Position numbers and translations under genes: made by a program
The notes under the pieces: generated by a model
What the model was told of the DNA's origin: nothing
What the model saw: only the letters and a program-made list of their open reading frames with translations
Database searches by the model: none
Shown: positions 1-64,000 of the stretch, piece by piece
Numbering within the stretch: position 1 is the stretch's first letter
How the letters are laid out: the number at the start of each line of letters is the position of its first letter
From: Brevundimonas sp. LM2
GTDB taxonomy: Bacteria; Pseudomonadota; Alphaproteobacteria; Caulobacterales; Caulobacteraceae
Length of the DNA: 64,000 nt
Assembly: GCF_002002865.1 (NCBI RefSeq)
Contig: NZ_CP019508.1
Span: 2,770,501-2,834,500, forward strand
Direction: 5' to 3'

Positions 1-1
1 C

Positions 2-136
2 GATCTGACCAATCTGTTCGCGGCAATGTCGGCCCTCAAGGCCATGCCGTGGTTTCCCGAGTGCGTTACCGACATCCGAGGCTTCCGGGTCGAGGACTGG
101 TCCGATTTCACACCCCTAATGAAGAGCAATCGATGA
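2..136 (+). CDS. C-terminal end of an unrecognised protein (truncated by window start)
   Basis: An open frame runs from the window edge through 44 codons to a TGA at 134-136. The tail reads LTNLFAAMSALKAMPW and then WSDFTPLMKSNR. The stop overlaps the purS start as ATGA, so the two genes look translationally coupled. Codon use is normal for the region. I do not recognise the family. In other alphaproteobacteria purC often precedes purS, but this tail does not let me assign it to PurC. Confidence 0.6.
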   Translation, partial: DLTNLFAAMSALKAMPWFPECVTDIRGFRVEDWSDFTPLMKSNR

Positions 137-366
137 AAGTCCGCGTCCACATATTCCTTAAGCCCGGCGTTCTGGACGTCCAGGGCAAGGCCGTCGAAGG
201 CGCTCTGAAAGGCCTGGGCTGGACCGGCGTGTCCAATGCCCGGGTCGGCAAGTTGATCGAACTGGACCTGGAGGGCGTGGAGGATCCCGCCGCCGAGGCC
301 AAGAAGATGTGCGAGAGCCTGCTGGCCAATACGGTGATCGAAAGCTACCGGGTCGAGCTGGCCTGA
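133..366 (+). CDS. purS: Phosphoribosylformylglycinamidine synthase subunit PurS
   Basis: A 77-residue protein starting MKVRVHIFLKPGVLDVQGKA. It has the PurS pattern: a beta strand, a long helix ending in KGLGW, the VGKLIELDLEG strand and a C-terminal VIESYRVEL. PurS dimers bridge PurQ and small PurL in the FGAM synthase complex (cytoplasmic purine synthesis, FGAR to FGAM with glutamine). The start is the ATG overlapping the upstream stop. A longer in-frame ORF begins at 49 but adds non-homologous residues. Its partners purQ (7454) and purL (9603) lie on the same strand but are separated from it by about 7 kb of unrelated genes. Confidence 0.93.
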   Translation: MKVRVHIFLKPGVLDVQGKAVEGALKGLGWTGVSNARVGKLIELDLEGVEDPAAEAKKMCESLLANTVIESYRVELA

Positions 367-421
367 GGGCGCAACCGCCGCAGTGGGCTGTCGTTTCGGA
401 TCCAACCCCAGAGGAGCCAAC

Positions 422-886
422 ATGACCTTCACCCTGACCTCGAACGCCTTCAGCGACGGCGACACCCTGCCGGACGCCCACGTCCAGGCCCTGGGCAACA
501 CCTCACCGCATCTGGCCTGGTCCGGCGCGCCCGAGGGAACCCGGTCCTTCGCCATCACCGTGTTCGACCCGGATGCGCCGACGGGTTCGGGCTTCTGGCA
601 CTGGACCGTGGCCAATATCCCGGCCGAGGTCAGCGAAATCCTCGCCGGCGGTCCCGTGCCGGCCGGGGCGGTCGAGGGTCGGACCGATTATGGCGAGCCC
701 GGCTTCGGCGGGGCCGCCCCGCCGCCCGGCCACGGGCCCCACCGCTATGTCTTCACCGTCTTCGCCGTCGATACCGACCGGCTGGAGGTCACGTCCGAGG
801 ACTCGGGGGCCAAATACGGCTTCAACCTGTTCTTCCACACCCTGGCCAAGGCCTCGATCACCGCGACCTACGAGAACAAGGGCTGA
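422..886 (+). CDS. YbhB/YbcL family Raf-kinase-inhibitor-like (PEBP) protein
   Basis: 154 residues from an ATG preceded by AGGAGCC. The PEBP ligand-site signatures are visible: FDPDAPTGSGFWHW at about 54-67, and the HGPHRYVFTVFAVD strand at about 113-126. No signal peptide is apparent, so it is probably cytoplasmic. Bacterial members have no firmly assigned function. It converges with the porin gene; the two stop codons are 3 bases apart. The upstream start at 383 is in the same frame but lacks a Shine-Dalgarno sequence and family similarity. Confidence 0.88.
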   Translation: MTFTLTSNAFSDGDTLPDAHVQALGNTSPHLAWSGAPEGTRSFAITVFDPDAPTGSGFWHWTVANIPAEVSEILAGGPVPAGAVEGRTDYGEPGFGGAAPPPGHGPHRYVFTVFAVDTDRLEVTSEDSGAKYGFNLFFHTLAKASITATYENKG

Positions 887-889
887 GGC

Positions 890-2089
890 CTAACGGATCG
901 TCCAGACCAGGCGAACGCCCGCGATCAGGATGGGGTCGCGGTCGCGCTCGCCGCCCGGATGATGGATCCACTGCAGGTCGGGCTGGATCGTGAAGGGCCC
1001 CAGGGTGTCGGCATAGGTCAGTTCGATGCCGCTCTCCGCCGTGGCGAAGGGGGTGCCCGCGTCGATCGCGTTGGCGCGGGCCTTGTCGGACAGAAGGCCC
1101 TGATGCATGCCCAGCGACAGGGCGCTGTCGGGCCGGCCCGAAACGACCGAGTCCAGCCGCAGACCGGCCTGCCAGCCCCCTTCGAAGTCGGTGGTGTCGC
1201 CGTCCGACACGCCGAAGCGGCCGAAGGCCGCCAGGGTGCCGCCCCCCGATAGGGTCAGGACCGTGCCCTCGGCGAGCAGATAGGCGCCCTGGGCGCGGCT
1301 GCGTGCGGGGTCGCCCGAGAGAGAAAGGCGGCGGATGTCCTCCTGGGTCTCGCCATAGCGCCAGACCCCGGCGGCGATCCGCACCGGGCCCGACCGGCCC
1401 GCCTCGGCCAGGTAGAGGATTCCGTCGTCGAGCGTCGCATCGACGCCATCGACGTCCCCGATCGTTCCCGCCCGGGCATTGACCGCAGCGACCTGGACAT
1501 AGGTAGTTTCGGGTGTCCCGATGCGCAGACGCATTGCGAGCGACGTCGAAGGGAAAATCGCGGGCCCGTTCGGCCCGGTCGACGCCAGCTCCGATCCGAT
1601 GCCGAACGGCGGAGACAGCAGGAGATCCGACGCGCCCGTGGCATAGAACTCGCCATTGACGTCATACAAGCCCGCCAACACCGAAGCCCGACCGCCGGCA
1701 AAAGCCGTCTCGACCCAGGCCTCGTACAACCGCACGCCCTGGGCGGCGACCTCGATATTGTCATACCCCTGCAGGGTGCCGCCCACCGCGTTCGGCTCAC
1801 CGCCGTGATTGGCCAGCAGGCTGATATGCGCGCGCGTGCCGGCCCAGCCGAACTGTCGTTCCAGGTCGCCGTCGAGCCCGACCGAGAGATCGTCGAGATA
1901 GCGCCCGGCACGCGGCGCGTCTCCGGCCACCACCCCGATCACATCGGCGGTATAGGCGGCCTGCCAGACCCAGGCCGGATCGGTGGTCGCGTCCTGGCTC
2001 GCGGCGGGGCTCGCATTCACCCCCAGCGCGGCCAAGGCCAGGACGGCCTGGATCGACTGTCGAAATTCCTTGAGACTGACCATCGGCAT
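890..2089 (-). CDS. OprB-like carbohydrate porin, outer membrane
   Basis: 399 residues. The N-terminus has a hydrophobic stretch (AVLALAALGVNASPAASQ) consistent with a Sec signal peptide. The body alternates short beta strands rich in Gly, Ala and aromatic residues and ends in VRLVWTIR, a porin-type C-terminal strand. Patterns such as GLYDVNGEFYATGASDLLLSP and GIELTYADTLGPFTIQPDLQ resemble carbohydrate-selective OprB porins. The expected role is outer-membrane diffusion of sugars. A second possible start (MVSLKEF) lies two codons inside. It is transcribed divergently from the chemotaxis receptor across an AT-rich, palindrome-containing gap. Confidence 0.75.
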   Translation of the reverse strand: MPMVSLKEFRQSIQAVLALAALGVNASPAASQDATTDPAWVWQAAYTADVIGVVAGDAPRAGRYLDDLSVGLDGDLERQFGWAGTRAHISLLANHGGEPNAVGGTLQGYDNIEVAAQGVRLYEAWVETAFAGGRASVLAGLYDVNGEFYATGASDLLLSPPFGIGSELASTGPNGPAIFPSTSLAMRLRIGTPETTYVQVAAVNARAGTIGDVDGVDATLDDGILYLAEAGRSGPVRIAAGVWRYGETQEDIRRLSLSGDPARSRAQGAYLLAEGTVLTLSGGGTLAAFGRFGVSDGDTTDFEGGWQAGLRLDSVVSGRPDSALSLGMHQGLLSDKARANAIDAGTPFATAESGIELTYADTLGPFTIQPDLQWIHHPGGERDRDPILIAGVRLVWTIR

Positions 2090-2154
2090 CGCCTCCCCCG
2101 GCCTGAGGCGGCGTTTGCTGCGCCTCTTCGATTAGAGGTTCGGTATTGCAAGTA

Positions 2155-2231
2155 ATGTTGAACATACAATCAACATCAGCCCTGTAACGGCGTAGGTATT
2201 ACCACTTATAATCCACATAACAACGTTGTTA
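2155..2231. promoter_or_regulatory. AT-rich divergent control region with two palindromes
   Basis: The 158-bp gap between the porin and chemotaxis-receptor genes is markedly AT-rich. It contains ATGTTGA at 2155-2161 mirrored by TCAACAT at 2170-2176, and a perfect 14-bp palindrome TAACAACGTTGTTA at 2218-2231. Such sites often bind dimeric repressors (LacI, TetR or similar) near sugar-porin genes, so operator function is an inference. No repressor gene is adjacent. Confidence 0.5.
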
Positions 2232-2247
2232 ACATCGATACTCCAAG

Positions 2248-4143
2248 ATGTTCTTGAAACGGGGGCGACAGATGCTTTTGACAATCCGATCCAAGGTGAA
2301 ATTCGCCGGGCTTTTCATGGTGATCCTTTGTACCTTGGGCCCGGTCGCGGGCTTGTTGGTGGCCGGGGCCCTGGGCCGCGCCATGGCGAAGTCGACGATC
2401 GGCGCGTCGGTCATGCGCAACCATATGGAGGCCGACATGATGCATGACGCGCTGCGCAGCGACGTGCTGGCCGCCCTGCTGGCCGCCCAACAGGGCCGTC
2501 CGGACCAGATGCCGGCCATCCAGGCCGATCTCGAGGAGCATTCCGAAAACTTCCGCGCCGCAGTCGCCAGAAATAAGGAAACGGCGGCCGACCCCGCCAC
2601 CGTCCGCGCCCTGGGCGCCGTCGCCGGCCCCCTGGAGCAGTATATCGTCACGGCGCAAAGCATCGTTGCTCTCGCCGCCACCGACCCGGCGGCGGCCACG
2701 GCGGCCCTGCCCGGCTTCACCGCCCGCTTCAGCGAACTGGAAGGCCGGATGGGCGAGATTTCGGAAGAGGTCGAGACTGTCCTCAAGTCGACCAAGGCAA
2801 GAGCGGACTTCATGGCCGTTGGCGGTATGGTGGTCATGGGCGGGGTCATCGTTCTGGGCGTGGTGATGAGCCTGCTGATGATGCGGGCTTCGGCGCGCGC
2901 GATCACGGCCCCCATCGCCGCCCTGGACGACGAGATGGCGGCCCTGGCCGAGGGCCGGACCGATGTCGCCCTGACCAGCGCGGACCGGGCCGACGAGATC
3001 GGGGCCGTTGGCCGGTCGGTCGTGGCCCTTCAGGCCCTGATCGTCGAGCGGGCGCACAAGGAAGCCGAGTTGCAGAACCAGGCGCGCGCGGCGACGGCCG
3101 AACGCGAGCAGGCCGAACTGGCCGCGCAGGAGGAACAGCGCCAGCTGGCCGAACTGACCCAGCAGGCCGCGGCCCAGCAACCGGCCGTGGTGGTGACCGC
3201 CATGGCCGAAGGCCTGGACCGCCTGATGCGCGGCGACCTGACCTATCGCATCGCCGAGGCCTTCCCCGACGGCTATGAGAAGCTGAAGGACGATTTCAAC
3301 GCGGCGCTGACCGGTCTGGAGCAGACCCTGTCCTCGGTCGACGCCAATGCCGTGGCGATCCGGGGCGGAGCCGGAGAGGTGGCCCAGGCCGCCGACGACC
3401 TGTCGCGCCGCACCGAACAACAGGCGGCCAGTCTGGAGGAAACGGCGGCGGCCCTGGAGGAGATCACCGCCACCGTCCTCCGCTCCGCCGAGGGGGCCCG
3501 CGCCGCCGCCGATGCCGTGGGAGAAACCCGCAAGGAGACCGAGAAGAGCGGGCGGGTCGTCGCCGAAGCCGTCTCGGCCATGGATGCCATCCATGCGGCG
3601 TCCAACCAGATGAGCCAGATCATCAGCGTGATCGACGAGATCGCCTTCCAGACCAACCTGCTGGCGCTGAACGCCGGGGTCGAGGCCGCCCGGGCGGGGG
3701 ATGCGGGTCGCGGCTTCGCGGTCGTCGCCTCCGAGGTCCGGGCCCTGGCCCAGCGTTCGGCCGAGGCGGCCAAGGAGATCAACACCCTGATTTCGGACTC
3801 GGGCCGCCAGGTGACGCTGGGCGTCGACCGGGTGCGCGAGGCCGGCTCGACCCTGGACCGGATCGCCCGCCGTGTCGTGGACGTCGGGTCGCTCATCAAC
3901 GAAATGGCCGCCGCCAGCGAGGAGCAGTCCACGGCCCTGCGCGAGGTCAACACCGCCATCGGCCAGATGGATCAGGTGACCCAGCAGAACGCCGCCATGG
4001 TCGAGGAGACGACCGCCGCCAGCCACGCCCTGGCGCAGGAAACCGAGACGCTGAGCCGCTCGGTCGGCCAGTTTCAACTGTCGGATCGCACCGGCCAGCG
4101 CGCGCCCCGCGCGCGCCAAGCGATGAACAAGATCGCCGCCTGA
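2248..4143 (+). CDS. Methyl-accepting chemotaxis protein
   Basis: 631 residues. There is a transmembrane segment at about 18-42, a roughly 140-residue helical sensor region, a second transmembrane segment at about 190-212, HAMP-like sequence, and a cytoplasmic coiled coil. The hairpin tip contains IDEIAFQTNLLALNAGVEAA, the invariant MCP signalling motif. The expected role is relaying ligand binding to CheA/CheW. No CheR-tethering aromatic pentapeptide is seen at the C-terminus (it ends NKIAA). ATG 2272, preceded by GGGGG, is an alternative start. The N-terminal sensor type is not recognised, so the ligand is unknown. Confidence 0.9.
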   Translation: MFLKRGRQMLLTIRSKVKFAGLFMVILCTLGPVAGLLVAGALGRAMAKSTIGASVMRNHMEADMMHDALRSDVLAALLAAQQGRPDQMPAIQADLEEHSENFRAAVARNKETAADPATVRALGAVAGPLEQYIVTAQSIVALAATDPAAATAALPGFTARFSELEGRMGEISEEVETVLKSTKARADFMAVGGMVVMGGVIVLGVVMSLLMMRASARAITAPIAALDDEMAALAEGRTDVALTSADRADEIGAVGRSVVALQALIVERAHKEAELQNQARAATAEREQAELAAQEEQRQLAELTQQAAAQQPAVVVTAMAEGLDRLMRGDLTYRIAEAFPDGYEKLKDDFNAALTGLEQTLSSVDANAVAIRGGAGEVAQAADDLSRRTEQQAASLEETAAALEEITATVLRSAEGARAAADAVGETRKETEKSGRVVAEAVSAMDAIHAASNQMSQIISVIDEIAFQTNLLALNAGVEAARAGDAGRGFAVVASEVRALAQRSAEAAKEINTLISDSGRQVTLGVDRVREAGSTLDRIARRVVDVGSLINEMAAASEEQSTALREVNTAIGQMDQVTQQNAAMVEETTAASHALAQETETLSRSVGQFQLSDRTGQRAPRARQAMNKIAA

Positions 4144-4251
4144 GAAGGCGCGTTAGCAAAGCGTGATCGGGCACCGGCGGCGTTGCGGTTGAAGGTGACG
4201 GTCGATCACTTATATTGCGGTGCAGCAATTCTGTACCCATTCGAGTTCTGT

Positions 4252-5469
4252 ATGCCGACCGACACGACCTGCCCCGCCGGGCCCACGCCCGCAGTGGCGA
4301 TCCGCGCCCCCAAGGCCGTTCCGCTGGTGCTGCTCGCCCTGGCCATGGGGGGCTTCGCCATCGGGGTGACGGAGTTCGCCGCCATGAGCGTGCTGCCGGA
4401 CTTCGCCGCCGACCTGGGCGTCGACACGCCGACCGCCGGCCATGCGATCAGCGCCTACGCCCTGGGCGTGGTCATCGGTGCCCCGGTCCTGGCGGTGCTG
4501 GGCGCGCGGGTGGCACGCTGGAAGCTGCTGATCGGCTTCATGGCCCTGTTCGCCATCGGCAACGGCCTCAGCGCCCTGTCGCCGAACTTCCAGTGGATGC
4601 TGGTGTTCCGGTTTCTCAGCGGTCTGCCCCATGGGGCCTATTTCGGCGTGGCGGCCCTGGTCGCGGCCTCGATCGTGCCCCTGGCCTGGCGGACCCGGGC
4701 CGTGTCCTCGATCCTGCTCGGCCTGACCGTGGCGACCGTCATCGGTGTGCCCGTGGCCACGGCCATCAGCCACGACTTCGGCTGGCGCTGGACCTTCGCC
4801 ATCGTGTCGGTTCTCGCCCTTGTGACCATGGCCCTGGTCGCCCTGTTCGCCCCGCGCGATCCCGCCCACGCGGAGGCCAGCCCGCTGCGGGAATTGGGGG
4901 CGCTCAAGCGTCGGCAGGTGTGGCTGACGCTGGGCATCGGCGCGATCGGCTTCGGCGGCATGTTCGCGGTCTACGCCTATCTGGCCTCGACCCTGACCGA
5001 GGTCACCGGCGTGGGGCCCGGCCTGATCCCCTGGGTGTTCGCGGTGTTCGGCTGCGGCATGCTGGCGGGCAATCTGATCGGGGGCTGGGCGGCCGACCGT
5101 TTCGGCATGAAGGCCGGGGCCGTCATGCTGGTGTGGAGCGTCTTCGCCCTGATCGCCTATGCCTTCGCCGCTCCCCACCTGTGGGCCGTGCTGGCGGTCA
5201 TCGTGCTGATCGGGACCGGCATGGGCCTCGGGCCGCTGCTGCAGACCCGGCTGATGGACGTGGCCGGCGACGCCCAGACCCTGGCGGCGGCGCTGAACCA
5301 TTCGGCCTTCAACACGGCCAACGCCCTGGGCCCGTTCCTGAGCGGCCTGGCCATCCTGGCTGGATTCGGCCTGCCCTCGACCGGTCTGGTCGGGGCGGCC
5401 CTGGCCTTCGGCGGCCTGCTGATCTGGGTCTGGGCGATGTGGGACGCCAAACGCAGCGGCGGCGTCTGA
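4252..5469 (+). CDS. MFS transporter, DHA1 (AraJ/YdhP-like) family
   Basis: 405 residues from ATG 4252. The in-frame TTG at 4183 only adds non-homologous sequence. About twelve hydrophobic segments can be counted. The family features are GFAIGVTEFAAMSVLPDFA in helix 1, the loop 2-3 motif GARVARWKLL, FRFLSGLPHGAYFG in helix 4, and GGWAADRFGMKAG between helices 8 and 9. AraJ/YdhP-type carriers export sugars or drugs by proton antiport; the substrate cannot be read from the sequence. It is followed immediately by a strong intrinsic terminator. Confidence 0.88.
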   Translation: MPTDTTCPAGPTPAVAIRAPKAVPLVLLALAMGGFAIGVTEFAAMSVLPDFAADLGVDTPTAGHAISAYALGVVIGAPVLAVLGARVARWKLLIGFMALFAIGNGLSALSPNFQWMLVFRFLSGLPHGAYFGVAALVAASIVPLAWRTRAVSSILLGLTVATVIGVPVATAISHDFGWRWTFAIVSVLALVTMALVALFAPRDPAHAEASPLRELGALKRRQVWLTLGIGAIGFGGMFAVYAYLASTLTEVTGVGPGLIPWVFAVFGCGMLAGNLIGGWAADRFGMKAGAVMLVWSVFALIAYAFAAPHLWAVLAVIVLIGTGMGLGPLLQTRLMDVAGDAQTLAAALNHSAFNTANALGPFLSGLAILAGFGLPSTGLVGAALAFGGLLIWVWAMWDAKRSGGV

Positions 5470-5477
5470 ACGACAAA

Positions 5478-5503
5478 AAGGCCCGCGATCGCTCGCGGGC
5501 CTT
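5478..5503 (+). terminator. Rho-independent, probably bidirectional terminator
   Basis: A perfect 11-bp stem (AAGGCCCGCGA / TCGCGGGCCTT) with a TCGC loop begins 9 bases after the MFS stop codon. AAAA precedes it and TTCTG follows, so it can serve both this gene and the convergent esterase gene, whose stop is at 5525. Confidence 0.85.
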
Positions 5504-5524
5504 CTGCTTCGGTGGCGGTCGTCC

Positions 5525-6619
5525 TTAGCGGAGAGCGGTGCGCAGGCGGCCGAACGACCAGGCCTGAGCCTCGCGCGCATCGGCCACGACGTCGCCCATC
5601 GAGAAGAACTCGTGCACCGCGCCCTCCCAGTTGCGGCGCGCAACCTGGACCCCGGCCGAACGCAGGGCCGTCTCCAGCGTCGATCCATCGTCGCGCAGCG
5701 GGTCGATGTCGGCGTTGACGATCGTCACCGGCGCCAGCCCACGCAGATTTGCCGCCACCAGATTGAAGCGGGGGTCCTGCATGTCGGCCGGCCCGCGCAG
5801 GGCGTGCTGGCCGAACCACGCCAGTGTCGCCGTGCGCAGCGGCAGACTGTCGGTGTTCATCGTCTTGGAGGCCAGCATCGGATCGGCGTTGGCGATCGGA
5901 TAGACGGCCAGGATGGCCTTGGGCGCGGTCCAGCCGTTGTCGCGCGCCGCGATGGCGACGTTCAGGGCCAAGTTGCCGCCGGCGCTTTCGCCGGAGACCG
6001 CGATGTTCTGCGGATTTCCGCCCCAGGAGGCGGCGTTCTGAATCACCCACTGCCAGGCGGCATTGGCGTCCTCGTGGGCGGCGGGGAACTTGTTCTCCGG
6101 CCCCTTGCGATACTCGACCGAGACCACGATCGCGTTCAGGGCCTTGGCCATGGCGCGCGGCGTGGCGTCATAGACGTCCAGGTCGGCGATGACCCAGCCG
6201 CCGCCGTGATAATAGACCACCACCGGCAGGTCGCGGGCCGAGGCGTTGGCGGGCTTGTAGACGCGGACGGGCTGCTGGCCCATGCCGGCCGGATACATCA
6301 GGTCCTGGGTGGTGACCGAGGCGTCGGGCGTGGTCGGCAGATTGCGCATCTGCTTGACCCGCATGACGGCGTCGGCGGGCGAGGGCTGGGTCCGGGCCTG
6401 GGGCACGGTCAGGGACTCGATCGGACGGGCGCCCAGCGCCGCATGGGCGTCGAGCACGGCCTGCATGTCGGCGTCGGGCCGATCGCTCATGCCGCGGGGG
6501 GCCAGGGGGGACGGCGGGTTGGCGCCGCCCATGTCCGCCATCATCGTGGGTCCGCAGCCGGAGAGCAGAACGGCAGCGGCCGTGGAGGCGCAGAGCGCCG
6601 TCAGTCGAAACGATTTCAT
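5525..6619 (-). CDS. Alpha/beta-hydrolase lipoprotein, HSL-type esterase
   Basis: 364 residues. The N-terminal signal ends in the lipobox LLSGC (Cys about 22), so it is probably a lipoprotein. The hormone-sensitive-lipase-like core is clear: oxyanion motif YYHGGGW, nucleophile motif GESAGGNLA, a D in NADIDPLRDDG and the catalytic His in AVHEFFSMG. This indicates an esterase or lipase acting on short acyl esters in the periplasm or outer membrane. It is convergent with the MFS gene. The DUF4142 gene upstream on the same strand has its stop 34 bases before this start and may be co-transcribed. Confidence 0.88.
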   Translation of the reverse strand: MKSFRLTALCASTAAAVLLSGCGPTMMADMGGANPPSPLAPRGMSDRPDADMQAVLDAHAALGARPIESLTVPQARTQPSPADAVMRVKQMRNLPTTPDASVTTQDLMYPAGMGQQPVRVYKPANASARDLPVVVYYHGGGWVIADLDVYDATPRAMAKALNAIVVSVEYRKGPENKFPAAHEDANAAWQWVIQNAASWGGNPQNIAVSGESAGGNLALNVAIAARDNGWTAPKAILAVYPIANADPMLASKTMNTDSLPLRTATLAWFGQHALRGPADMQDPRFNLVAANLRGLAPVTIVNADIDPLRDDGSTLETALRSAGVQVARRNWEGAVHEFFSMGDVVADAREAQAWSFGRLRTALR

Positions 6620-6653
6620 GGGTTTGTCTTTCTGTAAAATAGGAGGGTGCGGA

Positions 6654-7193
6654 TCAGCGGCGGGCCAGGCGCTCGACCTCGGAGAGGTGGCGCTGGACGA
6701 TCGGCACGGTGGCCCCGGCGGCCGTCCGCAGCTGCGGCGTGTCCCCGGTCTCCGAATAGGTGCGCATCACACCCAGGGCTTCCTTGTGGGCCATCATCTG
6801 CTGGGTCAGGTACAGACGGTCCCGCTCGACGCCCTCATAGCCGCGCAGGGCCGCGACCATGGCGGCCTGGGGCGCGCTGAGCATCGGCGCGGGCGGCGTC
6901 AGACCGGCGGCTTGGGCGGCGGCCGTCGCGTCGGCGCTTGTCTTGGTGTGGTGCGCGATCATCATCTCGGCGAAGGTCCGGATACCGGCGTCGGCCGTGG
7001 TCTCAAGGACGGCGCGGCTGGACTCGATCTCATAGAGGTCGCTCCCGCCCGCCAGCATGAGGAAGGCCGGGGCCGGCGGCGTCGGACTTACCGTCCCCGC
7101 CGGCGTCCAGTTGAAGGCATAGTCCTGCGCCTGCGCCGCGCCGGCGAGGCCCATCACCGCGACCGCGACGGCGGTTATCATATTGGTTTTCAT
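6654..7193 (-). CDS. DUF4142 family secreted protein
   Basis: 179 residues from ATG 7193. The ORF extends upstream to 7415, but that part lacks a signal peptide and family similarity. The Sec signal MKTNMITAVAVAVMGLAGAA is followed by AQAQ, a likely cleavage site. The helical body has AEMMIAHHTKTSADA, the DUF4142 His-rich core resembling ferritin-like four-helix folds. The function is unknown; members are periplasmic. It reads in the same direction as the downstream esterase. Confidence 0.82.
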   Translation of the reverse strand: MKTNMITAVAVAVMGLAGAAQAQDYAFNWTPAGTVSPTPPAPAFLMLAGGSDLYEIESSRAVLETTADAGIRTFAEMMIAHHTKTSADATAAAQAAGLTPPAPMLSAPQAAMVAALRGYEGVERDRLYLTQQMMAHKEALGVMRTYSETGDTPQLRTAAGATVPIVQRHLSEVERLARR

Positions 7194-7453
7194 ACTTTTG
7201 ATCCTGAGAGTGCAACCCATCCGGCGGTGCAAACCAGCGTCGATCGTCGTTGTTCCAAACGGCACAGGTACAAAGCCGTGAGCACGGGTCGCAGGAACGG
7301 CTTCCGCAAGCGCGGCCGACGCGGCAGGATGGGCGTCGCTTGGGGGAGAGCGGCCGCTGTGGCGAACGGTGGTGGCAGCTACCGGCCCAGTCAGAGGAGG
7401 TCTTGGAACCTGCACCCTGACAAGCCGTCCGAACCCTGCTAAACGCCCGCGCC

Positions 7454-8116
7454 ATGAGCGCAGCCGTCATCGTCTTCCCCGGTTCCAACTGTGATCGCGA
7501 CTGCAAGGTCGCCATCGAACGCTCGACGAACGAGCGGGTCGAGATGGTCTGGCATCAGGAGACGACGCTGCCCGACGGCCTCGACCTGATCGTCCTGCCC
7601 GGCGGCTTCTCCTACGGCGACTATCTGCGCTGCGGGGCCATGGCGGTGCAATCGCCGATCATGCAGGCGGTAAAGAAGGCCGCCGACGACGGGGTGGCCG
7701 TGCTGGGCATCTGCAACGGCTTCCAGATCCTGTGCGAGGCCGGGATGCTGCCGGGGGCGCTGCTGAAGAACGCCGGGCTGAAATACGTCTGCAAGCCGAT
7801 CAGCCTGGAGGTCACCAATGGCCAGACCCGGTTCACGGCGGGCTTCCAGGGGCAGCGCGAGGTCATCATGACCCAGGGCAATGGCGACGGAAACTATTTC
7901 GCCGACGCCGAAACCCTCGCCCGGGTCGAGGGCGAGGGTCAGGTCGTGTTTCGCTATGTCGACAATCCGAACGGCTCGGTCGGCGACATCGCCGGCCTGC
8001 AGAACGCACGCGGCAATGTGCTCGGGATGATGCCGCACCCGGACCGGGCCTTCGAGGCCGAGCTGGGCTCGGCCGACGGCGCGGTCCTGTTCCGCTCGAT
8101 CTACGCGGCGGCCTAG
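7454..8116 (+). CDS. purQ: Phosphoribosylformylglycinamidine synthase subunit PurQ (glutaminase)
   Basis: 220 residues, the usual PurQ length. It is a class I glutamine amidotransferase. The nucleophile Cys87 lies in [14 protein letters not shown], and [14 protein letters not shown] carries the His/Glu partners. The oxyanion and entry region reads [13 protein letters not shown]. It supplies ammonia to PurL in FGAM synthesis. The TAG stop shares the tetranucleotide CTAG with the stop of the convergent acidic-protein gene. The 260 bp upstream (7194-7453) show no gene, and no strong Shine-Dalgarno precedes the start. Confidence 0.96.
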
Positions 8117-8373
8117 GCCTCGGGGTCTTCGCCGAGAACGGAGGTGTTGCGGTCGATGGGCTCGACCTCGTCGTCCTCTTCGTCCTCGTCTTCGTCGCCA
8201 TAGACTTCGCCGTCGGAGTCATCCACGTCCGCGGTCACCACGCCGCCGGCGTCGCGCTGTGCGGCCAGTTCGCGGGCGCCGACGCCCAGGCCCTGTTCCA
8301 TGGCCACATTGGCCTCGACGTCGCTGGTCTCGAAATGCGGCTGGTCGTCGTCGTTGATCGGTTGGTCGGTCAT
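8113..8373 (-). CDS. Small highly acidic protein, paralogue 1
   Basis: 86 residues starting [20 protein letters not shown], with a run of Asp/Glu ([13 protein letters not shown]) near residues 60-72. There is no membrane segment or signal. The start has a strong Shine-Dalgarno (AGGAGGCTCCA before ATG). The nearby gene at 9318-9497 shares the N-terminal MTDQPI, an acidic tail and a near-identical ribosome-binding site, so the pair looks like a duplication. The function is unknown; it is probably a disordered cytoplasmic protein. Confidence 0.75.
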
Positions 8374-8509
8374 TGGAGCCTCCTGAGGGGGTGAGCCAGA
8401 TCAACCCGGGGCCGGCGGCGCGGTTCCGCCGGCGAGGGGGTGAACGAAACGGCAAGCCGCGCGTAAGGTGCGGCAGCGCTGGCTACGGCGTCAGCCTTGC
8501 GAGACCCCC

Positions 8510-9321
8510 ATGCCCGCCGATACCCAAAGCGCTGCGCGCCCGACCCTCCGCCGCCTGATGGTCGTTCTGGCGACGGTCTTCGCGGTCGTGGCCGGCCAGC
8601 TGCAGCAGTTCGGCAGTATCGGCCAGACGCCGGCCGAGTTCGCCGCCGACAGCGACGCCACCTTGCGTGTCGTGGGCTGGGCCTTCGCCATCTGGGGGCC
8701 GATCTATCTGGGTCTGATGGCCTATGCGGTCCGTCAGGCCCTGCCCCGGACCCCGGAGAGCGAGACGCTCCGCCGCTTCGGATGGCCCTCGGTGCTGGCG
8801 CTGTTCGGGATCGGCGGCTGGATCCTGGCGGCGGCCGTGGACGCAGAGGTGATGACCATCGTGCTGATCTTCGGCGCGCTGAGCGTCTTGGTGATCCCGT
8901 TGCTGCAGAATGCCGCAGCCGTTCGGGCCCTGGGGAGTCAGGACCGCGATCGGTGGCTGGTGATCTGGCCCCTGGCTGCGTTGGCGGGATGGCTGACCAT
9001 CGCCTCGCCGGTCAATCTGCTGACCGTGGCGACCGGAAACGGTGACCTGCCCGCGACCTCCCCCCGACCGTCTGGGCCCTGCTGGCCATCGCCGGCGTGG
9101 TGGCGTTCGCCCTGATCGTGACCTGGCGGACCAGTCTGCTGGCCTATCCTCTGCCCGTGTCCTGGGGGCTGCTGGGGGTGTTCGTGGCCGAGCGCGCCAA
9201 GGGCAATGAGACCCTGGCCTATGGGGCCCTGGCGGCCAGCGGCATTCTGCTGGCTCTGGCGCTGCTGATCACGCTGGGGCTGCGGCAGCGCCACCCCAGC
9301 GTGATCCACGGCGGGGGCTAG
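8510..9321 (+). pseudogene. Trp-rich polytopic membrane protein (TspO/MBR-like), frameshifted
   Basis: Frame 1 from ATG 8510 encodes several hydrophobic segments, including GWAFAIWGPIYLGLMAYAV, typical of tryptophan-rich TspO-like proteins. After LPATSP it runs into a nonsense tail ending at 9115. The remaining membrane segments (VAFALIVTWRTSLLAYPLPV through to HPSVIHGGG) are in another frame ending at 9321. The shift lies at the C6 run at 9060-9065. Adding one C restores a continuous protein of about 270 residues reading SPPTVWALLAIAG. It could be a sequencing error in a homopolymer, a phase-variable tract or a true pseudogene. Confidence 0.75.
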
Positions 9322-9497
9322 ACGCCCTCGCCGTCCAGGCCTTCTTCTTCCTCGTCTTCCACCGGGTCGGCCATGATGGGGCTCTCGGTATTGCCCATCC
9401 GCTCGGCGAGGGCCGAGGCTCCGGCGTCATCGGCGGCGATTTCGGGGGCGTCGTCGTCCTCGGGGGTGGCGGCGGGATCGATGGGCTGGTCGGTCAT
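9318..9497 (-). CDS. Small highly acidic protein, paralogue 2
   Basis: 59 residues starting MTDQPIDPAATPEDDD and ending in VEDEEEEGLDGEGV. The ATG at 9497 is preceded by AGGAGCCTCCC, an excellent ribosome-binding site that is nearly the same as that of paralogue 1. The minus frame is open far upstream, but that is antisense to purL. Its TAG stop overlaps that of the convergent Trp-rich gene within CTAG, the same geometry as paralogue 1 with purQ. Function unknown. Confidence 0.72.
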   Translation of the reverse strand: MTDQPIDPAATPEDDDAPEIAADDAGASALAERMGNTESPIMADPVEDEEEEGLDGEGV

Positions 9498-9602
9498 GGG
9501 AGGCTCCTGTGAGGGGTGTGCCTGAACAGCGACCATGCCGCCGATGCGTTCCCACGACGCGACCGGGCTGACAGTCCCGCCGATCGCGGCTAGAAGCCCG
9601 CC

Positions 9603-11801
<2,199 letters not shown>

Positions 11802-11838
11802 CCATGCGCCGCGCCGAGCCGGTCCGGCGAGGCGTGGC

Positions 11839-12927
11839 ATGAAGGTCGCCGTCGTCCTGCCGGCCGGCTACCTGTTCTCGGAGGCCCGGCCGATCTCGAT
11901 CGAGGCCGTGGTCCGGGCCATGACCCAGGCGAGCGCCGACCGGGACACGACCCTGATCGTCTGCGACGCGGGGGCCGACGACCATGGGCCGTTCGACGTG
12001 CGCACGGTCCAGCCCAGCCGTCTACGCTGGCTGCGGACCTGGCGCGTGATCCGCGCGCTCAGGGACTGGGCCCCCGACTACGTCGAGGTGCATCAGCACG
12101 CGCACAGCGCCCCCGCCATCGCCCGGGCCATGGCCGACATCCCGACCGTGCTCTATCGCCACAATGCGACGCCGGCCCCGAAGACCGCGCGGCAGCGGGC
12201 GCGCTACGACGCCCGCTACCGTCCCCTGGCCGGATTGGTCTTCGTCAGCGACGTCGTCCGGGATCAATTCGCGATCGACTACCCGGCCCTGGCCGAACGC
12301 GCCCACGCCGTCCTCAACCCCATCGACGTCGCCCCGTGGTCGGCGGATCCGGCGGTGCGCGCGCCGTTGATCGTCTTCTCGGGCCGGGCCCTTCCCGAAA
12401 AGGGCCTGGACCTGCTGTGCCAGGCCCTGCCCGCCGTGCTGGAGCGTCGCCCCGACTGGCGCGTCCGCCTTCTGCTGAACGACTGGCACATGCACGGCGC
12501 CTGGGCCGCCCCCCATCTAGTGCCGCTGCAGCAATTCGGGGCGCGGGTCGAGGTCCTGACCAACCAGCCGATGTCGGTGGTGCGCCAAAGCCTGCAGGCC
12601 GCCGCCATCGCGGTCGTCCCCTCGGTCTGGCAGGAGCCGTTCGGCCTGTCGGCGGTGGAGGCGCATGCCGCCGGCGCCGCCGTCATCTCCTCGGGCCGGG
12701 GCGGGCTCCGGCTCGCCTCGGGCCCGCACGCCCTCTATGTCGATCCGCTGACGCCCGAGGCCCTGGGCGAGGCCATGGACGCCCTGATCGCGGACCCGGC
12801 GCGTCGCCTCGCCCTGGCGCGCGAGGGGCAGGCCTATGTGGCGCGGGAACATACCCCCGCCCGGCGCGCCGCCGAGCTGGACGCGCTGCGTCGCCGGATC
12901 GTGGAGGGCGCTGCGTCGCCGCCCTGA
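11839..12927 (+). CDS. GT4-type glycosyltransferase
   Basis: 362 residues from ATG 11839. The N-terminal Rossmann domain is followed by the C-terminal GT-B donor domain, which shows FSGRALPEKGLDLLCQAL and the EX7E-type signature in PSVWQEPFGLSAVEAHAAG. It has no membrane segment and is probably cytoplasmic or peripheral, transferring a sugar from a nucleotide donor to a surface-glycan or lipid acceptor. The acceptor is not predictable. No other polysaccharide genes are adjacent, so the pathway is unclear. Confidence 0.85.
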   Translation: MKVAVVLPAGYLFSEARPISIEAVVRAMTQASADRDTTLIVCDAGADDHGPFDVRTVQPSRLRWLRTWRVIRALRDWAPDYVEVHQHAHSAPAIARAMADIPTVLYRHNATPAPKTARQRARYDARYRPLAGLVFVSDVVRDQFAIDYPALAERAHAVLNPIDVAPWSADPAVRAPLIVFSGRALPEKGLDLLCQALPAVLERRPDWRVRLLLNDWHMHGAWAAPHLVPLQQFGARVEVLTNQPMSVVRQSLQAAAIAVVPSVWQEPFGLSAVEAHAAGAAVISSGRGGLRLASGPHALYVDPLTPEALGEAMDALIADPARRLALAREGQAYVAREHTPARRAAELDALRRRIVEGAASPP

Positions 12928-13007
12928 AACCTGGGGATACGCCGGGCGAGCTTTGCCGAACTGTTACATGCCGACCCTAGTAGGGAGCGTCGCTCCGAGG
13001 ATTTCCG

Positions 13008-14573
13008 ATGTCGCTGTTTCTCTCCCGCCGCTCCCTCCTCGCCGTCGCCGGATTCGGCGGGGCCACCGTGGCCCTCGGGCGTCCGGCCCTCGCCCAGGCG
13101 ATCTTCGAGACCAATCCCTTCCAGCTGGGCGTGGCGGCCGGCGACCCCCTGCCGGATGGCTTCGTGATCTGGACCCGTCTGGCCCCCCGCCCGCTCGAGC
13201 CCGACCACGGCATGCCGTCCCAGCCCATGGCCGTGACCTGGGAGGTCGCGGCCGACGCCGGCTTTGCGACCATCGTCCGCACCGGCGAGGTCGTCGCCCG
13301 TCCGGAGCTGGGACACGCGGTGCATGTCGAGGTCGAGGGACTGGAGGCCGCCCGCCCCTATTTCTACCGTTTCACGGCCGGCAAGGAGCGCAGCGCCGTC
13401 GGCCGGGCCAAGACCACGCCGCTGGTCGGGTCCTCTATCGCCCAGGTCAAGTTCGGGATCGTCGGCTGCCAGGCCTATGAGCAGGGCTATTACACCGCCC
13501 ACCGCAAGATCGCGGGCGAGGATCTGGACTTCATCTTCTGCTACGGCGACTACATCTATGAGGGCCGGGGCAACCGGGTCTTCAACAGCGCCGCCGGCCC
13601 GCAGGAGAACCCGCGCCAGCACGTCGGCGGCGAGATCTATTCCCTGGTCGACTACCGCCAGCGCTATGCCCAGTACAAGATGGACACGGACCTGCAGGCC
13701 AGCCACGCCTCGGCCGCCTGGTTCACCGTCTGGGACGACCACGAGATCGACAACAACTGGGTCAGCGACACGGACCAGGACAACACCCCGCCGGAAGTCT
13801 TCATGCTGCGCAAGGCCGCGGCCATGCAGGCCTATTACGAGCACATGCCGCTGCGCCGCTCGGCGTTCCCGCGCGGGTCGGCCATGCAGCTGTATCGCAA
13901 GGCGACCTATGGCGACCTGTTGGACATCGACCTGCTGGACACCCGCCAGTTCCGGTCGAACCAGCCCTGTGACGACAAGTTCAACGCCGGCTGCGACGGC
14001 ATCAATGACCGCGAGGCCCAGGTTCTGGGTTCGGCGCAGGAGGCCTGGCTGTTCGACGGTCTGAACCGTTCGCAGACCACCTGGAAGGCGCTGGCGCAGC
14101 AGATCATGGTCATGGACCTGGATCGCAATCCCAGCGAGGACTATGGCGTCAACACCGACAGCTGGGCCGGCTATCGCGTGCCCCGCGCCCGCCTGCTGCA
14201 GCACATCAAGGATCGGCGCATCGACAACGTCGTGGTGCTAACCGGCGACGAGCACCAGAACTATGCCGGGGAGCTGTTCATCGACGGCCGCAATCCGGAG
14301 GGCGATCCCATCGCCACGGAGTTCGTCTCGACCTCGATCAGCTCCGGCGGCGACGGCGTCGATCAGCGCCCGGACATGGCCCGCATCCAGTCGGTCAACC
14401 CGATCCTCAAGTTCAACAACGCCCAGCGCGGCTATGTGATCTGCGACGTGACGCCGGAGCGCTGGCAGACCGAGTTCAAGGTGCTGGACCAGATCCACGA
14501 CCGCAACGGCGTGCTGACCACCCGAGCGAAGTTCGCCATCGAGGCAGGGAATGCGCGGCTGGTCAGCGCCTGA
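13008..14573 (+). CDS. phoD: PhoD-family alkaline phosphatase / phosphodiesterase, Tat-exported
   Basis: 521 residues. The N-terminus SRRSLLAVAGFGGATVAL is a twin-arginine signal, followed by AQAIFETNPFQLGVAAGDP, the typical start of mature PhoD. Metal-site motifs are CYGDYIYEGRG, VWDDHEIDNNW and LTGDEHQNYAG. PhoD enzymes are Ca/Fe-dependent phosphomono- and diesterases of the periplasm that release phosphate from organic esters. A CTGTTAC half-site just upstream faintly resembles a Pho box, but I would not call it. Confidence 0.92.
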   Translation: MSLFLSRRSLLAVAGFGGATVALGRPALAQAIFETNPFQLGVAAGDPLPDGFVIWTRLAPRPLEPDHGMPSQPMAVTWEVAADAGFATIVRTGEVVARPELGHAVHVEVEGLEAARPYFYRFTAGKERSAVGRAKTTPLVGSSIAQVKFGIVGCQAYEQGYYTAHRKIAGEDLDFIFCYGDYIYEGRGNRVFNSAAGPQENPRQHVGGEIYSLVDYRQRYAQYKMDTDLQASHASAAWFTVWDDHEIDNNWVSDTDQDNTPPEVFMLRKAAAMQAYYEHMPLRRSAFPRGSAMQLYRKATYGDLLDIDLLDTRQFRSNQPCDDKFNAGCDGINDREAQVLGSAQEAWLFDGLNRSQTTWKALAQQIMVMDLDRNPSEDYGVNTDSWAGYRVPRARLLQHIKDRRIDNVVVLTGDEHQNYAGELFIDGRNPEGDPIATEFVSTSISSGGDGVDQRPDMARIQSVNPILKFNNAQRGYVICDVTPERWQTEFKVLDQIHDRNGVLTTRAKFAIEAGNARLVSA

Positions 14574-14682
14574 CCCCGAAGCCGTCAGCCGCTTCAATCG
14601 CGGCCTGCGGCACCGTTTCCTGCGGACAGCTGAGTCCGCCTGAGGCAAACCGGGCTCGACCGCTGCATTTATAGGCCTTCGC

Positions 14683-15108
14683 ATGACCCTTCCGCGCCTC
14701 GCTCTCCTCACCCTGCCGTTTCTGCTCGCCGCGTGCGACGGGGGCGGAGATCCGGTGCAGCAGGCCCTGCTGGAAACCTCGTCCAAGAACCACGCCGCGA
14801 CGGTCGTCGAGGGCGAGGTGTCCGGCCCTCAGGATCACGCCGGCCACGGCGCCATGGCCGGCAACGCGGCCTTCGCCGAATCCGAGGCCGAGATGCACCG
14901 GTTGATGACGGCCGCCAGCGGCGAGACGGTGGACCAGGCCTATGTCGCCAAGATGATCGCGCACCACCAGGGCGCGGTGGCGATGGCCGAGGTGGCGCTC
15001 GCCGAGAGCACCGACCCGGAGATCCGCCGCATGGCCCAGGCGGTCATCGAGGCCCAGACGCGCGAGATCGCCGAGATGCGCGCCTGGTCGCCGTCGAACG
15101 GGACCTGA
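14683..15108 (+). CDS. DUF305 family lipoprotein
   Basis: 141 residues. The signal ends in lipobox LLAAC (Cys about 18). The DUF305 core is YVAKMIAHHQGAVAMAEVAL near residues 87-106, a ferritin-like His-pair motif also found in copper-resistance-associated proteins. An HAGHGAM segment may add metal ligands. It is predicted to be anchored to a periplasmic membrane face. A small hairpin (GCGGAC/GTCCGC, 14622-14639) lies between phoD and this gene. Confidence 0.85.
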   Translation: MTLPRLALLTLPFLLAACDGGGDPVQQALLETSSKNHAATVVEGEVSGPQDHAGHGAMAGNAAFAESEAEMHRLMTAASGETVDQAYVAKMIAHHQGAVAMAEVALAESTDPEIRRMAQAVIEAQTREIAEMRAWSPSNGT

Positions 15109-15181
15109 CGCGATGAATTCGCGTATCGCGGTTTGACAAGAAGTCTCGGCCATGGGCTCATCCCTTCCTGGGAGGATGCCA

Positions 15182-17362
15182 ATGAAAATGCGGCGGAGGA
15201 GCTTTCTCAGCGGCGTGGCCGGCCTGGCGCTGGTCGCCGCCTCGGGTCATCGGGTGCTTGCAAGCGCCGCTGATGGTCCGGTTCCACCGACGGCGCGGGT
15301 CGAACCGGTGACCGAGACCTTCTTCGGCCGATCGGTCACGGACCCGTACCGCTGGATGGAGACACCGACCGATCCCGACTGGGAACCCTATATGCGCGGC
15401 AACGCCGCCCACGCCCGCGCCATTCTGGACGCCATCCCAGGCCGCGAAGCGCTGGCAGTGCGCATTTCGGGATTGACCGGATCGAACGCGAACGCGGGCG
15501 CGCCGACCGTGGCGGGGGGCCGGCTGTTCTATCAGAAGCGCGAAGAGGGAAAGGATACCGCAGCCCTGTTCGTGCGCGAACACCTCGACGCCGCCGATCG
15601 CGTACTGGTCGATCCCGACTCCCTGAAGGCGGGGGGAACTCATGTGTCTCTGGACTGGTGGTCAGCGTCGCCCGACGGCCGCCATGTCGTCTATGGCCTG
15701 TCGCCGGCGGGGTCCGAGAACTCGGTCCTCCAGATCATGGTCGTCGATACCGGGGAGATCCTTCCCGAGCGGATCGACCGCACCCAGTACGCCTCTCCCT
15801 TCTGGCTGCCCGATGGATCGGGCTTCCTGTACATCCGTCTCGCGGGTGCGGCCCCGGGATCGCGCGAATACTACCTCGACAGCGTCTGCTGGCTGCATCG
15901 GCTGAACACGCCGGCCGACGACGACGTCCGCATCCTGCAACGGGGCCAGTATGCGGATGTCCCGAGCGATCCGACGGACTTTCCCTTCGTCGTGATCGAT
16001 CCAAGTTCCGACCATGTCTTGGTCGCCATGATCGGCGGGGTCCGGCGCGAGAACCCCCTCTGGACCGCGCGACTGGACGACCTGCTGGCCGGCCAGCCAA
16101 AATGGCAGCCTGTCGCCACCGTTGCGGATGAAGTCATCAACTTTGCTTTCAAGGGCGACGACCTCTGGCTGCTGACGACGAAGGACGCCGACAACGGCAA
16201 GCTGTTGCGCACCCGCATGTCCGAACCGGATCTGGTGGGCGCCGTCGTGGTGATGCCCCAAGGCGACTTGGTCATCGAGAACCTGGGGGCCGCCGCCGAT
16301 GCGCTGTATGTCACCCAACTCGATGGCGGCTATCAGACGCTCTTCAGGAGCCAGGACGGTGGGGCGTTGGAACCGATCCCCCTCCCCTTCGAAGGGAGCA
16401 TCCAGCAGTTGAGCGTCACGACCGACCAGCCGGGAGCCTATCTTCGGCTTACCAGTTGGCTCGAGCCGTCAGGCGTATGGCATCTGGATGCCGACGGGCG
16501 GGTGACCGACACCGGCCTGGCACCCAAGCCGGACATCGACACCACGCCTTACGAACTGACCCGTGACTTCGCCGTCGCTCGGGACGGCACGCGCGTGCCG
16601 GTCTCGATCATCTCCAAGAAGGGCGCGCCGCGCGACGGCTCGAACCCGACGATGGTCGAGGCCTACGGGGCCTATCAATCCGTGTCGTCGCCCGGTTTCG
16701 ACACACGCGGCATCGCCTTTCTGGAAAAGGGCGGCGTCCAGGCGGTCGCCCATGTCAGGGGCGGCGGCGAGTATGGCAAGCGCTGGTGGCGGGCGGGCCG
16801 CAAGCTGACCAAGCCCAACACCTGGCGCGACCTGATCGATGTCTGCGAACACCTGGTGGCGCAGGGATGGACCTCGCCCGCCAAACTCGGTGCCATCGGG
16901 GGGTCAGCCGGCGGGATCACCATGGGTCGCGCCCTGACGGAACGGCCCGACCTGTTCGCCCTCGTCGTACCGGCCGTCGGATGCCTGAATACTCTGCGCA
17001 TCGAGTTCAGCCAGAATGGTCCGCCGAACATCGAGGAGTTCGGCACCGTGACGACCGAGGAGGGTTTCCGGGGGCTGTATGAGATGGATTCCCTGCATCA
17101 TGTCGTCGACGGCACCCGCTATCCGGCCGTCCTGCTGACCCACGGCATGACCGACCCCCGGGTCGAGCCCTGGAACTCGGGCAAGATGGCGGCGCGTTTG
17201 CGAGCCGCGGCATCTACCGACAGCGGCCCGATCCTGCTGCGGGTGGATTTCGACGCCGGCCATGGCCTCGGCTCCACGCGGACCCAGCAGGACCAGGAAA
17301 CCGCCGACGTCTACGCCTTTTTCCTGCAGCGGACCAATCACCCCGAGTTCGCGCCGGCCTGA
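15182..17362 (+). CDS. Prolyl oligopeptidase family serine peptidase (S9A)
   Basis: 726 residues from ATG 15182, chosen because GGGAGG sits 8 bases upstream; the ORF opens at 15152. The N-terminal RRRSFLSGVAGLALVAASG looks like a Tat-type signal. The S9A architecture is seen: DPYRWMETPTDPDWEPY at the start, a seven-bladed propeller, then the catalytic domain with GAIGGSAGGITMGRAL (Ser nucleophile), LTHGMTDPRVEPW (Asp) and FDAGHGLGS (His). It cleaves after proline in short peptides and is probably periplasmic. TTGACA at 15133 is a candidate -35 element. Confidence 0.92.
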   Translation: MKMRRRSFLSGVAGLALVAASGHRVLASAADGPVPPTARVEPVTETFFGRSVTDPYRWMETPTDPDWEPYMRGNAAHARAILDAIPGREALAVRISGLTGSNANAGAPTVAGGRLFYQKREEGKDTAALFVREHLDAADRVLVDPDSLKAGGTHVSLDWWSASPDGRHVVYGLSPAGSENSVLQIMVVDTGEILPERIDRTQYASPFWLPDGSGFLYIRLAGAAPGSREYYLDSVCWLHRLNTPADDDVRILQRGQYADVPSDPTDFPFVVIDPSSDHVLVAMIGGVRRENPLWTARLDDLLAGQPKWQPVATVADEVINFAFKGDDLWLLTTKDADNGKLLRTRMSEPDLVGAVVVMPQGDLVIENLGAAADALYVTQLDGGYQTLFRSQDGGALEPIPLPFEGSIQQLSVTTDQPGAYLRLTSWLEPSGVWHLDADGRVTDTGLAPKPDIDTTPYELTRDFAVARDGTRVPVSIISKKGAPRDGSNPTMVEAYGAYQSVSSPGFDTRGIAFLEKGGVQAVAHVRGGGEYGKRWWRAGRKLTKPNTWRDLIDVCEHLVAQGWTSPAKLGAIGGSAGGITMGRALTERPDLFALVVPAVGCLNTLRIEFSQNGPPNIEEFGTVTTEEGFRGLYEMDSLHHVVDGTRYPAVLLTHGMTDPRVEPWNSGKMAARLRAAASTDSGPILLRVDFDAGHGLGSTRTQQDQETADVYAFFLQRTNHPEFAPA

Positions 17363-17373
17363 CGTTCAGGCCG
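17355..17373. terminator. Compact palindromic terminator shared by convergent genes
   Basis: CGGCCTGA (17355-17362) and TCAGGCCG (17366-17373) form a perfect 8-bp stem around a CGT loop. The palindrome contains the TGA of the S9 peptidase and the stop of the ymdB-like gene on the other strand. It lacks a T-run, so it may act as a hairpin stop or mRNA 3-prime stabiliser. Confidence 0.55.
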
Positions 17374-18190
17374 CCTCGGGGATCGTCTGCTTCAATCGTC
17401 CACCGACGCGGATCGGCTCGATGCGGACCGCCAGGCCGGTCTTGTCGTCGGTCTCGACATAGACGCCGCAGACGGTCGCCGGTCCGTGGGCGGGGGAGTA
17501 ACGTCCCTGCGAGATCCGGGTGGTGAAGCGCCGCAGCGGCTCTTCCTTCTCGTTGCCGATGACGCTGTCGTAGTCGCAGCAGCCGCCGGCGTCGGTCTGA
17601 TAGGCCGTGCCGCCCGGCAGGATCTGGGCATCGGCGGTCGGGACATGGGTGTGGGTGCCGATCACCAGAGAGGCCCGCCCGTCGCAGAAATGGCCCATGG
17701 CCATCTTCTCCGACGTCGCCTCGCAGTGCATGTCGACGATCACGGCGTCGGCGACATGGCCCAGGGGGGCGGCGTTCAGTTCGCGGTCCACCGCGCCGAA
17801 CGGATCGTCGACGGCGTCCATATGGATCCGGCCCAGCACGTTCATGACCAGGACGGTCTTGCCCGACGGCGTCTCGAACAGATTGGCCCCCGCCCCCGGC
17901 GCGTCCATCAGCCGGGGATAGTTGGCCGGGCGGATCAGGCGCGGCTCGCGCACGATATAGGTCAGGGCTTCGCGCTGGTCCCAGGAGTGATTGCCCAGGG
18001 TCAGGCAGTCGGCCCCCGCCATGAACAGCTCCTTGGCCGTGTTTTCGGTGATGCCGAACCCGCCGGCGGCGTTCTCGGCATTGACCACGACGAAGTCGAG
18101 CTTCAGGACCCGCTTCAGCCCCGGCAGGTGGTCGGACAGGCCATCGCGACCGGACTTGCCGATCACATCGCCGAAGAAGGCAAGACGCAT
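17366..18190 (-). CDS. YmdB-family metallophosphoesterase
   Basis: 274 residues, typical for this family (TIGR00282). Motifs in order are MRLAFFGDVIGKSGR, VVNAENAAGGFGI, LTLGNHSWDQRE, VDMHCEATSEK and IGTHTHVPTADAQ, which together form the dinuclear metal site. Characterised YmdB hydrolyses 2',3'-cyclic nucleotides and affects RNA turnover and biofilm choice in Bacillus; the role here is inferred. It lies 6 bp downstream of the cyclo-ligase gene and is probably co-transcribed with it. Confidence 0.9.
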   Translation of the reverse strand: MRLAFFGDVIGKSGRDGLSDHLPGLKRVLKLDFVVVNAENAAGGFGITENTAKELFMAGADCLTLGNHSWDQREALTYIVREPRLIRPANYPRLMDAPGAGANLFETPSGKTVLVMNVLGRIHMDAVDDPFGAVDRELNAAPLGHVADAVIVDMHCEATSEKMAMGHFCDGRASLVIGTHTHVPTADAQILPGGTAYQTDAGGCCDYDSVIGNEKEEPLRRFTTRISQGRYSPAHGPATVCGVYVETDDKTGLAVRIEPIRVGGRLKQTIPEAA

Positions 18191-18196
18191 GAGGAG

Positions 18197-18757
18197 TTAG
18201 ACCTTTCGGGCGGCGGTATAGCCGACCTCGGTCAGAACACCATGCAGGCGGATGTCATGCGACTCCATGGGCAGGCGCTCGACCCTCTGGCCCGCATAGG
18301 CCAGGCCGATGCGCACGGCCTCCGGTCGAGCGGCGAAGGTCCGGTCATAGTAGCCGCCCCCCTGCCCCAGTCGCCCCCCGAGATCGTCGAAGGCCAGCAG
18401 CGGCGTCAGGATCAGATCGGGATCGACGACCCCGGCCAGGGGCAGCGGTGCCGGACAACCGGCGGCGTCCGGCTCCAGCGGATCGCCCGGCGACCAGCGC
18501 CGAAAGACCATGGGAGCGTCGGTCCGCAGCACCACCGGCAGGCACAGCGCCCGGCCGCCAACGATCACGGCCTCGGCCAGAGGCTCGGGATCGAACTCGG
18601 TGCCCATGGCGCGATAGAGGGCCACCAGGGATCCGGGCGGAAGATCATCGGAGAAAAGGGCCGCTTGATAGGCCGCATCGGGAGCTGAAACCGCCAGACC
18701 TCGACGTCGGGCGCGGGCCTCGGCGCGAAGGGCAGCCTTGTCGGTCGAGGGGGCCAC
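18197..18757 (-). CDS. ygfA: 5-formyltetrahydrofolate cyclo-ligase
   Basis: 186 residues, the usual size. Recognisable elements are the basic N-terminus KAALRAEARARRRGL, the RAMGTEFDPEPL segment, DLILTPLLAFDDLGGRLGQG and the ATP-site GQGGGYYDRTF near residue 137. It converts 5-formyl-THF to 5,10-methenyl-THF using ATP (folate one-carbon pool). The zapA-6S RNA-ygfA order is a well-known bacterial synteny and is reproduced here on the minus strand. Confidence 0.93.
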   Translation of the reverse strand: MAPSTDKAALRAEARARRRGLAVSAPDAAYQAALFSDDLPPGSLVALYRAMGTEFDPEPLAEAVIVGGRALCLPVVLRTDAPMVFRRWSPGDPLEPDAAGCPAPLPLAGVVDPDLILTPLLAFDDLGGRLGQGGGYYDRTFAARPEAVRIGLAYAGQRVERLPMESHDIRLHGVLTEVGYTAARKV

Positions 18758-18819
18758 GGGCAGGGCTCAAGCAGCGAGCGACCGCATCGCGAGCGGTAGC
18801 GCCCTGAACAGGGAAGAGG

Positions 18820-18965
18820 TTGGCGGCGCCATAAGAGCCGTGAAGGACGGTTTAAATCCTCTCGAGCCTGGGTAGCCAGGTGGGCTCCGTGTACCCGACC
18901 CCACGAGGTCAGACAGGGACAGATCCCTTCGAGTGAATTAAGGCCGCGAGGATGTGTTGCCTTCG
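18820..18965 (-). ncRNA. ssrS: 6S RNA (RNA polymerase regulator)
   Basis: The 302-bp gap between zapA and ygfA holds no ORF but folds on the minus strand like 6S RNA. There is a closing stem (ATCCTC near 18950 with GAGGAT near 18860), an internal bubble with small hairpins GGGATCTGTCCC and CCTGGCTACCCAGG, and an apical stem (CTCGTG with CACGGAG). Location plus the bubble-and-stem layout support the call. The ends are approximate. 6S RNA sequesters sigma-70 holoenzyme in stationary phase. A covariance search (Rfam 6S) would settle it. Confidence 0.62.
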
Positions 18966-19059
18966 ACGTGAGCCACAGCAGGACCCGCCGCTGATCAAGA
19001 TAGGCGCGGAGCGGCCGCTCGGCAATGGCTGGCGGGTCCCCGTCGATCAAGGCCTGCGA

Positions 19060-19386
19060 TCAGAGACTGCGCGTGATCTTCTCGATCCGGGCCGCGACCG
19101 CGTTCAGCGCTTCGGCCACACCGGCCTCCGCCGACGGAGCGGCGCCTGCTGAAGCGGTCAGGGTGATCTCGCCCCCCACGGCCAGCCGCGCCTCGTGCAG
19201 TTCGTCGGCCAGGACCAGCGCCGCCATCAGGAACAGCCGGAGATCCCCCACATGGCCCACATCGGCGGCGACCTGGCGGACATGGTTGTCGAATTGTCGG
19301 GCCAGGACGCGGACCCGGTCCTCCTGCCCGTCGGCGCAGCCCACCGCATAGGGGCGCCCGTTGATCTCGACCGTCACCGTCGCCAT
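19060..19386 (-). CDS. zapA: Cell division protein ZapA
   Basis: 108 residues. It opens MATVTVEINGRPYAVGCADG, followed by the characteristic long helix RVRVLARQFDNHVRQVA and LRLFLMAALVLADELHEAR. ZapA binds FtsZ filaments at the septum. The start overlaps the stop of the upstream DUF4164 gene by one base (TGATG), indicating translational coupling. 6S RNA and ygfA follow on the same strand. Confidence 0.88.
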   Translation of the reverse strand: MATVTVEINGRPYAVGCADGQEDRVRVLARQFDNHVRQVAADVGHVGDLRLFLMAALVLADELHEARLAVGGEITLTASAGAAPSAEAGVAEALNAVAARIEKITRSL

Positions 19387-19640
19387 CAGTCGGCGGTCCC
19401 GGCAAGGATGGTGCGCAGCGCCTCGGCCGCCCGGGCCAGCGCCGCGGAGGCCTCTCGCCCCGCCGCCTCCAGCTCGGCGATCCGCGCCTTCTCGGCCGAC
19501 GGGCTGCCCGGCGAGGTGGGCAGGGCGAACAGGTCGTCGTCAGGCGCGGCGGGCGCCCCCTTCAGGTCGTCGATCCGCTTCTCCAGCAGGGCCAGGGCCT
19601 GGTCGATCCGGTCGCGCGCGGCGGTAGTGGCATCGGCCAT
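19386..19640 (-). CDS. DUF4164-like coiled-coil protein upstream of zapA
   Basis: 84 residues from ATG 19640. It is highly helical, with KRIDDLKGAP and KARIAELEAAGREASAALARA predicted to form a coiled coil, and has no signal or membrane segment. A small coiled-coil ORF before zapA is common in Caulobacterales, so a division-related role is suggested only by context. Its longer upstream reading frame is antisense to tkt and is rejected. It is divergent from tkt across about 96 bp. Confidence 0.8.
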   Translation of the reverse strand: MADATTAARDRIDQALALLEKRIDDLKGAPAAPDDDLFALPTSPGSPSAEKARIAELEAAGREASAALARAAEALRTILAGTAD

Positions 19641-19736
19641 CGATCGTATCCCTCCAGATTTCGTATAGAACCCGCCCGCGTCGCGCGGTAAAGCGGCGCC
19701 GCCTGCCTTTTCCGCCCCAAGACGAAAGATTTGCCC

Positions 19737-21731
19737 GTGGCCGACGCCAAGATCGCCTCCAACAAGGCCACCGTGAAACAGATGGCGGACGCCATCCGCG
19801 TTCTGGCCATGGACGGGGTGGAAAAGGCCAACAGCGGCCACCCCGGCATGCCGATGGGCATGGCCGACGTGGCCACGGTGCTGTTCTCGAAGTTTCTGAA
19901 GTTCGACGCCAGCCGCCCCGACTGGGCCGACCGCGACCGCTTCATCCTGTCGGCGGGCCACGGCTCGATGCTGATCTACGCCCTGTTGCACCTGACCGGC
20001 TACAAGGCCGCCAGCACCGAGGAGCTGTCGAACTTCCGTCAGTGGGGTTCCAAGACCGCCGGCCACCCCGAGTTCGGGCACATGCCCGGCGTCGAGACCA
20101 CGACCGGCCCGCTGGGCCAGGGCCTGGCCAACTCCGTCGGGTTCGCCATGGCCGAGCGCCATCTGGCGGCGAAATACGGCGACGACCTGGTCGACCACCG
20201 CACCTGGGTCATCGCCGGCGACGGCTGCCTGATGGAGGGGGTCTCGCAGGAGGCCATCGCCCTGGCCGGCCGTTACAGGCTGAACAAGCTGACCGTCCTG
20301 TGGGACGACAACGCCATCACCATCGACGGCGCGGTATCCCTGTCCGACGCCACCGACCAGAAGGCTCGCTTCAAGGCCGCCGGCTGGGCCGTCAAGGCGA
20401 TCGACGGTCACGACGTCAAGGCCATCAAGTCCGCCCTGCAATGGGCGACCAGACAGGACAGGCCCACCCTCATCGCCTGCAAGACCAAGATCGGTCGCGG
20501 CGCGGCCACCCTGGAGGGCAGCCACAAGACCCACGGCGCGGCCCTGGGGGCGGCCGAGATCGCCGCCACCCGCCTGGGCCTGGCCTGGGATCACGAACCC
20601 TTCGTCATCCCCGAGCCGATCGAAAAGGCCTGGCGCAAGGTCGGCAAGCGCGGCGGCAAGGACCGCAAGGCCTGGGAAGACCGCCTCGCATCCTCGCCCC
20701 AGGCGCTGGAGTTCACCCGCTCCATGTCCGGCGACCTGCCGGAACGCGCCTTCGACGCCCTGAACGCCGGCATCGCCCAGCTGCTGGTCGACCAGCCGGC
20801 CCAGGCCACCCGCCAGGCCTCCGGCGCCGCGCTGGAGACTCTGTTCGCCGCCGTGCCCGAGATGATCGGCGGCTCGGCCGACCTGACCGGCTCCAACAAC
20901 ACCTTCGTCAAGGGCACGCCGATCTTCGACGCCCCGACCTATGAGGGTCGCTACGTCAACTACGGCATCCGCGAGTTCGGCATGGCGGCGGCCATGAGCG
21001 GCATGGCCCTGCACGGCGGGGTCATCCCCTACGGCGGCACCTTCATGGTGTTCTCGGACTACAGCCGCCCGGCCATCCGCATGGCGGCCCTGATGGGCAT
21101 CCGCGTCATCCACGTCCTGACCCACGACTCCATCGGCCTGGGCGAGGACGGCCCGACCCACCAGCCGGTCGAGCATCTGGCCGCCCTGCGCGCCATCCCC
21201 AACCTGCTGGTCTTCCGCCCCGCCGACACGGTCGAGGCCTTCGAATGCTGGCAGCTGGCCTTGCAGCACAAGGGCACCCCGTCGGCCCTGTGCCTGTCGC
21301 GCCAGAAGACCGCCGCCGTCCGCCTGACCGCCGCGGACGAGAACCTGTCGGGTCGCGGGGCCTATGAGCTGAAAGCCGCCTCGGGCGAGGCCCGGGTCAC
21401 CCTGTTCGCCACCGGCACCGAGGTCCCGATCGCCCTGAAGGCCGCCGCGACCCTGGAGGCCGAAGGCACCCCGACCCGCGTCGTCTCGGCCCCCTGTTTC
21501 GAACTGTTCGAACAGCAGGACGCCGCCTACCAGGCCTCGGTCATCGGCCGGGGCACGGTGCGGGTGGCGGTCGAGGCCGCCATCCAGCAGGGCTGGGAGC
21601 GGTTCATCGGCGAGGATGGAGCCTTCGTCGGCATGACCGGCTTCGGCGCCTCGGCCCCCGCCGACGTCCTGTACCGCGAGTTCGGCATCACCGCCGACGC
21701 CGTGGTGGCGGCGGCTAAGGCCCGGCTTTGA
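19737..21731 (+). CDS. tkt: Transketolase
   Basis: 664 residues, full length. The start is taken at GTG 19737 (MADAKIASNKATVKQ); TTG 19731 is possible. Motifs are the substrate-binding HPGMPMGMAD, the thiamine diphosphate site GDGCLMEGVSQEA, and in the Pyr domain THDSIGLGEDGPTHQPVEHL. It exchanges two-carbon units in the non-oxidative pentose-phosphate pathway (cytoplasm). It heads a carbon-metabolism group continuing with gap, pgk and fba on the same strand, interrupted by a haemoglobin-like gene. Confidence 0.96.
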   Translation: MADAKIASNKATVKQMADAIRVLAMDGVEKANSGHPGMPMGMADVATVLFSKFLKFDASRPDWADRDRFILSAGHGSMLIYALLHLTGYKAASTEELSNFRQWGSKTAGHPEFGHMPGVETTTGPLGQGLANSVGFAMAERHLAAKYGDDLVDHRTWVIAGDGCLMEGVSQEAIALAGRYRLNKLTVLWDDNAITIDGAVSLSDATDQKARFKAAGWAVKAIDGHDVKAIKSALQWATRQDRPTLIACKTKIGRGAATLEGSHKTHGAALGAAEIAATRLGLAWDHEPFVIPEPIEKAWRKVGKRGGKDRKAWEDRLASSPQALEFTRSMSGDLPERAFDALNAGIAQLLVDQPAQATRQASGAALETLFAAVPEMIGGSADLTGSNNTFVKGTPIFDAPTYEGRYVNYGIREFGMAAAMSGMALHGGVIPYGGTFMVFSDYSRPAIRMAALMGIRVIHVLTHDSIGLGEDGPTHQPVEHLAALRAIPNLLVFRPADTVEAFECWQLALQHKGTPSALCLSRQKTAAVRLTAADENLSGRGAYELKAASGEARVTLFATGTEVPIALKAAATLEAEGTPTRVVSAPCFELFEQQDAAYQASVIGRGTVRVAVEAAIQQGWERFIGEDGAFVGMTGFGASAPADVLYREFGITADAVVAAAKARL

Positions 21732-21746
21732 TCCTGGAATAATGCG

Positions 21747-21776
21747 ATTACACTTCGCCCCCGGGCGGAGTGTGAT
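21747..21776 (+). promoter_or_regulatory. Hairpin covering the ribosome-binding site of the truncated haemoglobin
   Basis: ATTACACTTCGCC (21747-21759) pairs with GGCGGAGTGTGAT (21764-21776) over a CCCG loop; the two non-identical positions are G-U wobbles in RNA. The only Shine-Dalgarno-like GGAG for the GTG start at 21780 is inside the 3-prime arm, 9 bases from the start. It could end tkt transcripts, gate haemoglobin translation, or both. Confidence 0.5.
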
Positions 21777-21779
21777 GGC

Positions 21780-22253
21780 GTGACCGAGGTTCCAACCCTG
21801 TACGACTGGCTCGGCGGCCGCGAGGCCTTGCTGCGGCTTACGACCGAATTCTACCGGCGGGTGGCTTTGGACGAGATCCTGGCCCCCGTGTTCGGCCATA
21901 TGGACCCGGAGCATCCGGCCCATGTGGCGGAGTTCATCGGCGAGATCCTGGGCGGCCCGACCCTCTACGATCCGTCCGGGGACGGCCACGTCCGGATGAT
22001 CGGCCATCATCTGAACCGCCATCTGACCGAGACCCAGCGCCGGCGCTGGTTCGACCTGCTGCTGACCACGGCCGACGCCGTCGGTCTGGCCGACGACCCG
22101 GAGTTCCGTTCGGCCTTCGTCGGCTATCTTGAGTGGGGCTCGCGTCTCGCGGTGATCAACTCACAGCCCGGCGTGGCTCTGCCGCCGTCGTCGCCGATGC
22201 CGCAATGGACCTGGGGCGCGCCGGGCGGTCCCTATCAACCGGCGGAGACCTGA
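21780..22253 (+). CDS. Truncated haemoglobin, group II-like
   Basis: 157 residues from GTG 21780. The fold signature is clear: LYDWLGGREALLRLTTEFYRRV, FGHMDPEHPAHVAEFI, the glycine pair LGGPTLYD, MIGHHLNRHL (proximal His region) and YLEWGSRLAVINSQPG. A C-terminal MPQWTWGAPGGPY extension is typical of this subgroup. It binds haem and probably O2 or NO. Placement between tkt and gap gives no clear partner, but an H-NOX sensor lies 3 kb downstream, so NO or O2 handling is a plausible local theme. Confidence 0.85.
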   Translation: MTEVPTLYDWLGGREALLRLTTEFYRRVALDEILAPVFGHMDPEHPAHVAEFIGEILGGPTLYDPSGDGHVRMIGHHLNRHLTETQRRRWFDLLLTTADAVGLADDPEFRSAFVGYLEWGSRLAVINSQPGVALPPSSPMPQWTWGAPGGPYQPAET

Positions 22254-22368
22254 CGGGTCGCACGTCACATTCGATCACGGCTTGTGACAGACGCGGGGTT
22301 GATCCCTGCGGCTCTCGGTTCCATTGAAGCGCCAACCAGAAAAACACCGCTTCAGGAGATCAGCCATC

Positions 22369-23376
<1,008 letters not shown>

Positions 23377-23384
23377 ATCGCGCT

Positions 23385-23414
23385 CCTCCCCATCGCCGCT
23401 TGGCGATGGGGAGG
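23385..23414. repeat. REP-type palindrome after gap
   Basis: CCTCCCCATCGCC (23385-23397) and GGCGATGGGGAGG (23402-23414) make a perfect 13-bp stem with a GCTT loop, 8 bp after the gap stop. The same 13-bp arms recur at 45494-45523 inside the capsid gene, so this is a dispersed repeat. As RNA it could protect or terminate the gap transcript. Confidence 0.8.
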
Positions 23415-23453
23415 TGGACCGCGAAGCCGGATCGACGAAACGGAGTTGGAAAC

Positions 23454-23843
23454 ATGGCCGGCGCAATCGACACCGCCGTTCGCCGCGAGTTTCTCGGTCT
23501 AGGTTTGGTCTTTGCCACTCAGTTGGCAGCGTTGCTTTTGCTTTGTCTGCTGGCCCTAGCCCTCGCCGCTGCAACGTTTGTCGCCGTCGTGACGATTGCC
23601 TCGAACACCGGACCAAGCCTCGGGACAGCGGTCTTCTGGCCTGCCGTTGCTGCTCTATGCATATTGGGTGGATTCGTTGTCGGCGCGCTAGCGTGGTGGA
23701 TTGCCACGACGTGTCGTCAGCAGCGGGAAAAGATATCGCCCCAATTCCGGACGCGACGATCGTTTCTGGGAGCGATCCAACTCGCAGTTCCGCCCATCGT
23801 CTACCTGCTCTTCGCCTACGCCTTCATCACCCACACATCGTGA
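23454..23843 (+). CDS. Small three-helix membrane protein
   Basis: 129 residues from ATG 23454 (GGAGTTGGAAAC upstream). There are three hydrophobic segments: [40 protein letters not shown], and a third near the C-terminus, [17 protein letters not shown]. Base composition is somewhat less GC-rich than its neighbours, which may indicate recent acquisition. It sits between gap and pgk. No family recognised. Confidence 0.7.
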
Positions 23844-23856
23844 GCTGGATACCGAT

Positions 23857-25056
23857 TTGACCTTCCGCACCCTAGACGACGCCGGTTCTCTGGTCGGCAA
23901 GACCGCCCTCGTCCGCGTGGACTTCAACGTCCCGATGGAGGATGGCCGGATCACCGACGACACCCGCCTGCGCGTCGCCATTCCCACCATCCAGAAGCTG
24001 CGCGACGCCGGGGCCAAGGTCGCCCTGCTGGCCCATTTCGAGCGACCCAAGGGCCAGGTCGTGCCGTCGATGAGCCTGCGCCCCGTCGTCCAGCCCCTGT
24101 CCGACCTGCTGGGCGCGCCCGTCCGCTTCGCCGACGACTGCATCGGCCCCGATGCCGTGGCCGCCATCGCCGACCTCGACGCCGGCGGAGTCGTCCTGCT
24201 TGAGAACGTCCGCTTCCACGCCGCCGAGGAGGCCAACGACCCCGTCTTCGCGCAGAAGCTGGCCGACCTCGGCGACCTCTACGTCAACGACGCCTTCTCC
24301 GCCGCCCACCGCGCCCACGCCTCGACCGAGGGCATCGCCCACCACCTGCCCGCCTATGCCGGCGAGTCCATGCGGCGTGAGCTCGACGCGCTCGACGCGG
24401 CGCTCGGCAATCCGAAAAAGCCTGTCATCGGCATCGTCGGCGGGGCCAAGGTCTCGACCAAGCTGGACCTGCTGAAGAACCTGGTCGGCAAGCTGGACCG
24501 ACTGGCCATCGGCGGCGGCATGGCCAACACCTTCCTGTTCGCCCAGGGGATCGACATCGGCGGCTCCCTGGCCGAACGCGACATGGCCGACACCGCGCTG
24601 GAGATCATCGCCGAGGCGAAATCCAAAGGCTGCGAGATCCTGCTCCCCGTCGACTTCGTCGTCGCCACCGAGGTCAAGCCCGGCGCGGCCAGCCGGCCGG
24701 TCACGGCCGGTGAAGCCCTGTCGGCCGACGACAAGATCCTCGACGCCGGCCCCGCCACCGTCGCCCGTCTGGTCGAGGCCCTGACCGCCTCCAAGACCCT
24801 GATCTGGAACGGCCCGCTCGGCGTGTTCGAGGTCCCGCCCTTCGACACCGCCACGGTCGCCGTGGCGCATCATGCTGCGGCCCTCGCCAAGGCCGGGGTC
24901 CTGGTCGCGGTCGGCGGTGGCGGCGACACGGTCTCGGCCCTGCATCACGCGGGCGTCGTCGACGACATGACCTTCGTCAGCACCGCCGGCGGCGCCTTCC
25001 TGGAGTGGATGGAGGGCAAGCCCCTGCCGGGGGTCGAGGCCCTGGACGTCGGTTGA
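23857..25056 (+). CDS. pgk: Phosphoglycerate kinase
   Basis: 399 residues from TTG 23857, giving [10 protein letters not shown], the natural start by family length; the reading frame is open back to 23701 without homology. Motifs are [62 protein letters not shown] and [12 protein letters not shown] (nucleotide site). It transfers phosphate from 1,3-BPG to ADP in cytoplasmic glycolysis. It is 13 bp after the small membrane-protein stop and possibly in one operon with gap. Confidence 0.96.
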
Positions 25057-25167
25057 CACGAGGGGCGCGTCGCCCGCTCGTCCGCGCCGCATCACAGATT
25101 TACCGACCCCGTTAAGACGCTGTTGGCATTACGTCGATACACGTGCGCGCGAGCAGCGGGGGACGTG

Positions 25168-25737
25168 ATGAAGGGCGTGGTTTTCAATCTCCTGGAAGAG
25201 ACGGTGACCCGGGCGTTCGGGGCCGACACCTGGGACCATCTGGTCGAGACGTCCGGCGTACATGGCGCCTACACCTCGCTCGGCAACTATCCGGACGATG
25301 AGATCGAGGCACTGGTCGCCGCCGCGATGCAGGCCCTCTCGCTGGATCGCGACCAGGTTCTGCGGTGGTTCGGCCAGCAGGCCATTCCGGTGCTGAACGA
25401 GCTTTATCCCGCCTTCTTCGACGGGCCGTCATCGGCGCGGGCGTTCACCGCCGGCATCAATACGATCATCCATTCCGAGGTCCGCAAACTGTACCCGGAC
25501 GCGGCCTGTCCACATTTCCGCTTGCGGGACGCTTCGGACGGCGGGCTGGTGATGGACTATCTGTCGTCCCGCAACATGTGCGCCCTCGCCCAGGGCTTTG
25601 TGGAAGGCGCGGCGGCGCAGTTCGGCGAGCGGGTCGAATTTCGTCATGTCGCCTGCAAGACCAAGGGGGACGCGCATTGCCGTTTCGAAATTCTGTGGAC
25701 GGCAGAGGTCGATGACGGGCGGGCCCAGGCGGCGTGA
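25168..25737 (+). CDS. H-NOX haem nitric-oxide sensor
   Basis: 189 residues from ATG 25168, the standard H-NOX size. The proximal haem ligand falls at the canonical His102 (IIHSEVRKLYPDAACPHF), and the haem-propionate motif Y-x-S-x-R is at 131-135 (YLSSR). The position of the distal Tyr140 that confers O2 binding in other members is Leu here, which fits NO selectivity. The TGA overlaps the GTG start of the next gene, a histidine kinase, the usual H-NOX/HnoK pairing: NO-bound H-NOX modulates kinase autophosphorylation. Confidence 0.93.
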   Translation: MKGVVFNLLEETVTRAFGADTWDHLVETSGVHGAYTSLGNYPDDEIEALVAAAMQALSLDRDQVLRWFGQQAIPVLNELYPAFFDGPSSARAFTAGINTIIHSEVRKLYPDAACPHFRLRDASDGGLVMDYLSSRNMCALAQGFVEGAAAQFGERVEFRHVACKTKGDAHCRFEILWTAEVDDGRAQAA

Positions 25738-27560
25738 CTCCCGCGCCGGCCCCCTTTTCTGATCCGGAGGACCCAGCCGCGCGCATCGCCCGGCTCGAGA
25801 GCCGACTGGCGCGCGAGCGTCAGGCCCGTGCGGCGGCCGAGGCGATCGCCGAACAGGGCACCCTGAACCTCTATCGGCAGCAACAGCGCCTCGAACTGCT
25901 GCAGAGCATCGCGACGACCGCGAACTCGGCGGATCGACCCGAAGAGGCCTTCCGTCTGGCCCTGGCCCGCATCTGCGAGTTCACGGGCTGGCCGACCGGA
26001 CATGTGTATAATTTCGCAGACGGCGAGCGGCGCGTCCTGAGTTCATCGGGCATCTGGTTTGGGGCCGACCCCGAACGCTACGCGCCCTTCCGCGCCGCGT
26101 CGGCCGAAACCATCTTCGAATCGGGGGTCGGTCTGCCGGGCCGTGTGCTCGAGTCCCGCGCGGCCCTGTGGCTCGAGGACGTCACAGTCGAGGTCAACTT
26201 CCCCCGTGCGGCGGCGGCCCAGGCCAGCGGCCTGAGAGCAGGCTTCGCCTTTCCCGCCCTGATCGGAGACGAGGTGGGGGCCGTCCTCGAGTTCTTCCAG
26301 CATCAGCCGGCCGCGCCGGACGCTGAGCTCCTGGACACGCTGAGCCAGATCGGGATCCAGCTGGGCCGGGTCGTCGAACGCTATCGCAACGCCCAGCGTC
26401 TGCAGGTGGAACGCGACGCCGCCGAGGCCGCCAGTCGCGCCAAATCGGCCTTCCTTGCGGTCACCAGTCACGAGGTCCGTACCCCACTGAACGCGGTGCT
26501 GGGCCTGGCCGAGGCCCTGCGGCGGGAGCCGCTCACTCCCGCCCAGCACGAACTGAATGACGGCGTGCTGGCTTCGGGCGCCATGTTGCTCCGGCTGCTC
26601 AACGCCGTGCTGGACATGTCCAAGATCGAGGCGGATCAGGCCACCGCCCTGATGACGGAGTTCGACATCGGGGCCAAGGTTCTGGACGTGGTCATGATCT
26701 GGACCCCCCGAGCGGTAGAAATGGGACTGACCCTCTCCCTCGACACCTCGGGCCTCGAGCTTCGACGCCTGCGCTCCGACGAGGGGCGGATCGAGCAGAC
26801 TCTGGTCAATCTCATTTCGAATGCGCTCAAGTTCACCCCGGCGGGAGGCGAGGTAAGGGTCTGCGCGTCCAGCGTCGGCGACCGGTTGCGGCTTGAAGTC
26901 ATCGACGGCGGACCGGGCCTCGCCGACGAGGACCGCGAGCGCGTCTTCCAGCCGTTCGAACAGACCGCCGCCGGCCGCGCGGCAGGCGGCGCAGGCCTGG
27001 GTCTGGCGATCTGCGTCGGCAACGTGCGCCTTTTGTCCGGGGACATGGGAAGTGACCGGTGTCGCGACGGAAGGAACCGGTTCTGGTTCGAATGTCCGGT
27101 CGGTACGGCGCTGGACGACGCAACCGCCTTGGCCCCGTCCCTCCCCTTGGCACCGGGCCTGAAGGTCCTGGCGGCCGAGGACAACGCCGCCAACCGGCGC
27201 GTCCTGACGGTCTTGCTGGCCCCGGCCGGCGTCGAATTGACGTTCGCGGAGAACGGGCAAGAGGCGCTGGAAGCGCTGGAGCGCGCCCGCTTCGACCTCG
27301 TGCTGATGGACGCCAACATGCCGGTCATGGACGGGGTCGAAGCGGTCTCGCGCATCCGCGCGGGCAATCTGGCCGGTGAAACCCCGGTCCACATGCTGAC
27401 GGCCAATGCTTTTGAAGACGATGTGCGTAAATACCTGGCCGCCGGTGCCGACGGGGTCCTGACCAAACCCATCCAGTTGCCGCAGCTGTTCGCGGTTCTC
27501 GCCGGATGCGGAGAGGCTTCCACCTCCGAGACCGGGGCCTCGTCCTGTAACACTGCGTGA
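25734..27560 (+). CDS. H-NOX-associated hybrid histidine kinase (HnoK-like)
   Basis: 608 residues from GTG 25734, overlapping the H-NOX stop (GTGA). Order: a short coiled coil, a GAF domain (about 55-215), HisKA with phosphoacceptor His246 in LAVTSHEVRTPLNAVLG, HATPase with NLISNALKFTP, DGGPGLADED and GAGLGLAI, and a C-terminal receiver (about 463-590) with AAEDNAANRR, phosphoacceptor Asp in LVLMDANMPVMDG and TKPIQLP. There is no membrane segment, so it is cytoplasmic. It probably senses NO through its partner and feeds a phosphorelay; no downstream regulator is encoded here. Confidence 0.92.
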   Translation: MTPAPAPFSDPEDPAARIARLESRLARERQARAAAEAIAEQGTLNLYRQQQRLELLQSIATTANSADRPEEAFRLALARICEFTGWPTGHVYNFADGERRVLSSSGIWFGADPERYAPFRAASAETIFESGVGLPGRVLESRAALWLEDVTVEVNFPRAAAAQASGLRAGFAFPALIGDEVGAVLEFFQHQPAAPDAELLDTLSQIGIQLGRVVERYRNAQRLQVERDAAEAASRAKSAFLAVTSHEVRTPLNAVLGLAEALRREPLTPAQHELNDGVLASGAMLLRLLNAVLDMSKIEADQATALMTEFDIGAKVLDVVMIWTPRAVEMGLTLSLDTSGLELRRLRSDEGRIEQTLVNLISNALKFTPAGGEVRVCASSVGDRLRLEVIDGGPGLADEDRERVFQPFEQTAAGRAAGGAGLGLAICVGNVRLLSGDMGSDRCRDGRNRFWFECPVGTALDDATALAPSLPLAPGLKVLAAEDNAANRRVLTVLLAPAGVELTFAENGQEALEALERARFDLVLMDANMPVMDGVEAVSRIRAGNLAGETPVHMLTANAFEDDVRKYLAAGADGVLTKPIQLPQLFAVLAGCGEASTSETGASSCNTA

Positions 27561-27617
27561 CTTCGCGCAGCTCGGACGCTAGACCACCGCTAAACAATCG
27601 GGCTCAGGAGATACCCC

Positions 27618-28703
27618 ATGGCGCGCATCACGCTGCGACAGCTTCTCGACCACGCGGCCGAGAACGACTACGGCCTGCCGGCCTACAACATCAACAATAT
27701 GGAGCAGGGTCTGGCGATTATGGAGGCGGCCGAGGCGGTCAACGCCCCGGTCATCATCCAGGCCAGCCGGGGGGCCCGCAGCTACGCCAACGACATCGTC
27801 CTGGCCAAGCTGATCGACGCCTTGGCCGAGCTGTACCCGCACATCCCGGTCTGCATGCACCAGGACCACGGCAACGGCCCGGCGACCTGCGCCACCGCCA
27901 TTCAGTACGGCTTCACCTCGGTGATGATGGACGGCAGCCTGAAGGAAGACGCCAAGACCCCCGCCGACTACGACTACAACGTCGACGTCACCCGCCGCGT
28001 GGTCGAGATGGCCCACAGCTGCGGCGTCTCGGTCGAGGGCGAGCTGGGCGTGCTGGGCAGCCTTGAAACCGGCATGGGCGAGGCCGAGGACGGCCACGGC
28101 TTCGAGGGCAAGCTGGACCACGCCGACCTGCTGACCGATCCGGACCAGGCCGTCGACTTCGTCAGCCGCACCAAGGTCGATGCCCTGGCCATCGCCATGG
28201 GCACCTCGCACGGGGCCTACAAGTTCACCCGCAAGCCGGACGGCGAGGTGCTGGCCATGAACGTCATCGAGGAGATCCACCGCCGCCTGCCCGACACCCA
28301 CCTGGTGATGCACGGCTCCTCGTCGGTGCCGCAGGACCTGCAGGACATCATCAACGAATACGGCGGCCAGATGCCCCAGACCTGGGGCGTGCCGGTCGAG
28401 GAGATCCAGCGCGGCATCCGGCACGGTGTGCGCAAGGTCAACATCGACACCGACAACCGCATGGCCATGACCGGCGCGGTGCGGAAGGCTCTGGCCGAGA
28501 AGCCCGGCGAATTCGATCCCCGTTACTGGATGAAGCCCGCCAAGGAGGCCATGCGCAAACTCTGCGCCGAACGCTTCCAGCAGTTCGGCTGTGAGGGTCA
28601 GGCGTCCAAGATCCGTCCGATGTCCACCGCCCAGATGGCCAAACGCTATGCCTCGGGTGCGCTCGATCCGGTCTACGGGCGTGAGCTGAAAGCGGCCTCC
28701 TGA
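27618..28703 (+). CDS. fba: Fructose-bisphosphate aldolase, class II
   Basis: 361 residues with ATG 27618 after CAGGAGATA. It is a class II metal-dependent aldolase of the long (type B, Calvin-cycle-like) group: [11 protein letters not shown], the zinc ligands in [33 protein letters not shown] and [15 protein letters not shown]. It cleaves FBP to DHAP and G3P. The TGA overlaps the putative start of the next gene, a pseudouridine synthase. Confidence 0.96.
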
Positions 28704-29710
28704 TCGAGCCGATCGAGTCTCCGGTCGAAGACATCGACGACGAGGGCGATCTCATCGAGATCGTCCTCGAGGCTTCCGGCGCGCGTCTGGACAAGGCCCT
28801 GGCCGACGCCGCGCCGACCCTGTCGCGCGCCCGGCTCCAGGCCCTGATCGCCGAGGGGGCCGTCAGCCTGAACGGCCGACCGCTCACCGGCGGCTCGGCC
28901 AAGGCCCAGGCCGGCAGCTACGCCATCCTGATCCCCCCCCTGGCCTCAGCGACGCCCCTGCCCCAGGCCATTCCCCTTGCCGTCCTGTTCGAGGACGCCG
29001 ACCTGATCGTCGTCGACAAGCCCGCAGGCATGGCCGCCCACCCGGCCCCGGGCACCCCCGACGGCACCCTGGTCAACGCCCTGCTGCACCACTGCGGCGC
29101 GTCCCTGTCCGGCATCGGCGGCGTCGCCCGACCGGGGATCGTCCATCGCCTGGACAAGGACACCTCCGGCGTGATGGTCGCCGCCAAGTCCGATCGCGCC
29201 CACGCCGGCCTGTCCAAACTGTTCGCCGCCCACGATATCGAGCGCACCTATACCGCCCTGACGCGCGGGGCCCCCGCTCCGGCCATCGGGCGGATCGAGA
29301 CCCTGATCGGCCGGTCGTCGTCCGACCGCAAGAAGATGGCGGTGCTGAAGTCCGGCGGGCGCACCGCCATCACCGACTATGTCGTCCAGGCCCGCTACGC
29401 CGTTCCGGCCAAGTCCGGGGCCGCCCCCCTGGCCGCCCGCGTCGCCTGCACGCTGCACACCGGCCGCACCCATCAGATCCGGGTGCATATGGCCTCGAAA
29501 GGCGCCCCGATCCTGGGCGACGCCACCTATGGCTCCGGCAGCCCCGCCGTCGCGGTCCGCGAAGCCATCGCGGAAGCCGGCTTGATCCGTCAGGCCCTGC
29601 ATGCGTCCGTCCTGGGATTTGTGCATCCGGTGACGGGCCAGGCCCTGCGCTTCGAGACCGATCTGCCGCCCGACATGGCCCGCCTGGCGTCTTTGCTGGC
29701 CGACCTCTGA
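28700..29710 (+). CDS. RluA-family 23S rRNA pseudouridine synthase (non-AUG start)
   Basis: Homology extends well upstream of the first ATG (29030). The frame encodes an S4-like RNA-binding segment ([20 protein letters not shown], then VSLNGRP) and then the catalytic domain with [20 protein letters not shown], where Asp is the nucleophile. From the fba stop to 29030 there is no ATG, GTG or TTG in frame. CTG 28700-28702, overlapping the fba TGA as CTGA, would give 336 residues, the normal size. The start is therefore inferred: CTG or another weak codon, or a sequence error. Confidence 0.8.
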
Positions 29711-29744
29711 CCCCTCGGCCGCAACCCCGCCCCGCCTCGGCGAT

Positions 29745-29781
29745 AGTGCGTATTGATTAACTACGCACTGACTGCTATACA
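29745..29781 (+). promoter_or_regulatory. Sigma-70-like promoter of rpoH overlapped by a palindrome
   Basis: TTGATT (29753-29758) and TATACA (29776-29781) are separated by exactly 17 bp, a good housekeeping promoter about 175 bp upstream of rpoH. AGTGCGTA (29745-29752) and TACGCACT (29762-29769) form a perfect 8-bp inverted repeat flanking the -35 element, a classic operator position. The regulator is unknown. Confidence 0.55.
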
Positions 29782-29955
29782 TCCTCGAGAACGGTGCGAG
29801 TGGCGCCGGGGTCACGGTCACGCATCTGTGTGACGATCCGCCTCTGACAAAGACGGCAACCCATCGCTACTTGTCCGGTTGAGGGGTGAGGAGACGGTGC
29901 GCGTTCGGCGGCCGCCTGCGTCGAGCCTGCTCTATCTAGGTTCGGAGGGACCAAT

Positions 29956-30843
29956 ATGGCTGTAATGAAATCACTCGCGGTGATGTCGCCTGAACAGGGA
30001 CTGTCGCGATACCTGACGGAAATCCGCAAGTTTCCGATGTTGACCAAGGACGAGGAGTTCATGCTCGCCAAGCGCTGGTCCGAGCATCAGGACTCCGAGA
30101 GCGCGCACCGCCTGGTCACGTCCCACCTGCGCCTCGTGGCCAAGATCGCTATGGGCTATCGCGGCTACGGCCTGCCGATCGGCGAGGTCATCTCCGAGGG
30201 CAACGTCGGCCTGATGCAGGCCGTCAAGAAATTCGATCCGGACAAGGGCTTCCGCCTGGCGACCTACGCCATGTGGTGGATCCGCGCCTCGATCCAGGAA
30301 TACATCCTGCGCAGCTGGTCGCTCGTGAAGATGGGCACCACGGCGGCGCAGAAGAAGCTGTTCTTCAACCTGCGCAAGGCCAAGAGCCAGATCTCGGCCT
30401 TCGAGGAAGGCGACCTGCACCCCGAGCACCTCTCGGCCATCGCGACCAAGCTGGGCGTGTCCGAGGAGGAGGTCACGAACATGAACCGCCGTCTCGGCGG
30501 CGACGCCTCGCTGAACGCGCCGCTGCGCGTCGACGGCGAGAGCGAGTGGCAGGACTGGCTGTCGGATGACACGGCCGTGTCGCAGGAAACCGCCCTGGCG
30601 GATTCAGAAGAGAAGTCCCTGCGCATGGGCCTGCTGCAGGAAGCCATGGGCGAGCTGACCGAGCGCGAGAAGCACATCCTGACCGAGCGTCGCCTCAAGG
30701 ACGACCCGGTCACGCTCGAAGAGCTGGCCGGCCAATACGGCGTCAGCCGCGAACGCGTCCGTCAGATCGAGGTGCGGGCGTTCGAAAAGCTGCAGAAAGC
30801 CATGCGCGCCGCGGCCGAAGAGCGGAACCTGGTCGACGCCTGA
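29956..30843 (+). CDS. rpoH: RNA polymerase heat-shock sigma factor RpoH (sigma-32)
   Basis: 295 residues with ATG 29956 after CGGAGGGACC. Region 1.2 GLSRYLTEIRKFPMLTKDEE, region 2 with AMWWIRASIQEYILRSWSLV, the diagnostic RpoH box QKKLFFNLRKAKS, and the region 4 helix-turn-helix YGVSRERVRQIEVRAFEKL are all present. It directs transcription of chaperone and protease genes. A long leader (about 170 nt) separates it from the predicted promoter. A DnaJ-like gene lies 4 kb away. Confidence 0.97.
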   Translation: MAVMKSLAVMSPEQGLSRYLTEIRKFPMLTKDEEFMLAKRWSEHQDSESAHRLVTSHLRLVAKIAMGYRGYGLPIGEVISEGNVGLMQAVKKFDPDKGFRLATYAMWWIRASIQEYILRSWSLVKMGTTAAQKKLFFNLRKAKSQISAFEEGDLHPEHLSAIATKLGVSEEEVTNMNRRLGGDASLNAPLRVDGESEWQDWLSDDTAVSQETALADSEEKSLRMGLLQEAMGELTEREKHILTERRLKDDPVTLEELAGQYGVSRERVRQIEVRAFEKLQKAMRAAAEERNLVDA

Positions 30844-30862
30844 CGGCGCCGCGCTGGGAGGG

Positions 30863-31669
30863 CTATCCCGTCCGCCCCAGGAGCTCGGGCGGGGCCAGGG
30901 CCAGCAGAGCGTTGATCGGAGCGTCCAGGCTGACCTTCGTGGGTGCGCCCTGGGCCAGAACACCCTCCAGTCCGGCGGTCGCCACCGCCAGACGCGCGTC
31001 CGAGGTCTTCATCGCCAGGGCCTTCAGGGTCTGGGCCTGCTGTTTGATGGCCCGCACGGCCTGCATGGGATCCTTGTCGAACTGAGCCAGCGATGAGGCC
31101 AGGATCCGCATCGCCTGATCCTTGACGGCGACAGCCGCCTCCGCCGGCGTGGCCGGCTTGTCGGCGGTGCGCTTCTGCGGACCGGCATATTCGCCCGAGT
31201 TGAAGCGCCGCCGATCCGGACCGACATAGCCGACTGCCTCGATCCAGTCGCGCGGCTTCAGAGCCACGTTCTCGATCCGCCGGAAAAGGTCGGCCGTCGT
31301 GAACGGCTTGCGCAGGAACTCGTGGATACCGGCGTCTCTCGCGCCCTTGATGGAGCTGGCGGTCGCGTCCGCGGTCATCATGATGATGGGCACCCCGCGG
31401 CAGGCCAGGTTGGAGCGACGGATCCGGCGCGCCAACTGTTCGCCGTCCAGTTTCAGCCCGGCCCGTTCGGTGAAGATCAGGCCCGGCTCCATCTCGCGCG
31501 CATATTCCATGACCCGGTGCTCGTCGGACTCGGTCACCACTTCGCGCGCGCCGAGGCTCTTCATGATGTCGAGCAGAAGGCGCGCCGACGCCTGGTTGGG
31601 GTCAGCGATCAGGACCCGTCTTACGACGGGCTCTATACGGCTCAGGGTCTTGGCATCGGCAGCGAACAC
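30863..31669 (-). CDS. Receiver-domain protein with Glu at the phosphoacceptor site
   Basis: 268 residues. An N-terminal CheY-like fold (about 16-130) keeps the acidic Asp23 (VLIADPN), Thr99 (IMMTADAT) and Lys121 (LRKPF). Where the phosphorylated Asp is expected, the sequence reads LIFTERAGLKLDG, placing Glu68 there. A GYVGPDRRRF motif and a helical C-terminal half of about 110 residues follow, without a recognised DNA-binding or enzyme domain. Glu may mimic constitutive phosphorylation, or the domain may act as a docking pseudo-receiver. It is convergent with rpoH. Confidence 0.82.
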   Translation of the reverse strand: MFAADAKTLSRIEPVVRRVLIADPNQASARLLLDIMKSLGAREVVTESDEHRVMEYAREMEPGLIFTERAGLKLDGEQLARRIRRSNLACRGVPIIMMTADATASSIKGARDAGIHEFLRKPFTTADLFRRIENVALKPRDWIEAVGYVGPDRRRFNSGEYAGPQKRTADKPATPAEAAVAVKDQAMRILASSLAQFDKDPMQAVRAIKQQAQTLKALAMKTSDARLAVATAGLEGVLAQGAPTKVSLDAPINALLALAPPELLGRTG

Positions 31670-31750
31670 GCGGGGCTCCGGGAAGTCTGAACCCCTTGCT
31701 TAGACCAGACCCGGTTAAGGCCGCGTTGAACCGAAACGGGATTCTTCGGC

Positions 31751-33046
<1,296 letters not shown>

Positions 33047-33124
33047 AGTTTCGTCTCCGCTGAATGCGGGAGGGCTATAGCGGGGGAATGGACGAATGTC
33101 GTCCCGACCGGGACGATTAAAGCG

Positions 33125-34279
33125 TCACAGCTCGCCGACCGCCACGCCAAACGCCCAGTCCAGCCACGGCGTCGCCGCCACCACGTCCTCGGTCTCGACC
33201 GTGCAGCCGCACCACAGCCGCAGGCCCGCCGGCGCATTGCGGTGGCTCTCGACGTCGAAGGCCGCGCCCTCGGCCTCCAGCAGCCCCTTCATCCGCTTGA
33301 CGAACCCCTGCCGCCCCGCCTCGTCCAGCGCCGTCACGCGCGGATCGACGATCTTCAGACAGACCGAGGTCGTCGACCGCGTCGCCGGATCGACCGCCAG
33401 GCTTTCGATCCAGTCGGTCCGCTCGACCCAGGCCTGCAGCGCCGCCGCATTGGCGTCCGTGCGCCGGATCAGCTCGCTCAGGCCGCCCACCGACTGCGCC
33501 CACTCCAGGGCGTCGATCCAGTCCTCCAGCGTCCACAGCGAGAAGGTGTTGATCATCGTCCCGGTGGCCAGGGCCCGATCGAACCCCTTGCCGTCCCGCA
33601 GCCGCAAAACCTTGGGCACGGGCCGGGGCGGCACGAAGGAGTCCAGCCGCTCGACCGCGCGCGGCGACATCGCCGCCACCCCGATCCCGGCCTCGCCCCC
33701 CAGCGCCTTCTGGAAGCTGAAGGTCACCACATCCAGCCGCGAGAAATCGATCGGCATGGCGAAGGCGGCCGAGGTCGCGTCGCAGATCGCCAGCCCGGTC
33801 CGGTCCTTTGAGATGAAGTCCGCATTGGGCACCCGCACGCCCGACGTCGTCCCGTTCCACGGAAACACCAGATCCTTGTCCGGATCGACCCGCGCCAGGT
33901 CCGGCAGCTCGCCCCACGGCGCCTCCAGCAGCTCCAGACCCTCCAGCTTCAGATGGTCCCTCGCGTCCACCGCCCACTGCTTGCCGAAATTCTCGAACGC
34001 CATGACCTGGACCGGCCGCTGGCCGAGCATGTTCCACATCGCCGCCTCGACCGCCCCGGTGTCCGACCCGGGCAGATAGGCCAGCACCCAGTCCTCGGGC
34101 ACTTCCAGCACGGCCTGGGTCAGGCGCAGGCCATGGGCGAACCGCTCCACCACCTCTGGCGCGCGGATGCCTCGCCCCAGCAGGTCCTGCGGCAGGCCTT
34201 CCGAGGACCAGCCCGGCCGCTTGGCCGTCGGCCCGGCCGAGAACCACGGCCGCTCCGGTTTGACGCTCGGCTTGTCCAT
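33125..34279 (-). CDS. serC: Phosphoserine transaminase (SerC, alphaproteobacterial type)
   Basis: 384 residues. It opens PERPWFSAGPTAKRPGWSSE, which is typical of alphaproteobacterial SerC. The PLP lysine lies in VVTFSFQKALGGEAG, preceded by the AICDATSAAFAMPIDF phosphate and PLP region. It converts 3-phosphohydroxypyruvate to phosphoserine. serA, often adjacent in related genomes, is absent here. The ATG is only 1 base from the DnaJ-like gene stop, implying one transcript. Confidence 0.9.
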   Translation of the reverse strand: MDKPSVKPERPWFSAGPTAKRPGWSSEGLPQDLLGRGIRAPEVVERFAHGLRLTQAVLEVPEDWVLAYLPGSDTGAVEAAMWNMLGQRPVQVMAFENFGKQWAVDARDHLKLEGLELLEAPWGELPDLARVDPDKDLVFPWNGTTSGVRVPNADFISKDRTGLAICDATSAAFAMPIDFSRLDVVTFSFQKALGGEAGIGVAAMSPRAVERLDSFVPPRPVPKVLRLRDGKGFDRALATGTMINTFSLWTLEDWIDALEWAQSVGGLSELIRRTDANAAALQAWVERTDWIESLAVDPATRSTTSVCLKIVDPRVTALDEAGRQGFVKRMKGLLEAEGAAFDVESHRNAPAGLRLWCGCTVETEDVVAATPWLDWAFGVAVGEL

Positions 34280-34280
34280 T

Positions 34281-35201
34281 TCAGCTCTTCCCGGGCTTGT
34301 AGGGCCGGCTCGAGCGCCAGTCCTCCGCGATCCGCTGCAATATCGGATCGACGGTCTCGGGCAAGGTCACGATCAGTCGCGCCTTCAGATCGCCCCGCGC
34401 GCCGCCGACGAAGGCACCCCGGCCTTTGAGACGCAGGGTCTGGCCCGAGTTCGACCCCTTGGGCACCGTCACCGATACGGTCCCGTCCGGCGTCGGGCAC
34501 TCCACCTTGCCGCCCAGGACCGCGTCGGGAACCGAGATCGGCAGGTCCATGATCAGATCCGCCCCCTCGACCCTATAGATCGGGTGGGTCGCCAGTTTCA
34601 GCTCGATCAGGGCGTCGCCCGCTTCGGTCCGTCCGGGCGAGCCCTGGCCCCGCAGCCGGATCACCTGGCCGCTCGTCGCGCCCTTGGGGATGGTGACGTC
34701 GAGCGTCCGCCCGTCCGAGAACTGGATCCGCCGCGTCGCTCCGCCGATGGCATCTTCCAGGCTGATCTCCAGAGTCGCCCGCACGTCCTGCCCGCGACCG
34801 ATCCCCCGGCCGGGCCCCCGCGCCGTGCCGGCCCCGCCGAAGCGGCCGAAGATCTCTTCCAGATCCAGATCGTCGAACGCCGCACGTCCGCCGGGGCCAC
34901 CGGTGCCGAAGCCCCCGAACCCGCCCGTCGATCCGCCACCCTGGGTTCCGGCACCATAGCCGCCGCCGTATTTCTGCTGGCCGTCGGCATCGATGTGGCC
35001 CGCGTCGTACTGAGCCTTCTTGTCGGGATCGCTCAGGATGTCGAACGCCGCCGAAGCCCGCTTGAACCGCTCCTCGGCCTTGGCGTCGCCCGGGTTCTTG
35101 TCGGGATGCAGTTCCTTGGCCAGCTTGCGGAAGGCCGCCTTGATGTCGGCGGCGTTCGCCCCACGGGACACGCCCAGTTCCTTATAGGGATCGCCCGCCA
35201 C
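34281..35201 (-). CDS. DnaJ-domain cochaperone (CbpA-like)
   Basis: 306 residues. The J domain (1-70) contains the HPD triplet in LAKELHPDKNPGDA. A Gly/Phe-rich linker (about 78-110) is followed by the C-terminal substrate-binding domain pair (GQDVRATLEISLEDAIGGAT, TIPKGATSGQVIRLRGQG). It lacks the zinc-finger of classical DnaJ. It stimulates DnaK ATPase. It is the first gene after the GTA cluster on the same strand, with a 99-bp gap and no clear terminator between them. Confidence 0.9.
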   Translation of the reverse strand: MAGDPYKELGVSRGANAADIKAAFRKLAKELHPDKNPGDAKAEERFKRASAAFDILSDPDKKAQYDAGHIDADGQQKYGGGYGAGTQGGGSTGGFGGFGTGGPGGRAAFDDLDLEEIFGRFGGAGTARGPGRGIGRGQDVRATLEISLEDAIGGATRRIQFSDGRTLDVTIPKGATSGQVIRLRGQGSPGRTEAGDALIELKLATHPIYRVEGADLIMDLPISVPDAVLGGKVECPTPDGTVSVTVPKGSNSGQTLRLKGRGAFVGGARGDLKARLIVTLPETVDPILQRIAEDWRSSRPYKPGKS

Positions 35202-35300
35202 GCCGTTCGCCGCTCCATCAACAGGTCAGTCGGCCCCGCGCTGAACAAGCCGGGCCGTTGTCCTGTCAGTTAGGGCATGCACCGCGTGGCGCAATGTTTT

Positions 35301-38300
35301 TCAGGCCGCCAGCGGGCGAACCGCCTCCCGACCCCAGCCCCATTCGGCCCCGTATTGCGCCACGGCGACCCGCGCCCCCGCCCCCGGCCCGCCCGGAAAG
35401 TCGGCCGTCACGTCGGCTGCGGCATAGACGCCCTCCAGGCCCTCGACCTCGAACACGCGCCGTTCGACGATCCCGTCCAGGATCCTGACGCGGAACCGGC
35501 GGGGATCGACCTCGACCGGCTCGAGCTCCCAGCCGTCTCCGCCCAGGCGGGATCGCGGCAGCCAGCGCAGCGTGATCCCCGCCTCGCCCGCCACCGCGCT
35601 CAGCCCCGTCGGGCTCCACGGCCGCGCGAAGACGCCCTCGAACCGGAATCCAACCTCCGTGAACCCGGCCCCGCCCGGTGACGAGCCAGCGGGTCCCACC
35701 CGCGCCAGGCGTCCCAGGTGTCGCTCCGCCGGGCCCAGATCGAAACGCGCCGTGCGATCGTCCAGGACCACCACGACCGCACCGGCGGCCGCGCCGACCG
35801 CCGCCTCCGACTCGGTGCCCTGACGCCCGCGCAGCAGACGCCTCAGCCGCCACAGACCCGGCGTCACTTCCGCCGCCTCGGCGAAGGACAGCAGCTCCCA
35901 GCCCACGGCCGTCTCAACCGCCAGCAGGGTCCTGCCGCCCAGAGCCGTCTCGGGATCGACCGAAACGGGGGCCGCGCCCTCCATCGCCACCATCACCGTA
36001 TTGACCGCGTCCCACCGGTCGACTGGCCCCGCCCCAAGGTGCTGGACCAAGCGCCCGACCGTCGCGGGGGTATCGACGATCCCCCTCTGGGTCAGCCCGC
36101 CCGTCGTCTCGCCGACATGGATCGCCATCGGCCGCCAGGGATCGACCGCCACCGCCACGATCGGCCGCGTCTCGGCCTCGGCGCCTGGGAGCGCCGGCAG
36201 GTCCAGCACCCGCACGAACGGCCGACCCACCGGGTCCACCCCGCCCACCGGGCGGGACGGGCCGTCTTCTTCCGGCGCGCCGACGTCGATCCGGCGGATC
36301 AGCGACGCCGTCGGAGCCTCGTCCAGCGCGATTCGCCCGATCCGCCACGCGCCGGCCTCGCCCTCGACCGTGACCGTATCTCCCGGCTCCAGCCGCAGCG
36401 ACTCCAGCGGCCCCAGCCGCAGTGTCAGTTGATCCGCCCCCTCCGTCGCCAGGGTCCGCTCAGCCAGCGCCCGCGCCAGCCCCGCCCCGCACACCGCCGC
36501 CAGGTCCAGATCGATTCCACCCCCGCCCGCGTCCGCCTCCGCGCGCACGACCACAGCCCCGGTCTGATAGTCCGCCCCATCGTCAATGAAGCGGACCCGC
36601 GCCGTCTCCGGCCGCGCCTCCAGCGCCCGCTCCCGCAGCGGCCCGGACGCCGCCTCGCCGAGCGCCAGCCCGTCCAGCGTCAGCGCCACGCCCGCCGCCT
36701 CGGCCGCAATCAGCGCCACCCGCCCATCCCGTTCGGCCGCCACGAGGTTGAACGCCCCCAGCAGCGGCTCCAGCGCATCACGCGTCCGCATCGGCCGGTC
36801 GATCACATAGCCGGCGACGCGCCCGACCGGCTGCCCGATCTCGACATCATCGTCTGCCAGGCCCCCGCGTCTCAGCATGGCTCCCAGCAGCCCCGTCGCA
36901 TCCCCGCCCAACCGCCCGTTCAGCCAGTGCCCGGCCCGCCACGCCCCGGCATCGGCCCAGACGCCGCTCAGCCCCGGAAACGCCGGATAGGGCCGCGCAT
37001 CCCAGCACCACGCATCCGCCCCTTCCAGCATCGGCCCGCCATAGACCGCCGACACCGGGTTGTGCTCCGCCACCGCGAAATGCCCCAGCACCGCCTCCAG
37101 CGCCCGCCGCTGCATCGTATCGTCCCGCGCCCCGGTCGAATGGGGCGGCAGGAAGCTCTCGCTCGACTTGGGGTCCTGGAACAGGTTCGGCGCATTGCCG
37201 CCCCGGTCGACCGCCGCGCAGCCGAACTCTGTCAGCCGGATCGGCTTCATTCCCGGCGCCCAGGCCGTCGGCGTCGCCGCCCGCACCCCGCCCGGCCGAT
37301 CATGGTGGGCGTTTGCCCACCAGCCCTTCAGGTCCTTGGCCCGGAACACCCAGTCCTCGCCATGCGCCGTATCCACGATTGGCGTCCGCGTCTGGGCCGC
37401 GCGGTCGGCGTCGCTGGCATAGAACCAGGCGAACCCCTCCCCGCCCGCGACCTGACCGGCCAGATAGGCTGCATCGTCCGGCCCGGCGAAGCGCGCGCCA
37501 TCCACCCCGCCGGCACCGCTGCGCCAGTCCCCCAGCGGCGGATACCAGTCGATCCCCACGTAATCGATCGCCGCATCGGCCCACAGCGGATCCAGATGAA
37601 AGATCACATCCCCTGACCCGTCGTTTGGCCGGTGCCCCGCATATTCCGACCAGTCGGCCGCATAGGACAGGGTGACGTCCGGGCCGACCAGCGCCCGGCA
37701 CTCGCCCGCCAGCGTCCGATATCGCGCCACCGCCGGATAGCCACCCGCCGCGTCGCGGGTCCAGGTCAGTCCCCGCATCTCCGACCCGATCAGCAGCCCG
37801 TCGCACCCGGTCTCGGCCGCCAGGGCCGCATAGTGGCGCGCCAGCCGCCTCAGCCCCCAGCCGTCCGCCGTCCCGAACAGGGCCTCCACCTCGGCCGCCG
37901 CCCCCGCCCCGTCCGCGCCCTTGATCCGGCCCCGCCAGGGATAGGCCGCCTGCCGCAGCCCGCCGTAAGGATCGGGCAAAGCATTGTCCGCCGGCACATC
38001 CATGAAGACGAAGGGATACAGGGTCACCGCCCAGCCCCGCGCCTTCAACGCCGCCACCGCCTGCCGCACACTCGCGTCCGACGGCGTGCCCCCATAGGCG
38101 GAGGCCCCGTCCACCTCGGAAATCAGATGCGCGCTCCCTCGATCCAGCCCCGCCACCGACCAGGTCAGGGGCTCCGTCGGCTTGTCGCGCCGCTCCACCC
38201 CCGGCCGGACGACGCAGTGGCCGGCCCTCAGGTCGGTCCCGAACCAGCCGATCACCAGACTGACCCGTTTTAGGTTCGGCAGCTGCGCCGCCAGCTGATC

Positions 38301-39035
38301 CAGCGAGGCGATCAGGTCGGTCCGCCCGTCGCCCAGATGGACATTCTCCGCCGCCGTCCTTGTCAGCCCCTCGCGCCGCATCACCGGCTCGGTCGCCAGC
38401 ACGAACTCCCCCGCCCCGGGGATCAGACAAACCCCCTCCAGCCGCGCCTCCAGCCCCTCCGCCTCTGGCCGCCGGAACACCTCGAAAGACAGCTGCGGCA
38501 GCCGATCGCCATACGGCCCCAGCGCCAGATCCTCAAACACCACATAGGCGGTGCCGCGATAGGCCGGGGCCGCCCCCTCCACCGCCTCGATCAGCGGATC
38601 CGGCGTCTGATCCTCGGTGCCGCGATAGACCCGCATGGCCACGCCCGCCTGATCCATCGGCTGACCGTCGGCCCAGACTCGGCCGATGCCGTCGATCGGC
38701 CCCTCGCACAGGGCCACGGCGAAGCTCAGCGAATAACCGTAGTCGACCGTCCGGGGTCCGCTCTTGGACGCCCCGCCCCCGGTCTTGCGCTCCCGGAACC
38801 GCGCCGCCCAGATGACCTGGCCCGTCACCCGCGCCCGCCCGAACACACAGGCCATCGGCGACCCTTCCGCCGTCGACTGCAGCTTCAGCGTCTCCAGCCG
38901 GGGCCCGACCTGCCGCGCCGGCGACAGGGCGTTCACCAGACTGCGATCCACCGCGCTGCCCAGCGCCGCCCCGATCGCCTGCCCGACCCCGCCCCCGATC
39001 GCCTCGCCGACGCCGCTCAGGATCACCTGCGCCAT
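35301..39035 (-). CDS. GTA baseplate megatron protein (gp15-like, TIM-barrel and tail-tip domains)
   Basis: 1244 residues, last gene of the GTA cluster. The N-terminus (AQVILSGVGEAIGGGVGQAI), the Pro-containing linker and PRTVDYGYSLSFAVALCEGP match the rcc01698-type host-specificity protein. The middle has a GTA TIM-barrel/glycosidase-like domain (GLLIGSEMRGLTWTRDAAGG, DYVGIDWYPPLGDW), and the C-terminal half has a phage tail tip (J-like) fold. It would sit at the distal tail and penetrate or contact the recipient envelope. It is preceded by a heptamer hairpin (39069-39175). Confidence 0.92.
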   Translation of the reverse strand: MAQVILSGVGEAIGGGVGQAIGAALGSAVDRSLVNALSPARQVGPRLETLKLQSTAEGSPMACVFGRARVTGQVIWAARFRERKTGGGASKSGPRTVDYGYSLSFAVALCEGPIDGIGRVWADGQPMDQAGVAMRVYRGTEDQTPDPLIEAVEGAAPAYRGTAYVVFEDLALGPYGDRLPQLSFEVFRRPEAEGLEARLEGVCLIPGAGEFVLATEPVMRREGLTRTAAENVHLGDGRTDLIASLDQLAAQLPNLKRVSLVIGWFGTDLRAGHCVVRPGVERRDKPTEPLTWSVAGLDRGSAHLISEVDGASAYGGTPSDASVRQAVAALKARGWAVTLYPFVFMDVPADNALPDPYGGLRQAAYPWRGRIKGADGAGAAAEVEALFGTADGWGLRRLARHYAALAAETGCDGLLIGSEMRGLTWTRDAAGGYPAVARYRTLAGECRALVGPDVTLSYAADWSEYAGHRPNDGSGDVIFHLDPLWADAAIDYVGIDWYPPLGDWRSGAGGVDGARFAGPDDAAYLAGQVAGGEGFAWFYASDADRAAQTRTPIVDTAHGEDWVFRAKDLKGWWANAHHDRPGGVRAATPTAWAPGMKPIRLTEFGCAAVDRGGNAPNLFQDPKSSESFLPPHSTGARDDTMQRRALEAVLGHFAVAEHNPVSAVYGGPMLEGADAWCWDARPYPAFPGLSGVWADAGAWRAGHWLNGRLGGDATGLLGAMLRRGGLADDDVEIGQPVGRVAGYVIDRPMRTRDALEPLLGAFNLVAAERDGRVALIAAEAAGVALTLDGLALGEAASGPLRERALEARPETARVRFIDDGADYQTGAVVVRAEADAGGGGIDLDLAAVCGAGLARALAERTLATEGADQLTLRLGPLESLRLEPGDTVTVEGEAGAWRIGRIALDEAPTASLIRRIDVGAPEEDGPSRPVGGVDPVGRPFVRVLDLPALPGAEAETRPIVAVAVDPWRPMAIHVGETTGGLTQRGIVDTPATVGRLVQHLGAGPVDRWDAVNTVMVAMEGAAPVSVDPETALGGRTLLAVETAVGWELLSFAEAAEVTPGLWRLRRLLRGRQGTESEAAVGAAAGAVVVVLDDRTARFDLGPAERHLGRLARVGPAGSSPGGAGFTEVGFRFEGVFARPWSPTGLSAVAGEAGITLRWLPRSRLGGDGWELEPVEVDPRRFRVRILDGIVERRVFEVEGLEGVYAAADVTADFPGGPGAGARVAVAQYGAEWGWGREAVRPLAA

Positions 39036-39068
39036 GATCTAGGTCTCCAAAGTTCGTTGGTGGGTTTT

Positions 39069-39175
39069 GGTGGCTGGTGGCTGGTGGCTGGTGGCTATTC
39101 CGTCGTCACCGTCCACACCGGTCATTCCCACGCACGCCCCACCAGTCACCAGTCACCAGTCACCAGTCACCAGCC
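39069..39175. repeat. Heptamer hairpin A (GGTGGCT units / ACCAGTC units)
   Basis: Four tandem GGTGGCT units (39069-39096), a 44-bp spacer, then four ACCAGTC units and one ACCAGCC (39141-39175). In the plus-strand transcript the arms pair with one G-U wobble per heptamer. It fills most of the 156-bp gap between the NlpC/P60 gene and the megatron gene. No gene is recognised here. Confidence 0.9.
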
Positions 39176-39191
39176 ACCCCTCATCCACCCC

Positions 39192-39824
39192 TCACGCCCC
39201 CGGCCACCCGAACGCCGCCACCAGCCGCCTCTGCCACCATGGCCCCATCCAGCTCTCGATCACCGCCCGCCCCCAATAGGCGTGGATGATCCTCGGCTCC
39301 GGCGGGCCCATCTCGCTCAGAATGGCGCAGTGCTTGACCACCGCCCCCTCCGCCATGCGGAACAGCAGCACATCCCCCGGCTGCATCCGCGCCACCGGCT
39401 TCTGGACCAGCCACCGCCCCGCCGCCGTCAGCAGCCGCTCTTCGCCGCCGACCTCGGCCCAGTCCGGCGCATAGGCCGGCAGCCCCTCCGGCTCCTGGCC
39501 CACGACCTCGCGCCACACCCCCCGCACCAGCCCCAGACAGTCCGCCCCCACGCCCCGCACGCTGGCCTGATGCCGATAAGGCGTCCCCAGCCAGGCCCGG
39601 GCGGCAGCGACCACCACCGCCGCTTCTCCCTCCCCGTCCGGGGAGGGTGGTCGGAGCGCAGCGGAGACCGGGTGGGGCCGGCCCGGCAACCCGGACGCAG
39701 ACCTGCCCTCTATCGCCCGGCCGCCCTCGCCCGGTCGCTTCGCGACCTGTGGGGAGCCGATCGTATACGATCGGTCCGCGCCCCCGAGGGGGAGGGAGAC
39801 GACCGAGCGTGCCTCCCCCCTCAC
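39192..39824 (-). CDS. GTA NlpC/P60 cell-wall peptidase (gp14-like) with repeat-encoded N-terminus
   Basis: 210 residues. The NlpC/P60 domain starts at about residue 68: VVAAARAWLGTPYRHQ, catalytic Cys96 in VGADCLGLVRGVW, and His in VVKHCAILSE. In GTAs this enzyme opens peptidoglycan during DNA entry. The GTG start at 39824 overlaps the upstream stop (GTGA). Residues about 9-66 are encoded by palindromic element P1 (39624-39799), inserted between the coupled start and the enzyme domain. An internal GTG near 39612 could give a form without it. Confidence 0.85.
   Translation of the reverse strand: MRGEARSVVSLPLGGADRSYTIGSPQVAKRPGEGGRAIEGRSASGLPGRPHPVSAALRPPSPDGEGEAAVVVAAARAWLGTPYRHQASVRGVGADCLGLVRGVWREVVGQEPEGLPAYAPDWAEVGGEERLLTAAGRWLVQKPVARMQPGDVLLFRMAEGAVVKHCAILSEMGPPEPRIIHAYWGRAVIESWMGPWWQRRLVAAFGWPGA
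39624..39799. repeat. GC-rich palindromic element P1 (inside the peptidase gene)
   Basis: It begins TTCTCCCTCCCCGTCCGGGG and ends in CCCCCGAGGGGGAGGGAGA; internal blocks GGTCGGAGCGCAGCGGAGAC and GGTCGCTTCGCGACC are shared with P2-P5. It carries the 18-bp perfect palindrome CCGATCGTATACGATCGG (39757-39774), also found in P5. It is read through as coding sequence. Confidence 0.85.
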
Positions 39825-40462
39825 CGCGCCCCCCCGTCATGCCGCCCGCCGGTCACCGGCCGCGCCATCAGGAAGTCGTCCCCCGGTATCCCCGGAAAAC
39901 CCTGGAAATTGATCCCGTTGCCGAACACCCCGACGCAGGTTTCCCACCGCTTGTCGCAAGTCCGACCCATCGGCTCGCCCCGGCACCGTCCATCCCCCAG
40001 CACGGCGTCACAGCCGCGCCCATAGGTCCGCCCGACCACCCGCTCCAGCGCCGCCAGCGGGCCCTCGACCTCCGCCATGAACCCGGCCCCTTCACGCCGG
40101 ATCCGCGCCAGGGTCCCGCCCCCCAGCCGCACCTTCAGATCCGACCGCATCCAGTCCACCCGCCAGACCGTCACCCGCGCCCGGTCCCACAGCCCGGCCA
40201 CCACATCGTCCTCGGCGATCCGGTCGTCCTCGAGCACGCCGGAGACCGCCAGCGTCCCGCCCGCCAGCCCTGTCGCCCCCTCCATCGCCCCTTGCGTCCA
40301 CCCGCTGCCGGCGACACAGAGCACACCGTCCACGGTCAGATCCCGGTCGTGGTCGGTGAACCCGAACCGCCCCCCGTCCGCCCGCGTGACGATCCAGGCA
40401 TGACACAGCGTCGCCGCCCCGCGCTCGATGCGGGCGGCCAGGTCGTCTGGAATGTGTCTCAT
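39821..40462 (-). CDS. GTA DUF2163 tail/baseplate hub protein (gp13-like)
   Basis: 213 residues, starting MRHIPDDLAARIERGAATLC, with the family hallmark RFGFTDHDRDL and a cysteine-rich C-terminal half (TYGRGCDAVLGDGRCR, then CDKRWETC). In R. capsulatus GTA the equivalent forms part of the tail hub and binds an iron-sulphur cluster; the same cysteines suggest this here. The stop overlaps the downstream GTG start. Confidence 0.9.
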   Translation of the reverse strand: MRHIPDDLAARIERGAATLCHAWIVTRADGGRFGFTDHDRDLTVDGVLCVAGSGWTQGAMEGATGLAGGTLAVSGVLEDDRIAEDDVVAGLWDRARVTVWRVDWMRSDLKVRLGGGTLARIRREGAGFMAEVEGPLAALERVVGRTYGRGCDAVLGDGRCRGEPMGRTCDKRWETCVGVFGNGINFQGFPGIPGDDFLMARPVTGGRHDGGAR

Positions 40463-40477
40463 GATCCGCCCTCTGGA

Positions 40478-40555
40478 GGGCTTAGGTCTTGGGGCTTAGG
40501 GCTTAGCGGTGGCCTCGCGGCCGACCCTCGACCCTACTCCCTAAGCCCTAAGCCC
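40478..40555. repeat. Heptamer hairpin B (GGGCTTA / TAAGCCC units)
   Basis: Left arm: four 7-bp units in register at 40478-40505 (GGGCTTA, degenerate GGTCTTG, GGGCTTA, GGGCTTA). Right arm: TCGACCC and TACTCCC (degenerate) then TAAGCCC twice (40528-40555). The spacer is 22 bp. It fills the gap between gp12 and gp13, and the gp12 stop codon (40548-40550) lies within the right arm. Confidence 0.85.
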
Positions 40556-41165
40556 TCACTTCAATCAGCGGCACCGCCGCCATCCGGCCCGCGTCGAAGC
40601 TCTCCAGCGTCATCTCCAGCCGGTCCGCGTCGAACCGCACCGGCGTGTCGAACAGGAAGCCCGCGGTCACCGCCGCGCCCGCCGCAGGCGCCGTCGCCAG
40701 CGTTACCGCCCCGGTCGCCGCATCCACAGCAAACGCGCCGGCCGCCAGATCCACGCCCCCGACCGCCACCCGCACCGATCCCTCGACCGGCTTGGTGATC
40801 GGGCGTTCCAGATCGCCATAGGCCTTCACCAGGGCGAACGTCGCCCGCACCCCGTCCCCGACCCCCAGGTCCTGGTCCGTCGCCGCCGGCGTCCCGCCCG
40901 GGGCACACGAGGCGAAGTCGGCGAAGTCCCGGAACCGGAACCCGTACAGCCGCCCCCGCCGCGCCTCGAAGAAGGCCGTCAGCTCGGCCATGTCGGCCAG
41001 CGACCTCAGGTTCGCCCCGATCAGATAGCGCCTGCGCCCCATGACCCACGGGCTGTTTCGCCGCTCATGGCCGGACGCCAGGGTGACGATCTCGGTCCGC
41101 CGCTCGACCCCACCGGTCGACCCGAACGCCAGCCGCGCGGGCAGGCGCACCTCATGAAAGCTCAT
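40548..41165 (-). CDS. GTA DUF2460 distal tail protein (gp12-like)
   Basis: 205 residues starting MSFHEVRLPARLAFGSTGGVER, with VTLASGHERRNSPW and GRLYGFRFRDFADF, the DUF2460/TIGR02217 signature. It forms the distal tail ring below the tube. The ATG at 41165 overlaps the stop of a 22-codon leader that begins with a copy of the same MSFHEVR sequence. The last codons run into heptamer hairpin B. Confidence 0.9.
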   Translation of the reverse strand: MSFHEVRLPARLAFGSTGGVERRTEIVTLASGHERRNSPWVMGRRRYLIGANLRSLADMAELTAFFEARRGRLYGFRFRDFADFASCAPGGTPAATDQDLGVGDGVRATFALVKAYGDLERPITKPVEGSVRVAVGGVDLAAGAFAVDAATGAVTLATAPAAGAAVTAGFLFDTPVRFDADRLEMTLESFDAGRMAAVPLIEVRA

Positions 41166-41232
41166 CGACGCCCCCGATCCGCGCCCTTGTCATCCCCGCG
41201 AAAGCGGGGACGCACTTCGTGAAAGCTCATCG
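41152..41232 (-). repeat. Duplicated gp12 start flanking a REP hairpin; 22-codon leader ORF
   Basis: TCGATGAGCTTTCA is present twice on the minus strand (reading down from 41232 and from 41167), followed in both by GA-GTGCG with two differences. Between them lies CCCCGCTTTCGCGGGG, a GAAA-loop hairpin on the plus strand. The upstream copy opens an ORF (41230 to 41162) reading MSFHEVRPRFRGDDKG and stopping at ATGA over the true gp12 start. This looks like insertion of a REP with target duplication, leaving a coupled leader. Confidence 0.7.
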
Positions 41233-41242
41233 ATCATTCCCT

Positions 41243-41773
41243 TCAAAGCCTTCGCGCGCCGAGCGCGGTCGCACGCGCCAGCATCTGGGCGATCTGCGCC
41301 TCGGACCGCAGCAGGGCCGGAGCCCCGCCGTCGACGCTGACATTGACCGTCACGCCCCCGCCGCCGCCCGGCTCGATCGCCCCGGACCCCGCCGGCCGAA
41401 ATACCTCGGGCCCGCGCTCGCCGACCAGATAGGCCCCGCCGCCCCGCACGCCGCCGCCATCCGCCCGCGCCCCGCCGAACCCCGCCGCGCCCGAGACTGC
41501 CCCCGAGACCGCCCTGGCGATCGCCTCGCCCAAGCCGGTGGACCCGCCCACACCAGACCCCGCCGCCCCCAGCACCGCCCGCGCCAGTTCCGAAAGAGAC
41601 ACCTCCCCGTCCGCCGCCGCCCGCGCCAACGACTGGGTCAGACTGGCCCCCGCGCGCGCGAAGGCGTCCTCGATGCTCGCCGCCGCCCGCTCCGCCGGCT
41701 CCCGCAACGCCTCCAGCGCCACGGCGGCCTCCGCCGCCCGCATGGGCAAGGTGTCCAAGGGTTCGTCGGTCAT
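41243..41773 (-). CDS. GTA tail tape-measure protein (gp11-like, short)
   Basis: 176 residues from ATG 41773 (MTDEPLDTLPMRAAEAAV). The N-terminal coiled-coil helix is followed by a Gly/Ala-rich hydrophobic middle and a C-terminal GGGAYLVGERGPEVFRPAG, the classic tape-measure tail motif. It sets tail length and threads DNA exit; the small size suits the short GTA tail. Palindromic element P2 lies upstream. Confidence 0.85.
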   Translation of the reverse strand: MTDEPLDTLPMRAAEAAVALEALREPAERAAASIEDAFARAGASLTQSLARAAADGEVSLSELARAVLGAAGSGVGGSTGLGEAIARAVSGAVSGAAGFGGARADGGGVRGGGAYLVGERGPEVFRPAGSGAIEPGGGGGVTVNVSVDGGAPALLRSEAQIAQMLARATALGARRL

Positions 41774-41781
41774 CAATTCCC

Positions 41782-41935
41782 TTTCTCCCTCCCCCTCGGG
41801 GGAGGGTGGCTGAGCGCAGCGAAGCCGGGTGGGGGCGGCAAGGCCAGGCCCCACAGACCCGTGTCTGCATCGCGCGCCCTGCCCACCCCGTCATCGCTTC
41901 GCAATGACGACCCTCCCCCGAGGGGGAGGGAGAAA
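41782..41935. repeat. GC-rich palindromic element P2 (intergenic)
   Basis: Terminal inverted repeats of about 25 bp: TTCTCCCTCCCCCTCGGGGG at the left end, mirrored by CCCCCGAGGGGGAGGGAGAA at the right. The inner block GAGCGCAGCGAAGCCGGGTG is shared with P1 and P3-P5. It occupies the gap between the tail chaperone gene and the tape-measure gene. Confidence 0.88.
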
Positions 41936-41939
41936 AATG

Positions 41940-42119
41940 CTAGTCCGGCCACGCCCGCATCAGCGCCTCGACCTCGCCACGCCCCATCGGCGTGACCTCC
42001 GGCCCCCGCGCCGTCAGCATCCGCCACTCCTTCAGCGACAGCCGCCAGAACCCCTCCGGCGACACCCCCAGCGACACCGCCGTCCGCAGCATCGCCGCCC
42101 AGCCTGTGGCCTCAGTCAC
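41940..42119 (-). CDS. GTA tail assembly chaperone (DUF2376-like)
   Basis: 59 residues from GTG 42119, overlapping the gp10 stop. The sequence GWAAMLRTAVSLGVSPEGFW then RLSLKEWRML matches the small rcc01693-type phage tail chaperones located just before the tape measure. It presumably coats the tape measure during tail assembly. The ORF continues upstream to 42164, but those residues are Arg-rich and unlike the family. Confidence 0.82.
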   Translation of the reverse strand: MTEATGWAAMLRTAVSLGVSPEGFWRLSLKEWRMLTARGPEVTPMGRGEVEALMRAWPD

Positions 42120-42426
42120 CGGACGCGGCCACGAACGCCGCCGCCACCGCCTCTGCCGCCTCAACCGGCGACACCGCCGACCGGTCCAGCCCCTCCGCCA
42201 GCGCCCCCTCGCCGCCGCCGCGCAGCAGGGCCGCCAGCACCGCCGTCAGGTCCCGCGCCGACAGGCTCCGCATCCGCGCCGCCAGCCCCTCGACCCCCGA
42301 CACCCCCAGCGCCGTCTCGATCTCGGCCAGCGCCCCCAGGGTCAGGCACAGCCGCCGCTCGATTCCCGCCAGCACGGCGACCGCCTCGCCCCGTGCGCCA
42401 TTCCAACCGATCCCGTTCTCGGGCAT
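42112..42426 (-). CDS. GTA gp10-like tail assembly protein
   Basis: 104 residues from ATG 42426 (MPENGIGWNGARGEAVAVLA), preceded by AGGGACAGG. It includes RRLCLTLGALAEIETALGV and LTAVLAALLRGGG, matching the GTA gp10 family. The predicted role is tail chaperone. An alternative ATG at 42438 would overlap the divergent plus-strand lipoprotein start (42437). Confidence 0.8.
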   Translation of the reverse strand: MPENGIGWNGARGEAVAVLAGIERRLCLTLGALAEIETALGVSGVEGLAARMRSLSARDLTAVLAALLRGGGEGALAEGLDRSAVSPVEAAEAVAAAFVAASGD

Positions 42427-42436
42427 CCTGTCCCTC

Positions 42437-42796
42437 ATGATCCGCACCTTGACCGCCTGCCTTGCCGTCCTCAGCCTGGCCGCCTGCGCCACCCCGCCGG
42501 CGCCCGACACCGGCGGATCCAGCCCGGACGGCTACGCCCTGGCCGACCTACTTCCCGCCGAGGCCCCCGCGCTCGCGCGCCAGGCCGCGGCCTGGGGCGA
42601 CCATCGCCTGATCGGCTTCATCGGCATCGTGCTGGTCTTCCCCGGGGCCGACGCCGTCGCCGCCGACCGCCTCGGCTACCGCGTCATCGACGCCGGCGGC
42701 GACAGCTTCACCACCGACGCCCAGCGCGAACGCGCCGACCGCGCCTATGCCTTCGCCGAGCGGTGGAACACCGCCATGCTGGCTACAGCGCGCTGA
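42437..42796 (+). CDS. Small lipoprotein inserted on the opposite strand of the GTA cluster
   Basis: 119 residues with a clean lipoprotein signal MIRTLTACLAVLSLAAC. The body includes HRLIGFIGIVLVFPGADAVA, and the C-terminus ends ERWNTAMLATAR. It is transcribed against gp9 and gp10: its ATG nearly abuts the gp10 start and its 3-prime end overlaps the gp9 stop by 14 bp. No family recognised. A conserved opposite-strand gene between gp9 and gp10 would be unusual in GTAs. Confidence 0.7.
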   Translation: MIRTLTACLAVLSLAACATPPAPDTGGSSPDGYALADLLPAEAPALARQAAAWGDHRLIGFIGIVLVFPGADAVAADRLGYRVIDAGGDSFTTDAQRERADRAYAFAERWNTAMLATAR

Positions 42797-43193
42797 ACCC
42801 GACCGCCCCGCCGCTGGCCAGGCTGATGGCGAAGGTCGCCTCGCCCTCGTGGTCGCCGGCATATTCCAGTGCCGCCACCAGGAACGCCCCCTGCAGCACA
42901 CCGAAGTCCGGCACGATCAGCTGCCAGGTCTTCAGCGCCTGATCGAAGAAGGCCTCGCGGATCGCCGCGTCCGAGGCCGCATCGCGAAAGATGCCCTGCC
43001 CCGACACCGCCGCCGACTTGACCCCGGCCCCGCCCAGCAGCTCGCGCCACCGCCCGGCCGAGTCCGCATCGGTCGCATCCACCGTCCGGGCGTTCAGCGA
43101 GATCGTCCGCGCCCTCAGTCCCGCCACCGTCGTGAACACGCCCGGCGCGCCCTCGATCTTCAGCAGGATATCCTTGCCGCGTTGAGCCGCCAT
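42783..43193 (-). CDS. GTA major tail tube protein (gp9-like)
   Basis: 136 residues from ATG 43193 (MAAQRGKDILLKIEGAPGVF). It has the TP901-1-type tail-tube pattern TVAGLRARTISLNARTVDAT, AVSGQGIFRDAASD and VPDFGVLQGAFLVAALEYAG. It polymerises into the tail tube. The ORF extends to 43274 through heptamer hairpin C without homology. Confidence 0.9.
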   Translation of the reverse strand: MAAQRGKDILLKIEGAPGVFTTVAGLRARTISLNARTVDATDADSAGRWRELLGGAGVKSAAVSGQGIFRDAASDAAIREAFFDQALKTWQLIVPDFGVLQGAFLVAALEYAGDHEGEATFAISLASGGAVGFSAL

Positions 43194-43214
43194 GTTGGTT
43201 CTCCCGTGATTGGA

Positions 43215-43740
<526 letters not shown>

Positions 43741-43744
<4 letters not shown>

Positions 43745-44085
43745 CGGCTTCGCTCCAGGCTCAGGCTCACGCGTCCCGGCCGGTCCGGATCCCCGTCGAC
43801 CGCCGCGATCGTCCAGTCGGCCCCGCCGAACCGGACCACCCGGCCCTCGCCCAGCCGCGGATCCGCCCGTGTCTCCGCTGTCGCCGTCTCAATCGACGCG
43901 GTGACGCCGGCCTCCGTCCGCTCCCGCCGCCGACGCCCGTCCAGCCTCAGCCAGACCGACCCCAGGGCCTCGAACGACACCGCCCGCCCGCCATAGGGCG
44001 TCTCCGCCGCGACCGGCTCCAGCAGCTGCGCCAGCGTGCGCGCGCTCAAGTAGCCCGCAGGGGGGTAGCGTAACGAGGAGGTCAC
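43741..44085 (-). CDS. GTA head-tail adaptor (gp7-like)
   Basis: 114 residues from GTG 44085, which overlaps the gp6 TGA as GTGA. The pattern LEPVAAETPYGGRAVSFEAL, SVWLRLDG, RRERTEAGVTASIETATAE and FGGADWTIAAVDGD matches phage head-completion/adaptor proteins. The ORF is open to 44115 (MDRAVSRGAV), but coupling favours the shorter form. Confidence 0.85.
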
Positions 44086-44348
44086 AACCGCACCACGCGA
44101 TACGGCGCGATCCACGCCTCCACGGGCCGGATCGACATCTCCACCTCGCCCCGCTCATAGGCCCTCAGCGCCAGCATCAGGATCGCCAGCCGCAGCGGCG
44201 CCGCCGAGGTCGAGGTCAGGGCAAGCCCCACCTCCCCCTCGACCCGCGCCCGGGCCGCATCGATCAGCGTCTGGATCAGCCCGTCCTCCGCCTCATGCGC
44301 GACGCGCAGGAACAGCTTCGCCTCCGTGAGGCTCACGGGTGCGGTCAT
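44082..44348 (-). CDS. GTA head-tail connector (gp6-like)
   Basis: 88 residues from ATG 44348 (MTAPVSLTEAKLFLRVAHEA) with GAGAG upstream. LIQTLIDAARARVEGEVGLA and LRLAILMLALRAYERGEVEM are typical of the gp6-like connector fold. It mounts on the portal. The upstream extension through P3 to 44480 is not homologous. Confidence 0.88.
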   Translation of the reverse strand: MTAPVSLTEAKLFLRVAHEAEDGLIQTLIDAARARVEGEVGLALTSTSAAPLRLAILMLALRAYERGEVEMSIRPVEAWIAPYRVVRL

Positions 44349-44383
44349 GGGAACTCTCCGATTTTCAGGGATTGCGCACGCCC

Positions 44384-44521
44384 TTCTCCCTCCCCCTCGG
44401 GGGAGGGTGGTCGGAGCGCAGCGGAGACCGGGTGGGGACGGCCGGCGACCCATCGTGCGGCCTTGCCTTGCCGCCCCCACCCGGCGCTTCGCGCCTGCCC
44501 TCCCCCGAGGGGGAGGGAGAT
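44384..44521. repeat. GC-rich palindromic element P3 (intergenic)
   Basis: It starts TTCTCCCTCCCCCTCGGGGG and ends CCCCCGAGGGGGAGGGAGA, with the inner blocks GTCGGAGCGCAGCGGAGACC and CCCACCCGGCGCTTCGCGCC. It occupies most of the 189-bp gap between the capsid and gp6 genes. Same orientation as the other copies. Confidence 0.88.
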
Positions 44522-44537
44522 CGTCGTCGTCAGGCCA

Positions 44538-45800
44538 TCAGCTCACGCTGAACTTCATCACCTTGATCGCATCGAAGTTCTGCACCCCGCCCCCGACCCG
44601 CTTGGTCGTGTAGAACAGCACATAGGGCTTGGCCGAATACGGGTCCCGCAACACACGCACCCCCGCCCGGTCGACGATCAGATACCCCCGCTGGAAGTCC
44701 CCGAACGCGATCGCATGGCTGTTGGCCGCGATGTCCGGCATGGTCTCGATCTCGGTCACCGGATAACCCAGCAGCGACGCCGTCTCCCCCGGGCGCGTCG
44801 CCGGGGCCCAGATGTAGTTGCCGTCCGCATCCTTGAATTTGCGCACGGTTGAGACCGTCTTGCGGTTCATCACGAACCGCCCGTTCGGCCGGAACTGGGC
44901 CTTGGGTGCATAGATCAGATCCAGCAGCCGGTCGGTCGGGCTGGTCGCCGTGAACGCCCCCGCACCCCCCGCCGCGACATAGCCGATATTGCCCCACACC
45001 TGGCTGGCGTCGGCCACGATCGGATAGGCCAGGAACCCCTTGGGCTTGTTGACCCCGTCGCCGCTGACGAAGGCCGTGGTCTCCTGCGCCGCGAAGGCGT
45101 CCTCGACCTCCCCGGCCAGCCATTCGTCCAGGTCGACCAGGGCGTCGTCCAGCAGGGTCTGGGTCGCCGCCGGATTGGCGTACAGGTCGGCCGCCGGGAA
45201 CTCGAGCAGGGCCAGGGTCGCCGGATCCGTCTCTGGCCGCGCCGCCGTCTCCGCCACCCAGCCCGAAGCGATCCCCGCCGTCGACACCGGCTTCCTGAAC
45301 ACGCCCGAGGCCACGGTCCGCACGGTGGCGATCTCGCGCATCGGACTGGTCGCCATCAGCCGCCGCTCGATCGCCCGCTCGGTCTCGGCCGGCACCACAT
45401 AGCCGCCCGAGGTCGGCGCCGACGACAGCCCCGCCTTGATCTCCAGCCCCAGCTCCCGCCCGGTCCGCACATAGCCGTCAAAGGCCGCTTTCACCTCCCC
45501 ATCGCCGAAGGGCGATGGGGAGGACAGGTCGGCCCTGGCCGACCAGGAGGGGGCGACTCCGCCCTCGACCTTGGGCCGCCGCGCCTCGCTCAGCGCCCGG
45601 TCCAGCCGCGCCTGCGCCTGCCCCACCGCCTGATCGATTCGCGCCACCTTCTCCTCCAGCAGCGTGTCGGCGCTGGCCTTCTTCTCGATCTCGTCCAGCC
45701 GGGCGTCGTTCGCCCCTTTGAACGCCTCGAACGCCGCCATCATCTCGTGCATGGCGCTGCGCGCTTCCGGCGAACCGGATGCAGTCTTGGTCTCTTTCAT
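44538..45800 (-). CDS. GTA major capsid protein, HK97 fold (gp5-like)
   Basis: 420 residues from ATG 45800 (GGAGACATC upstream). The N-terminal delta domain is a coiled coil (about 10-75). The mature shell begins near residue 100-120: SSAPTSGGYVVPAETERAIE, REIATVRTVASGVFRKP, DPATLALLEFPAADLYANPA, and a C-terminal AIAFGDFQRGYLIVDRAGV. Residues about 92-103 (LSSPSPFGDGEV) are encoded by the same REP palindrome seen after gap, located near the expected protease-cleavage linker. Confidence 0.94.
   Translation of the reverse strand: MKETKTASGSPEARSAMHEMMAAFEAFKGANDARLDEIEKKASADTLLEEKVARIDQAVGQAQARLDRALSEARRPKVEGGVAPSWSARADLSSPSPFGDGEVKAAFDGYVRTGRELGLEIKAGLSSAPTSGGYVVPAETERAIERRLMATSPMREIATVRTVASGVFRKPVSTAGIASGWVAETAARPETDPATLALLEFPAADLYANPAATQTLLDDALVDLDEWLAGEVEDAFAAQETTAFVSGDGVNKPKGFLAYPIVADASQVWGNIGYVAAGGAGAFTATSPTDRLLDLIYAPKAQFRPNGRFVMNRKTVSTVRKFKDADGNYIWAPATRPGETASLLGYPVTEIETMPDIAANSHAIAFGDFQRGYLIVDRAGVRVLRDPYSAKPYVLFYTTKRVGGGVQNFDAIKVMKFSVS
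45494..45523. repeat. REP palindrome inside the capsid gene
   Basis: CCTCCCCATCGCC, loop GAAG, GGCGATGGGGAGG: the same 13-bp arms as the copy after gap at 23385-23414. At 30 bp it preserves the capsid reading frame and adds about ten Ser/Pro/Gly residues at the delta-domain/shell junction. Confidence 0.85.
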
Positions 45801-45824
45801 GATGTCTCCTGGATAAAAGGAAGT

Positions 45825-45963
45825 CCTCTCCCTCCCCCTTGGGGGAGGGGGGTCGAAGCGGAGCGAAGACCGGGTAAGAACGGCCGGCACCCCCTCGTCC
45901 GGCCTCGCCGGGCCGCCCCCACCCGCTCGCTTCGCGAGCCGCCCTCCCCCGGAGGGGGAGGGA
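45825..45963. repeat. GC-rich palindromic element P4 (intergenic)
   Basis: The left end is CTCTCCCTCCCCCTTGGGGG and the right end is CCTCCCCCGGAGGGGGAGGG. The inner GTCGAAGCGGAGCGAAGACC and CCCGCTCGCTTCGCGAGCC follow the P-element pattern with slight drift. It lies between protease and capsid genes. Confidence 0.85.
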
Positions 45964-45975
45964 TAAAATCTGTGA

Positions 45976-46572
45976 TCAAACCACCTCGAACCGCGCCCCC
46001 GGCAGCATCGGAAACGTCACCAGCGACACCTCCCACAGCTCGACGCCCGACAGCACCCGCAGCCGCCCGTCCCGCCGCGCCCTCGCCGCCCGGAACCCGA
46101 TCGACAGCCCGTCCAGCCCCCCTGCCCGGCTCAGCGCCTGCGCGTACCGCGCCTCAGCCGACCAGTCGGCGATGCGCCCGCGCACGAACAGCCCGCGCCC
46201 GTCCTCGACGACCGCGTCCCAGACCCCGACCACCGCCCGGCTCTCGTGCTGGTGCAGCATCCGCACCCCCGCCGCGCCGGTGCGCCTCAGACTGTCCGTG
46301 AACGCCCCCGCGGCCACCACATCCCCGTTCAGATCCGCCACGCCCCACAGGGAGGCGTAGCCCTGGATCAGGAGGGCACCGTCGCTCTCCCTCCCCCTCG
46401 GGGGAGGGTGGTCGAAGCGCAGCGAAGACCGGGTGGGAACGGCCCGGCGATCCATCGTGCGGCCTTTCCCGGCCGCCCCCACCCGGTCGCTTCGCGACCT
46501 GTGCGGAGCCGATCGTATACGATCGGCCCGCGCCCCCGAGGGGGAGGGAGAAAACCGCGCCGCATCCCTCAT
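45976..46572 (-). CDS. GTA prohead protease (gp4-like) with repeat-encoded N-terminus
   Basis: 198 residues. The protease domain begins near residue 66: ALLIQGYASLWGVADLNGDV, MLHQHESRAVVGVWDAV and the catalytic Ser in LDGLSIGFRA, as in HK97 U35/S78 proteases. It trims capsid precursors. ATG 46572 overlaps the upstream gene stop as ATGA, but residues about 7-62 come from palindromic element P5, inserted between start and domain. It has no in-frame ATG right after the element, so the fused form is probably made. Confidence 0.85.
   Translation of the reverse strand: MRDAARFSPSPSGARADRIRSAPHRSRSDRVGAAGKGRTMDRRAVPTRSSLRFDHPPPRGRESDGALLIQGYASLWGVADLNGDVVAAGAFTDSLRRTGAAGVRMLHQHESRAVVGVWDAVVEDGRGLFVRGRIADWSAEARYAQALSRAGGLDGLSIGFRAARARRDGRLRVLSGVELWEVSLVTFPMLPGARFEVV
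46385..46554. repeat. GC-rich palindromic element P5 (inside the protease gene)
   Basis: It begins CTCTCCCTCCCCCTCGGGGG and ends CCCCCGAGGGGGAGGGAG. Like P1 it contains the extra 18-bp palindrome CCGATCGTATACGATCGG (46509-46526) near the right end. Its coding frame differs from that of P1, so the encoded peptides are unrelated. Confidence 0.85.
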
Positions 46573-46796
46573 TCCCCCGCCTCCAGCCGCTTCTCGATCC
46601 GCTCGACCGCCGCCCGCGTCGCGATCCCCTGCTCCTCCAGCCGCGTCAGCCGCTCAGCCACCAGCCTCTGCTCCCCGACGCGCTCCTCCAGCGACGCGAT
46701 CCGCGCCGCCGCCCCGCCGGCCCAGACCAGGCCGCCGATCGTCTGCACCGCCAACGCCACGGCCAGGCCGGTCGCGAGTTTTCGTAGGTCGTCCAT
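46569..46796 (-). CDS. Small GTA protein with one membrane helix and a coiled coil
   Basis: 75 residues from ATG 46796 (MDDLRKLATGLAVALAVQTI). A hydrophobic segment at about 8-27 is followed by a charged coiled coil ASLEERVGEQRLVAERLTRL. The position between portal and protease matches the small gp3.5 slot of other GTAs, but the sequence alone does not identify it. The stop overlaps the protease ATG. The reading frame runs upstream through heptamer hairpin D, which is not expected to be translated. Confidence 0.75.
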   Translation of the reverse strand: MDDLRKLATGLAVALAVQTIGGLVWAGGAAARIASLEERVGEQRLVAERLTRLEEQGIATRAAVERIEKRLEAGE

Positions 46797-46811
46797 GTCT
46801 CGCTCCGCTCG

Positions 46812-46930
46812 GGTGGCTGGTGGCTGGTGGCTGGTGGCTGGTGGCTGGTGGCTGTCCGCGTCATCCGCGGTGCCAGGCGTCAAGGCCGGTCGCCGTACAG
46901 GCAGTCACCAGCCACCAGCCACCAGCCACC
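46812..46930. repeat. Heptamer hairpin D (GGTGGCT / AGCCACC units)
   Basis: Six perfect GGTGGCT units (46812-46853), a 49-bp spacer, then AGTCACC and three AGCCACC units (46903-46930). It uses the same heptamer as hairpin A, 7.7 kb away. It fills the gap between the portal gene and the small protein gene. Confidence 0.92.
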
Positions 46931-46947
46931 CCCTGACCCAACCACCC

Positions 46948-48120
46948 CTACCCAGCCACCCCCGCCATCCGCCGCCGCTCCTCGTCCGTCAGGAACCCCG
47001 CCCCCGACAGCCGCGCCCACAGGGCATCGCGCTCGGGCTGCAGCGCCGGCACCGCGTCCAGGTCCGGCTCGATCCGCACGCCCGAAAACCGCCCGCCCAG
47101 CCACCCGCTCAGCGCCCCGGCCGTCTTCCGCGCCAGCGGCACCACCGTCCCGCGCCAGAAGGCGGCATTGGCCTCGCGATAGTTGGCGTAGGTCGCGTCG
47201 CCGGGGATCCCCAGCAGCTGCGGCGGCACCCCGAAGGCCAGGGCGATCTCGCGCGCCGCCGCGTGTTTGCCGGCGATGAAGTCCATGTCGGCCGGGCTCA
47301 TCGACATCGGCTTCCAGTCCAGCCCGCCCTCCAGCACCATGGGCCGGCCGGCATTGCCCGCCCCGGCGTGCGCCTCGCCCAGCTCGGCCTTCAGCAGGGC
47401 GAACTGCGCCTCGGTCAGCCGCTCCCCGTCCGCCCCCTTGAACACCAGGGCCCCGCTGGGCCGCGCCGCATTGTCCAGCAGCGCCTTGTTCCAGGCCCCC
47501 GAGGCATTGTGCACGTCGATGGCCGCCGCCGCCGCCTCCAGCGGCGAAAATCCGTAATGGTCGTCGGTCGGGTTCCACAGCTTCAGCTGCATCACCGGCA
47601 TCCAGCCGTCGGCCGCCCGCCCGATCCGCACCGACCGCCCGCCGACCGCATAGTCATAGGCGTCCGGCCACCCGGCCCGGCCGGGCACCACCTGCACCCG
47701 GTCGGGCCGCAGCGACCACAGCTCTTCGGGCTCGGTCTCCCCCACCGCCTCGACATAGGCATTGCCCGCCGTCTGCAGCGCGCCATACAGGCCCTCCAAC
47801 CACTCGGCCCCCGACTGCTCGGGATTGGGCTGACGCAGCAGCCGCGCGGCCGGATGGTCGTCGTCCCGCGCCCCGTCGGCGAACACCACCAGGGGCGTCG
47901 CCGCGCAGGCCTCGGCGATCATCCGCACGCAGCGATAGGCCACGGCGTTCCTGGCGAACCCCTCGCGCGCCAGACTGCCATAGTCGCGCGGCGTCCACCG
48001 GGGCCGCCCCGCGCCGGTCAGGGCGATCAGGGGGCCCGCGCGGCTGGCCTTGGTCTCGTCCGCGCCCGCCGTGGCGGCCGCCCGCGACCGGCCCGGCTTC
48101 CACCAGCTGGAAATTGCCAT
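46948..48120 (-). CDS. GTA portal protein (gp3-like)
   Basis: 390 residues from ATG 48120 (MAISSWWKPGRSR). Portal hallmarks are EGFARNAVAYRCVRMIAEAC, PLVVFADG, WLEGLYGALQTAGNAYVEAV, ELWSLRPDRVQVVPG and FGVPPQLLGIPGDATYANYR. It forms the dodecameric DNA channel of the head. The longer ORF to 48372 is antisense to the small plus-strand gene and is rejected. Confidence 0.93.
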   Translation of the reverse strand: MAISSWWKPGRSRAAATAGADETKASRAGPLIALTGAGRPRWTPRDYGSLAREGFARNAVAYRCVRMIAEACAATPLVVFADGARDDDHPAARLLRQPNPEQSGAEWLEGLYGALQTAGNAYVEAVGETEPEELWSLRPDRVQVVPGRAGWPDAYDYAVGGRSVRIGRAADGWMPVMQLKLWNPTDDHYGFSPLEAAAAAIDVHNASGAWNKALLDNAARPSGALVFKGADGERLTEAQFALLKAELGEAHAGAGNAGRPMVLEGGLDWKPMSMSPADMDFIAGKHAAAREIALAFGVPPQLLGIPGDATYANYREANAAFWRGTVVPLARKTAGALSGWLGGRFSGVRIEPDLDAVPALQPERDALWARLSGAGFLTDEERRRMAGVAG

Positions 48121-48237
48121 CGAATGATCCTGGGTTGGCAGCGCCGCCGGCACGGGCGGGCTGCGGGAAAGAACGGCGTGGACCTTGCGGCGCGAAACGC
48201 GGGTGTCTCGAAACGAGGCATGGCGGAGGGCGGCGAC

Positions 48238-48429
48238 ATGACGGACTTCGATCAATTTGCGGTGCAGGTCGGCCGCACCGACCTGGGCTCCTGGCACTGG
48301 TCGGTCATCGACCGGGACGGCGCCGTCATCGCGCGCGGCCGGGGTCAGGACCAGACCGAGGCCCGGTGCCATGCCCTCACCCGGGCCCGCACGCTGTCGC
48401 GAACCCTCCGCGTCGCGGAGCCCGCGTGA
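48238..48429 (+). CDS. Small protein of unknown function opposite the portal gene
   Basis: 63 residues from ATG 48238 with GGAGGG 7 bases upstream. The sequence has GRTDLGSWHWSVIDRDGAVI, an antiparallel-beta-like pattern, then a basic helix ALTRARTLSRTLRVAEPA. There is no signal or membrane segment. It is divergent from the portal gene and its stop overlaps the next start (TGATG). Not recognised. Confidence 0.6.
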   Translation: MTDFDQFAVQVGRTDLGSWHWSVIDRDGAVIARGRGQDQTEARCHALTRARTLSRTLRVAEPA

Positions 48430-48533
48430 TGGGCGAATTCATCGCCTTCGCGCACCGCCACCGTCGCCTGGCCACCGGCCTGGTCCTGCTGCTGGCTGTC
48501 GGCCGCATGGCCGCCACCGTCATCCACCCCTAG
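48429..48533 (+). CDS. 34-residue single-span membrane peptide
   Basis: The start ATG 48429 overlaps the preceding TGA. The peptide has a basic N-terminus (AHRHRRLATG) then a hydrophobic stretch LVLLLAVGRMAATVI. Length and coupling suggest a real small membrane protein. It is reminiscent of a holin-like or toxin-type peptide only in size; no function is assigned. Confidence 0.5.
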   Translation: MGEFIAFAHRHRRLATGLVLLLAVGRMAATVIHP

Positions 48534-48626
48534 GGTCGTTCGGGCCCCGAGGCTCCGGCGGCGGGGCGGCGTGATGGACAGCCCGCGGCCCGATCGGCAT
48601 GATGGGGGCTCGGTCCGGGGGCTCAC

Positions 48627-49286
48627 GTGAAAAGACTATGGCCGCTCGCCACCCTCTGCGCCGTGGCGGCCTGCGCTTCGAGGCCTTCGGAGCCCGTGGT
48701 GGCGACCTGCGCGGGCAGCGGCCCGACCGCCGTGCTGGTGATCGGCGATTCCTGGGCCTCGATGGGCGCTCTGGACCGCAGCGGAGCGGCGGCCGTCGGC
48801 GCGCGGTTCTGCAGCATCGGCTTTCGTGGCCGTACGTCCCGCCAGATCGCCGACACGATACGGACGCTCCCGCCCACGGCCCTGGCGGCCGCAGGGGCCC
48901 CGCGCACGATCATCCTTCTCGCGGGGGTCAACGACGTCATGCAGCATGTCGGCGCCGATCGGTACGCCGCCGGGATGGCCGATCTTCGCGCCGCCGCCCG
49001 CACGATCAGCGATGACGTGCGCGTCGTCGAGATCCCTTGGACCACCCCCACGCCCAGGGCCAGGACCCCCCTCAGCTGGGCCAAGCGACTGGCCCATCGC
49101 TTATGGAACGACCAGGGCCGAACCGACGTCACGACGCGTTACCGCCAGGCGGTGCGCACGGACATCGACTTCGACGCCTTCCTGCCCTCCTACGCGGGCC
49201 ATGAGGACCGCTATGTGGACGGCGTTCACCTGACCCCGGCCGAACACGACCGGTTCGGCGCCTATCTGGGTGCCGCAGCGCGCTGA
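48627..49286 (+). CDS. SGNH/GDSL-family hydrolase lipoprotein
   Basis: 219 residues from GTG 48627. The signal ends in AVAACAS, a lipobox-like Cys. SGNH blocks are VLVIGDSWASMG (block I Ser), IGFRGRTSRQIADTI, IILLAGVNDVMQ (Gly/Asn block) and the terminal DGVHLTPAEHDRFG with Asp and His. It is probably a periplasmic or surface esterase. It sits next to the spike protein, which carries another SGNH domain, and both may act on surface glycan acyl groups (inference). Confidence 0.82.
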   Translation: MKRLWPLATLCAVAACASRPSEPVVATCAGSGPTAVLVIGDSWASMGALDRSGAAAVGARFCSIGFRGRTSRQIADTIRTLPPTALAAAGAPRTIILLAGVNDVMQHVGADRYAAGMADLRAAARTISDDVRVVEIPWTTPTPRARTPLSWAKRLAHRLWNDQGRTDVTTRYRQAVRTDIDFDAFLPSYAGHEDRYVDGVHLTPAEHDRFGAYLGAAAR

Positions 49287-49492
49287 TCCTGAAGACGCCG
49301 ACAGCTGGAAAGTGGGTGCCGGCCGGCGCGCGCAGGCATCCCCGTGGCATGAAGGAAACTATGGTTAATATTCGTTAGGAAAGCCATGCCGAGACGCCCG
49401 ACTCGATTTACCGTGAAGCTGGCGCGTGACAGGTTTCTGCGGTCAGGACACACACGGGAGGGCCGTGGAGTTCGATCCCAGAGGCCTCCCCG

Positions 49493-49621
49493 ATGACGCG
49501 TCTGCACCTGTTCGCCAACGCCACGCTCGACGCCCTGGGCCGCGCCACCCGGCTGGCCCGAAGCTGGATCGCGCGAAAACTGCATGGCCGCCGCCGCGTA
49601 CACCCCCGCTATATCGACTGA
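49493..49621 (+). CDS. Possible 42-residue basic protein
   Basis: ATG 49493 opens a 42-codon frame (LFANATLDALGRATRLARSW, then RKLHGRRRVHPRYID). No Shine-Dalgarno is visible; the bases just before the start form the 3-prime arm of a hairpin (GGGAGG with CCTCCC). The upstream gap 49287-49492 shows no gene. Weakly supported. Confidence 0.35.
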   Translation: MTRLHLFANATLDALGRATRLARSWIARKLHGRRRVHPRYID

Positions 49622-49873
49622 GCCGGCCGCGGCTTCGCCTGTCTGACTTCCATTCCCCGGACCCCGGACCCCTGGATCAGATTGATCCTGCACAGGTCTA
49701 AACTACCGTACCGTGGCACACCCCGACCCGCTGCCGGTCTCCACGTCGGGGCCGAAGCGGCCGCGCCGCGTGTGACGGCTTAGTTCTGCCTTTTTATGCG
49801 AACGAGCTGCAACCTAACGCTGTTGTCGTGCGTAGCTCCGCCACGCGACATAGATCGCGGACGGAGGAATTTA

Positions 49874-50029
49874 ATGTTGTTCGGGGTTTTCGCTGTTACG
49901 CTGGTCGGTGCGTTGGTTGCCGGTATCTTTTGGCCTGTGGTCCAGGAAAGTCGTCGCCTCGCAGCGATGACGGACGCCGATCGACAATTGGAAGACGAAC
50001 AGGCTCGGATCGACTCTCGCGCCTGGTGA
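49874..50029 (+). CDS. 51-residue membrane-anchored small protein
   Basis: ATG 49874 is preceded by an excellent GGAGGA at 49863. The N-terminal helix LFGVFAVTLVGALVAGIFW is hydrophobic, followed by a charged tail RRLAAMTDADRQLEDEQARI. The local sequence is less GC-rich than the surroundings. It ends just before the spike gene, which reads in the other direction. Function unknown. Confidence 0.65.
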   Translation: MLFGVFAVTLVGALVAGIFWPVVQESRRLAAMTDADRQLEDEQARIDSRAW

Positions 50030-50068
50030 TCGCCTCGCGGCGGACGGCGCGCAAGAGCACCGCTCCCC

Positions 50069-51418
50069 TCACCCATACGCCAGCCCCGTCAGGGCCCTGA
50101 GCTGCCGCGTGTATTCGTCCGTCACCCGACGCGCCAGATAGTCGTGCCCGGCCGGCGACGGGTGAAGGGTGTCGCTCGAGATATACAGGTCCGAGTTGCC
50201 CGTTCCGTTGGTCGCCCCGATCCGACCGGTGCCCGACTGCCAGGCGACCGACTGGGCATTGGTCGCTGAAGGATCCAGATAGATCGAGAACGGATCCGCC
50301 GCTGCGACGAAGCCCGCCTTGATCAGGTCGAACCGGGCCTGGTTGACCACCGACCCCGGCGCGGTCCACGGGCCGACGACGGCGATCAACGCCTTGGGCT
50401 GGCGGGCGCGGATCGTCTGGATGAAGGCGGTCACGGCGGCGCTCAGGGTGCCGGCCGTCTGGGCCGCGCCGTCGTTGATCCCGCCCGCGATCACCACGCA
50501 ATCGACCTGTCCGTCCCGGTCATAGTCGCCAAAGGCGTCGCGCTCGGCGAAGTTCAGATAGCCGGCCGTCCCGTTGGCCACGTAGCCGGTGCCGCCGATG
50601 CCGCCGCCGATCATCTCGCCGAATCCGGCCAGGTCCCCGAACTGGAAAGCCCATCCCCCGCGCGCGTTGGTCATGCCCGACCCCGCCACATAGCTGTCGC
50701 CCACGATCAGGGCCCGGGGCATGTCCTGGGCGGCGGCGGGCCACACTGAATAGAGGGCGGGCACGTTCAGCCCGCGCAGCTGGGGCAGCCCCCCGGACAG
50801 CCCGCCGAAATACAGCTCGACGGTCCGCACCGCCGATGACCCGAAATCCACCGCGGTGTAGCGGAAGCGCCCGTGGCCGGTCTCCGATCCCGCATTGGCG
50901 GCATAGAAGGGATCGCTGCCCGACGCCTTCTGGCCGTTGACCCGGATCTCGACGAACCCGCCGTTGGACCCATAGCTGGGAGCGAAGGTCGCGTAGTCGA
51001 ACCGAGGCGCATCGGTCACGAACCGGACGCCGAAGCCCGCATGCGCCCCATAGGTCGGGGTGGCCGTATAGGTCACGCTCCGCGCCGACCAGTTGCCGCC
51101 GCCGTCCTGCGACTGGAACCCGCCGACGGATCGCAGCCTGGGCGAGTTGGGCAGGATGGACGGCGTCGTCGTGGTCGCGCCGTTGACCGTGGAGGCCGCG
51201 CCCAGCGCGCCCTGCGTGATCGTGGGAGCCGAGGTCATGACGCTGGCCGGCACCCCCGACACGGCGCGCGCCAGCAGCCGCCGCGCCCGCGTCTGAGGAT
51301 CGGTCGGCAGGGCGTCGATGGCGGACAGGCCCGCGTTCACCTTGCCGAAGGCCGCGCGCAGGGTGTCGCCCGTGCCGTCGTCGGCGACCGAGCCCAACGC
51401 GATTTGGGAAAGAGGCAT
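50069..51418 (-). CDS. GTA head spike/fibre protein with SGNH hydrolase domain
   Basis: 449 residues. The N-terminal IALGSVADDGTGDTLRAAFG is the capsid-anchoring motif of phage and GTA head fibres (rcc01080/GhsB-like). Residues about 120-215 form a beta-rich domain, then an SGNH hydrolase: RALIVGDSYVAGSGMTN (Ser), CVVIAGGINDGAAQ (Asn), and SDTLHPSPAGHDYLA (Asp/His). It may deacylate recipient surface glycans during adsorption. In R. capsulatus the spike genes are outside the main cluster; here they lie between terminase and portal. Confidence 0.82.
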   Translation of the reverse strand: MPLSQIALGSVADDGTGDTLRAAFGKVNAGLSAIDALPTDPQTRARRLLARAVSGVPASVMTSAPTITQGALGAASTVNGATTTTPSILPNSPRLRSVGGFQSQDGGGNWSARSVTYTATPTYGAHAGFGVRFVTDAPRFDYATFAPSYGSNGGFVEIRVNGQKASGSDPFYAANAGSETGHGRFRYTAVDFGSSAVRTVELYFGGLSGGLPQLRGLNVPALYSVWPAAAQDMPRALIVGDSYVAGSGMTNARGGWAFQFGDLAGFGEMIGGGIGGTGYVANGTAGYLNFAERDAFGDYDRDGQVDCVVIAGGINDGAAQTAGTLSAAVTAFIQTIRARQPKALIAVVGPWTAPGSVVNQARFDLIKAGFVAAADPFSIYLDPSATNAQSVAWQSGTGRIGATNGTGNSDLYISSDTLHPSPAGHDYLARRVTDEYTRQLRALTGLAYG

Positions 51419-51556
51419 CTACAGCGTCCTGTCTGCGGTGAAGGTGGTGGTGTCCGCGCGCACCGCGGTGCTGTCGGCGCGGGGGACGGTCGCGCCCTGG
51501 CCGGGCGTCAGCGTCCGCGACGCATAGCCCAGCGCCTGTCCGAGGCTCAGTCCCAT
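51419..51556 (-). CDS. 45-residue ORF between spike base and spike genes
   Basis: From ATG 51556 (GGAGG upstream), MGLSLGQALGYASRTLTPGQ to a TAG that directly abuts the spike ATG with no gap. The C-terminal third (RADSTAVRADTTTFTADRTL) contains a near-repeated RADST/RADTT/TADRT pattern. No family recognised; the position suggests a small head-decoration or assembly factor. Confidence 0.55.
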   Translation of the reverse strand: MGLSLGQALGYASRTLTPGQGATVPRADSTAVRADTTTFTADRTL

Positions 51557-51581
51557 GGCGCTGCCTCCGTCTCGTGCCCGG

Positions 51582-51863
51582 TCAATCGAACAGCGCGACC
51601 AGGCTCTGCGCCGTCGTCCCCGTCTGCAGCACGCGGCTACACTGGATCGGCAGATAGCCGACCGGATGGTTGGAAAAGGTCACGGCCGCCCCGCCGGGCG
51701 CGGCGACCGGCACCACCCGCACATGCCCGGCCACGCCGAGGTACAGCGCCTTGGCGACGGCGGTCAGGTCGGTCGTATCGCTGGGCGTCACGGCCTCGGC
51801 GCGGCGCGCGGGCGACGCGGGCGAGGGATCGCGCGACGCATAGGCGTCGGTCGGGTTGGGCAT
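51582..51863 (-). CDS. GTA head-spike base protein (rcc01079/GhsA-like)
   Basis: 93 residues from ATG 51863 with AGGAGG. The region AVTPSDTTDLTAVAKALYLG, VAAPGGAAVTFSNHPVGYLP and VLQTGTTAQSLVAL is typical of the spike base protein family named after rcc01079. It should sit at capsid vertices and hold the fibre encoded downstream. It starts 22 bp after the terminase stop. Confidence 0.82.
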   Translation of the reverse strand: MPNPTDAYASRDPSPASPARRAEAVTPSDTTDLTAVAKALYLGVAGHVRVVPVAAPGGAAVTFSNHPVGYLPIQCSRVLQTGTTAQSLVALFD

Positions 51864-51884
51864 GAAGGCCTCCTGGTTGTCAGC

Positions 51885-53102
51885 TCAGATCAGTCGGATG
51901 CGCGGTCCGGCGGACCGGTCCAGCAGCAGCTGGGAGATGGCCCAGACCAGGGCGTCGGCCCGGTCCGGACTGTGTCCCGGCGCTTCGCTGCCCAGCCCCA
52001 TCAACTCTTCTTCCAGCGCGTTGAACCGGCCGCAGTGGACGACCTTGCCGCGTTCATACAGCGCCGCCACCGGCTCGGCCCTTGCTCGCTTGGCCCGCGT
52101 CGCCTGCACCAGCCGGATCGGCGTGTCGCACCCGGCCTGCTGCAGCACCGTGCGCACCATCTCGCCGCCCTGGTTCGACTCGGCCACGATCTGGTCGGCC
52201 TCGACCATCCGCGCCGTCTCGACCACGCGCCGGGCCCAGGCCAGGGGCGTCAGCCCGCGGATCGACCGGTCGGCCAGCACATAGGCGCGGCCCTCGGCGC
52301 GTCCCGCCGCCACGATCCCGCAGGCGTCGCCCGTGGTCGTGATCGGCGGATCGACCGCCACCACCGTCCGCTCCAGATGCTCGGGCCGCTCACCCCGCGC
52401 CGCCGCGATGTCCTCGGCCCGGAAAAGGGCCCCCTCGCCCTCGACGACCAGCCCCTCCATCTCTTGGGCCTCCAGCCGCGTCCCGGCATAGAGGGCGCGC
52501 AGATGCTCCAGATACAGTTTCGGCAGATTGGCGGCGTTGGCATGGGTCGCCCCGCGCGACTCCTCCGTCCCCGGCTCGGCCAGCAGCGTCCGCAGCGCCG
52601 CGATCGGTCGGGGCGTGGTGGTGATCACCAGCTGCGGGTTGTCTCCCCGCCGCAGCCCGAACCTCAGATTGGACAGCACCCGGCCCGGCTCGCGCCAGGC
52701 GCAGAATTCGTCGGCCCATGCGCCATGGAACTGCGGCCCTCTCAGACTGTCGGGATCCTCCGCCGAAAAGGCATAGGCCACCGCCCCGCTTGTCCAGACC
52801 AGCCGCTTGCGCCCCGCCTCCCAGCGGGGCCGATCCCGTCCCAAGGCCATGGCCTTCAGCCCGGAGGGGCCCTCGACCATCACCTCGCGCACATCATGCA
52901 GCGCGGGCCCGACCAGGGCGAAGGTGAAGTCCGAAGCCTCCGCCAGACCATGCAGCCAGTGTGCCCCGGCGAACGTCTTGCCGGAGCCTCGACCGCCCAG
53001 CATGACCCAGGTCCGCCACGCTCGGACGGGCGGTATCTGATGGTCGATCAGCTTGGGATTAGCGTGGAAGAGCCGTTTCCACTCCCCCTCCGTCGCGGGC
53101 AT
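51885..53102 (-). CDS. GTA terminase large subunit (gp2-like)
   Basis: 405 residues from ATG 53102 (MPATEGEWKRLFHANPKLID). The Walker A-like ATPase motif is in WVMLGGRGSGKTFAGAHWLH. FRAEDI is followed by VVAVDPPITTTGDACGIVAA (nuclease domain acidic residue) and IVAESNQGGEMVRTVL. It packages host DNA into GTA heads. The ORF continues to 53204, but the overlap with the upstream gene argues for the shorter form (44-bp overlap remains). Confidence 0.92.
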   Translation of the reverse strand: MPATEGEWKRLFHANPKLIDHQIPPVRAWRTWVMLGGRGSGKTFAGAHWLHGLAEASDFTFALVGPALHDVREVMVEGPSGLKAMALGRDRPRWEAGRKRLVWTSGAVAYAFSAEDPDSLRGPQFHGAWADEFCAWREPGRVLSNLRFGLRRGDNPQLVITTTPRPIAALRTLLAEPGTEESRGATHANAANLPKLYLEHLRALYAGTRLEAQEMEGLVVEGEGALFRAEDIAAARGERPEHLERTVVAVDPPITTTGDACGIVAAGRAEGRAYVLADRSIRGLTPLAWARRVVETARMVEADQIVAESNQGGEMVRTVLQQAGCDTPIRLVQATRAKRARAEPVAALYERGKVVHCGRFNALEEELMGLGSEAPGHSPDRADALVWAISQLLLDRSAGPRIRLI

Positions 53103-53478
53103 CTGCCGCGAGGCGTTTGGCTTCAACAAGCGCGTGATTGTGCTCCAGTCGATCGAGCAGTTCGGCCTTGTACCGCTCGACCGTCTCGGGATCGGGTCTG
53201 TCACCGTCGTTCATCTCATCCTCTGCGCTGTCGCCCTCGCAGCCGACCGCGGCCATCAGCCGTCGCGCGGCGCTCTCGACGGCCGCCACCGCGCGGGCCA
53301 GGTTGGTGATGGCGCGGGTCTTCTTGTCGATGGCCGTCAGGTCGCCCTCGGGCACCGGCCAGGCCGCCACGGCCGAGAAAGCCCCGTCGATCATGGAGCG
53401 CAGGTCCTGCAGCCGGGCCTCGACCCAGGCGGCCTGAACCGCCACCGCGCCCCGCGCCTCATCCCCTTTTCCCGCCAT
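53059..53478 (-). CDS. GTA gp1/TerS-like protein
   Basis: 139 residues from ATG 53478 (MAGKGDEARGAVAVQAAWVE). Mostly helical: TAIDKKTRAITNLARAVAAV and PETVERYKAELLDRLEHNHA suggest a coiled-coil small-terminase-like protein. Identity is from position immediately before the terminase. TATAGT on the minus strand (53490-53485) is only 7 bases before the ATG; if it is a -10 box the message would be nearly leaderless. Confidence 0.7.
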   Translation of the reverse strand: MAGKGDEARGAVAVQAAWVEARLQDLRSMIDGAFSAVAAWPVPEGDLTAIDKKTRAITNLARAVAAVESAARRLMAAVGCEGDSAEDEMNDGDRPDPETVERYKAELLDRLEHNHALVEAKRLAADARDGGGVETALPR

Positions 53479-53620
53479 GCCCAAACTATAGGGCACCAGC
53501 GTCACAAGGCGAGTTCGACGCCTCGAACGAACCAGCGATGCCTGATTTCTATGGGGTTTCCAGCGTGAGTGCGGACAACTCGCGCATGGATGTTCGACAC
53601 GGCGGGGCTGCGGACGCGCC

Positions 53621-56374
53621 TCAGACCGCGCGCCGCGCCAGGACCATGTCCTCGGGTCGGCTCAGCAGATCGGTCATCTGTCCGATCAGCTGGGCGATCT
53701 GGATCGGCTTGCCGACATGGCCGTCCATCCCCGCCGCCCGGCAGGCCGCGACCTGTTCCGGCTGGACATTGGCCGTCAGGGCCAGGATCGGGGTGGCCCC
53801 CACGGTGCCGCCCAGGGCCCGGATGGCGCGGGTCGCGTTCATCCCGTCCATCACCGGCATGTGGACGTCCATCAGGATCAGGTCGTAGCTCCCGCGCGCC
53901 GCGGCCTGCACCGCCTCGGCCCCGTCGCACACCGTATGCAGGTCCACGCCCCAGGCCTGCAGCAGGATCCGGACCAGTTCCCGATTGGCCGGCGCATCGT
54001 CGGCCATCAGCACCTTCAGCCCGGCGGGCAGATCCCCGGCCGTCTGGATCGTCTGCGCATCGGCCGCCTCGGCCGCGATCAGCGGCACCTCGAACCAGAA
54101 GGTCGAGCCCTCGCCCGGCCGGCTGGTCACCCCGATCTCGCCGCCCATCATCTCGATCAGCCGCTGGCAGATGGCCAGCCCCAGCCCTGTTCCCCCATAC
54201 ACCCGGGTGGTGGAGGCGTCCGCCTGGGTGAACCGATCGAACAGTCCGTCGATCTTGTCCGCCGCGATGCCGATGCCGCTGTCGGTCACGGCCACCCGCA
54301 GACGCGCGCCGACGGCGCCGACGTCCAGTCGGATCTGGCCGCTGGCGGTGAATTTCATCGCGTTCGACAGGAAGTTCAGCGCGACCTGCCGCAGCCGCCC
54401 CTCGTCGCCCATGATGGCGGCCGGCAGGTCGGAGGCGATGTCGACCGCCAGGCTCAGCCCCTTGGCCTCGCACTGGGTCTCGATGATCTCGGCCGCCGCG
54501 CGCGCCATGGCGGCGGGGTCGAAGGCCACCGGGTCCAGGTCGACCGCCTCGGCCTCCAGCTTGGAATAGTCCAGGATGTCGTTGATGACGCCCAGCAGGG
54601 CGTCGCTGGCGGTCGCGATCCGGTCGGCATAGCGCCGCTCCGCCTCGGGCAGGGCCGCGCTTTCCCGCAGCAGGCCGGCGAAGCCGATCACGCTGGTCAG
54701 CGGCGTCCGCAGTTCGTGGGACATGTTGGCCAGGAACTCCGCCTTGGCCCTGGCGGCCGCTTCGGCGACATCGCGCGCCGCGATCAGATCGTCCTCGAGC
54801 TGTTTGGTCTCGGTGATGTCGCGCACGACGTCGTGGAATTCGACGACCCTGCCGTCGGGGTCCCGGACCAGCGTCGTCCGCGCCTCCATCCAGCGCAGTT
54901 CGCCCGAGGCCAGCCGGGCGCGATTGGTCACGCCCGGCATGACCTCCCCGGGCGCGGCCTTGACCATCTCGCGGAACCGCGCGGCCAGGCCCGGGAGGTC
55001 CTCGTTCAAGATCAGGTCCGTGACGGGGGTGCCTTTCAGGGCCTCGGGCGAAAGGCCCGTCGCGGCCTCGATACTGGGCGAGATGTACAGGATGCGCCCG
55101 TCGACCCCATAGGTGACGATGATGTCGCTGGCCCGATCCGCCAGCAGGCGATAGCGGGCCTCGCTGGCCTCGATCCGCGCCCGGCTGAGCACGTTGTCGG
55201 TGACGTCCTGAAAGACGCCGAAGACGGCGGTGGTCACGCCGGCCTGGCGCTCGGGCCGGCAGCGGGATCGGACGATCCGCTCTTCCCCGTCGTCGCGGAT
55301 GATCCGCAGTTGGAACTCGGCTGCATCGCCGGTGCGGATCGATCGGTCGCACGACGCCTCGACCGCCGCGCGATCATCCGGATGATAGCAGAGGATCGCA
55401 TTACCCAGATTGGGATCGAAGGTTTCCCGCGTCTTGCCGTGGATCCGATAGACTTCGTCCGACCAGGTCACCCGCCCCGTGGCGACGTCCAGACGCCAGG
55501 ACCCGACGCCGGCCAGGGCCTCCGCCATGCTCAGGGTCTCGACCATTTCGGCCTGGCCCCGCTCCAGTCGGACGCTGTCGGTGATGTCCTGGAACACGCC
55601 GAACAGGGACACCACGGTCCCGGTCGCGTCGCGCTCGGCCCGGGCCTGGGTGCGCGTCACCCGTTCCTCGCCGTTCCGGATCAACCTCAGACGCAGGTCA
55701 TAGCCCTCGCCGGTATGCCGAGCGCGCTGGATTAGCTCCCAGACGACCGCCCGATCGTCCGGATGATAATGTCCGCCGATGCTCTGGAAATTCGGATTGA
55801 CCGACCCAGGCTCCATCCCGTGTATCCGGAAGACCTCGTCCGACCAGGTGATCACGCCCGTCTTCAGGTCGCAGCTCCAGTGCCCGACCCCGGCCATGGC
55901 CTCGGACATCTCCAGCATGGCCAGGTGTTCGGCCTGACGGCGTAGCGATCGCGCCTGGTCGATCTCCTGACCCACCAGCTGGGCCAGCAGCCTCAGGCTC
56001 TGCATCTGGCTTTCGGTGGGCGTACCACGGGCGATCGTGTCGATCACGCAGATGGCCCCGTCCTGCCCCCCGTCCCGTGTAGTGATCACGGCCCCGGCGT
56101 AGAACCTCACGCCTTCGTCGGTCACCCAGCGATTTTGCGCGAACAGGGGATCTTTGGTCGCGTCCTCGACCACGAGTGTTGAACCGGGCTCCGTGCCGAT
56201 CAGATGGCGGCAGAACGACTCCTCGACGGTCGCGTCCTTGTCGCCGAAGCCTCGGTTGGAGCGGAACCACACGCGGTCCCCGTCCTGGGCGGTGATCGCG
56301 GCGACCGGTGCCTGAAACAGCGCGGCGGCGAGCTCCGTCAGACGATCAAACGCGGCACTGTCGGACACGAACAT
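53621..56374 (-). CDS. Hybrid sensor histidine kinase (GAF-PAS-PAS-PAS-HisKA-HATPase-REC)
   Basis: 917 residues, no membrane segment. GAF at about 5-140; PAS repeats at about 155-268, 280-395 and 405-522, the first two paralogous (ITWSDEVFRIHG / VTWSDEVYRIHG); HisKA with His553 in LANMSHELRTPLTSVIG; HATPase with NFLSNAMKFTASG and YGGTGLGLAICQRL; receiver at about 785-905 with LILMDVHMPVMDG and GHVGKPI. It is a cytoplasmic redox, light or ligand sensor, with the signal unknown. It is upstream of and co-directional with the GTA cluster, but a link to GTA control is speculative. Confidence 0.92.
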   Translation of the reverse strand: MFVSDSAAFDRLTELAAALFQAPVAAITAQDGDRVWFRSNRGFGDKDATVEESFCRHLIGTEPGSTLVVEDATKDPLFAQNRWVTDEGVRFYAGAVITTRDGGQDGAICVIDTIARGTPTESQMQSLRLLAQLVGQEIDQARSLRRQAEHLAMLEMSEAMAGVGHWSCDLKTGVITWSDEVFRIHGMEPGSVNPNFQSIGGHYHPDDRAVVWELIQRARHTGEGYDLRLRLIRNGEERVTRTQARAERDATGTVVSLFGVFQDITDSVRLERGQAEMVETLSMAEALAGVGSWRLDVATGRVTWSDEVYRIHGKTRETFDPNLGNAILCYHPDDRAAVEASCDRSIRTGDAAEFQLRIIRDDGEERIVRSRCRPERQAGVTTAVFGVFQDVTDNVLSRARIEASEARYRLLADRASDIIVTYGVDGRILYISPSIEAATGLSPEALKGTPVTDLILNEDLPGLAARFREMVKAAPGEVMPGVTNRARLASGELRWMEARTTLVRDPDGRVVEFHDVVRDITETKQLEDDLIAARDVAEAAARAKAEFLANMSHELRTPLTSVIGFAGLLRESAALPEAERRYADRIATASDALLGVINDILDYSKLEAEAVDLDPVAFDPAAMARAAAEIIETQCEAKGLSLAVDIASDLPAAIMGDEGRLRQVALNFLSNAMKFTASGQIRLDVGAVGARLRVAVTDSGIGIAADKIDGLFDRFTQADASTTRVYGGTGLGLAICQRLIEMMGGEIGVTSRPGEGSTFWFEVPLIAAEAADAQTIQTAGDLPAGLKVLMADDAPANRELVRILLQAWGVDLHTVCDGAEAVQAAARGSYDLILMDVHMPVMDGMNATRAIRALGGTVGATPILALTANVQPEQVAACRAAGMDGHVGKPIQIAQLIGQMTDLLSRPEDMVLARRAV

Positions 56375-56433
56375 ACTCCATTCAGGCCAGCAGCGTTAAT
56401 GCTCCAGCCCAAACAAAGCGTTACAGCCAAGCT

Positions 56434-56898
56434 TCACCCTCGTTCGGCCAGCCACTCCGGTGCCTCGTACGCCACCGCGTCCTCGGGCTTGTCCAGTTCG
56501 AGCTCGTTGATCGTCTGTCCCCGGATCGACACCCCGGCCGTGTGCACGGTTTCCCGGTCCCCGGAAATCAGGTGGTGCCAGTTCGCCAGCCCCCGTCCCT
56601 CGTGGATCCGGCGATAGGCGCACGACAGCGGCATCCACCCCAAGGCCTCGATGTTCCAGGGGGTCAGCTTGATGCAGTCCGGCACATGATCCTTGCGGTT
56701 CGCATAGTCGGTGCAGGCGCACAGCTGCCCGTCGAACAACTGGCAATGGACCTTGGTCGGGAAGACGTCGCCCGTATCCTCGTCCTCGAACCGGATCAGA
56801 CAGCACAGCCCGCACCCGTCGCACAGGCTCTCCCATTCGGGCGCGGTCATCTGCTCCAGACGCTTGGTCTGCCAGAAGGGCGGGGTCGGCGGTGCCAT
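56434..56898 (-). CDS. YcgN/UPF0260-family cysteine-cluster protein
   Basis: 154 residues. The Cys cluster CDGCGLCCLIRFEDEDTG and CACTDYANRKDHVPDC define the YcgN/YkgJ-like zinc- or iron-binding family. WMPLSCAYRRIHEGRGLANW is also typical. The function is unknown. Start at ATG 56898. Confidence 0.88.
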   Translation of the reverse strand: MAPPTPPFWQTKRLEQMTAPEWESLCDGCGLCCLIRFEDEDTGDVFPTKVHCQLFDGQLCACTDYANRKDHVPDCIKLTPWNIEALGWMPLSCAYRRIHEGRGLANWHHLISGDRETVHTAGVSIRGQTINELELDKPEDAVAYEAPEWLAERG

Positions 56899-56944
56899 GG
56901 GGCGCCTCTACGCCCCACCGGCTCCGACGTCCACCGCAGCCGTA

Positions 56945-57517
56945 TCAGTCCGTCGTCGGGAAGGCGGCGTTGGCCGCCGGCCAGTCGCTGTCGCCTTTAC
57001 GCGTCAGGGTCATCTCGAAAAACGCGGCCTGGGCCCCGCTGGCCAGGGTGATCACCCCCGTCTCGTGCCACACCCCGTCGCGCACCGTGATGTCGTAGGT
57101 GATCGGCCCGCCCGGGGTGTCCATGCGCCAGACATAGCCGTCCGGCTTCATCGTGATCGCCCGCGCCGACTCGTCGCCCCAGACGTGCGAACGCATCTCG
57201 ATCCCGCCCCCGGTCCCCTCCGAGAAGACCGTGAAGGCATTGAACAGGGTGGCCCCGTCCGAACCGCGCGCCTTGCCCTCCATGACCCGGATCTCCCCGC
57301 CCAGCATGGGTCCGATCCGCTCCATCTGCTCGAAGGTCCTGACCGACCCATCGGGCAGGGTCATCCGCGCCGGCCCGATCCAGACCCCGTCGAACATGGC
57401 CAAGGGCGCGGTGATCTCCGGTCGCGGGGCGCGCGCCGGCCCGTCCTGGGCTGCCGCCGTTCCCGCCAGCAGCGCCGCGGCCACCATTGCTATCAGGCCC
57501 TTGCCTCGAATCCCCAT
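56945..57517 (-). CDS. Secreted protein of unknown function (lipocalin/DUF1579-like pattern)
   Basis: 190 residues from ATG 57517. The Sec signal GKGLIAMVAAALLAGTAAAQ is followed by a beta-rich domain with MFDGVWIGPARMTLPDGSVR, GGEIRVMEGKARGSDG and YDITVRDGVWHETG, suggesting a lipocalin-like barrel. The ORF is open to 57592, overlapping the AraC gene stop (57589) by 4 bp; the signal peptide argues for 57517. The upstream AraC gene on the same strand may be its regulator. Confidence 0.72.
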   Translation of the reverse strand: MGIRGKGLIAMVAAALLAGTAAAQDGPARAPRPEITAPLAMFDGVWIGPARMTLPDGSVRTFEQMERIGPMLGGEIRVMEGKARGSDGATLFNAFTVFSEGTGGGIEMRSHVWGDESARAITMKPDGYVWRMDTPGGPITYDITVRDGVWHETGVITLASGAQAAFFEMTLTRKGDSDWPAANAAFPTTD

Positions 57518-57588
57518 GCCGTCCTCCCTGTCCCTGCGCGTACCATCCGCCGCCGCGGCGCGTCGGTCTTGAACGTTTCGGCCAGCCC

Positions 57589-58362
57589 TCACCCCGCGGC
57601 GAAGGCGTGGCGGATCTGGCGCAGGTAGGCGGTCACGGCCGTGGGCGGAGCCCCGAAGCTGACCAGCGCCTCGCGCGACAGATGCGCCTGGTCGGCATAG
57701 CCCGCCTCGGCCGAGACCGGGGCCAACCGCGCCCCGGCCTCCAGGCTCAGCACGCAGGCCCGACGCAGCCGCCGAACGCGGGCGAAGGTCTTGGGCGACA
57801 GGCCTACCGCCATGGCGAAGCGCCGTCTCAGCGTGCGTTCGCTGATCCCGGCCTCGGCCGCGGCCTGGTCGATCCGCACCCGCCCGTGCGTGGCGATGAT
57901 CCGGTCCGCCACCGCGGCCACCGTTGAATCTTCCGCCACACGAGTGAACGGCCAGGCCGCCATGGCGGCATCGACCCCCGCGACCTGGCCGTCGGTCAGG
58001 GGCATCAAGGCGACCTTGATCCAGGCTGCAAGCGCGGGATCCAGAGCCGCCTCCAAGCGTCCGGCGTTGGCCAGGGCCGTCGGATCGGCTCCCGGGATCC
58101 TCAACCGCCCTCCCGGTCTCAACCGGACCCCGACGGACACCGCCCCCCGCGTCACTTCAGCCACATGGGCGGTCTCGCTGGGCCCCGCCACGCCTGCGGT
58201 CAGCATCCCGTCGCCGCGCTTGACCAGGACCAGGTTCACGGCCCCGTCCGGCGGGATCACATGCCTCAGCCGCTCGGGTTCGTGCGCCTCCAGGCGAAAT
58301 CGCCAGAAGGCTTCCACATCGCCCTGAAGCGCCGCGGTTGGCGTATATTCCTCATAGATCAT
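57589..58362 (-). CDS. AraC-family transcriptional regulator
   Basis: 257 residues from ATG 58362 (MIYEEYTP); ATG 58377 is equally possible. The N-terminal DUF6597-like ligand domain has EAFWRFRLE and LRHVIPPDGAVNLVLVKRGD. The C-terminal double helix-turn-helix includes GISERTLRRRFAMAVGLSPK and AEAGYADQAHLSREAL. It binds DNA as an activator or repressor; the effector is unknown. It is divergent from the ABC-F gene. Confidence 0.88.
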   Translation of the reverse strand: MIYEEYTPTAALQGDVEAFWRFRLEAHEPERLRHVIPPDGAVNLVLVKRGDGMLTAGVAGPSETAHVAEVTRGAVSVGVRLRPGGRLRIPGADPTALANAGRLEAALDPALAAWIKVALMPLTDGQVAGVDAAMAAWPFTRVAEDSTVAAVADRIIATHGRVRIDQAAAEAGISERTLRRRFAMAVGLSPKTFARVRRLRRACVLSLEAGARLAPVSAEAGYADQAHLSREALVSFGAPPTAVTAYLRQIRHAFAAG

Positions 58363-58521
58363 GGCGACCGGAACCATGCCCCGCCGCGAGCCGGCTGTCA
58401 CCGGCCTGGCGACTCGCCATCCTCCTCGGCGACCGCCAGGCTCGCGCCGGGCAGCCCGTGCAGTGCACAAAGTGCGCCCTGCCATGGTGAAGCGGGGTCC
58501 GGCGGTCTATATCGCCGGCCC

Positions 58522-60342
58522 ATGGCTCCCCGCTCCTCCCCCCGCCCCCCGCTCGTCGCCTTGAAAGACGTCCGTCTTCAGGACGGCACCCGCCCCCTGT
58601 TCGAGGGCGTCGACCTCGCGCTCGAGCCGCGCACCCGCTCTTGCCTGGTCGGCCGCAACGGGGCCGGCAAGTCCACCCTGATGAAGATGGTCATGGGCCT
58701 GATCGAGCCGGACTCGGGCACCCGGAGCATCCAGGGCGCGGTCCGCTTCGCCTATGTGCCGCAGGAGCCGCTGATCGCCGGCGATACCCTGCTGGACTAC
58801 GCCACCTCCAATGACGCCGAGAGCTGGACCGCCGAGGCCTGGCTCGAGACCTTCGGCATGGACCCCAACAAGTCCACCAAGGGCCTGTCGGGCGGCGAGA
58901 TCCGCCGCGCCGCCCTGGCCAAGGCCTTCGCCGAGGAGCCCGACCTGCTTCTGCTGGACGAGCCGACCAACCACATGGACATCCTGGCGATCGAGCTTCT
59001 CGAGACCGAGATCATCAACGCCAAATGCGCCGCCCTGATCGTCTCCCACGATCGCGCCTTCCTGAACCGCGTGACCCAGTCCTGCCACTGGCTGGAGGGC
59101 CGCCGCGTCCGTACCCTGAACAAGGGCTTCAACGACTTCGACGAATGGGCCGCCAAACAGCTGGAAGAGGAGGCCATCGCCTTCCAGAAGCTGACCAAGA
59201 CCATCGAGCGCGAGACGGCGACCTTCTACAGCTCCATCACCGCCCGCCGCAGCCGCAACGAGGGCCGCGCCCGGTCGCTCGACGCTCTGCGCGCCGAACG
59301 CGCCGAACAGGCCAAGGACCGCCCGCGCGAGTTGCAGCTCGGCGTCGATTCCGGCGGCACCTCTGGCAAGCTGGTCGCCGACCTGAAGGGCGTCTCCAAG
59401 TCCTTCGGCGACCGCATGGTCATCAAGCCCTTCACCAGCCGCATCCTGCGCGGCGACCGGCTCGCCATCGTCGGCCCGAACGGCGCGGGCAAGACCACCC
59501 TGGTCAAGATCATGCTGGGCGAACTGGCCCCGACCGAAGGCACCGTCAAACTGGGTGCCAGCCTCGAGACCGTCTACCTCGACCAGTCCCGCGACGGCCT
59601 GAAGTCCGACACGACCCTGTGGGACGCCCTGACCCCCGGCGGCGGCGACAGCATCATCGTGCGCGGCATCTCCAAACACGTGGCCGCCTACGCCAAGGAC
59701 TTCCTGTTCCAGGAGGGCCAACTGCGCCAGCCGATCTCGACCCTGTCGGGCGGCGAGCGCAACCGCCTGCTGCTGGCCATCGCCCTGGCCAAGCCCGCCA
59801 ACATGCTGGTCCTCGACGAACCGACCAACGACCTCGACATGGACACGCTCGACAAGCTGGAGGAGCTGCTGGAGGCCTATGACGGCACCCTGATCCTGGT
59901 CAGCCACGACCGTGACTTCGTCGACCGCCTGGCCACCTCGACCATCGGCATGAACGGCCGCGGCGACATCGTCGAGACCCCCGGCGGCTGGACCGACTTC
60001 ATCCGCCAAAATCCTGGATTCCTGAAGCCCCAGGCCGCCGGTTCGGCCCCGGCCGCAAAGGTGCCTGAGCCCGCCCCGCAACCGGCCGCGCCCGCCGCCA
60101 AGCCCGGCAAGCTCTCCTTCAAGGACCAGCACCGGCTGAAGGAACTGGACGCCCTGATCCACGCCCTCCCCGCCGACATCGCCGCCCACGAAGCCACCCT
60201 CGCGGACGTCAACTTCTACGCCCGCGACCCTTCGGGCTTCGCCAGCACCATGAAGGCGCTCGACGGCGCACGGGCGAAGCTCGCGGCCGCCGAAGAGGAA
60301 TGGCTGGAACTGGAAGGCAAGCGCGAGGCCATGGTGGGGTGA
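58522..60342 (+). CDS. ABC-F family ATPase (Uup-like)
   Basis: 606 residues from ATG 58522. Two ABC domains: Walker A CLVGRNGAGKSTLMKMV and IVGPNGAGKTTLVKIM, signatures GLSGGEIRRAAL and TLSGGERNRLLL, and Walker B LLLLDEPTNHMDI and LVLDEPTNDLDMD, each followed by a VSHDR switch. The linker has the helical P-site region. The C-terminal coiled coil (about 515-606) is preceded by an Ala/Pro-rich stretch as in Uup. It has no membrane segments and acts on ribosomes or recombination intermediates. Confidence 0.93.
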   Translation: MAPRSSPRPPLVALKDVRLQDGTRPLFEGVDLALEPRTRSCLVGRNGAGKSTLMKMVMGLIEPDSGTRSIQGAVRFAYVPQEPLIAGDTLLDYATSNDAESWTAEAWLETFGMDPNKSTKGLSGGEIRRAALAKAFAEEPDLLLLDEPTNHMDILAIELLETEIINAKCAALIVSHDRAFLNRVTQSCHWLEGRRVRTLNKGFNDFDEWAAKQLEEEAIAFQKLTKTIERETATFYSSITARRSRNEGRARSLDALRAERAEQAKDRPRELQLGVDSGGTSGKLVADLKGVSKSFGDRMVIKPFTSRILRGDRLAIVGPNGAGKTTLVKIMLGELAPTEGTVKLGASLETVYLDQSRDGLKSDTTLWDALTPGGGDSIIVRGISKHVAAYAKDFLFQEGQLRQPISTLSGGERNRLLLAIALAKPANMLVLDEPTNDLDMDTLDKLEELLEAYDGTLILVSHDRDFVDRLATSTIGMNGRGDIVETPGGWTDFIRQNPGFLKPQAAGSAPAAKVPEPAPQPAAPAAKPGKLSFKDQHRLKELDALIHALPADIAAHEATLADVNFYARDPSGFASTMKALDGARAKLAAAEEEWLELEGKREAMVG

Positions 60343-60501
60343 CGAGAGACCGTATCCAGTCGCCGTCGAACCCTGCCATCTTGATTTTCGAGTCCCTATC
60401 TCGTATTTGAAAACGCGAAGGTGAGAGACATGCGCGGCATCATCCGAGACTGACCTGATCATCGTGACGCCCTTGCGATCCTCGACGCAGGCGCGGTCCT
60501 G

Positions 60502-61152
60502 ATGGCCTTCCCGCCAGATCCCGGGCCTTGGGCTCCCTACGTCGGCGCGATCGCGACTGTCGTCTCCGTATCGATCTCCGCATCCATCGCCTTGGGCCTC
60601 GCTTTGACCCAGTTGTCGACCGCGCGCGGCATTGCCCGGATGCGCGCTACTTTGGACCTGATCGAAAAGGCCGAATCCTCCGAGCACTACATTGGCGTAA
60701 CGCGTGTATTCTCCGACTATCGTCGTCGCGAGGCCTTCCTTGATCTGGTCGATCCGCCCGATGCGTTGAGAAGCGATCGGTTCGCTGTGCTGGGCTACCT
60801 CAACCACTACGAGACGATCGCCCTGTTCATCCGCAAGAGCGTGCTCGACGGTCCGACCTATAGGGATTGGATCATTGGGACCTTGGTACGGGACTGGAAC
60901 GCGGCTTCCACCTTTGTCCAAAGGGAACGATGGGGCTGGGATCCGCACACACGAACGTGGGTCTACGACCCCAGCCTGCTTCAAGCCTTGGAAGGGCTGG
61001 CCTGTAGCTGGAGCAGCTCAGCAATCCGCCTGTCCGACGGCTCTGGTCCACCCCCTACTGTCGCTCCCGGTCGAGAGGACGACCCGCTCCCCCCGCTCGA
61101 CAAGCCCATCGAACCAGACGGTGCAGATTCTGTGGAAAACCCAGAACGCTGA
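60502..61152 (+). CDS. DUF4760-like membrane-anchored protein
   Basis: 216 residues from ATG 60502. A hydrophobic segment YVGAIATVVSVSISASIALG is followed by LTQLSTARGIARMRATLDLI and LGYLNHYETIALFIRKSVLD, a pattern seen in DUF4760-type proteins near phage-defence or stress genes. The C-terminus is Pro/Asp-rich and probably disordered. Codon choice is less biased than in neighbours. The gap before it (60343-60501) contains a 7-codon mini-ORF at 60430-60453 of doubtful meaning. Confidence 0.7.
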   Translation: MAFPPDPGPWAPYVGAIATVVSVSISASIALGLALTQLSTARGIARMRATLDLIEKAESSEHYIGVTRVFSDYRRREAFLDLVDPPDALRSDRFAVLGYLNHYETIALFIRKSVLDGPTYRDWIIGTLVRDWNAASTFVQRERWGWDPHTRTWVYDPSLLQALEGLACSWSSSAIRLSDGSGPPPTVAPGREDDPLPPLDKPIEPDGADSVENPER

Positions 61153-61727
61153 TCTGCAACCGCAAATCCGCTCCGTCCACAGAGGTTAACAGGCTTGTCC
61201 ACCGAGGCCCCTGGCGTCATGCACAGCGGGCCTGAAGGGGGCGCTTGCCGTCTAACCGATTTGGCGCGAACGTCAACAGGCCGAGGGACACGGCGGCGCG
61301 GAAATCCAGGGAGACCAGGGTTTCAAGCGGGTCGGTCCGGCTCTCTGACCAAGGGGTCCACGCCGCTTCGGTGGCCTGGAAAGACCGGGCAGGGTCCAGG
61401 CTCCCGACACGGAACGCTACGGCGGGAAAGGTCGCGGGGAACCGGACTGGGATCGGTGGACGAGGGAAGGGTCAAAAGCCCGGACGCAACGCCACGGACC
61501 AGGAGCCGCCAGGATACAGCCGACCGTCGCCGGGTTCGCCCGCCGGCGCTGACGCCAGGGTCCGACACCTCAATGGCCAAGTCCCAACCCGGACTTGGTG
61601 GGGGGACGCCAGCACCGGTTCGCCCGGACTTGCGTCCCCTCGCTCAATTCTGGCGCGAGATTTCACACATCCGGGATGGACGGACCGATCACCGACTTCC
61701 ACTGTCCGGCTGTGCCGGGGGTGGATC
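61153..61727. other. 575-bp region without a recognised gene
   Basis: The only long open frames here run into the TonB-like gene without similarity. The left edge (61130-61205) has three loosely DnaA-box-like stretches (TGTGGAAAA, GTCCACAGA, TTGTCCACC). The middle is rich in GGA/GGG-type purine runs and short inverted repeats. It could hold an RNA, a decayed gene or a long leader. I see nothing I can name. Confidence 0.4.
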
Positions 61728-62894
61728 ATGCGGATTTTTTCGACTGTCGTCTGTGTCGCGCTGACAGTCTCCGCGCAGGCGCGAGCCCAATTGGAGCCGC
61801 CGTTGCCGCCCGTGATCGTTCCTGGAACGCCGGGTGTCCTCGCGATCCTACGCGCGACGGGATCGGTGGTCTGCGCCGATGGACCGGTCGAGACCCTGAC
61901 CCTGGAGCCCATCGCGCCGGGTTTCGTTTCGAACGGGTCTTCGTCCTCCCCGCAGGCCCGGTTCGAGGCCGAGCGCACGATCCAGTTCTCGATCGATCCG
62001 GACGGCCGGCCGGTCGATCTGCGCCCCCTGAACGACGGCCGCGCCTTGTCCGACTTCCGCGATCGGGCCTCTGTCCAGGAAGCCCAGGCCGCCTTGGCGG
62101 TGTCGCGCTTTCCCGCCGAGGCGCGCGCGAACTGTCGCATGGTGGTCCAGCGCGATTTCCTGCCGATCAGCGAGGCCACCCCCGCCCAGCTCGTCCAGGC
62201 CTTCGGTCCTTCGTCAGGTCAGGATCCGGGCACCCAGGCCGTTCGTTCGGCCTTGGTGGGGCAGTGGGGGGACTGCTCGACGCGGCGCAGGCCTCGACTG
62301 GCCAGCTATCCCGACCCTCGCGCGGGATCTCCCACCCCGGGACAGAGGGTGTGGTCCGTGACCCGGTTCGACATCGGCCCCGACGGTGCCACGGCGCGCG
62401 TGGAGACGGCCGGCTCCAGCGGGGATCCCGCCTTCGACGCCGAAACCCGAAGGGCCGTGGGCGAGACCCGCTTCTTCGAGGGCGGCTCCGACACCGGTTG
62501 CTTCACCAGGTTCGGCCGCCACGGCGCCACCCTTGCGGCCCCAGCCATGCCGCCCCTTCCGACCGACCCCCTGCAGGACTGTCCTTCGGAGATTGAACAG
62601 GCGTTCCGCCCCGGTCGACTGAACTACCCGACCATCATGCAGTCCCGCGGCGTGGAGGGTTGGGCCAGGGTCCGCTACGATCTCGCGCCCTGGGGGCAGG
62701 TCGGAAACGTCGCGGTCATCGACGCCCAGCCGTCGGCCGTCTTCGGCGACGCGGCGCACGCGATCGTTGCCCAGGGGCGGAGCGATGGAGCCTTCAAGGC
62801 AGCGATCCGCTGCGTCTCGGTGGTGCAGTTCCGCATGCCCACCGCGACGGACGCTCCCTCCAACGGCGACACGCCGCCTCCCGCGCCATTCTGA
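61728..62894 (+). CDS. Periplasmic TonB C-terminal-domain protein
   Basis: 388 residues from ATG 61728 (MRIFSTVVCVALTVSAQARA, a Sec signal). It contains TonB-C-like units: about 75-145 (ERTIQFSIDPDGRPVDLRPL), about 205-265 (RVWSVTRFDIGPDGATARVE) and about 295-375 (GRLNYPTIMQSRGVEGWARV, then YDLAPWGQVGNVAVID). The lack of a membrane anchor with a Pro-rich stalk means it is not a classical TonB. Function unknown. Confidence 0.75.
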   Translation: MRIFSTVVCVALTVSAQARAQLEPPLPPVIVPGTPGVLAILRATGSVVCADGPVETLTLEPIAPGFVSNGSSSSPQARFEAERTIQFSIDPDGRPVDLRPLNDGRALSDFRDRASVQEAQAALAVSRFPAEARANCRMVVQRDFLPISEATPAQLVQAFGPSSGQDPGTQAVRSALVGQWGDCSTRRRPRLASYPDPRAGSPTPGQRVWSVTRFDIGPDGATARVETAGSSGDPAFDAETRRAVGETRFFEGGSDTGCFTRFGRHGATLAAPAMPPLPTDPLQDCPSEIEQAFRPGRLNYPTIMQSRGVEGWARVRYDLAPWGQVGNVAVIDAQPSAVFGDAAHAIVAQGRSDGAFKAAIRCVSVVQFRMPTATDAPSNGDTPPPAPF

Positions 62895-62933
62895 ACGCTT
62901 CCCAAGCGTCAGCGCGCGACTTAAACCTCGGCC

Positions 62934-63974
62934 ATGGCTGAGCCTTGGATTCGTCCGTCCACCCTTGATCGCCGGACGCTGCTCGTCGGTGCCGGTGCGG
63001 TCGTGTCGGCCGGTGCGCTCGCCGCATGCGGTAATTCCGAAGCCCCAGTCGACGACCAGGGCCGGGTCCGCATCCGCTTCGCGACCGACTGGCTGGCCCA
63101 GGCCGAGCACGGCGGCTTCTACCAGGCCCTGGCCTCGGGGGCCTACGAACGGCGCAACCTGAACGTCCAGATCATCCAGGGCGGCCCGGGCGTGAACGTG
63201 CCCCAGCTGCTGGCCGCCGGGGCCGTCGAACTTGGCATGGGCTCCAACAGCTTCATCCCGCTGAACCTCGTCGCGGAGGGGGCTCCGGTGAAGGCCGTGG
63301 CCGCCTTCTTCCAGAAGGATCCCCAGGTCCTGATCGCCCACCCGGACGACACCCTGACCGGCATCGCCGACCTGGCCGACCGGCCCTTCCTTCTGGCCGA
63401 CGCCTCGATCACCGCCTTCTGGGTCTGGCTAAAGGCCAAATACGGCTTCACCGACGACCAGGTGCGCAAATACACCTTCAACCCCGCCCCCTTCCTGGCC
63501 GACGAGCGGGCGGTGCAGCAGGGCTATCTGACCTCCGAGCCCTATACGATCGAGAAGGTCGGCGGGTTCGAGCCGCGCGTCTTCCTGCTGGCCGACGAGG
63601 GCTATCCCTCCTACGCCACCATGGTGCTGTCGCCCGACGGGTTCGCCCGCGATAACGCGACGGCCTTGCGCGCCTTCATCGCCGCCTCGGCCGAGGGCTG
63701 GCGCGACTACATCCGCGGCGACCCCAAGCCCGCCGACGCCCTGATCAAGGCGGCGAACCCCGACATGACCCAGGACATCCTGGATCAGGCCCGGGCCCGG
63801 CTCAGCGAATACGGCGTCGTCGATGCCGGCGACGCGGCGCTGTACGGCCTTGGCGCCATGACCGATGAACGCTGGCAGGCCTTCTTCGAGGTCACCAGCC
63901 AGGCCGGCGTCTATCCGCCCAACCTGAACTGGCGCGACGCCTTCACCGACAACTTCCTCCCCGGCCGTGGCTAG
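62934..63974 (+). CDS. ABC transporter substrate-binding lipoprotein (NMT1/SsuA-like)
   Basis: 346 residues from ATG 62934. The signal starts with DRRTLLVGAGAVVSAGALAAC, a lipobox with a possible twin-arginine. The mature domain has RIRFATDWLAQAEHGGFYQA, GGPGVNVPQLLAAGAVELGM, FLLADASITAFWVWLKAKYG and FLADERAVQQGYLTSEPYTI, typical of NMT1/THI5-like proteins that bind thiamine precursors, sulfonates or nitrate-type solutes. The permease and ATPase genes are probably beyond the window end. Confidence 0.88.
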   Translation: MAEPWIRPSTLDRRTLLVGAGAVVSAGALAACGNSEAPVDDQGRVRIRFATDWLAQAEHGGFYQALASGAYERRNLNVQIIQGGPGVNVPQLLAAGAVELGMGSNSFIPLNLVAEGAPVKAVAAFFQKDPQVLIAHPDDTLTGIADLADRPFLLADASITAFWVWLKAKYGFTDDQVRKYTFNPAPFLADERAVQQGYLTSEPYTIEKVGGFEPRVFLLADEGYPSYATMVLSPDGFARDNATALRAFIAASAEGWRDYIRGDPKPADALIKAANPDMTQDILDQARARLSEYGVVDAGDAALYGLGAMTDERWQAFFEVTSQAGVYPPNLNWRDAFTDNFLPGRG

Positions 63975-64000
63975 GTCGCAACCGCATCGCTCTCCGCCCC

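What the first reader, a model, noticed from the sequence alone, without database searches (positions are those of the whole stretch)
39069..46930. Four hairpins with tandem heptanucleotide arms occupy GTA intercistronic gaps
At 39069-39175, 40478-40555, 43215-43337 and 46812-46930, tandem heptamers (GGTGGCT, GGGCTTA, GGCAGTA, GGTGGCT) are followed after a 22-60 bp spacer by tandem reverse-complement heptamers, kept in 7-bp register even in degenerate units. The heptamer differs between loci but the architecture is constant, which implies a mechanism that copies structure rather than sequence. Heptanucleotide tandem repeats (STRRs) are known from cyanobacteria; paired inverted arms inside a GTA operon are not something I know to be described. 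They could tune relative expression of cistrons, protect 3-prime ends or be replication-slippage products.
Basis: partly seen in the sequence, partly recalled or inferred. Interest (0 to 1): 0.72.

Follow-up and report, generated by a model that had tools for sequence, protein, structure and literature searches.

The report
Heptamer hairpins from IVS-type selfish elements
The four hairpins between genes of a gene-transfer-agent cluster are real and look like short forms of a widespread selfish element, otherwise known from inside ribosomal RNA genes, that carries a small four-helix protein between matching arms of seven-base repeats.

Summary
In detail: four hairpins with tandem 7-bp arms fill four gaps of an RcGTA-like cluster in a Brevundimonas-like genome; 40 dinucleotide shuffles of the window give none. 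They are not GTA-specific: the same three heptamers occur at 37 loci genome-wide, G-rich arm first in all 22 loci with two exact arms. Inverted heptamer pairs are in print for Xanthomonas (PMC4692102).

New is a link. Both 23S_rRNA_IVP (S23, four-helix) genes of this genome lie between such arms. Of 170 IVP copies from Brevundimonas, other Pseudomonadota and plasmids (mostly cyanobacterial), 151 lie in an inverted repeat of at least 14 matched bp, 148 of those G-rich first, 132 best at period 7; shifted windows: 25 of 230, none of period 7. Heptamer type follows IVP lineage, not host genome. One GTA gap holds, by species, nothing, a heptamer hairpin, a heptamer-armed IVP element or another palindrome.

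Best reading: ORF-less members of an IVS-type element that survives where a cut transcript is harmless. Descent and RNase III cleavage are inferred.

The parts
39068..39173. Hairpin 1 (NlpC/P60 - TIM-barrel gap): G arm 39068-39096 (GGTGGCT x4.1), spacer 42, C arm 39139-39173 (complement of GGTGACT; period 7 runs on to 39178)
40476..40558 (.). Hairpin 2 (DUF2460 - gp84-like hub gap): G arm 40476-40506 (GGGCTTA, degenerate outer units), spacer 25, C arm 40532-40558; overlaps the DUF2460 stop codon (gene end at 40548)
43214..43339 (.). Hairpin 3 (gp17 - tail tube gap): G arm 43214-43236 (GGCAGTA x3.3), spacer 57, C arm 43294-43339 (x6.6); the gp17 stop codon TAG lies in the last unit
46810..46931 (.). 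Hairpin 4 (portal - 75-aa gene gap): G arm 46810-46854 (GGTGGCT x6.1), spacer 47, C arm 46902-46931 (x4)
46797..46947 (-). Portal - 75-aa gene (sm75) gap: in 74 related loci, no gap (<36 nt) in 48, ORF-less heptamer hairpin in 8, heptamer-armed element with IVP-sized loop in 3 (L041, L045, L049), other palindrome in 8, gap without stem of 12 bp in 7

Best explanation
The four hairpins are short, ORF-less members of a family of IVS-type selfish elements. A complete member is about 450 bp. It has a G-rich array of tandem heptamers (octamers in some hosts), a gene for the 23S_rRNA-IVP/S23 four-helix-bundle protein, and the reverse-complement array. The whole transcript can fold into one long stem.

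Such elements are tolerated only where a broken RNA does no harm. In rRNA these places are dispensable helices (the classical IVS). In mRNA they are the gaps between a stop codon and the next start. Each insertion probably survives because RNase III cuts the stem, leaving both neighbouring cistrons intact and perhaps changing their relative stability. Arms grow and shrink by slippage, so units are uniform within an arm and drift between species. The ORF is lost from most copies, leaving the hairpin.

Shown here: arm architecture, G-first order, location at stop codons, IVP inside the same arms, and co-variation of IVP lineage with heptamer. Inferred: descent of short hairpins from ORF-bearing ones, RNase III cleavage, mobility, and IVP acting on its own arms.
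For: Own genome: 2 of 2 PF05635 genes lie between arms of the same heptamers as hairpins; 28 of 37 loci carry one of these two heptamers. Genus: 91 of 92 IVP copies (96 match rows; three G018 fragments not fetched, two rows are one copy) lie inside an inverted repeat with at least 14 matched bp; 91 of 91 G-first, 83 best at period 7, 3 at period 8 (a stricter seed gave 89 of 92). Other Pseudomonadota: 20 of 26 plus 24 of 35 loci (four rows below the family cut-off not fetched). Plasmids: 16 of 17, fetched from 36 records, 14 of the 17 cyanobacterial. Null: of 230 shifted windows 25 had a stem of at least 14, none with period 7.

IVP identity tracks heptamer similarity (Mantel rho 0.39, 0 of 2000 permutations). 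The nearest IVP in another genome has a heptamer within 1 mismatch in 84 of 100 cases against a null mean of 11.7; same-genome pairs share a heptamer in 1 of 31.

Both forms abut stop codons: hairpins median 2.5 nt on the stop side, 50 on the start side; IVP elements 2.5 and 16.5. The same GTA gap holds either form. Stem medians are 25 bp (30 own loci) and 26 bp (127 IVP elements). Eroded copies exist: 254-bp span L238, shortened IVP matches L236 and L239, and an own copy lacking the first 20 profile positions. The 23S IVS of Coxiella has tandem heptamers before its S23 ORF, with an RNase III site at the first repeat (PMC4990558). The genome has RNase III.
Against: Spacers of the short hairpins are unrelated to each other: 22 own spacers of 15-130 bp share only 9-10 nt matches. 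In relatives only spacers with the same heptamer at the same GTA gap match over 26-38 nt, the rest 12-13 nt. Against IVP interiors the 47 spacers give two 14-nt matches and one spacer (L062) that matches L272 over 24-26 nt at 92%. So descent by ORF loss is not traced in sequence, and classical MITE copying is unlikely. GGGCTTA has no IVP partner in this genome. G014 has 78 exact GGGCTTA matches, but its only IVP has GGGTGTG-type arms, so a matching IVP is not needed now. No reverse transcriptase domain is in the genome, and I know of no mobilising enzyme. Outside Brevundimonas 17 of 61 Pseudomonadota loci lack a 14-bp stem, and 3 of 44 stems are C-first. In GTA-region loci of relatives 2 of 29 period-7 stems and 1 of 43 gap hairpins score C-first. 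The IVP-heptamer link may be plain co-inheritance rather than recognition, and related genomes are not independent.
Confidence: 0.6

Rival explanations
1. Hairpins first: heptamer hairpins arise on their own by slippage and template switching at gene ends and are kept as 3' mRNA stabilisers; the IVP gene is a later passenger that enters their loops.
For: Loci without IVP outnumber those with it 35 to 2 in this genome. Spacers are unrelated. A genome with many hairpins may lack a matching IVP (G014). Arms are uniform within themselves, as slippage would make them.
Against: IVP lineage tracks heptamer across genomes but not within a genome, and most IVP copies are so flanked in several phyla. 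A passenger entering random loops would not show this. Many orthologous gaps are otherwise absent or overlapping, so arms and spacer came together.
Confidence: 0.22
2. Intrinsic terminators or attenuators that set the ratio of GTA proteins.
For: They sit at stop codons. In related GTA clusters the capsid-connector gap is present in 61 of 61 loci with both genes and holds a heptamer hairpin in 21 and another palindrome in 32, which fits a need for excess capsid.
Against: No T-run follows: the terminator scan of 38900-47100 finds one site, at 45660, none at the hairpins. They lie inside one tandem gene series. Several of the junctions have no gap in most loci.
Confidence: 0.1
3. REP/REPIN-type mobile DNA, moved by a transposase.
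For: Dispersed, mostly intergenic, palindromic; REPIN-like CTCCC palindromes occupy five other gaps of this GTA cluster.
Against: No shared interior or tag sequence between copies; the arms are tandem heptamers, and the coding partner found is IVP, not a transposase.
Confidence: 0.05
4. G-quadruplex arrays, as proposed for GGGAATC repeats.
For: G-rich heptamers in tandem; Xanthomonas repeats form G4 in vitro (PMC4692102, abstract and discussion read).
Against: GGCAGTA and GGTGGCT have runs of two G only, and the arms are paired with a complementary arm in 30 of 37 loci by program and in 6 more by eye.
Confidence: 0.03

Closest known systems
IVS of 23S rRNA with S23/IVP ORF (Coxiella, Leptospira)
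   Same: IVP ORF (PF05635) inside complementary ends that form a stem; about 430-450 bp; tandem heptamers before the ORF in Coxiella (PMC4990558).
   Different: Ours lie between protein genes, not in rRNA; the four in the window have no ORF; both arms are clear heptamer arrays; RNase III cleavage untested.
Convergent GGGAATC heptamer pairs of Xanthomonas (Rehm 2015)
   Same: Tandem 7-mers in convergent pairs, mostly intergenic, close to the upstream ORF (PMC4692102, section 10).
   Different: Other heptamers and another class; the parts of that paper that I read do not connect them with IVP. Here two of the three GGGAATC-triplet genomes (of 397) carry IVP, one of them partial, between GGGATTC or GGGAATC arms.
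Cyanobacterial STRR heptanucleotides
   Same: Tandem heptamers; cyanobacterial plasmid IVP genes lie between such arrays.
   Different: STRRs are described as single arrays (recalled); STRR inside RNase P RNA known to me by a reference title only.
IVP genes noted in cas loci (PMC3936711, section 15 read)
   Same: Same family, in cas operon gaps; three of our plasmid loci (L272, L274, L279) are of this sort.
   Different: Listed there among functions associated with CRISPR-Cas; the flanks here suggest an insertion element.
Avd of diversity-generating retroelements
   Same: Distant relative of IVP (NF033474, E 2.4e-6; likeness noted in PMC10053308, passages read).
   Different: Below the family cut-off (27.8 against 80 bits), and no RVT_1 match in the genome.

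Membership tests
23S rRNA IVS element | complementary ends forming a long stem | tested here: met
23S rRNA IVS element | lies inside an rRNA gene | tested here: not met
   window hairpins lie between GTA protein genes; no Rfam match at gathering score in the window
23S rRNA IVS element | S23/IVP ORF (present in the long IVS forms only; that short rRNA IVSs lack it is recalled) | tested here: not met
   not in the four window hairpins; present in two other loci of the genome and in the same GTA gap of L041 and L045
23S rRNA IVS element | excision by RNase III | not testable with these tools
   only that an RNase III gene exists
Heptamer-armed IVP element (defined here) | period-7 arms, G-rich first, at a stop codon | tested here: met
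Heptamer-armed IVP element (defined here) | sequence trace of the IVP ORF in the spacer | tested here: not met
Xanthomonas-type convergent heptamer pair | convergent pairing, intergenic, near upstream stop | tested here: met
Xanthomonas-type convergent heptamer pair | G3 tracts for G-quadruplex | tested here: not met
   GGCAGTA and GGTGGCT have G2 only; GGGCTTA has G3
Intrinsic terminator | T-run after the stem | tested here: not met
REPIN/MITE | conserved interior shared by copies | tested here: not met
   (22 spacers)
DGR Avd | reaches the Avd cut-off and has an RT partner | tested here: not met

The most novel reading that the evidence does not exclude
One superfamily of RNA-tolerated selfish elements covers rRNA IVSs, cyanobacterial STRRs, the Xanthomonas GGGNATC pairs and these hairpins. 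Each IVP lineage recognises its own 7- or 8-bp repeat, so that protein and repeat form a specificity pair. The ORF-less hairpins are its non-autonomous forms, confined to places where cutting the transcript is harmless. Many annotated 'four helix bundle protein' genes inside operons, cas operons included, are such insertions.
Probability: 0.4. Interest if true: 0.9.

Novelty: new variant of a known kind. Interest (0 to 1): 0.77.

Why it matters
Heptamer arrays (STRR, GGGNATC) and the S23/IVP protein have each lacked an explanation: PMC4692102 says that a functional role of its repeats remains to be elucidated, and PMC4990558 says that S23 proteins have no known function. Finding one between the arms of the other, in several phyla and with matched lineages, makes both testable in simple ways: RNase III cleavage, IVP binding to its repeat, mobility assays. 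It also offers a reason why heptamer hairpins hug stop codons, why their sequence changes while their shape stays, and why 'four helix bundle' genes turn up inside unrelated operons. For gene transfer agents it means that intercistronic hairpins are recurrent insertions that could tune, but need not have evolved for, GTA expression.

Tried and rejected
GTA-specific regulation: rejected as a general explanation, because 33 of 37 loci lie elsewhere. Short hairpins as MITE copies: 22 spacers do not match each other. Neighbouring hairpins avoid sharing a heptamer: counted by hand, 13 of 16 pairs within 20 kb differ against about 10.7 expected, so no signal. Phage records: no IVP match at E 1e-4. 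Known RNA families in the window and four loci: only tRNAs. Retro-mobility: no RVT_1 in the genome. Literature: ten searches listed no paper that I could see to link IVP genes outside rRNA with heptamer arrays; the library holds open-licence PMC papers only, and most listed papers were seen as title and start of abstract. PMC8700078 (passages) only lists four-helix-bundle genes.
Full report
WHAT IS THERE. The four hairpins are real. Reading along the + strand, each has a G-rich tandem heptamer array, a spacer of 25-57 bp, then the complementary C-rich array. Stems have 22-29 matched pairs. All four fold as gene-sense RNA better than any of 200 shuffles. Forty dinucleotide shuffles of the window contain no 7-periodic stem, and no other period from 5 to 12 gives such stems in the window. 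The genes around are an RcGTA-like structural cluster on the minus strand. The nearest named portal relatives are Brevundimonas (80 of 105 relatives kept); the genome itself is unnamed.

GENOME-WIDE. Exact two-unit searches of the own 3.56-Mb contig for GGGCTTA, GGCAGTA and GGTGRCT gave 30, 58 and 51 matches; the reversed-pattern control gave none. They group into 37 loci, four of them in the window. In all 22 loci with exact arms on both strands the G-rich arm comes first. A partner arm was delineated by program in 30 of 37. In six of the other seven a degenerate G-rich arm is visible by eye; for 2982382 I see none. A systematic sample of twenty 20-kb stretches gave seven 7-periodic stems against three of period 5, one of period 6 and none of periods 8-12. 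Other heptamers could have been missed outside this sample.

In the 30 delineated loci the hairpin mostly starts at a gene's stop codon: median distance 2.5 nt over 30 stop sides (-18 to 22), against 50 nt over 30 start sides. Orientations are 24 tandem, 3 convergent and 3 divergent; the divergent ones have no stop side. Gene ends come from my own simple caller, so starts are approximate while stops are exact. The loci thin out towards the terminus: 29 of 37 lie in the origin half, and the largest empty stretch is 889 kb (P 0.00075 for uniform placement), but collapsed to 21 clusters the excess is only 15 of 21 (P 0.08). dnaA lies at 840. I leave this bias unexplained.

THE LINK. Two of the 37 loci have loops of 391 and 397 bp. 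Each holds a small ORF, and these are the only two PF05635 (23S_rRNA_IVP) matches in the genome. NCBIfam calls the protein TIGR02436 'four helix bundle protein'; its closest solved relative by sequence is Xcc0516, 2GSC (E 3.4e-17); Avd of diversity-generating retroelements is a distant relative.

In 112 genomes of the genus 56 have IVP. I examined 92 copies. The 96 match rows include two rows of one broken copy, and three fragments in G018 were not fetched. Ninety-one of 92 lie within an inverted repeat with at least 14 matched bp, all G-rich first, 83 best at period 7 and 3 at period 8; a stricter seed gave 89 of 92. In a phylum sample 52 of 347 genomes have IVP. Of 26 loci counted (28 fetched, two dropped as duplicates of genus loci) 20 have such stems, all G-first, 18 best at period 7. 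Of a second batch of 35, 24 have them, 21 G-first, 18 best at period 7; L308 and L309 have the same arms, and four rows below the family cut-off were not fetched. Seventeen of 36 plasmid records were fetched: 16 have stems, all G-first, 13 best at period 7. Fourteen of the 17 are cyanobacterial; Azospirillum, Gemmatirosa and Riemerella give one each. In total 151 of 170 have stems; 148 are G-first, 132 best at period 7 and 13 at period 8. Of 230 windows shifted off the IVP in the same loci (the 135 copies), 25 had a stem of at least 14 and none had period 7.

Two of the three genomes (of 397) with GGGAATC triplets, the Xanthomonas heptamer, carry IVP (one a partial copy) between GGGATTC or GGGAATC arms, in a gap that I read by eye as accB-accC; the third, G235, is not among the genomes listed with an IVP match.

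LINEAGE. For 100 IVPs (of 135; those without stops, at least 95 residues, with clear period 7) protein identity correlates with heptamer similarity (rho 0.39, 0 of 2000 permutations). At 90-100% identity 94% of 18 pairs share the heptamer; at 40-50% 0% of 2518 pairs do (rounded). The nearest IVP in another genome has a heptamer within one mismatch in 84 of 100 cases (null mean 11.7, maximum 24 in 100 permutations). Two IVPs in one genome share a heptamer in 1 of 31 pairs. Arms and gene therefore travel together. Whether IVP recognises the repeat is not shown, and related genomes are not independent.

THE SAME GAP IN RELATIVES. In 74 loci with the portal-sm75 junction, 48 have no gap, 8 a heptamer hairpin, 3 a heptamer-armed IVP-sized element, 8 another palindrome and 7 a gap without stem. 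In the capsid-connector gap (61 loci) 21 have a heptamer hairpin, 32 another palindrome and 8 neither. Over all junctions 42 of 43 heptamer hairpins are G-first; over the GTA-region loci 27 of 29 period-7 stems are. L037, L041, L045 and L090 carry PF05635 between their arms; L049 by tblastn only. The heptamer differs between species at one gap. In 8 of 12 sites filled by a heptamer form (window included) the portal gene ends with TAG at the edge of the element, while in the 48 loci without a gap it ends with TGA in all but one.

ORIENTATION. Of 91 genus elements with stems, 88 had both neighbours called: 64 between tandem genes, 21 between convergent and 3 between divergent ones. IVP has the direction of its tandem neighbours in 56 of 64. 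The stop-side median is 2.5 nt (79 of 106 within 15 nt) and the start-side median 16.5 nt (27 of 70).

WHAT IS KNOWN. Rehm et al. 2015 (PMC4692102; outline, abstract, sections 10 and 16 and passages read) report 70 and 75 convergent heptamer pairs in two Xanthomonas genomes, near the upstream ORF, with no known role. Warrier et al. 2016 (PMC4990558; outline, abstract, sections 3 and 16 and passages read) describe the Coxiella 23S IVS: 428 nt, S23 ORF, stem, RNase III excision, two or three tandem heptamers plus a degenerate one before the ORF depending on strain, and one strain with a 176-bp deletion in the ORF. They argue that S23 is probably not made in vivo there. PMC3936711 (passages and section 15 read) lists 18 IVP genes in cas loci. 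PMC10053308 (passages) notes the likeness of IVP and Avd. I found no paper that joins these (ten searches, named in Tried and rejected).

MECHANISM. Best reading: IVS-type elements outside rRNA, confined to intercistronic gaps because a cut there harms nothing; the ORF is lost from most copies; arms are kept long by slippage. Stems of about 25 bp (median 25 for 30 own loci, 26 for 127 IVP elements) suit RNase III by general knowledge, and the gene is present. Cleavage, mobility and ORF loss are inferred. Against: unrelated spacers, a hairpin-rich genome without a matching IVP, and no known mobilising enzyme.

Noticed in passing
window 39626-39798, 41785-41932, 44386-44519, 45828-45963, 46387-46550: A second palindromic element (CTCCCTCCCC...GGGGAGGGAG, two inverted REP-like ends, REPIN-like) occupies other gaps of the same GTA cluster; in relatives such palindromes and heptamer hairpins occupy the same gap in different species.
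   Followed up: partly
own genome C1: 0-0.63, 1.515 and 2.2-3.56 Mb: Heptamer loci thin out in the terminus half of the chromosome (29 of 37 in the origin half; largest empty stretch 889 kb, P 0.00075 uniform; 15 of 21 after collapsing clusters, P 0.08).
   Followed up: partly
L110 2493-2944 (C1:42992-43443): One IVP copy lacks its start and runs in frame into the next ORF (492 aa open frame), which by eye looks like biotin synthase.
   Followed up: no
L272, L274, L279: IVP genes between cas6 and cas4, and between cmr2 and cmr3, are flanked by inverted heptamer or octamer arrays: probable insertions rather than Cas proteins.
   Followed up: partly
L249, L260, L288, L290, L292, L293, L319 (family f12): Arms of period 8 instead of 7 (e.g. 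GGGGAGTA, GGGCAGTA), some of which look like a heptamer plus one G.
   Followed up: no
L285, L286: IVP with GGGATTC/GGGAATC arms in the same gap (accB-accC by eye) in two genera, so some elements may stay put for long.
   Followed up: no
window 42437-42796 (+): A plus-strand ORF with a lipoprotein-like start (by eye) sits inside the minus-strand GTA cluster.
   Followed up: no
window 48372-51885: Extra ORFs on both strands lie between portal and terminase; function not tested.
   Followed up: no
G014: 78 exact GGGCTTA two-unit matches in one genome whose only IVP has GGGTGTG-type arms.
   Followed up: partly
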